From: a virus
IMG/VR virus record: IMGVR_UViG_3300037585_003129
Span: 1 to 22,521 of that record
Length of the DNA: 22,521 nt
Direction: 5' to 3' (one strand)
This document shows positions 1 to 22,521 of the stretch, one piece after another. Every line of letters starts with the position of its first letter. The first letter of the stretch is position 1. The notes beneath the pieces were generated by a model that saw only the letters and a list, made by a program, of their open reading frames with translations, was not told where the DNA came from and did not search any database. The position numbers and the translations under genes were made by a program.

Positions 1-438
1 ACCTGATGCCGTGCCGCCCTGCACAGCGAAGCTATCATTGCCAGATGCGGTTGGGGCTTCACCAATTGCAACGGCATTTCCACCAGTTGCGCTCGGCTGT
101 GCTGATGGGCTGCTTTCATTAGCAGCGTAGAGATCAGGTGAGCCGCCAATATCAGCTGCCGAGGCCGTGACGAAAACCACCGCATTGCCGGTGAGGTTTA
201 ACAAGCTGCCCGTGCTGCTTTCGCCAAGTGTTCGTGAAAGAGTAGTCCCAGAGGCCGTGTAAGTTCCAGAACTTAGCTCCCAGCTATCACCATCTTCAAT
301 GACAAACCTGACGACATCAGAATTGCTCACCCCTGCCGCAGCGAAACTTTGGTATCCGTCTGAGGCAGAGCCAAGAGTTATTGTCCCACTGCCAGTGGTA
401 CTGGTGGTCATCTTGGCTCTGTTGACTAGCTTAACCAT
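1..438 (-). CDS. Tail appendage/fibre-like protein with beta-roll repeats (3' end cut by window)
   Basis: An open frame of 146 codons starts with ATG at 438 and runs off the left edge, so only the N-terminal part is visible. The start is preceded by AGGAGCGACCTT. The protein begins MVKLVNRAKMTTSTTG and is rich in Gly, Ser, Thr and Ala with almost no Cys, as is usual for phage fibre or decoration proteins. The segment near residues 36-85 (SDVVRFVIEDGDSWELSSG, then a TLSRT motif) resembles the short beta domain that opens many phage tail proteins. From about residue 118 the chain reads SATGGNAVAIGEAPTASG and then GNDSFAVQGG, the pattern of left-handed beta-roll repeats of YadA-type trimeric adhesin heads. 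It lies just downstream of a Gp80-like tail protein. I infer a trimeric host-contact appendage; receptor and total length cannot be judged. Confidence 0.7.
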   Translation of the reverse strand, partial: MVKLVNRAKMTTSTTGSGTITLGSASDGYQSFAAAGVSNSDVVRFVIEDGDSWELSSGTYTASGTTLSRTLGESSTGSLLNLTGNAVVFVTASAADIGGSPDLYAANESSPSAQPSATGGNAVAIGEAPTASGNDSFAVQGGTASG

Positions 439-457
439 AAGGTCGCTCCTAGTTTAG

Positions 458-847
458 TTAAGCGATAGTCAGGTCGATTGCACCAGCGGCAAATTGAAGG
501 CTGTCGCCGTCTGCTACTGTTTTGTTTGTTGTCATCGCACCGTGCCACAAGAGGTTGCCGGTTGTTGCTGCATCGAAAATCCCGATGTGCGTGACAGTGC
601 CAAACGACCCGCCCGATGCGGTGAAAGTTTCGGCAGATGTGTTGGATGTAGTTCCGCCAGTTCCGGAAGCTGTGTCCCATGTGACAGCTTGGCGGGCGTA
701 GCCGTTTCCGCTGACTTCAGTTCCTCCGCCGCTATCGCTGGGCGCAGCGGTAAATAAAGCCAAGTGAGTGGTCGAGGGGGCTGAGCCGGTGTTTTTCATT
801 AACCAGTTCAGTATTAAGTTTTCTGCGTAGTCTGAAAGTGCTGCCAT
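458..847 (-). CDS. Gp80-like tail/virion protein
   Basis: This gene encodes 129 residues with an ATG at 847 behind an AAGGAA ribosome-binding site. The sequence opens with a helical segment (LSDYAENLILNWLMKN), then THLALFTAAPSDSGGGTEVS, YARQAVTW, and FGTVTHIGIFDAATTGNLLWHG. I recognise this order from a small conserved tail-associated family found in many siphoviruses and podoviruses (Gp80-like). Members lie among tail or neck genes, and their biochemical role is poorly defined. The context fits: the head-tail adaptor is immediately upstream and the beta-roll appendage gene follows after 19 bases. The length is normal for the family as I recall it. A structural, probably tail-tip or fibre-associated, role is inferred. 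Confidence 0.7.
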   Translation of the reverse strand: MAALSDYAENLILNWLMKNTGSAPSTTHLALFTAAPSDSGGGTEVSGNGYARQAVTWDTASGTGGTTSNTSAETFTASGGSFGTVTHIGIFDAATTGNLLWHGAMTTNKTVADGDSLQFAAGAIDLTIA

Positions 848-860
848 TGTTCTGTTCCTT

Positions 861-1481
861 TTAAGCTATCGCCCGCGGGCGCATTTTTAAACTAGACGAA
901 CCCAGACGGGCGCGCTGATCTTGGACTTTTAAGGCGCCCACAGCCTTTTCGTAAAGACCAGCCCACACGCCAAGCCTTTGGTCGTCATCTAAGTACGGCG
1001 CCGCTTGCATTAGTGTCGCGTATAAATACACGTCCGGCGCGTAGTCTAGCAGCCAGTTTGTCGCGTTACTATCCGACAAGGCCGGTATCTTGGCATAATA
1101 CGTCAGCTCGGACGTATAATTGCTATCAGGCGCCGGAACTACTTGAATTTCCGCGCCGACGTGCGTGTAAAACAGCGGCTTGCCAGCCACGTTAAATTTT
1201 ATCTTCTCTTCAGCCGCTTGATCGGGGCTCACAAATTCCAGCGTCACAACAGGAGACGTGTTGATCTGGTAGCGTATTGTCTCAACCCAGTCTGTCGGGG
1301 TCGCAAAGTATTCGGTGTTTAAAATAGATGTAGCCCGAGACACCATGCGGTGATCTCTAACATCTCGGTTGATCTGCGCCTGCGCCAACGAAATAAACGT
1401 CGGTATTACCGACGTTAGATCCGTCCTAAGCAGCCAGTCAGCAACCGCCGATTTTAGCTCTGTATAATTCGCTATACTCAC
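861..1481 (-). CDS. Head-tail adaptor (SU10 adaptor-like)
   Basis: The product is 206 residues. The start codon is GTG at 1481 and overlaps the upstream stop in a GTGA, which indicates translational coupling. It is mainly alpha-helical with a central beta section: helices at the N-terminus (YTELKSAVADWLLRTDL and FISLAQAQINRDVR), a central segment with FATPTDWVETIRYQI, and a C-terminal helix pair (YLYATLMQAAPYLDDDQRLGVWAGLYEKA). This layout matches the ring-forming adaptor proteins that bind under the portal in podoviruses such as SU10. The SU10-type capsid protein two genes upstream supports the assignment. The final basic residues (LKMRPRAIA) resemble C-termini that insert into portal crevices. 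The family call rests on memory of the sequence pattern and on synteny. Confidence 0.75.
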   Translation of the reverse strand: MSIANYTELKSAVADWLLRTDLTSVIPTFISLAQAQINRDVRDHRMVSRATSILNTEYFATPTDWVETIRYQINTSPVVTLEFVSPDQAAEEKIKFNVAGKPLFYTHVGAEIQVVPAPDSNYTSELTYYAKIPALSDSNATNWLLDYAPDVYLYATLMQAAPYLDDDQRLGVWAGLYEKAVGALKVQDQRARLGSSSLKMRPRAIA

Positions 1482-1777
1482 AACGTACCGCCTCTCGTCC
1501 GGAATACCTTGTTATTTCCATCATTGAGCCACTTGCGTAGAGCCTTTGGGTCGTCCGCTATGCCTCGTCTCTTCAGGTCATAATACACCGAAAGAGGGAT
1601 CGATGCTACCCTGTTCAGATCTCTCCACCGGTCAGGCGTATCATTGTAAGACCGCTTATTAGCCTCTGCGATTTTTGTTGCATCTTGTTTTGTCTCGACG
1701 ACGTATTCACCTTTTCCGGTGACGTGCCAGTATTTGGTTATGCCGGTCGTCGGATCGTGGTCAAATATTTTGCTCAT
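1478..1777 (-). CDS. Conserved phage protein of unknown function between capsid and adaptor genes
   Basis: This 99-residue protein starts with ATG at 1777, with GAGGAGGG about six bases upstream. It is charged and soluble with no membrane segment. The N-terminus (MSKIFDHDPTTGITKYWHVTG) looks like a short beta-hairpin. The C-terminal half is helical and ends in a stretch (KALRKWLNDGNNKVFRTRGGTL) that I recall from equivalent small genes of other environmental phages. It follows the major capsid gene across a hairpin terminator and is coupled to the adaptor gene by a four-base overlap. That position suggests a head-completion or neck role, but no function can be read from the sequence. Confidence 0.75.
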   Translation of the reverse strand: MSKIFDHDPTTGITKYWHVTGKGEYVVETKQDATKIAEANKRSYNDTPDRWRDLNRVASIPLSVYYDLKRRGIADDPKALRKWLNDGNNKVFRTRGGTL

Positions 1778-1794
1778 AAACCCTCCTCAAAAGT

Positions 1795-1816
1795 GGGGCG
1801 GCGATGACGCCGCCCC
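1795..1816 (-). terminator. Hairpin terminator after the major capsid gene
   Basis: A perfect nine-base-pair stem (GGGGCGGCG with CGCCGCCCC) closes a four-base loop seven bases past the capsid stop codon. On the minus strand it is followed by ACTTTT, a short T tract. Placement right after the major capsid gene suggests it partly stops transcription so that capsid message exceeds that of downstream neck and tail genes. The next gene has its own strong ribosome-binding site just beyond. The short T tract suggests incomplete termination. Confidence 0.7.
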
Positions 1817-1822
1817 TCTGTC

Positions 1823-2776
1823 TTATGATGTTGTCAGGTCGAAAACGCCACCGTGTGCGCTCTCTGTAACCTTGAGGCCAGCCTCGACAAGCAACATCGC
1901 TTTCTCGGCGTCGCCTGTCTTCGCGAGCGCTACTGTCTGGATTGGACGCAGATAGCACACTGATGCGTACTCTGGGTCCAGCGCAAAGGCATCACGCTCC
2001 CGCTGGAACCGGTTTGGTACAACCTGAAGAGTACCAAAATCAGAGAGATACACGTCAGCCGATCCTACAATAGTTGTAGGTCCGTCAGATGGCGCCATAT
2101 AACGCTGCGCCGCGATGCCCGCAAAACCAGATACAACGGTCTTGTTGTACGGTCCAACCATCAAGATTGATGGCTCACCGCCAGCGGTAAACGCTTGCTG
2201 CATTACGTCCTTAACCATAGCCTCGGTAAATGCGCGCTGCGTACCATCGTTCCGAGCGTCTGAGCCGTCGGTCGCTGTTGGGTCAGTACCACTTCCGCCT
2301 TTGCTGGTGTTGGTAGCAATCCACGCGCCCAAGCCGGCAGTCTCTCTAGCAGTGCTAGAATTACCCGCTACGCGTGCATTGTTATCAAGCAAAGTCGCCT
2401 CTAGGTCGCGCTTTAGCTCTTTCCCGCGCTTGGCCAATTGGTAGCTCATCTCATCGTTGCGGCCTGCCGCTGTTTGATCTGAGAGGTTGTCAGCTACGAT
2501 GACAGTCCGGCGCAGAATGTGCGTATAGTTGCCGGTGCGGGTTGTCGCCGCAGTGCTGTCAAATGAAGAGACATCATCGCCATCAATAACGGCTGTAGTG
2601 CTTGATGAGGCAAGCGTATCAAGCTGCCATTCAAAAAACGTGTTATTTACGTTTTCTGAGCCCACGTTGCTTTGAAACGGCGTGGTTTCAGGGCTGATGT
2701 TCTGGATTACGTTTGATAATTCCTCGCGTATGCCGATGCTGTTAAACGAGGAAAAGGTGTTAGCTACTTGTGCCAT
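1823..2776 (-). CDS. Major capsid protein (SU10-type, HK97 fold)
   Basis: The product is 317 residues, starting at ATG 2776 four bases after the scaffold stop, with AAGGG upstream. The N-terminal region (IREELSNVIQNISPETTPFQSNVG) and the following FFEWQLDTL, then TGNYTHILRRTVIVADNLSD and the long helix near LAKRGKELKRDLEATLL, match the SU10 major capsid family (formerly DUF5309). These have an HK97-like fold with an E-loop and spine helix. A mid-region RAFTEAMVKDVMQQAFTAGG followed by GFAGIAAQRYM fits the A and P domains. The C-terminal part carries the catalogue-typical VYLSDFGTLQVVPNRFQ motif. Upstream scaffold and portal genes confirm a head module. No N-terminal maturation protease is seen nearby. 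Confidence is high from sequence and position. Confidence 0.92.
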   Translation of the reverse strand: MAQVANTFSSFNSIGIREELSNVIQNISPETTPFQSNVGSENVNNTFFEWQLDTLASSSTTAVIDGDDVSSFDSTAATTRTGNYTHILRRTVIVADNLSDQTAAGRNDEMSYQLAKRGKELKRDLEATLLDNNARVAGNSSTARETAGLGAWIATNTSKGGSGTDPTATDGSDARNDGTQRAFTEAMVKDVMQQAFTAGGEPSILMVGPYNKTVVSGFAGIAAQRYMAPSDGPTTIVGSADVYLSDFGTLQVVPNRFQRERDAFALDPEYASVCYLRPIQTVALAKTGDAEKAMLLVEAGLKVTESAHGGVFDLTTS

Positions 2777-2780
2777 TATT

Positions 2781-3785
2781 TTACCCTTTACTTAGGATTT
2801 CACTGATTGCAGCCGCGGCGTGCTTGACGCGGCCAGTTTGCTTTGAAAGCTGTTGCGCTTCTTGCGTGGCATTTTTAGGTCGCGGAACCGACGAACGAGA
2901 GCCAGCTTTTAAAGTTTTGGCGCGCGGCTTTTTGGGCTTCTTCTTTGCCCCGTCGGCGGCGCTGATACCTTTCTCATAAAGCATAGCGTTCCTCGCTAAT
3001 TTCACCATAGTCGCGTTGACCAACCCGCTGATATCTTCATCAGTAAAGCCTTGTTTCACCAAATAGCCGTGCACCTCTTCGGCCTCCCTTGCCGCGACTT
3101 TGTTGTCGCGCCACTCTGGAATAACCTCCGGCAAGATGCCTCTCTGCTCTTCGACGTAGCGCTGCTGCAATGACTGCATTTGCGCCTGCTTGGCTCCGTT
3201 TAAACGGGCTTGCTCTGAGCCAATAGCTTGCAAACGAGCCTGACGGTCCTCTTGCTGCTTTTTCCATTGTCTCTCGGCCTTCGCTGCCATTGTGGGGTCT
3301 GCGTCGTACAGAGTGTCCCAGTCCGGTTCCGTTTGCTGGCTGTTCTCAATTTGCTGCCGCAGGGCAGGCAAGAGTTGAGAATACTGCTCACGCTCTCGCT
3401 GCAACTCTTCGCCCGCGTCGGTCAGCGCTCTGCGCTGCTCTGCGACCTCTTGAGTTTTGCGAGTATAATCCCGATGCCTCAGATGTCCCTTCCGAAGGTC
3501 GTCGACCGTCATCTCTTCTCCGTCTACTTCCACCATAGTGGCTAGTAAGTCGAAGGATTGGTCTTCTTCCCCTTCAAGTCCATCGTCCTCTTCGAGTTCG
3601 GCCTCTGTTTCCTCGGGCTGGTCGCCCGCCTCCTCTTCAGCCATTTCGACCTCTGCCTCTTCGGCTTCAGTCTGTAGCGCATCAACGGCCTCCGCAGTAT
3701 CCTCGTCGGGTGCGAACATAGCGCTGATTGCATTTTGAGCCTCTGTCAGGCCAATTCCCTTTTCGGGAGTGTTGGTTTCTGCCAT
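2781..3785 (-). CDS. Capsid scaffolding protein
   Basis: The product is 334 residues with the composition of a phage scaffold. Residues about 25-75 are extremely acidic (runs such as EEAEVEMAEEEAGD). A region near residues 88-110 holds the short conserved-looking VDGEEMTVDDLRKGHLRHRDYTRKTQE. A long Gln/Glu/Arg-rich coiled coil covers roughly residues 110-230. The C-terminal tail is strongly basic (KKKPKKPRAKTLK and VPRPK), ending in a short helix. Scaffolds typically use a basic helical C-terminus to bind the inner face of the capsid protein. The gene sits between portal and major capsid genes, the usual place. The start is ATG at 3785 with a modest AGGATATTAGAG leader. No protease domain is visible. 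Confidence 0.88.
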   Translation of the reverse strand: MAETNTPEKGIGLTEAQNAISAMFAPDEDTAEAVDALQTEAEEAEVEMAEEEAGDQPEETEAELEEDDGLEGEEDQSFDLLATMVEVDGEEMTVDDLRKGHLRHRDYTRKTQEVAEQRRALTDAGEELQREREQYSQLLPALRQQIENSQQTEPDWDTLYDADPTMAAKAERQWKKQQEDRQARLQAIGSEQARLNGAKQAQMQSLQQRYVEEQRGILPEVIPEWRDNKVAAREAEEVHGYLVKQGFTDEDISGLVNATMVKLARNAMLYEKGISAADGAKKKPKKPRAKTLKAGSRSSVPRPKNATQEAQQLSKQTGRVKHAAAAISEILSKG

Positions 3786-3806
3786 CTCTAATATCCTATT
3801 ATGCCT

Positions 3807-4049
3807 TTATTTTGCTTTTATTGCAATCGAGGCATTATCCTTCATTGCGCGAAGGGATTGCCGAACAAGTTCGATCCCCCGCAGTTTCATATAAGTAGCC
3901 TCACGACCACTGCTATCGTCAGGGTCGGACAACTTAAAGTCGCCCCAACATTCTCTCTCGATCTCTTCGAGAAATCTCGACAAATCTGTATCCTCAAGAA
4001 GCCGCTCTGCGGATCTCCCGTCGTCGATGATTTGCTGCTTAGTCTTCAT
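3807..4049 (-). CDS. Small unknown protein between portal and scaffold genes
   Basis: This gene encodes 80 residues and overlaps the end of the portal gene by 11 bases, with ATG at 4049 and AAGGGTGCGGTGA upstream. The protein is predicted helical and charged (LLEDTDLSRFLEEIERECWGDFKL and YMKLRGIELVRQSLRAM) and has no membrane segment or metal motif. Tight coupling to portal and scaffold suggests a head-assembly accessory role. I do not recognise a named family. Confidence 0.65.
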   Translation of the reverse strand: MKTKQQIIDDGRSAERLLEDTDLSRFLEEIERECWGDFKLSDPDDSSGREATYMKLRGIELVRQSLRAMKDNASIAIKAK

Positions 4050-6162
4050 TCACCGCACCCTTGATGACGTCACCTTGCGCTTTCATAACCTCGCGGTTAA
4101 TCGCCATATCGGCGCGGATCTTCTCGACGTTAAGCGCGGTGCCATATTTGGCTTTCATTTCTTCAGCTTTAACAAACAGCTCTGCGTCCAGCTCGTCACG
4201 CTTACGGTCGTCATCCATTATCATCTTCTCGCGCTCAAGCTGCAACTCCGCAGCCTTTTTCTGGATGTCCGCCTGAATTTGCTGGATCTGAACCTGAATG
4301 AGCATCTCGTTTATATCCGGCTTATCGTCCTTTGGCGGCGGTACGAACTGGCTCGGGTCGCTCCAGAACATTGACGTGTCCTTAAAACCAGCCAGCTCAG
4401 TCATAGCCTTCAATGTGTTTGACAATTTGCTGATATCTGTAAGCGGGTTTTGTCCGCCCATTGTGGTCATTGCTTCTTTCTGCATTTCGCCGATCTGGCG
4501 CAACATCATCATGCGCTCGGTGTCGCTGCCGCGCCCCAGAGCCACGTTGATGTTGACATCCATATTGGCATTCCACGCGGCTGGGTCGATGGGGACAAAC
4601 TCATTCCGCAGCCGGATCATCCGCGGCGCATCCTGATGTGTTGTGATTAAATGCAGAACAAGTTTATAGAGCTGCTTCATCCCAGTCTCGGCGAAGATGC
4701 GGGCAATCAGCTCTATGTGTTGCTGAGCGGCGTTTACAGTAGCCGCAACCGCCGTTGCAGTGCTCGACTGTAGCGCATTGGCATCGAGCCCCGAGGACGC
4801 CTTAGAGATGCCCGTGCGGGCCTCTTTGACCTGATCCATATATTGCAGGACCGGAAAGGCTTGCTGGCCAACAAACGGCATACTCAGGGGCTGAACCTGA
4901 CCGGCTGCGCGCTGGCGGATGATCGATCCGACCTCGGTGTTCATTACATCTTCGATGTTTACCATACCCTCGACCACAGCGACCCGCGGGTGGATCGACA
5001 TCGCCAAACTGTCAAGAGTGTTACGCATAATCACCGATTTGATCCGCTGGATATCCATAACCACGTCCGCAGCCGACATGCCAAACATATCGTGCGGCTC
5101 GGGGTCAGGGCAGAACGTCGCGAACGGCGCCATAGTGCACGGCTCGTTCATCAGGATCTTGTTGCCGTCTCCGGCGGTGCACACCTTGCGCAGCTCTGCC
5201 ACGCCGTCACCATCGTAGTCGACGCGGATGTAATTCTCGACGTACATGACTTTACGCATTGCGGCGTCATCGCGCGAGTTCATCTCATTTGTCAGAGATG
5301 GGTTACGCGTGCGGCGCTCCATATTCGTATTCATGTCATCGTGCGCGCTGGCGAGCCCCTCGACCTCTTCCTCTGAGTATCCCATACTGATTAGCTCGGA
5401 TACGGTCACGATGCGGCGGTGTCCGACATATTCAGCCTCGGAGACAGATTTGGCCTCGCGCGAAATCAGGAACTCCTCCGGTGGCACAGCCTCCAGCTTC
5501 ACACGGCCGTCTGGGTGCATATACTCGACACGAACGTCGTGAACCATCGGGACTGGCATCATTTCACCAGTCAGCGGATCTTGCATCGGCTCGCCTATAG
5601 GCTCGGATGACTGCACAATAATTTCGGCGTCAGAATTTGACGCCAGCGCCGCTAAAGCCGCGTCGTCTAACCCGCTGTAATTGTACGCTTCAATGCGCGT
5701 CTGGTCGTCCCACCAGCACTTCAGAACGCCGACCTTGCGGATCAAAGCGTCCTTAAATGCAGAATATGTCGAAAGAAAACCCTCGTTATCTTTGTTGATG
5801 ATGAAATTTGCATAATCTGTAGCCTGCTCAGCGGCGGCAACGTCCTCTTCAGACGTCGGGGAATATTCCACGGTGCGATCGGAGCCGTGGAAAATACGCA
5901 TCAAAGATGGCAAAATTGCCTGCACCGTATCGCGCACGTCCATTGACACGACTTGGCTGCGCCCTTCCTCTTCGTCGCCAAACTTCTGGCCACGATAATA
6001 CTCGGTCGCCTTGGCCCGCGCCGGAGATATGGTGTTGTCGATGTAATCGACCGCGTCATCAATCTCTTTGCCGATAATGCTTTGCAGCTCGATTTCGTCC
6101 ATCGCGTCTGGGTTAACAAGCTGCTCAAGCTCATCCGACATATAGCTTACATCTTGGTCCAT
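4039..6162 (-). CDS. Portal protein
   Basis: The product is 707 residues, starting at ATG 6162 with AAGGAAAAATA upstream and sharing one base (TAATG) with the preceding stop. The N-terminal third carries portal features: a helical DDAVDYIDNTISPARAKATEYY segment near residue 35, a MDVRDTVQAILPSLMRIFHGS segment near residues 74-94, and a beta-rich wing region with VEYMHPDGRVKLEAVPPEEFLISREA. The middle has an aspartate-rich DYDGDGVAELR loop and a DVVMDIQRIKSVIMRNTLDSL stem-like helix. The last ~90 residues form a long amphipathic helix (MLIQVQIQQIQADIQKKAAEL), as in the extended barrel of P22-type portals. The length is near that of P22 gp1 and SU10-type portals. It forms the dodecameric ring for packaging and ejection. 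Confidence is high. Confidence 0.93.
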   Translation of the reverse strand: MDQDVSYMSDELEQLVNPDAMDEIELQSIIGKEIDDAVDYIDNTISPARAKATEYYRGQKFGDEEEGRSQVVSMDVRDTVQAILPSLMRIFHGSDRTVEYSPTSEEDVAAAEQATDYANFIINKDNEGFLSTYSAFKDALIRKVGVLKCWWDDQTRIEAYNYSGLDDAALAALASNSDAEIIVQSSEPIGEPMQDPLTGEMMPVPMVHDVRVEYMHPDGRVKLEAVPPEEFLISREAKSVSEAEYVGHRRIVTVSELISMGYSEEEVEGLASAHDDMNTNMERRTRNPSLTNEMNSRDDAAMRKVMYVENYIRVDYDGDGVAELRKVCTAGDGNKILMNEPCTMAPFATFCPDPEPHDMFGMSAADVVMDIQRIKSVIMRNTLDSLAMSIHPRVAVVEGMVNIEDVMNTEVGSIIRQRAAGQVQPLSMPFVGQQAFPVLQYMDQVKEARTGISKASSGLDANALQSSTATAVAATVNAAQQHIELIARIFAETGMKQLYKLVLHLITTHQDAPRMIRLRNEFVPIDPAAWNANMDVNINVALGRGSDTERMMMLRQIGEMQKEAMTTMGGQNPLTDISKLSNTLKAMTELAGFKDTSMFWSDPSQFVPPPKDDKPDINEMLIQVQIQQIQADIQKKAAELQLEREKMIMDDDRKRDELDAELFVKAEEMKAKYGTALNVEKIRADMAINREVMKAQGDVIKGAVNED

Positions 6163-6284
6163 TATTTTTCCTTCGCAGCCTTACGTTTACGCTCGCATTC
6201 ATCTTCTAAAATTTCTTCGTCTTCGGCCCACTTGCCGTAAGGCCGCCTATAAAGCCCGCCTAAAATTTTTACTTTATCGTTCAT
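6162..6284 (-). CDS. 40-residue charged protein coupled to portal gene
   Basis: A 40-codon frame runs from ATG at 6284 to TAA at 6162. Its start overlaps the upstream stop by one base (TAATG), and its stop overlaps the portal start in the same way, strong evidence that it is translated. The peptide begins MNDKVKILGGLYRRPYGKWAED and ends with a highly charged helix (CERKRKAAKEK). It has no membrane segment. Function is unknown; a portal or head cofactor is possible. The frame also carries the AAGGAAAA used as the portal ribosome-binding site, so keeping that spacing could be part of its value. Confidence 0.6.
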   Translation of the reverse strand: MNDKVKILGGLYRRPYGKWAEDEEILEDECERKRKAAKEK

Positions 6285-7636
6285 TATTTTATCCCGATCT
6301 GCTTCATGTAATTCAGAAGATCAATCGCCTCCTGATCGCTCGGCATACCCTCGGGCTTAAAAGTCCACGACGGCATAAGCCCAGCCTTTTGGTCACCGTA
6401 AATGGTGTCCTTAGACGCCGCTTTCCTGTTGGCCTCTCCATATGGGCCAAAATTCAGCCAACTGTTCTGCCCTCTTGTCTCTGCCGCCATAGCGCCGCGC
6501 GCCTCGGGAGAATACATCCTGCTATGCTCCAAAAATGCGCGCTCTTCGCCTTTATGCCTGAAAAATGGGTTTCCGGAACCAAAGTGCCCAAAAATGTCAT
6601 GTACGGCCCTGAACGCATCATTCGCAACAGCGTCCTCTTTATCGCCAACCTTACCAACTTTTACTAGAAGCGGGTTCGCCGCCGCGTCAAAGCCCGAGCC
6701 GGACCCATAGCCCATTTCTGTTGGGAAAACCCACAAGTTTCCACGCTCAACAACGTCCTGATAGCCAAGAGCGGGAGAAGCCTCGTATGGGTCGTCCATC
6801 CCCTCCTTCATAAACTTAAATTCAATGCCGCTGTCTTTTAACACTTTATATTGATCCAGTGTCTCTTGGATCATCGCGTCGTATGCCTTTTTTACGTCCG
6901 GATCATCGGGCGCGTGCTTCATCATATCGTAGGCCGCAGCGATAAATTGCGCGCGCTCCTCACTAAACGGCGGGTATTCATAAAACCCCGTCGTATCCAT
7001 ACCCCGCTTTTTCATGTAACTAATTGCCGCGTCTTCGATGGGGCTTATGGGTTTTGCCGCAAAACGACCTTGCTCGGGCAATATCACCGCGCTGGGCTTA
7101 CCACCGGCGCCGGTGTAGTTGTCTGGCCTCTCTAAGCGCTGACCGATTTTATACGTTTGAGCTGCGGCCTGACCTATTTCTGGCATCTCCTGACGCGCAG
7201 ACTGATACGAGTGTTTTAGCCCCTTGCCTACCAGAGCAGCCTCACCAGCCGCCAGAGCAGCGTTAGCAACTGCCGCGCCCCTGTTGCCCCGAGAAGACTG
7301 CAACACCGCCTCGCCGGCAGGCAAAATGGGGCTGAGCGGCGACATAGACACAAGGCCAAGTCCCTCCATAAATCGCGTCAGCCCATCCGCGTCTCTGCGG
7401 GGCGTCGGGCGCCCGAGCAGGCGCTCAGAGAAGTCTCTGGCGGCGTAGTTCGACATCCCTAAAGCGCGCGCAGGCTTCTGAACCGCTCGGCGCGCCAATT
7501 CCACAAAAGAGGGTGGCGAAGCTGCGGATAGCTGGGGCGTGACGACCTCCTCCCAGCCGTCATCAGCCGACCGGTAACGAACGCCAGTCGCGGGGTCGAC
7601 CATATGCTTGGTCGCCATTACGGGAAATTCGGCCAT
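6284..7636 (-). CDS. Large unknown protein with HDIFGH metal-site-like C-terminal domain; possible ejection protein
   Basis: The product is 450 residues from ATG at 7636, behind AGGGGGAACCTA. Residues 1-170 are low in recognisable motifs, with an Ala-rich helical stretch near 105-150. The C-terminal 250 residues look like one globular domain. They contain FKFMKEGMDDPYEASPALGY (274-293), then HDIFGH (346-351), EERAFLEH (364-371) and ETRGQNSW (386-393). The clustered His, Asp and Glu residues resemble a metal-binding active site. I recall similar motif sets in large proteins of other environmental phages but no established function. It lies between the transglycosylase and the portal in one operon, so a virion protein delivered with DNA is plausible. 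Peptidase, hydrolase or nucleic-acid enzyme are all possible. Confidence 0.7.
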   Translation of the reverse strand: MAEFPVMATKHMVDPATGVRYRSADDGWEEVVTPQLSAASPPSFVELARRAVQKPARALGMSNYAARDFSERLLGRPTPRRDADGLTRFMEGLGLVSMSPLSPILPAGEAVLQSSRGNRGAAVANAALAAGEAALVGKGLKHSYQSARQEMPEIGQAAAQTYKIGQRLERPDNYTGAGGKPSAVILPEQGRFAAKPISPIEDAAISYMKKRGMDTTGFYEYPPFSEERAQFIAAAYDMMKHAPDDPDVKKAYDAMIQETLDQYKVLKDSGIEFKFMKEGMDDPYEASPALGYQDVVERGNLWVFPTEMGYGSGSGFDAAANPLLVKVGKVGDKEDAVANDAFRAVHDIFGHFGSGNPFFRHKGEERAFLEHSRMYSPEARGAMAAETRGQNSWLNFGPYGEANRKAASKDTIYGDQKAGLMPSWTFKPEGMPSDQEAIDLLNYMKQIGIK

Positions 7637-8811
7637 TAGGTTCCCCCTTGGCTTCTCAAATAATTCAAAATATCAGCCGCAGGGACTTTCTTGTCCTTCT
7701 GCGCGTTCGCCGCTGCCAAGCCTGCCGTGCCGGCGCCGACCGAATAAAGAGGCATCTCAGCTCGAAGAATGGCCTTGCGGAGAACCTCTTTCGGGCTTTT
7801 CCCAGTCAAAGCGCTGGTGCGCTCTATGGCTTCGTTGATAACTCCGATCATTGGCTTCCCAGATTTGCCGGTGCCGCCGTGCCAAATAACCTCCTGAACA
7901 TTTCGGGGGTCGGTGCCATACTTGGCGGCAAGATTATGAACAGGAAGCTCGGCCAGACCATAGGCGCCGGCGGGGGGCATATTTTTACCGAACCCGACTT
8001 TAGACATCTGCTCGTCCATTGTCGCCCTGTCTCGGGCGCCTTGGAAGTTTGTCGAAAAGTTATACCGCTTCGGGCTATCAGGTGTTACGCCTACGCCTTG
8101 GGTGATCATTTTGTTAAACTGCTGAGCGTTGCCTCCAATATACCGCCCGCCAACCGGAACGGGCATGTTGTACCCTTTTTCCGGCATTTGTCCTGCCGCC
8201 TTCAAAGCATAATTACCATAAGCAGCGGTAATTAAATTTGACTGAGGTGCTGCGCCCCCAGTGGTTGCCGCCATCGGGTCGGCGAACATACGCACAAACA
8301 TATGCCGGCCGGCCGGAACGCCGTACTCCTTGATAAACTCGTCCTCGAGCTGCTTCATAAAATACCAGCGGTCGCTGTCCGGTATCTGTAAGCCTTTTTT
8401 AAACGCCTCCTCGAGCCTCTTCTCGACCGCTGGACCCGTTAGCTCCGCTGTGCGGGCTTTTATGGTATCCGGCCTTTTCGGAATTATTGCGAGCGTCTGG
8501 TTGGGGGCCGCAGCGGCCGGATAGTTCGAGGGGTCGACATCTGCGCGCTTGGAGACGTCAAAGTAAGGATCATAATCGCCAGCGTCGATCCTCTTCTGAA
8601 CCGCCCGACGAGCTTTTAAAAAGTCAAGCGCTTCGGCGGATAGATTTTTAGCCAAGTACGGCGGCGCGGGGCCGAGCACTTTGACCTTGTCGACAATGGG
8701 AATTTTTTTAGGATCTTGCTGCAAAATCGGCGGCAGCATTTTCGGATATCGCCCACCGGCGTACCCCATTACTGACTGCAACAAACTTTGCGCGGCGTTT
8801 TTCTTACTCAT
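7636..8811 (-). CDS. Large unknown protein, probable internal virion/ejection protein
   Basis: The product is 391 residues. ATG at 8811 overlaps the transglycosylase stop (ATGA), and its stop shares one base with the next start. The N-terminal 60 residues are basic and Pro-rich. A helical central region carries GRHMFVRMFADPMAATTGG (168-186), QSNLITAAYGNYALKAAGQ (190-208) and KRYNFSTNFQGARDRATMDEQ (248-268). A distinctive EVIWHGG lies at 307-313. A short hydrophobic stretch near 355-370 (YSVGAGTAGLAAANA) is Ala/Gly-rich and too weak to call a membrane helix. The KxxxFxxNxxG...D pattern vaguely recalls a helical phage family related to DNA-glycosylase-like folds (DUF7178-like), but I would not rely on it. 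Context suggests a virion protein. Confidence 0.65.
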   Translation of the reverse strand: MSKKNAAQSLLQSVMGYAGGRYPKMLPPILQQDPKKIPIVDKVKVLGPAPPYLAKNLSAEALDFLKARRAVQKRIDAGDYDPYFDVSKRADVDPSNYPAAAAPNQTLAIIPKRPDTIKARTAELTGPAVEKRLEEAFKKGLQIPDSDRWYFMKQLEDEFIKEYGVPAGRHMFVRMFADPMAATTGGAAPQSNLITAAYGNYALKAAGQMPEKGYNMPVPVGGRYIGGNAQQFNKMITQGVGVTPDSPKRYNFSTNFQGARDRATMDEQMSKVGFGKNMPPAGAYGLAELPVHNLAAKYGTDPRNVQEVIWHGGTGKSGKPMIGVINEAIERTSALTGKSPKEVLRKAILRAEMPLYSVGAGTAGLAAANAQKDKKVPAADILNYLRSQGGT

Positions 8812-9380
8812 TTCATTGCTCCAAGCAGTCTGGCCGGACGCGCCCGTGGGCGCAGCGACGTTTCCTCATTAATCTGGACACCTTCGGGTCGCGCTCGCGG
8901 CCGCAGCCTCGGGTCCAGCTTGATTGTCATCGGCATTTGCTCTCCGGTCGCCTCCAGATATTCCGCCGCGACATTAGACGGGTAATTGCGCGCCTGAACC
9001 CCAAGGCGGGACCGGTCGCCGCCGGAGGCAGCAAATTCGTTGTAGGATTTCGGCCCCATATTGTACGCCGTAAGGGCCGCGTTCAAATCGCCGTCGTATT
9101 TTTTAATCAGGTTGCGCAGATACTCGCCGCCGATCTCAATGGATATCTCGGGCACCTTGAGAAGCTGTGCGGCGGCCTCGACGGTTTCGTCTCCGGTGTC
9201 ATAGCCGTATTTTCGCGCCACATCGAACACGCTCGGCGTGTCGTAACCAAGGTCGTGAGCATACTGGGGTCGCACTTGCGTCAGGCCGACGGCGCCCTTC
9301 TTGGAAATGGCCGTTGGGTCGCCTTTACTTTCGTGCTGTATCAGGGCGTCTAGAAGCCCGCTGAATGCCAGTTCCACCAA
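8808..9380 (-). CDS. Lytic transglycosylase (SLT domain), virion-associated
   Basis: The product is 190 residues. The first 115 residues are a goose-type/Slt70-like lysozyme domain with catalytic Glu17 in IQHES, the second motif GLTQVRP (32-38), and the third motif AYNMGP (105-110). These enzymes cleave the MurNAc-GlcNAc bond to open the peptidoglycan, here probably during genome entry. The gene leads the virion operon rather than sitting in a holin cassette. The start is likely TTG at 9380, because GAGGAA lies eight bases upstream; the next codon, GTG, is the alternative. No signal peptide is seen. The tail is basic and holds two copies of LRPRARP (159-165 and 176-182), a repeat unrelated to the catalytic domain that may bind nucleic acid or another virion protein. 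Confidence 0.9.
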   Translation of the reverse strand: MVELAFSGLLDALIQHESKGDPTAISKKGAVGLTQVRPQYAHDLGYDTPSVFDVARKYGYDTGDETVEAAAQLLKVPEISIEIGGEYLRNLIKKYDGDLNAALTAYNMGPKSYNEFAASGGDRSRLGVQARNYPSNVAAEYLEATGEQMPMTIKLDPRLRPRARPEGVQINEETSLRPRARPARLLGAMK

Positions 9381-9412
9381 AATTATATTTCCTCACAAAA
9401 AGTGCTCGAGCC

Positions 9413-9418
9413 ATTGTA
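9413..9418 (-). promoter_or_regulatory. Candidate -10 of the leftward virion operon
   Basis: The minus strand reads TACAAT here, five of six matches to TATAAT, about 33 bases upstream of the transglycosylase start. A -35 with normal spacing would be TTTATT, a poor match, so an activator or a phage-modified polymerase may be needed. It lies between the terminator at 9440-9475 and the first virion gene, where a late promoter is expected. It lacks the GTAACCC element. Confidence 0.35.
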
Positions 9419-9439
9419 ACAATTTAAAAGGTAAAAATA

Positions 9440-9475
9440 AACCCCGCGGCCGATGGGAGAACGCGCCGCGGGGTT
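9440..9475 (-). terminator. Leftward intrinsic terminator upstream of the virion operon
   Basis: An 11-base-pair perfect stem (AACCCCGCGGC with GCCGCGGGGTT) closes a 14-base loop. On the minus strand it is followed by TATTTTTACC, a usable T tract; the plus strand has none, so direction is leftward. It would stop leftward read-through that had crossed the rightward genes from the terminase side, isolating the virion operon promoter. Confidence 0.75.
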
Positions 9476-9589
9476 ACCGTAGCGCCAAAGGATGGGTTAA
9501 AACCTCTGACGCCGGTTAAGCATCAGGGAAAATCTCGCAAAAACCCGATGCCCCCTCTTTTTACCGGAAAAAAATTCACCAGTAACCCC

Positions 9590-9606
9590 CTTTTTTTGAA
9601 AAAAAG
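9590..9606. repeat. T-tract/A-tract inverted repeat
   Basis: CTTTTTTT and AAAAAAAG flank a single G in a perfect 17-base inverted repeat. Such phased A/T tracts bend DNA and can act as upstream promoter elements. It starts right after a GTAACCCC copy (9582-9589) and lies 24 bases upstream of the -35 at 9630. Confidence 0.5.
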
Positions 9607-9629
9607 TTAAAATTATTTTTCTAGTACCC

Positions 9630-9658
9630 TTGTAATAACACCTTGGTAACCCCATATT
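9630..9658 (+). promoter_or_regulatory. Rightward GTAACCC-class promoter
   Basis: A sigma70-like -35 (TTGTAA, 9630-9635) and -10 (CATATT, 9653-9658) are separated by 17 bases. GTAACCCC at 9646-9653 fills the end of the spacer and touches the -10. The same arrangement occurs twice on the minus strand at 21089-21117 and 22091-22118. The leader leads to AGGAGAACG and the ATG at 9689. The shared spacer element is probably read by a phage or host regulator. Confidence 0.65.
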
Positions 9659-9688
9659 AGTAATATAGCAGTAAAAGGAGAACGCGCT

Positions 9689-10006
9689 ATGAGACTTTAT
9701 CAAGACAGCAAGGGCCAATGGTACGGCACACAAGCAGACGCACGCCGCGCGGCACCCCGCGACTGGCGCGAGGTCGAGGTGCCGACAAGCAAGCAAGAGC
9801 TGATCAACTGGCTTAGTGTGCATGAGGTTGGCGCAAAGGCTAAGGGCTTGAGCCCAGAGCCGCAGGAGCCAAAGCCTGAGCTGCTCGCACCGCAAGCCGC
9901 AAGCTGGGTGTCGTGGGCGCTCGAAACGCTGAACCGTGGGCATAAATCTGATGCGGCAGAAATGCTGCGCAAGGGTCTGAAGATCCAGAAAGGATGGGCG
10001 CAATGA
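9689..10006 (+). CDS. Conserved-looking unknown protein
   Basis: This gene encodes 105 residues, with ATG at 9689 behind AGGAGAACG, the same leader as the genes at 21059 and 22063. The N-terminus (MRLYQDSKGQWYGTQADARRA) looks like a small beta-hairpin with aromatic residues, a pattern I recall at the start of short proteins in other marine phages. A Pro/Glu-rich linker (SPEPQEPKPE) joins it to a C-terminal helix. There is no membrane segment or known catalytic motif. It has its own strong promoter and is coupled to the next gene by a four-base overlap, so the two probably act at the same stage, perhaps early. Function unknown. Confidence 0.75.
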   Translation: MRLYQDSKGQWYGTQADARRAAPRDWREVEVPTSKQELINWLSVHEVGAKAKGLSPEPQEPKPELLAPQAASWVSWALETLNRGHKSDAAEMLRKGLKIQKGWAQ

Positions 10007-10767
10007 AGTGCCTAAAAATCAAGTCCGTCAATCACGGCGAAACAAAATCCGACCGCAACCGCTACTGTGGCCCCGCCGTGATCAGCGCGATCACCGGCAT
10101 GACCACCGGCGAAGCCGCTCGGCTGATCCGGCATGTCAGCGGTAAGTATTGGAATGGCCGCAGAGCGGTCAAAGGGACTACGGTTCTAGAGGTCACAGAA
10201 GCGCTGGAAATGTGCGGCGTCAAAAGTAAGTACCAGTCGTTTGGCATGAAGCTAAACAGCTCAACCGGCCCAACATTAGCCGGCTGGCTCAAGGCCACAG
10301 TCAAAGAGCGCACGGCCGATCGCGTGTTCCTGATCGTGGCGGGCTGGCACTGGCAACTGGTCCAAGGCCGGCGCATCGTCTGCGGCATCCTTAGCGAGCC
10401 CGCCAGCATCCGCGACAAGCGCGTCAAGCGCCGTGCACGCGTGGCAAACGTGTATGAGCTGCGCTCGATGGGCGCCATCACGACGCCGTCGCAGGCGTGC
10501 AAGCCCAAGCGTAAGCCGGACCCTAACGCCGCAGCCCGCCGCAAGGCAAAGAAGCTGATGGCTCAGTACGACTTCGAGGTCGATTACGACAGCGAAATGC
10601 GGACCTATTGGGTGAGCATGACAGAGGAAGCTGAAAACTTGGCGACTGAGTTGGAGCACCACTTGCGCGATGAGCATTACGTCGACGACTGGGAACAGAT
10701 CTTATGGCGGATGGAAGATATGGCCCAGTTTATGGACCACCACTTCCCGAAAAAGAAGGCGGCCTGA
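10003..10767 (+). CDS. Papain/C39-like Cys-His domain protein
   Basis: The product is 254 residues. I choose the ATG at 10003 rather than 9994 because it overlaps the upstream stop (ATGA) and has AAAGGA at good spacing. Near the N-terminus, NRYCGPAVISAITG places Cys22 at the start of a helix, as in papain-fold C39-like proteins. GWHWQLVQGRRIVCG places His116 on the following beta-hairpin. The usual third residue (Asp or Asn) after the His is not obvious, as the position reads VCG. The C-terminal part is basic, then acidic and helical (residues 165-254), and may be a separate domain. It could be a protease acting on a host or phage protein, or an inactive relative. It lacks signal peptide and membrane segments. 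Confidence 0.65.
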   Translation: MKCLKIKSVNHGETKSDRNRYCGPAVISAITGMTTGEAARLIRHVSGKYWNGRRAVKGTTVLEVTEALEMCGVKSKYQSFGMKLNSSTGPTLAGWLKATVKERTADRVFLIVAGWHWQLVQGRRIVCGILSEPASIRDKRVKRRARVANVYELRSMGAITTPSQACKPKRKPDPNAAARRKAKKLMAQYDFEVDYDSEMRTYWVSMTEEAENLATELEHHLRDEHYVDDWEQILWRMEDMAQFMDHHFPKKKAA

Positions 10768-10809
10768 CGGCGCTTAACCATAGGGGCGCGCAAGTAATTT
10801 GACAGAATA

Positions 10810-10832
10810 CGCCCGCGCTGATAGCGTGGGCG
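10810..10832 (+). terminator. Hairpin in convergent gap, possible terminator of the rightward pair
   Basis: A ten-base-pair stem with one G-U pair and a three-base loop lies 43 bases past the rightward stop codon at 10767. Neither side has a strong T tract. The left arm can also pair with 10838-10843, so this hairpin competes with the larger inverted repeat next to it. Confidence 0.4.
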
Positions 10833-10835
10833 TCA

Positions 10836-10923
10836 CGGCGGGCGACAAATCTCAACCCTTCTTCTTGTATCGTTTAGCGTTGTAACTCTAAAAACCCTGC
10901 CAAGTTTTTAACGTCGCCCGCCG
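10836..10923. repeat. Long-range perfect inverted repeat in convergent gap
   Basis: CGGCGGGCGAC (10836-10846) and GTCGCCCGCCG (10913-10923) are perfect reverse complements separated by 66 bases. The interior is AT-rich and contains a smaller repeat, TAAAAAC with GTTTTTA. It fills the space between the rightward pair and the 3' end of the terminase gene. The large interior is unusual for a simple terminator. A structured transcript or a protein-binding site is possible. Confidence 0.6.
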
Positions 10924-10926
10924 CAC

Positions 10927-12339
10927 TCAAACAACTCCCCTCACTCGCCGGCGCAGCGGCGCCGCCCAGCCCCCCTTCTTACCGTAATGCATCGTCGTGT
11001 GATCTGTCGCCAGCGACAGGCAAAGCGCGTCCGCGCGATCTGGCGAGGCGACCTTGCGCTTTTTCATGCTGTCCTTGCTCTCGACCTGCATCTTGCCCGA
11101 CGCAGTAAACGTGTACCGAGGCGCCGCCAGCTCCGCGTACAGCGCGTCATCGCGAGGTAGCTTGACGTCCATACCAGACAGATATGCCTTGGCCTTAAAC
11201 CACAGCTCAGCGCGCAAATTCAAATACGTCCCAGAGGCCGCTGCGCGCTCCGAGACGTTCAAACCGCGTGCCGGCATCCCAAGCTGGACGCACCTGTCAA
11301 GCACACCGGCGCCAAAGCCGTTGCTGTCGATCACGATTTCCTGCGGCCTCTTCGTCTCAGGCAGGGCGTCATATTCCGCCTTCACCGCCGCAGCCGTCTG
11401 CATCAAATCGAAATTCCGCCACACAAGCATCGGGTGAACGACCGGCCCCTGCCGCTTACACAGCACCGTCGCATCGCCGCCCTGACGCGCAACGTCAAGC
11501 CCCCAAACGCTGGAGGCGTTCTCGTGCACCCTCACGTCGCTATTCATCGCGTGCTCAATCAGAGCGACCGGTATCACCGTGTCCTCCTCCGAGGGCGGAA
11601 AGTTGCCCAAAACGCGCACATGATAACTTGGGCTATCGTCGCCGTACCGGCGCATCATGTCCTCAACATAATCGTCGCTCACGCGCGGGCTGTCGACGCA
11701 GCTCACATGCATCGTGTGCCAGCTATCGCTGAGCCGGTGGTGCGTGTCATAAAAGAACCCCGTGTTCCGCGTCGGGTTGCCGGTGAGAACCGTCGTACAG
11801 TTCATGCCGGACATCGACCCGCTGGCAGCGATAAAAACGCCCTCCGCAATACCGCTGGCCTCATCCGCCAGCAACAGGATCGAGCCCATCGAGTGAACGC
11901 CGGCCAGCGCCTCCGGCTGCTCGGCGCGCGACGTCCGGCAACTAATAAAGCTACTCTCCGGCGCGCTCTTCAGCTCAATCCGGTCCGACTTGATATCGAG
12001 CAGCGTATTAAATGGCGGCTTGAGCCTCTTGGCCAATGATTTCATTTCGGCGAACAACGCGTCAAAAAGCTGCGAGCTGGTGGGGGCCGTGGTCACCGTC
12101 TTGCTCGGGACGCGCATCAAAACGTGCCACAGGGCTGCCATAGCAACGGCCGTCGACTTGCCGACGCCGTGGCCGCTGCGCACCGATATGCGCCGCTTCG
12201 CGGGATCTGCGACAGCCGTGAGCAGCTCCTTCTGCCACGGGTCGGGGTCGATGCCGATGACCTCCTTGGCAAAGAGAACGGGCTCATTCTGGTAGCGGCG
12301 CATGAGCGCCATAAACGGGTTTTCGACAGGCTTATTCAT
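10927..12339 (-). CDS. terL: Terminase large subunit
   Basis: The product is 470 residues from ATG at 12339, behind TTAGGAGCCCCC. The ATPase half has Walker A SGHGVGKST (55-63), Walker B LLLADE with Asp159 and Glu160, and the coupling motif TGNPT (186-190). The RNase-H-like nuclease half has acidic residues Asp282 (GLDVAR), Asp338 (VIDSNG) and Asp434/Asp437 (SPDRADA). The enzyme powers DNA translocation through the portal and cuts the concatemer. The length is typical. The family appearance is the terminase_6-like branch found in many podoviruses and siphoviruses. It is separated from the small subunit by an unusual 318-base gap. The C-terminus is basic (APLRRRVRG), as expected for portal docking. 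Confidence 0.95.
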   Translation of the reverse strand: MNKPVENPFMALMRRYQNEPVLFAKEVIGIDPDPWQKELLTAVADPAKRRISVRSGHGVGKSTAVAMAALWHVLMRVPSKTVTTAPTSSQLFDALFAEMKSLAKRLKPPFNTLLDIKSDRIELKSAPESSFISCRTSRAEQPEALAGVHSMGSILLLADEASGIAEGVFIAASGSMSGMNCTTVLTGNPTRNTGFFYDTHHRLSDSWHTMHVSCVDSPRVSDDYVEDMMRRYGDDSPSYHVRVLGNFPPSEEDTVIPVALIEHAMNSDVRVHENASSVWGLDVARQGGDATVLCKRQGPVVHPMLVWRNFDLMQTAAAVKAEYDALPETKRPQEIVIDSNGFGAGVLDRCVQLGMPARGLNVSERAAASGTYLNLRAELWFKAKAYLSGMDVKLPRDDALYAELAAPRYTFTASGKMQVESKDSMKKRKVASPDRADALCLSLATDHTTMHYGKKGGWAAPLRRRVRGVV

Positions 12340-12657
12340 GGGGGCTCCTAATTTTGAAAACGGGGCGCAGGGGTGGGGTGGGTCATGGGGGTGCGTGAGG
12401 GGGACATTGATAATTACACCCCCTCGGTTTTGCGAAGGGGGGGGTCAATCGACGACCGACCGACCGCCGAGGCACCGAAAACCCCGATCTAAAACGATTA
12501 CGGCGTATAACATGTATTATGTTAAATAAACCCCATTGAAAACATTGATGTTTCTCCTTAAAGGCGACCGCTTTGCCCCGATCCGGCGCGGAAACGGCTA
12601 TCGAAAACCCTCTCCCGCGCGCGGTTGTGCGTCGCCGCCAATGCCCGAAACCGCGGT
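12340..12657. other. Gap between terminase genes, candidate packaging (cos/pac) region
   Basis: These 318 bases hold no gene with a good start or plausible protein. They are structured. A stem CCCCCTCG/CGAAGGGGG with one bulged A lies at 12419-12441, inside a run of eight G (12437-12444). A GACC triplet repeat lies at 12454-12465. TAACAT-GTATT-ATGTTA forms an inverted repeat at 12508-12524. Ten-base palindromes CCGCGCGCGG and AACCGCGGTT lie at 12615-12624 and 12649-12658. Many phages keep the packaging start site in or near terS, so this is the best candidate here. It may also hold the terL promoter. Confidence 0.5.
12508..12524. repeat. Inverted repeat TAACAT-N5-ATGTTA
   Basis: Perfect six-base arms around a five-base centre inside the terminase gap. 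The size and symmetry suit a dimeric DNA-binding protein such as a repressor or terminase small subunit. It overlaps AT-rich sequence that could hold a leftward promoter for the large subunit gene. Confidence 0.4.
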
Positions 12658-13092
12658 TCAAACGTCACCCTCGTCGATCACCTCGGCATCCTCAACGTCG
12701 CTAAGCAGCGCCGCTGCCTGCGCGTGCAAGTCGTTCACGCTGATGTTGATCTGCACGTCCTTCTGCCTCACGTCATACTGCGGGTTCAGCTTCGACGCGA
12801 TCCACTTGTCAGTGTCCACTTGCAAGCGCGCTAAGTTCACGTTGCCAGCGTCCGCTTCCTGCGCCGTGTCGACCGCTCGCGCGGCGTAGTAGTGACCCGC
12901 AGCTTCCATCGCCTGATAGTATCGATCACGTCTGCCCACCTTGCTATCGACCCACTTGTACCAGAGACGCCAGCCGATGTTCAGCTTCTTGATCATTTTG
13001 TTCACTGTCATGCCCGACGCTATATCATCGAATATACTTTCCTCGCCGATATCCTCTATCGCGGCCAGCTTCTTGCGTGCTATCTCACCCAT
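12658..13092 (-). CDS. terS: Terminase small subunit
   Basis: The product is 144 residues. The start at 13092 is set by a textbook AGGAGG six bases upstream of ATG and by overlap with the preceding stop; a longer upstream frame lacks such a site. The N-terminal helix-turn-helix (FDDIASGMTVNKMIKKLNIGWRL, then WYKWVDS, residues ~22-50) is followed by helices with YYQAMEAAGHYYAARAVDTAQEA and a segment resembling those of small terminases (NLARLQVDTDKWIASKLNPQ, ~88-107). The tail is acidic (SDVEDAEVIDEGD). The protein recognises the packaging site and regulates the large subunit. The architecture is the common HTH, oligomerisation helices, acidic tail order. Identification rests on this pattern and on the neighbouring large subunit. 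Confidence 0.85.
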   Translation of the reverse strand: MGEIARKKLAAIEDIGEESIFDDIASGMTVNKMIKKLNIGWRLWYKWVDSKVGRRDRYYQAMEAAGHYYAARAVDTAQEADAGNVNLARLQVDTDKWIASKLNPQYDVRQKDVQINISVNDLHAQAAALLSDVEDAEVIDEGDV

Positions 13093-13354
13093 TGCAATCC
13101 TCCTGCTCTGCTGCGAGCGCCGCGTATCCGCAAGCATCGACCCAGTTGTCGACAGCGCCCGCACCTCCAGCCGTGCGAGCAATCTTGAGAAGCGCCATCA
13201 TCGCCATAACATCCTTGGCTGATACATCCTCGCCTAGATAAGCGCCCCACATAAGCGCTATCCTTCTGTGCAATACCGATGCATCGCCATACGTTTCCTG
13301 CCGGTCGCCGTTTATCAGCTCCTCGGCTTTCCTTAAAACATCTGCTCTTACCAC
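13085..13354 (-). CDS. DUF6378-like phage protein
   Basis: This gene encodes 89 residues. GTG at 13354 overlaps the previous stop by seven bases, with GGAGG a little upstream. The sequence RADVLRKAEELINGDRQETYGDA, then HRRIALMWGAYLG, DVMAMMALLKIAR and DNWVDACGYAALAAEQ matches the small helical DUF6378 family common in phages. Its ordered acidic residues (E11/E12, D48, D69 and D73 region) resemble an all-alpha NTP-pyrophosphohydrolase (MazG-like) layout, but that link is my inference. Such a protein might clean up or divert nucleotides. It is translationally coupled to terS, which overlaps its 3' end by eight bases. Confidence 0.75.
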   Translation of the reverse strand: MVRADVLRKAEELINGDRQETYGDASVLHRRIALMWGAYLGEDVSAKDVMAMMALLKIARTAGGAGAVDNWVDACGYAALAAEQEDCNG

Positions 13355-13944
13355 GGGATCTCATCCTCCAATATCTTTGCAGTCTTGCTCTTATCGACGC
13401 CTTCGATGCGCGTCACCCGTGCATTCGGGAAACTGTCAAACGCTGCATCTAAAAACGCCTCGCTAAAATGCGATGTTAACACCCTCGCGGCGTCCTCGAA
13501 AGAGTACACCGTCCAATCCGGATACTTCTGCCGCAGCTCCGCCCAGCCGTGTAGCGCAATGCAAACTATCTTGCCCTCCTCCAGCTCCACACAATAGCAG
13601 TGCTCCGGCAATGGCTGATGCCCAGCCGCCTCTGCTTCTGTCTCTAGCACGCCCCACGCTTTGATAAGCTGCGTCGCGATCTTGTTGACCCGCACAGGAT
13701 CTTTTGCGCTTACAGCGGCGTGCAGCGCATCGTAGGCCGCCTCAAAGCGGCCAGCCAAATCAGGGCTCACCAGCGACGGCAACGTATTACCCCAGCGCGC
13801 CGTCTTATCTCTAGCCACACGGTCCAGCGGCTCTAGCTGGCCCCACACTGCCGCCGGTATAACGTCCTTCGCCTCGCCGGTATTCAGGTGCTTGTACTTC
13901 AACTCCTGCGCCGTCGGTTTTCTCATCTTTCCTTTTCTCGCCAT
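13348..13944 (-). CDS. Unknown protein upstream of terS
   Basis: The product is 198 residues from ATG at 13944, with AAGGAG six bases upstream, starting 13 bases after the previous stop. The N-terminus is basic (MARKGKMRKPTAQELKYK). The middle is helical (RFEAAYDALHAAVSAKDPVRV, then KIATQLIKAWGVLETEAE). The next part looks like a mixed alpha/beta unit (CYCVELEEGKIVCIALHGWAE, then WTVYSFEDAARVL). The acidic C-terminus ends EDEIPW. No catalytic motif is clear. Similar proteins sit near terminase genes in other marine phages as I recall, but without function. A DNA-packaging or replication accessory role is only suggested by position. Confidence 0.7.
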   Translation of the reverse strand: MARKGKMRKPTAQELKYKHLNTGEAKDVIPAAVWGQLEPLDRVARDKTARWGNTLPSLVSPDLAGRFEAAYDALHAAVSAKDPVRVNKIATQLIKAWGVLETEAEAAGHQPLPEHCYCVELEEGKIVCIALHGWAELRQKYPDWTVYSFEDAARVLTSHFSEAFLDAAFDSFPNARVTRIEGVDKSKTAKILEDEIPW

Positions 13945-13956
13945 CTTGCTCTCCTT

Positions 13957-14379
13957 TCAGGCAATCACTTTAAACTTTTCCATTGGGATGTAAGCCACCG
14001 GCTCAATGTCCTGCGGGTCACCACGCCTTACCGACCCACCCATGCCGTAGCTTGACCCTTCGGACGGCAGCTTACACATGCCCGCCTTGTCGCTCCACTG
14101 CACCGCCAAGAACGACGGCAGTCCCGTGCTTTTAGCAAGCGCGTCCGCCATCATAATCTTATACATCGAAATCATATAGGTTGGATACGCTGCCATAAGA
14201 TTACGCCTTTGCCTCATCTCAAAAAACGCCACCGCTTCTCCGCCCCTAGTCGCCATGAAGTCCAGACTGAGTTTCATTGGCATTTTATGCAGCTCACAAT
14301 TATACGAACCTCGGATAACATCAGCCAGCCTTTGCTCGTTTATTCTGTCCTGCTCGCTCTCGTATATCTGTCTAACCAT
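13957..14379 (-). CDS. PD-(D/E)XK-like nuclease candidate
   Basis: The product is 140 residues. I use ATG at 14379 (MVRQIYESEQDRINEQ) with GGGGG five bases upstream; a start at 14391 lacks a site. The layout is that of a small restriction-endonuclease fold: an N-terminal helix with Glu (NEQRLAD), LSLDFMAT with Asp on a strand (~residue 40), then AVAFFEMRQRRN (Glu ~53), where the usual Lys of ExK is Arg. A helix follows (YPTYMISMYKIMMADALA) and a final strand (PSFLAVQWSD). The end carries RRGDPQDIEPVAYIPMEKFKVI. I recall a marine-phage family of this form in which ExK is intact. Function could be DNA processing or host DNA degradation. It is the first gene after the GTCATAAT repeat region. Confidence 0.6.
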   Translation of the reverse strand: MVRQIYESEQDRINEQRLADVIRGSYNCELHKMPMKLSLDFMATRGGEAVAFFEMRQRRNLMAAYPTYMISMYKIMMADALAKSTGLPSFLAVQWSDKAGMCKLPSEGSSYGMGGSVRRGDPQDIEPVAYIPMEKFKVIA

Positions 14380-14400
14380 TATTACCCCCAACGCACGCGC

Positions 14401-14538
14401 GTCATAATTATATGCCTCTTAGGCATATATGATTATTATGACGCCTACACGTCTGCCGTCATAATATGAACATAAACCGTCATAATTGTCATAAAACATA
14501 CCGTAACCCCTTGATTTCATTACATCCGTTTTTATGAC
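14401..14538. repeat. GTCATAAT iteron-like cluster with central hairpin
   Basis: Four exact copies of GTCATAAT occur: three direct on the plus strand (14401-14408, 14458-14465, 14479-14486) and one inverted (14435-14442). Near copies GTCATAAA lie at 14488-14495 and, inverted, at 14531-14538. The first direct and inverted copies flank a hairpin, TATATGCCT-CTT-AGGCATATA (14409-14429). Copies at 14458 and 14479 are 21 bases apart, two helical turns. The region lies between the primase-helicase stop and a leftward gene. It suits a replication origin or a multi-site operator. Confidence 0.65.
14486..14516 (+). promoter_or_regulatory. Degenerate GTAACCCC element in the iteron region
   Basis: GTAACCCC (14503-14510) lies 17 bases from the start of a TTGTCA hexamer (14486-14491), almost the geometry of the three GTAACCC promoters. 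The -10 position reads TTGATT, a weak match. If active it would transcribe rightward, antisense to the primase-helicase gene, or bind the same regulator without acting as a promoter. Confidence 0.35.
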
Positions 14539-16670
14539 GCACCTGTCACCTTGCCCTCGGAACCCGTCGACCACACAAATCCGTCGTTCATGGCCATATG
14601 GCCGCTGGAAATGAGCCCGTCGAGCGCCTGCGTGTACGTCTGCCGCTTGTTATTGGCCGTCATCTTGCCGAGCGCGTGCTCACGCAGAAGCGCCTCCTGA
14701 ATGATCCACCGAGTGCCTGCCTCCGGCCATCCGGCGCCGGTCATATTGATGTGGCCCACGCGCTCCGATCTGAGCTGCTTGTACGCCGACAAGATCAGGC
14801 GCTGGTTCTTTCCGCTTGGCCGCTTCTGCCGCGCCTCGCTTGCCTCTTCCTCATCGACCGGCGTGACAACCGCAGTTGACACTGGGTCGCCATCCTCATC
14901 AGTGCCCAGCGGGAAGTCGTCGAGTTTAAATGTCAGCACGCCGCCGCCTTGCAAGTCTCGCTGCTTTGTGGCTTTGGCGAAGCGGTACACGCCGTCCTCG
15001 GCCACCTCCAGCTCGACCTCCGTATCGCAGGCGGCCCTGAGTGAGCTGTGGCCGCGTGCACCGGCCGCTGTGTCCTTGCCCGAGTGGTGCACGATCGGAA
15101 CCGCGCAGCCCGTCTCCAGCCGCAGCCGGTCGCAGTTTAGAATGAATGCCGTCATCGCTTCTGGGCTGTTCTCGTTGCCGCCTGCCATCGACCGGCTGAG
15201 AGTGTCGACGCAGATCGCCCCCATCCTCACGCCGGTGTGCGCCTCCACCTGTTTCGCCAGCTCGGCGATCTTCATCACGTCGGCGTCCGGATCGAGCAAG
15301 TCAACGGGGCTCGCCCGCACGGCCAACGGGACGTCCACGTCACCGTATTTCTGGCCGACCGCATATGCTCGGTTGCGGAATGCGTTCCCGCCCTCTGTGG
15401 CTAGGTACAGCACGCTGGATTGCTTTGTGCGGTTGCCCATCCAGATCCGGCCGGCTGCAACGTGATAGAGCGCGTCCAGCATAAAGAACGACTTGCCCAC
15501 GTTTGACTGCCCGTACACGACCGACATCTGCCCCCAGCCAAACCAATTCTTTATCAAGTATGAGCTGCCAAGCTGCGGCTTTGCCTCCGCGATAAAGAAA
15601 ACCTCGTCTGACAGGCTGACGTCGACCGCCTTGCTCTCGGCCGCGACATCATCGAGCCGCTTTGCCATCGCCAGAGCCTCGCGCATTTTTTGCGCTCCAG
15701 CCTCACGCAGAAAATCGTTTGCGTCCTTTACATTCTCGAAGCCTTGCTGATCGAAGCGCACGACGTGCACGTCGACGCTACCGTCGCCCTTGAGCACGTC
15801 GCCGACCGCCGCCACGTCAAGGTCAGGGTCAGCGCAGATCGTCACGTCGCTGGCCCTCGGAGGGTTGTACGTCGACATGCCGGCTTTGCCAAACGTGCAG
15901 ATGATCGTCGCCTCCGCGTGGCCCTCGACGGCCTGCCTGACGCTCAGCGCGTCCTCCGGCCCCTCGACCATAATGATGGCGCCGCCTTCGTGCTCATCGC
16001 CAATCCGCATCGCTGACCCAGATATGGCGCCTCGGCTGTATTTCGAGATCCCGTTGTGCTCGCGCTTCTGCCCCTCTGGGGTGAGCAGGACGGCTTGCAC
16101 GCCGCAGACGCTCCCGTCGTCGCCCAGCGCCGGAAAGATGATCGCGGGCCCGTCGTATAAGTTGGGCGTAAAGCGCGCCACGCCGGCAGCCGCGGAGGCT
16201 CTCAGGCCGCGTGAGTTCAAGTATAACAGCGCAGGCCGGCAGGCGTCCTTTGTATCCCTGTTGATCGGCACGGCGCGCTCCCACGATGCCCGAGCCTTTT
16301 CGATTTTCGCCGCGCGTGTCTCGTCGTCTCGGCTCAGTAATTCTTTGGCCGCCAGCCGTGTAATCAGCCGTTCCATCTCGCTTGGCTGAAACGGCACCGC
16401 GTCGGCGTTTTCCAACACCTTGGGGTTTTCGCTGCCGCGCTTAAACCCGCTGCCAATCGTCGACTTAATCTCATGCTCTTGCAGGCCAATGGCTTTGGCC
16501 GCCGCGTGCAGTTCGATGATCGTCGCCTCGATGTTTCCCGCGTCCATATGCGCGTGCCGACCCAACGTAAACGCCGCCTTGTTCAGCGCGACGTTGCGCT
16601 CGCCCCTCGGGGCTCCATCTATTTCGTGCACCAGATTTTCGCGCACCTTTGAAAAATATGCTTGGCTCAT
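14532..16670 (-). CDS. Primase-helicase (Toprim plus RecA-like ATPase)
   Basis: The product is 712 residues. The start is ATG at 16670, with GGAG eight bases upstream; the frame stays open further but lacks a site. Residues 1-80 form a helical PriCT-like segment. Residues ~120-175 (YLNSRGLRA) match the domain that precedes Toprim in phage primases. Toprim spans ~180-325, with VEGPEDALS (Glu236) and CADPDLD (Asp281, Asp283, Asp285). The RecA-like ATPase spans ~370-560, with Walker A GQSNVGKS (387-394), Walker B AICVDT (Asp489), the VHHSGK motif (527-532) and ARGHSSLRAACD (538-549), typical of RepA/AAA_25 helicases. The C-terminal ~100 residues may be a winged-helix region. No zinc-binding CHC2 motif is visible, so priming activity is inferred. 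It would unwind DNA and lay primers at the fork. Confidence 0.9.
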   Translation of the reverse strand: MSQAYFSKVRENLVHEIDGAPRGERNVALNKAAFTLGRHAHMDAGNIEATIIELHAAAKAIGLQEHEIKSTIGSGFKRGSENPKVLENADAVPFQPSEMERLITRLAAKELLSRDDETRAAKIEKARASWERAVPINRDTKDACRPALLYLNSRGLRASAAAGVARFTPNLYDGPAIIFPALGDDGSVCGVQAVLLTPEGQKREHNGISKYSRGAISGSAMRIGDEHEGGAIIMVEGPEDALSVRQAVEGHAEATIICTFGKAGMSTYNPPRASDVTICADPDLDVAAVGDVLKGDGSVDVHVVRFDQQGFENVKDANDFLREAGAQKMREALAMAKRLDDVAAESKAVDVSLSDEVFFIAEAKPQLGSSYLIKNWFGWGQMSVVYGQSNVGKSFFMLDALYHVAAGRIWMGNRTKQSSVLYLATEGGNAFRNRAYAVGQKYGDVDVPLAVRASPVDLLDPDADVMKIAELAKQVEAHTGVRMGAICVDTLSRSMAGGNENSPEAMTAFILNCDRLRLETGCAVPIVHHSGKDTAAGARGHSSLRAACDTEVELEVAEDGVYRFAKATKQRDLQGGGVLTFKLDDFPLGTDEDGDPVSTAVVTPVDEEEASEARQKRPSGKNQRLILSAYKQLRSERVGHINMTGAGWPEAGTRWIIQEALLREHALGKMTANNKRQTYTQALDGLISSGHMAMNDGFVWSTGSEGKVTGAS

Positions 16671-16693
16671 TATCCGCTCTCCTAAATAAGATG

Positions 16694-16720
16694 CGCGCCC
16701 GACGGTGTGCCGGACGCGCT
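16694..16720. terminator. GC-rich hairpin between SSB-like and primase-helicase genes
   Basis: A nine-base-pair stem with one G-U pair (minus strand GCGCGTCCG with CGGGCGCGC) and a nine-base loop sits in the short space between genes. The leftward side has only ATCTTATTT, so termination would be weak. It more likely trims or protects mRNA, lowering primase-helicase expression relative to the upstream SSB-like gene. Confidence 0.4.
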
Positions 16721-16726
16721 TTTCTC

Positions 16727-17311
16727 TTAAAATCCGAAGTCGTCTCCGGCCGCTGCGGCTGCCACTGGGGCGGCTTGAGCGGGAGGGGCGGCTTGCGGTG
16801 CCGGAGCAGCCGCAGGCGCCTCTGTGGGAGCCTCTGGGCGCGGTATCCACTTCTTTATAGCAAAGCCTACGTCGTAGCTTGTGCCGCGCCCTATGACGAC
16901 CGGCGTCGAGCTGGTGATTTGCACCACCGGTATCTGTGTCTCGAACTCCGGACACTTTTCGGCCTCGTTATATAGCTTGGCTATAAACTGGCCAAGGCCG
17001 TAGCTGTTGCCGCTGAACTCGGCCTCGCGCCGGTCTTGCAGCCAGCACTTAACCTCGAAGCCGTTTTTATGGCTGTCGCTCGGTCGCGGGATTTGCTGCG
17101 ACGGGCTCGGCCACGGCTGCCAGTCACGCACGCCGACGTCGATGTGGAGCCAGCCGAAAACTACATTCTTGATGTCGATCGCGACACCAGCTCCCATATC
17201 AAGAGGCGGCTCGTCGCCGGCCTCGCTTTTAACCCACCACTTATTCTGCGGTAGGTTGGCTCTCAGGTAGACACCGCTGGTGTCAGATGAACTTCCGAAT
17301 GATATTGGCAT
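16727..17311 (-). CDS. SSB-like single-stranded DNA-binding protein
   Basis: The product is 194 residues from ATG at 17311 behind AAGAGGTAACC. Residues 1-155 look like a beta-rich core with many aromatic residues (WWVKSE, FGWLHIDVGVRDWQPWP, FEVKCWLQD). Residues 158-189 are a flexible Ala/Pro-rich linker. The chain ends AAGDDFGF, an acidic tip with terminal Phe like that of bacterial SSB (DDDIPF) and T7 gp2.5, which recruits replication partners. It lies between the primase-helicase and the exonuclease gene, where phages often keep SSB or annealing proteins. I recognise similar proteins in environmental phages but cannot name the family with certainty. Single-strand binding is inferred from the tail, composition and context. 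Confidence 0.65.
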   Translation of the reverse strand: MPISFGSSSDTSGVYLRANLPQNKWWVKSEAGDEPPLDMGAGVAIDIKNVVFGWLHIDVGVRDWQPWPSPSQQIPRPSDSHKNGFEVKCWLQDRREAEFSGNSYGLGQFIAKLYNEAEKCPEFETQIPVVQITSSTPVVIGRGTSYDVGFAIKKWIPRPEAPTEAPAAAPAPQAAPPAQAAPVAAAAAGDDFGF

Positions 17312-17334
17312 GGTTACCTCTTAGGTTGGTTTGC

Positions 17335-18150
17335 CTAAACCCCGTCGGGTTGTGAAAATTGAAATGCCCAGCGCGGCAACTGCAACGTCTGCAAATCGCC
17401 ATAGTCGTAGCCGAACACTCCGGTTTCACGCGCCCTCGCATATTGCAAAAGCGCGTATTCTGTTGCCGCCTGTCCCTCGGTGAGGCTGTGAGCGTCCAGC
17501 TCGTATATGCCAACCAAGTGCGGGGGCTCTTTGCCTACCGCGATGAACACGAACCTGTCAACCTCATGCCCATCTTGCGCCATCACAGCGCGGTAGAAAT
17601 ATTCCTGAATATGATACCCGAAATTTGCAATGCTCTTTGCAAAGCCCGCAGGCGACGGGTCCAATGTCGTCTTCAAATCGATGACGGCCGCGATGTCTCG
17701 GCGCCAGCCGTCAGGGCGGCACCTCACGTCGACGTGCTTTTCTTTCACGCCCTCCACTGGGAGCTGGCTGAACACGCTGGCCTCGACCAGCAAGTCACCG
17801 GTTAACAGGGAAGCCGCGGCAGCGTTGCTGCGCACGGCCTCCGCCATGTCGGACGCAAGGCGATAGTCGCCCTCTGTGAGTAGCAGCGCGCCCTCTTCAT
17901 CAGCCTGCTTTTTTAAATCCTTCCACTCGGAGCCCCGACGCGTCTCAGGCCCGCACCAAACCATCGAGCTGTTTTCGGGCTCAAGTGTGAAAGTGTGCGC
18001 AGCCGTTCCAACGTCGAACGCAGTCGTGTTTTTCCGCTGGGCACCCTTAAAGTGGGCAAGCGATTTCTGCGCAATCGTTTTGACCCCAGAGGCGCTCAGA
18101 GACGGATCTAAGTGGTACTCCTCAATCGGCATGTTCACTTTAATTGGCAT
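17335..18150 (-). CDS. RecE/exonuclease VIII-like PD-(D/E)XK exonuclease
   Basis: The product is 271 residues. I choose ATG at 18150 (MPIKVNMPIEEYH), since the upstream in-frame ATG at 18165 lies at the GGAGGGG that serves as its ribosome-binding site. The gene overlaps the resolvase gene by 11 bases. Conserved features are the N-terminal LSASGVKTI, the family motif FDVGTAAHTF with His52, Glu123, Asp147 in RCRPDGW, the IDLKTT core (Asp158, Lys160), and QEYFYR (Gln182, Tyr186). These form the metal-binding active site of RecE and lambda-exonuclease-like nucleases (DUF3799/PDDEXK_1). The enzyme would resect double-strand ends for recombination-dependent replication. The usual partner annealase is not obvious, though the downstream SSB-like protein may serve. 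Confidence 0.85.
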   Translation of the reverse strand: MPIKVNMPIEEYHLDPSLSASGVKTIAQKSLAHFKGAQRKNTTAFDVGTAAHTFTLEPENSSMVWCGPETRRGSEWKDLKKQADEEGALLLTEGDYRLASDMAEAVRSNAAAASLLTGDLLVEASVFSQLPVEGVKEKHVDVRCRPDGWRRDIAAVIDLKTTLDPSPAGFAKSIANFGYHIQEYFYRAVMAQDGHEVDRFVFIAVGKEPPHLVGIYELDAHSLTEGQAATEYALLQYARARETGVFGYDYGDLQTLQLPRWAFQFSQPDGV

Positions 18151-18604
18151 TCTTTCCCCTCCCATATTGCGCGATAAGAAGTGCCTCCGCGCGGTGCTCG
18201 TCTTTCTTTCGTTTCAGCTCGGCCGCCCGATCAGGGAACCATTGCTGCGCCAGTCGTCTGGCGGCGTCCTTATCACGCGGCAAATTCATGCTGCGCTTCC
18301 AAGTATTCGGCGTGACCAGCGTGTAGCGGCTGCGCGAGAGCGCCGCGGTTGTCACGATCTGCCCGAAGGCGTAGCCAAGTTTAAACGTCGAGCTGACGCC
18401 CTGCCGCGGCATGGCCTGCTGCCTTTCTATGTATATGTGGTCGACGGCCTCGACGCTGGTCAGTATATCCATCAGCGCCGTAACATCGACGCCGCCCTCC
18501 GAGTAAACTGGTAGGTCGTGGACCTCGCTCCAGTTGTCTCCGATTATGCCGACGCCTCCGGTTCTGTAACCGCAGTCGATGCCAATGGTCACGGCTTCTT
18601 TCAT
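18140..18604 (-). CDS. RuvC-like Holliday junction resolvase
   Basis: The product is 154 residues from ATG at 18604, directly after the previous stop. It has the RNase-H fold signature: Asp10 in IGIDCG, Glu60 in IYIERQ, and a C-terminal DEHRAEALLIAQY helix with Asp135 and Glu140. In RuvC family proteins these four acidic residues bind two metals; here the last is Glu rather than the common Asp. TPNTWKRSM (98-106) matches the VxPxxWK segment of the family. The length is close to that of E. coli RuvC (173). It resolves branched DNA before packaging and probably works with the co-transcribed exonuclease. Confidence 0.88.
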   Translation of the reverse strand: MKEAVTIGIDCGYRTGGVGIIGDNWSEVHDLPVYSEGGVDVTALMDILTSVEAVDHIYIERQQAMPRQGVSSTFKLGYAFGQIVTTAALSRSRYTLVTPNTWKRSMNLPRDKDAARRLAQQWFPDRAAELKRKKDEHRAEALLIAQYGRGKNAN

Positions 18605-18883
18605 CTAATGCATATCCTTTTTGCTTGGGGCGTTTAAATCTTGCGAGATGATACTGTGAACTAATATTAGTAGCTCGCCGGTGTCAAACGTATCCTCCTT
18701 TAGAAACGCAATAGCAGCCTGAAGCATCCCGACCGTCATGCTGGTGCGCGCCATATCGGCAAACTCTTCATCTTCGCCCTCCGACACGCCGGCTTGCAGG
18801 CCGCGCAAAAATTCAACTGACGTGTTGAACGCGTCGGCCTGCGTGGCGGTTAACCGCCTTTCAAACTCCGACCAGTCAGGCAT
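18605..18883 (-). CDS. Small acidic helical unknown protein
   Basis: This gene encodes 92 residues. I choose ATG at 18883 (MPDWSEFERRLTATQADAF), which overlaps the upstream stop within ATGCCTGA. A GTG start at 18910 would lengthen the overlap and has no site. The protein appears fully helical with an acidic middle (VSEGEDEEFADMA) and a hydrophobic helix (MTVGMLQAAIAFLKED) that is too short and charged at its ends to be a clear membrane segment. It abuts the resolvase gene. I do not recognise a family. It could be a recombination accessory. Confidence 0.6.
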   Translation of the reverse strand: MPDWSEFERRLTATQADAFNTSVEFLRGLQAGVSEGEDEEFADMARTSMTVGMLQAAIAFLKEDTFDTGELLILVHSIISQDLNAPSKKDMH

Positions 18884-19034
18884 CGACGGCGCCTGCCGCT
18901 TTAGCCTCACTGAGCATCCGCATCAGCGCTCGCTCGGTAAGCACAGACATGCTGATGCGCTCGCGCTTGCTTAACTTGCGCAGCTCATCAATTACCTCGA
19001 CGCGGATGTGCGCCCCTAGTTGCTTCGTTTCCAT
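18876..19034 (-). CDS. 52-residue ribbon-helix-helix protein
   Basis: A 52-codon frame from ATG at 19034 has AAGGAG six bases upstream and overlaps both neighbours (19 bases with the upstream gene, eight with the downstream one). The peptide begins METKQLGAHIRVEVIDELRKLS and continues with RISMSVLTERALMRMLSEA. That is a beta strand followed by two helices in the size and pattern of Arc/CopG ribbon-helix-helix repressors. Such proteins bind short inverted repeats as dimers. It could control one of the operators in this window, such as the GTAACCC or CACAT sites. The target is not shown by the sequence. Confidence 0.65.
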   Translation of the reverse strand: METKQLGAHIRVEVIDELRKLSKRERISMSVLTERALMRMLSEAKAAGAVDA

Positions 19035-19390
19035 GTTAGTCTCCTTTCCTGCGCCGGCTCCGGCGCGTTAAAATCAAAAGTGTGTTGCCGCGGGATCGAA
19101 TAGAACGTGTAACCGTCATCCCTTTCTCCGTCCAGATATCCCAGCTTTACAAGCGTATCCAGAGCGCGCTGGATGCGCTCGACCGGAACGCCTACAATTC
19201 GGTTCTGAAAGTCGTTTATGATCCACACGGGCCGCGTTGCCGCGATCCGCAATATTTCTTTGCGCAGCTTACCGACCGGCCAGACGCGAGCGCGTTCCGA
19301 GGTTTTGTGCTTGGTGCTGCGCATTACCCGCAGAAGGCGCTCGTTTTCCGCCTCCGCCATCTCCTTCATTTTGTCAAGCTGCGTTGTCAC
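19016..19390 (-). CDS. Candidate winged-helix regulator
   Basis: The product is 124 residues, with GTG at 19390 overlapping the upstream stop (GTGA) and GGAG seven bases ahead. The N-terminal 30 residues are a helix (LDKMKEMAEAENERLLRVM). Residues ~40-95 fit a winged helix-turn-helix: LRKEILRIAATRPVWIINDF, then VPVERIQRALDTLVKLGYLD (recognition helix), and a wing-like YTFYSIPRQ. The tail carries a Pro-rich, basic segment (PEPAQERRLTWKR). The pattern is like phage proteins that sense or bind DNA at promoters. It is followed by a ribbon-helix-helix gene, giving two putative DNA-binding genes in a row. The call is from secondary-structure pattern only. Confidence 0.55.
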   Translation of the reverse strand: MTTQLDKMKEMAEAENERLLRVMRSTKHKTSERARVWPVGKLRKEILRIAATRPVWIINDFQNRIVGVPVERIQRALDTLVKLGYLDGERDDGYTFYSIPRQHTFDFNAPEPAQERRLTWKRSN

Positions 19391-19563
19391 GGCAACTCTC
19401 CAAGGGCGCGCTCCAGAGCGTCACACAGCGCGATAATCTCCGCCGCACGCTGGTGCGTCGTGTGGATGTTTTCGTTATTGGCCTTGGCGTCAAGGCGGAT
19501 GATATCCGCCTTGCGCCGTATAGCCATCACGAACATGTGCGGGCTGTTACTTTGTTCCTGCAT
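19387..19563 (-). CDS. 58-residue helical unknown protein
   Basis: A 58-codon frame starts with ATG at 19563 behind AGGAGG and ends at 19387 in a four-base overlap with the next GTG. It begins MQEQSNSPHMFVMAIRRKADI and continues with helices containing AKANNENIHTTHQRAAEIIAL. It is likely an amphipathic helical hairpin. No metal motif or membrane segment is present. The excellent ribosome-binding site and couplings on both sides support it as real. Function unknown. Confidence 0.65.
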   Translation of the reverse strand: MQEQSNSPHMFVMAIRRKADIIRLDAKANNENIHTTHQRAAEIIALCDALERALGELP

Positions 19564-19756
19564 CGATTTCCTCCTGCAATTTTTTGGCCTCAGCCTCCAG
19601 CGCGCGGTATTCGCTCATGGCCACGGCAATTTCAGTTGATACCCACGCCGGCCGCACGCCGGTGCCGTACCGCTTGCGTAGGTCGGCGACATCAGCCAGA
19701 CGCATCGCGTTCATCTCTGCGATCGCTTGGATCTGCTTTGATCTTGATTGGTTCAT
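19547..19756 (-). CDS. 69-residue helical unknown protein
   Basis: This gene encodes 69 residues from ATG at 19756, with GAGGAGA five bases upstream, and overlaps the next gene by 17 bases. The sequence is almost all helix: an N-terminal half with SRSKQIQAIAEMNAMRLADV, then a KRYGTG turn, and a C-terminal helix (YRALEAEAKKLQEEIDAG) that could form a coiled coil. It belongs to the run of small genes between the zinc-finger protein and the recombination genes. I do not recognise it. Confidence 0.65.
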   Translation of the reverse strand: MNQSRSKQIQAIAEMNAMRLADVADLRKRYGTGVRPAWVSTEIAVAMSEYRALEAEAKKLQEEIDAGTK

Positions 19757-19768
19757 AATATTCTCCTC

Positions 19769-19861
19769 TCAGAACCAGTGGTGGATTTCACCATACGCCC
19801 AGAGGGCGCACAGTATTGCGGTGATCAAAAAGATCAGCGCGTGCTCGGTGCTCTCCTTCAT
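19769..19861 (-). CDS. 30-residue single-span membrane peptide
   Basis: A 30-codon frame starts at ATG 19861, overlapping the upstream stop in ATGA with GGGGG five bases ahead. The peptide has a charged N-terminus (MKESTEH), a hydrophobic stretch (ALIFLITAILCALWAYG, residues 8-24) long enough to cross a membrane, and a His/Trp end (EIHHWF). It could be a membrane regulator, a small holin-like or exclusion peptide. Its position in the replication region is against a lysis role. The coupling is the main evidence that it is real. Confidence 0.55.
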   Translation of the reverse strand: MKESTEHALIFLITAILCALWAYGEIHHWF

Positions 19862-20700
19862 GCGAGCCCCCAGTTGGCAGCGCAGATCGGACCGATGCCG
19901 CGCTCTATGCTATCTTTGTTTGTCAGTGTACGGCCGCAGCACGCGCAGATGCCAAACTTGTGGCCATACGCGGTTGCGCTGCTCAGCGGGTCAGCGGCCA
20001 GCGCTTGCAGCGCCTCGGTGACCTCGGTTGTGCACTTGCGGAATGCCGTCATCTCGCCGTCACGAACATAGCCGTAGTAGTCGTCCTCAAAAGCGGGGCC
20101 AGCTTTTACATTGATGGCGCCGGCGTTCTTGGCGTTAGGGCCAGCCTTAGAAAGAACAAGGCCGTTCAGGCGCAGCTTCGGGTACTGGATGCCGGACATC
20201 TGAGCCGTGGCAAAGACTTCCTCGACCCGACCCAAATCGACTTTTACCTTTGGAGCCGCCCGCTCGGCTGCGCGCTTTGCGTCACGCTCGGCCTGCTCGG
20301 CTACGATCTTGCCGGCCAGAGCGGCCTGCTTATCTGTCAGCGCGTTGTACTTGTCGAATGAGGCCAGCAAGCTGGAGGCGATGTTGTGCCACTGCATTGC
20401 GCGCAGCCCCTCGATCAATCCTTCGTGCTCCGCCATAAAATCGTCCTTGGCGTCCTGCGCCAGCTTAGCTTTGCGCGCGACGCGCTGGGCCTTTGCCTTG
20501 AAGCGCTCGGCTGGGCTCGCATAAAAGAAGCCTTTGCCCTTGCAGGCGAGACAGTTGCTGTTGCCGTGGCGGTTTGTGCCGCCAGACCATTTGCCGGTGC
20601 CAGAACACTGGCCGCACGGGTGAGTTTCACGCTCTTTCTTTGAGCCGGTAATCACCGGCTCATCTGCGAGGCTTGCTGCGAAATCTTCAAAGGTGCTCAT
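19858..20700 (-). CDS. Two-zinc-finger protein with DUF6011-like C-terminus
   Basis: The product is 280 residues, with ATG at 20700 sharing one base with the preceding stop. Near the N-terminus, CGQCSGTGKWSGG (C29, C32) and CLACKGKGF (C50, C53) form a DnaJ-type CxxCxGxG zinc site. Residues ~65-150 are a very basic and acidic helical region (AKAQRVARKAKLAQDAKDDF). A central domain (155-225) has a strand-rich QYPKLRLNGLVLSKAG segment. The C-terminus has GICACCGRTLTNKDS and ERGIGPICAANWG, matching DUF6011, a small zinc ribbon in phage and bacterial proteins. Binding of DNA or RNA through two zinc modules is the likely role. I infer a role in replication or transcription from position only. Confidence 0.75.
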   Translation of the reverse strand: MSTFEDFAASLADEPVITGSKKERETHPCGQCSGTGKWSGGTNRHGNSNCLACKGKGFFYASPAERFKAKAQRVARKAKLAQDAKDDFMAEHEGLIEGLRAMQWHNIASSLLASFDKYNALTDKQAALAGKIVAEQAERDAKRAAERAAPKVKVDLGRVEEVFATAQMSGIQYPKLRLNGLVLSKAGPNAKNAGAINVKAGPAFEDDYYGYVRDGEMTAFRKCTTEVTEALQALAADPLSSATAYGHKFGICACCGRTLTNKDSIERGIGPICAANWGLA

Positions 20701-21059
20701 TATACTTGCTCCACTTTTTTGAAACCGACGGGGGAAACCGTATAAGTTTCATCGCCAACAACCATCCGATCAAATACCATTGTTGACCTTTGGCCCATCC
20801 CGTCTTCGCGCTGGCGCAACACGGTGACATCTTCGTTGTAGTCGCCGTTTGGCATTTCGCCGCCATCACGCGTTGGAAGAAATTCTTTTTTGATAGACCA
20901 AGAGCCCATCACGTTGTTTGTGTAGCGGTAAGCGTACTCAAGCATTTCCTCGACGCCGTGGTTTACGAAGTCAGACACGTCAACTTTTGCCACATCTGTG
21001 TAGCTAGTTACGTCGCCAGTGTCGCGGTTGCGCTCTGCGTGTTGTACGATGATTTCCAT
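20700..21059 (-). CDS. Unknown protein behind a GTAACCC promoter
   Basis: The product is 119 residues from ATG at 21059, with AGGAGAACG six bases upstream, the leader shared with genes at 9689, 21762 and 22063. It begins MEIIVQHAERNRDTGDVTSYTD, then a helix (VNHGVEEMLEYAYRYTNNV) and a strand-rich half (MVFDRMVVGDETYTVSPVGF). It is acidic with no cysteine or membrane segment. It opens the operon that continues into the zinc-finger gene. I recognise no family. Confidence 0.7.
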   Translation of the reverse strand: MEIIVQHAERNRDTGDVTSYTDVAKVDVSDFVNHGVEEMLEYAYRYTNNVMGSWSIKKEFLPTRDGGEMPNGDYNEDVTVLRQREDGMGQRSTMVFDRMVVGDETYTVSPVGFKKVEQV

Positions 21060-21088
21060 TTTTTTCGTTCTCCTGTTGTTACATCCTT

Positions 21089-21117
21089 AATATGGGGTTA
21101 CCTTTCAAATATTACAA
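21089..21117 (-). promoter_or_regulatory. Leftward GTAACCC-class promoter
   Basis: On the minus strand, -35 TTGTAA (21117-21112) and -10 CATATT (21094-21089) are 17 bases apart, with GTAACCCC (21101-21094) abutting the -10. The two hexamers, the spacer length and GTAACCCCATATTA are identical to the rightward promoter at 9630-9658. It drives the gene starting at 21059. Confidence 0.65.
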
Positions 21118-21166
21118 TAGTTCCGCAAAAATAATTTTAAATTAACTCTATACCCTTTCAGAGGCG

Positions 21167-21205
21167 ATATAAGCCCCGCTGAGTGGGGGGATTTCTCCCC
21201 CTTTT
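21167..21205. terminator. Overlapping hairpins after the 21208 gene
   Basis: GGGGG and CCCCC form a hairpin whose plus side is followed by TTTTGTTT. A second pairing (minus CCCC-ACTCAGC-GGGG followed by CTTATAT) overlaps it and suits leftward termination just past the stop codon at 21208. The two are mutually exclusive, so termination may be partial or regulated. Confidence 0.45.
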
Positions 21206-21207
21206 GT

Positions 21208-21762
21208 TTAAAAATTGTAATCGTAAAATTTGTACGGAGCAGTCGACAGGTTGTGGCGTCCATTGGCAGAATAAAAGTAACCATCCTTGCGGAGCCTAGC
21301 ACGGATCACCCTGTTGTCTTTGTTTGAAGTGTAGATCCATTTCTGAGAGCCGTTGTTTACTGTGTGACCAGCAAAGCCACCAGCAATGGTTTCAGGTTTC
21401 CACTCTGGGTCTAACTCAGCATCAACCAAACGGATCTCGATTGTCTTTGGTGAGACAACGCGCACGATCTCATATGGGTGTGCGTCTGTGTATCCACTAT
21501 GGTTTGCATGGGTGTACTCGACAGCTTCGACGCCATATTCGTATTTGTTGTTGTACTCGCCACAGCGGCTGACAGGCAGATCTTCGATGAAATCTTCAGC
21601 GGCCTCTTGGCTGTCAAAGGTGGTGGTGACTGTTGAGCTTGAGTGCAAGTAACCATTGTAGCTGCTAAGTTTTTCAAAGTAGGCTTTCTTAGCAGTGTGG
21701 CTGCGTGACCCGTCGCGTGTGCTGACTGTGTCGATTACGGTGATTACATATGTGGTAAGCAT
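21208..21762 (-). CDS. Unknown protein with conserved-looking FYDYNF C-terminus
   Basis: The product is 184 residues, with ATG at 21762 behind AGGAGAACG. The N-terminal 75 residues are strand-rich (MLTTYVITVIDTVSTRDG, then STVTTTFDSQEAAEDFIEDL). The C-terminal ~90 residues look like a compact domain with HPYEIVRVVSPKTIEIRLVD, then GGFAGHTVNNGSQKWIYTSN, IRARLRKDGYF and the ending PYKFYDYNF. I recall phage proteins of unknown function with the same GGF..H..NN..QKW order and an aromatic end, so this domain is probably widespread in phages. Possible single-domain enzyme or binding module; no catalytic triad is evident. Confidence 0.7.
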   Translation of the reverse strand: MLTTYVITVIDTVSTRDGSRSHTAKKAYFEKLSSYNGYLHSSSTVTTTFDSQEAAEDFIEDLPVSRCGEYNNKYEYGVEAVEYTHANHSGYTDAHPYEIVRVVSPKTIEIRLVDAELDPEWKPETIAGGFAGHTVNNGSQKWIYTSNKDNRVIRARLRKDGYFYSANGRHNLSTAPYKFYDYNF

Positions 21763-21829
21763 TTTCGTTCTCCTTTATGCTTGGTTTGGTCTTTAGGATG
21801 CCGGCCTCGTAAGGCTGGTCACCAAAAGA

Positions 21830-22063
21830 TCAAAAGTCAGTACAAACAACGCCCTTTGCTTCCATTATTTCTAGTAGGTCGGCGCGTGACCAAGCGCGGC
21901 AGATGATGCGATCCATTCCGTGCGCTGTGTCTGTTGCTAACCACTTTAGGCCAATCTTGTGAACAATGATATTTTCCGCGCCTTTGACGCACCATTCGGT
22001 AGTTGATGTCCCCATACCGTTTCCGTTCCACTGTGCGGCTGATAGTTTTTTAAGTTTAAGCAT
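21830..22063 (-). CDS. Unknown 77-residue protein behind a GTAACCC promoter
   Basis: This gene encodes 77 residues from ATG at 22063, with AGGAGAACG three bases upstream. It is small, basic near the N-terminus (MLKLKKLSAAQWNGNG), with two strands (TTEWCVKGAENIIVHKIGLKW) and a helix (SRADLLEIMEAKGVV). No known motif. It is the first gene of the leftward transcript at the right side of the window. The short gap before the next gene (21763-21829) has no gene. Confidence 0.65.
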   Translation of the reverse strand: MLKLKKLSAAQWNGNGMGTSTTEWCVKGAENIIVHKIGLKWLATDTAHGMDRIICRAWSRADLLEIMEAKGVVCTDF

Positions 22064-22090
22064 TTTCGTTCTCCTTGTTCCTATAACAGT

Positions 22091-22118
22091 AATATAGGGT
22101 TACCGCTGTGATATACAA
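22091..22118 (-). promoter_or_regulatory. Leftward GTAACCC-class promoter
   Basis: On the minus strand, -35 TTGTAT (22118-22113) and -10 TATATT (22096-22091) are separated by 16 bases, with GTAACCC (22103-22097) abutting the -10. It is the third member of the class and the closest to a sigma70 -10. It drives the gene starting at 22063. Confidence 0.65.
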
Positions 22119-22156
22119 GGGGTGTGCTGATATTTTTTTACACTGCCAAAAAAATA

Positions 22157-22174
22157 CCCCGCGGGTTCGCGGGG
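22157..22174 (-). terminator. Leftward intrinsic terminator near right end
   Basis: A seven-base-pair stem (CCCCGCG with CGCGGGG) with a GGTT loop is followed on the minus strand by TATTTTTTTGG. The strong T tract gives a leftward direction. Like the terminator at 9440-9475, it stands between a rightward gene and the promoter of a leftward operon. Confidence 0.8.
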
Positions 22175-22196
22175 CAGTTTGAGGAGAAGACTGTAT

Positions 22197-22219
22197 CACA
22201 TGAAAAAAATGTGTAATAT
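22197..22219 (+). promoter_or_regulatory. Candidate promoter/operator of the 22247 gene
   Basis: CACAT (22197-22201) and ATGTG (22209-22213) form a perfect inverted repeat around seven bases, immediately followed by TAATAT, a possible -10 (22214-22219). A further CACAT occurs at 22227-22231. No good -35 is seen, so activation may be needed. The repeat suggests an operator covering the -10. The GTAACCC element is absent, so this promoter belongs to another class. Confidence 0.45.
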
Positions 22220-22246
22220 CATGCTACACATGCACAGGAGTATATC

Positions 22247-22516
22247 ATGCAAATCGACGTAAAGGAACTAGTTAAGACTTTAACGCAGCCGCATCGCGTG
22301 GCTAACATAATGGCGCTATTCAAATTCTGCGAGCAGGCCGCCACGATCATTCAAGATCAGCAAGCGGAAATCGAAAAACTAAAATCGCAGCCACCGGCGC
22401 CAGCCGAAAAGCCAAAGCGCGCACGCAAGATCACCGGACAGCTCAAGGCTGACGACCCGTCGACACCAGATGTCAACGAGGCGTGGGTCGGCGGTAAGGC
22501 TCCGAAAAAGTCTTAA
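22247..22516 (+). CDS. Small unknown basic protein
   Basis: This gene encodes 89 residues, with ATG at 22247 and AGGAG six bases upstream; TAA ends at 22516. The N-terminal half is helical (VKELVKTLTQPHRVANIMALF, then FCEQAATIIQDQQAEIEKL), probably a short coiled coil. A Pro-rich linker and a basic stretch (EKPKRARKITGQLKADD) follow. The end reads TPDVNEAWVGGKAPKKS, a form I recall from short proteins of other marine phages. It is oriented opposite to its leftward neighbours and may be the first gene of a rightward unit beyond the window. Function unknown; nucleic-acid contact is possible from charge. Confidence 0.75.
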   Translation: MQIDVKELVKTLTQPHRVANIMALFKFCEQAATIIQDQQAEIEKLKSQPPAPAEKPKRARKITGQLKADDPSTPDVNEAWVGGKAPKKS

Positions 22517-22521
22517 GGCGC

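Follow-up and report, generated by a model that had tools for sequence, protein, structure and literature searches.

Three promoter-like sites and the genes behind them

The window analyzed here, that is, the whole stretch of 22,521 nucleotides making up the IMG/VR record, comes from a tailed phage and carries genes for a terminase, a portal protein, a primase-helicase, and a PD-(D/E)XK nuclease. Compared as a whole with named phages at the DNA level, it gives no match; its terminase is 55% identical to that of a Manatee Spring phage and 49% identical to that of Sinorhizobium phage phiM5, and at least 80 relatives in IMG/VR have terminases 72–99% identical to it. One of these, the 37.2-kb genome G001 (also L127), has most window genes in common and in the same order, with 80–83% identity for the terminase, the portal protein, a 317 aa capsid-like protein, and a resolvase-like protein; searches with two other window genes found no closer relatives. 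Seven genome contigs matched in the search for a host, mostly metagenome-assembled (MAG) contigs under names as mixed as Desulfuromonadales, Opitutae, Rhodobacteraceae, Rickettsiales, and others, so that the host is uncertain; an alphaproteobacterium is our guess.

Three promoter-like sites are found in this window. Site 1 (9630–9658, plus strand) reads TTGTAA-N17-CATATT with GGTAACCCCATATTA and lies upstream of the ORF at 9689–10006; site 2 (21089–21117, minus strand) has the same layout, again with GGTAACCCCATATTA, upstream of the ORF at 20700–21059; and site 3 (22091–22118, minus strand) reads TTGTAT-N16-TATATT with GGTAACCCTATATTA and is the positional ortholog of G002:9436. An earlier note on this DNA had described the three as sharing TTGTA(A/T), a spacer of 16–17 bases, and (C/T)ATATT, and direct reading of the letters at these coordinates confirms that description. 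The common block proves slightly longer than had been claimed, running to 15 bases as GGTAACCC(C/T)ATATTA, and sites 1 and 2 match at every one of them. Its 13-base core, GTAACCCYATATT, occurs exactly three times in the window; allowing up to two mismatches raises the count to four, where 0.35 is expected (sd 0.54; maximum 2 in 100 shuffles), and in none of 30 shuffles did any 13-mer reach three copies. No further full site is present in the 22.5-kb record. The 8–9 bases between the −35 hexamer and GGTAAC are unlike across the sites (TAACACCTT, TATTTGAAA, and ATCACAGC): The 15-base block has been kept while the bases adjoining it drifted.

By eye, the hexamers of the sites agree at 8 of 12 positions with the E. 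coli sigma70 consensus (TTGACA-N16-18-TATAAT), and a consensus scan at a threshold of 9 lists none of sites 1–3. We treat them as putative promoters because of their position and the conservation of their layout in relatives, not because of a consensus match. The AGGAGAACG leader that the earlier note saw behind all three is indeed there, but it is not specific to these promoters, since it is found a fourth time, before a gene (start at 21762) that lacks a promoter of this kind. We accordingly reject a leader-specific role for AGGAGAACG; it serves this phage as a ribosome-binding leader in general. A feature that had gone unmentioned is common to sites 1 and 2, the UP-element-like A/T tract TTAAAATTATTTTT, which ends 9 nt before the −35 hexamer in both cases (9607–9620, plus strand, and 21127–21140, minus strand). 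Farther out, AGTAACCCC (9581–9589, plus strand), which precedes the site 1 element by 64 bp, is a possible auxiliary half-site; its counterpart in the near-identical contig L122 is GGTAACCCC.

All three sites lead into small genes. Behind site 1 are two, of 105 and 257 aa (9689–10767, plus strand), whose homologs in G001, G012, and G013 follow other operators; behind site 2 is a gene of 119 aa (20700–21059, minus strand), with homologs in the L202–L216 phages behind different palindromes; and behind site 3 is a gene of 77 aa (21830–22063, minus strand), the first of a leftward early operon, for which a family search gave no match.

A dyad at the place of the shared block in related phages

When the relatives are searched with a loosened core, promoters such as TTGCATGTCTGATGTGTTAACACTATGTTAACTGTATAGG come to light, and in ten longer relatives GTTAAC-N5-GTTAAC stands at the place of the window block. 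Across the 80 terminase relatives this dyad occurs at 65 sites with 0–1 mismatch, versus 0–15 for six control patterns. Distances from one GTTAAC unit to the next show a peak at exactly 11 bp (55 cases), the spacing expected for ribbon-helix-helix (RHH) dimers, and six other hexamers lack a comparable one; some loci (L172 and L269) have three units in the same 11-bp register. The earlier note had anticipated that additional matches would fall only upstream of genes, and 29 of the 30 dyads in the ten longer relatives do (the window, with its three sites, contributes a trivial 3 of 3), lying 10–60 bp before a start codon equipped with a ribosome-binding site; our crude ORF caller puts a few dyads inside small overlapping ORFs, which we take to be spurious. 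In the aligned promoters, the operators sit between −35 and −10 or over −10. At 0–1 mismatch, the dyad is absent from the distant relatives phiM5 and two Manatee Spring phages (one of them partial).

By comparison with GTTAAC-N5-GTTAAC, we propose an operator at each window site: GGTAAC-N5-ATTAGT at site 1 (9645–9661, plus strand), GGTAAC-N5-ATTAAG at site 2 (21086–21102, minus strand), and GGTAAC-N5-ATTACT at site 3 (22088–22104, minus strand). The right half-site is poor here, with ATTA only, and the dyad symmetry is weak as a result. The promoters orthologous to site 3 bridge the two forms: In G002, where it heads leftward early genes, the promoter reads TTGCAC-N8-GGTAAC-TG-TATGTTAAC, and in G001 it reads TTGCAC-N8-GTTATC-TT-TATGTTAAC. 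The G002 version is like that of the window in its spacing and in GGTAAC, but its right half is intact, and the spacer element therefore corresponds to a left operator half whose right half lies over −10. Judged by these alignments, the shared block is best read as a putative operator overlapping −10 and not as an unusual spacer. The earlier interpretation is therefore borne out in part. GTAACCC is not an independent spacer motif but makes up one half of a putative operator, the other half of which extends over −10. The companion proposal, a promoter class with a shared regulator acting between −35 and −10, finds good support among the relatives: Dyads at this same position are repeated in the individual phage and differ from one phage to another. 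The exact GTAACCC form was found in promoter context in our IMG/VR searches only in the window phage and two near-identical contigs. The exact 15-mer occurs in at least 118 IMG/VR stretches, nearly all by chance or in coding sequence, and the true relatives among the matches listed are only L094 and, with one mismatch, L122; the gapped promoter pattern gave 15 matches, with promoter context again only in L094 and L122.

Homologs of the site 2 gene in other phages are preceded by a similar promoter scaffold with a different palindrome: GTAAGG-N4-CCTTAC in G011, TGACA-NN-TGTCA in G012 and G013, and a AAGACGTCTT-like palindrome in G016 and G017. G012 has the exact TGACA palindrome four times, each inside such a promoter. 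Members of the 9994–10767 family likewise follow GTTAAC dyads in G001 and a TGACA palindrome in G013, and a family marked by MAY(D/N)PTHEYEH stands behind GTTAGC-N5-GTTAAC in G004 and behind TGACA in G012 and G013. No fewer than three gene families (20700–21059, 9994–10767, and MAY(D/N)PTHEYEH) are thus found behind two or more different palindromes. A search among small ORFs for the regulators of the G011–G013 palindromes identified none. Such exchanged palindromes fit phage-specific regulators, and they argue both against a spacer preference intrinsic to the promoter and against a single host factor.

A candidate repressor and competing explanations

The earlier note put no name to the regulator; the one that we propose is a 52 aa Arc-like RHH protein, METKQLGAHIRVEVIDELRKLSKRERISMSVLTERALMRMLSEAKAAGAVDA, encoded at 18876–19034 on the minus strand, which matches phrog_3180 (“Arc-like repressor”) over residues 9–47 with E = 7.4e-8. 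The window and 10 of 10 GTTAAC-type relatives have a phrog_3180 RHH protein (all of G000–G010 match the profile), and it is absent from all five phages with other operators. The relatives' orthologs are encoded at the same place, adjoining the resolvase-like gene, and the window protein is 62% identical to that of the collinear G001. In the relatives, where the family measures 53–61 aa, the dyad stands directly before the gene: It is found ahead of all 40 distinct starts of RHH genes, as against 56 of 1749 other starts, a count that takes in loci fetched by the RHH protein alone, and a search by RHH protein only yielded 57 loci, again with the dyad. No operator was found directly upstream of the window RHH gene, which lies inside the leftward early operon, with sites 2 and 3 at its head. 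Autoregulation, which the gene layout indicates in the relatives, would in the window run only through the operon promoters.

The window protein aligns by eye without gaps to Arc, placing Q5, G7, and H9 at Arc Q9, N11, and R13, the residues with which Arc contacts DNA. Histidine at position 9 occurs only in the window; all other family members aligned have arginine. That this substitution appears alongside the deviant operator GGTAAC-N5-ATTA is suggestive of a link, drawn from a single case. G002, which has Arg9, also carries one GGTAAC half-site. As a check of the fold, we used Pfam RHH_1, whose cut-off (20.5 bits) phrog_3180 does not require: The window protein scores 15.4 bits, below it, and a relative's protein (L155) passes at 24.3–24.8 bits. 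A monomer model of the window protein has two helices and no strand (pLDDT 84), and with it Foldseek returned weak matches only, Arc and CopG among them. The window protein as a single-sequence query gave no match in IMG/VR, nor did two RHH proteins among named phages. Because no closer relative having both GGTAAC sites and the RHH gene was found in the IMG/VR pattern, RHH, and window-gene searches, the link between operator and RHH protein in the window's own lineage comes from one genome. The assignment of the variant operator to the window RHH protein is the weakest step of the argument.

Weighing these observations, we consider it probable, with appreciable room for doubt, that sites 1–3 are host RNA polymerase promoters under an operator whose regulator is the phage's own 52 aa RHH protein, shutting off small early genes. 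Host RNA polymerase would read each site through TTGTAW, a 16–17 bp spacer, and YATATT, with the left half-site, GGTAAC, in the spacer and its right-hand partner overlapping the −10 hexamer (ATATTA). As the RHH protein accumulated, its dimers would occupy half-sites 11 bp apart and so cover −10; since the operator lies over both spacer and −10, a bound protein should block polymerase. Expression of the small early genes that follow the three dispersed promoters would then be shut off, and with it that of the operon encoding the repressor; since the RHH gene lies downstream of sites 2 and 3, this would amount to a negative feedback loop. We infer as most likely, from sequence comparison, that the window RHH protein binds the GGTAAC variant, that its binding represses, and that it does so early. 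A search confined to tyrosine integrases among the recombinases found none in the 14 records tested, some perhaps incomplete, and early shut-off is therefore likelier than the action of a lysogeny repressor or lysogenic immunity.

The main alternative is that the element is recognized by CtrA, a cell-cycle regulator of the host. In its favor, TTAA-N7-TTAA, published as the consensus for CtrA, is embedded in the relatives' dyad, and three phages of Alphaproteobacteria have sites of this kind that the protein binds and regulates (PMC9437464); the nearest named isolate, moreover, has a Sinorhizobium host. The window sites, however, read GTAA-N7-TTA(G/A/C) and contain no full CtrA box. In the relatives, 40 of 51 distinct TTAA-N7-TTAA sites have G, C, G, and C at all four flanks, and the selected unit is therefore GTTAAC, longer than CtrA requires. 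GTTAAC units beyond two recur in the 11-bp register, the dyad is a constant companion of the RHH gene (40 of 40 distinct starts), and a host factor of fixed specificity leaves unexplained the wholly different palindromes in this position in phages with the same downstream genes. We regard a CtrA site as the least likely of the explanations considered here, although the relatives' dyads may have a double role that includes one.

Somewhat less improbable, and still unlikely, is that the operator belongs to another phage regulator such as the 124 aa protein encoded at 19016–19390, adjoining the RHH gene. That protein bears a weak helix-turn-helix resemblance (HTH_36, E = 0.15) and has distant homologs at the neighboring place in G001 and G002, and the window RHH gene is without an operator of its own; yet the homologs are only 29% identical and confined to 2 of 10 relatives, whereas the RHH gene is in all GTTAAC-type relatives, where the dyads are located at the RHH gene itself. 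We give equally little credence to a block that needs no regulator, whether intrinsic to the promoter (an extended −10 or a spacer preference of host RNA polymerase) or the trace of a recent duplication of a promoter cassette. Sites 1 and 2 do share their upstream A/T tract and leader, as a duplicated cassette would, but the drift of the bases between −35 and GGTAAC in all three sites, set against the retained block, tells against it, as does the finding that the −35/−10 scaffold is retained in the relatives while the block varies from phage to phage.

Relation to known regulators and significance

The proposed RHH repressor resembles Arc and Mnt of P22 in that phrog_3180 is a small phage RHH protein with a gap-free Arc alignment across the strand and helices, and in that half-sites one helical turn (11 bp) apart overlap a promoter, an arrangement seen in the relatives and degenerate in the right half in the window. 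P22 Arc works at one control region; the relatives, by contrast, repeat one operator before several scattered genes and before the RHH gene itself. The half-site is also unlike that of Arc and Mnt in being a palindromic hexamer, GTTAAC (GGTAAC in the window). A palindromic unit repeated in fixed register, together with the autoregulation indicated in the relatives, recalls MetJ and CopG; unit and spacing differ (MetJ units are 8-bp boxes), and we found no sequence relation beyond the general RHH profile. A further parallel comes from CtrA-regulated promoters of alphaproteobacterial phages (PMC9437464), where TTAA-N7-TTAA likewise precedes genes, but the unit here is GTTAAC, it is tied to a phage RHH gene, and its window version has no CtrA box. 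T7 Gp5.7 is reported to be a small phage DNA-binding protein that shuts off promoters (PMC5569994), and Aca repressors act on anti-CRISPR operons (PMC9410906); both resemble the protein proposed here as small phage proteins silencing host-polymerase promoters, a function that is in our case predicted, and they differ from it in fold and operator.

These results give a candidate operator for an uncharacterized class of Arc-like phage repressors, and they add the caution that TTAA-N7-TTAA in alphaproteobacterial phages need not mean CtrA sites. The promoters of the same gene in different phages differ mainly by operator, forming a natural series in which to study the co-evolution of regulator and operator and the sharing of early genes. 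More speculatively, and with the odds in our view against it, cassettes of small genes with a common scaffold may move between unrelated phages of this host range, the palindrome being swapped to suit the resident repressor; the GGTAAC operator and the His-for-Arg substitution in the window could then represent a specificity shift underway. If such exchange does occur, operators would mark exchange or immunity groups.

Sequences flanking the promoter-like sites

The promoter-like elements at 9630-9658 (+) and 21089-21117 (-), sites 1 and 2, are preceded by an identical UP-element-like A/T tract, TTAAAATTATTTTT (9607-9620, +, and 21127-21140, -, respectively), which in both cases lies 9 nt before the -35. 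On the downstream side, a TATAG/TATAA-like hexamer is repeated 26-27 bp past the -35, close to the expected transcript start, at sites 1 and 2, at site 3 (22091-22118, -), and in aligned promoters representing several operator types.

Site 1 is accompanied by a second unit, AGTAACCCC, at 9581-9589 (+) in the window, placed 64 bp before the element itself; the counterpart of this unit in L122, a contig near-identical to the window phage, is GGTAACCCC. A T-run and an A-run come after the unit. The 9581-9589 unit is possibly an auxiliary half-site or a component of a weak hairpin.

Other palindromes upstream of genes

In phages L209 and L211-L215, the homolog of the site 2 gene has promoters with AAGACGTCTT-like palindromes, which are similar to MetJ boxes. 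Directly upstream of the rightward window gene 22247-22516 lies an inverted repeat, TGTGTA-N9-TACACA (about 22208-22229), in place of which the homolog in relatives has a GTTAAC-N5-(T/A)TTAAC dyad.

Two window genes

Because the primase-helicase ORF as listed (14532-16955, -) overlaps the preceding gene (16727-17311), its true start is probably further downstream. The 450 aa protein encoded at 6284-7636 (-) shares 75% identity across part of its length with a protein of G011, a phage otherwise little related to the window phage; this gene was probably exchanged recently.
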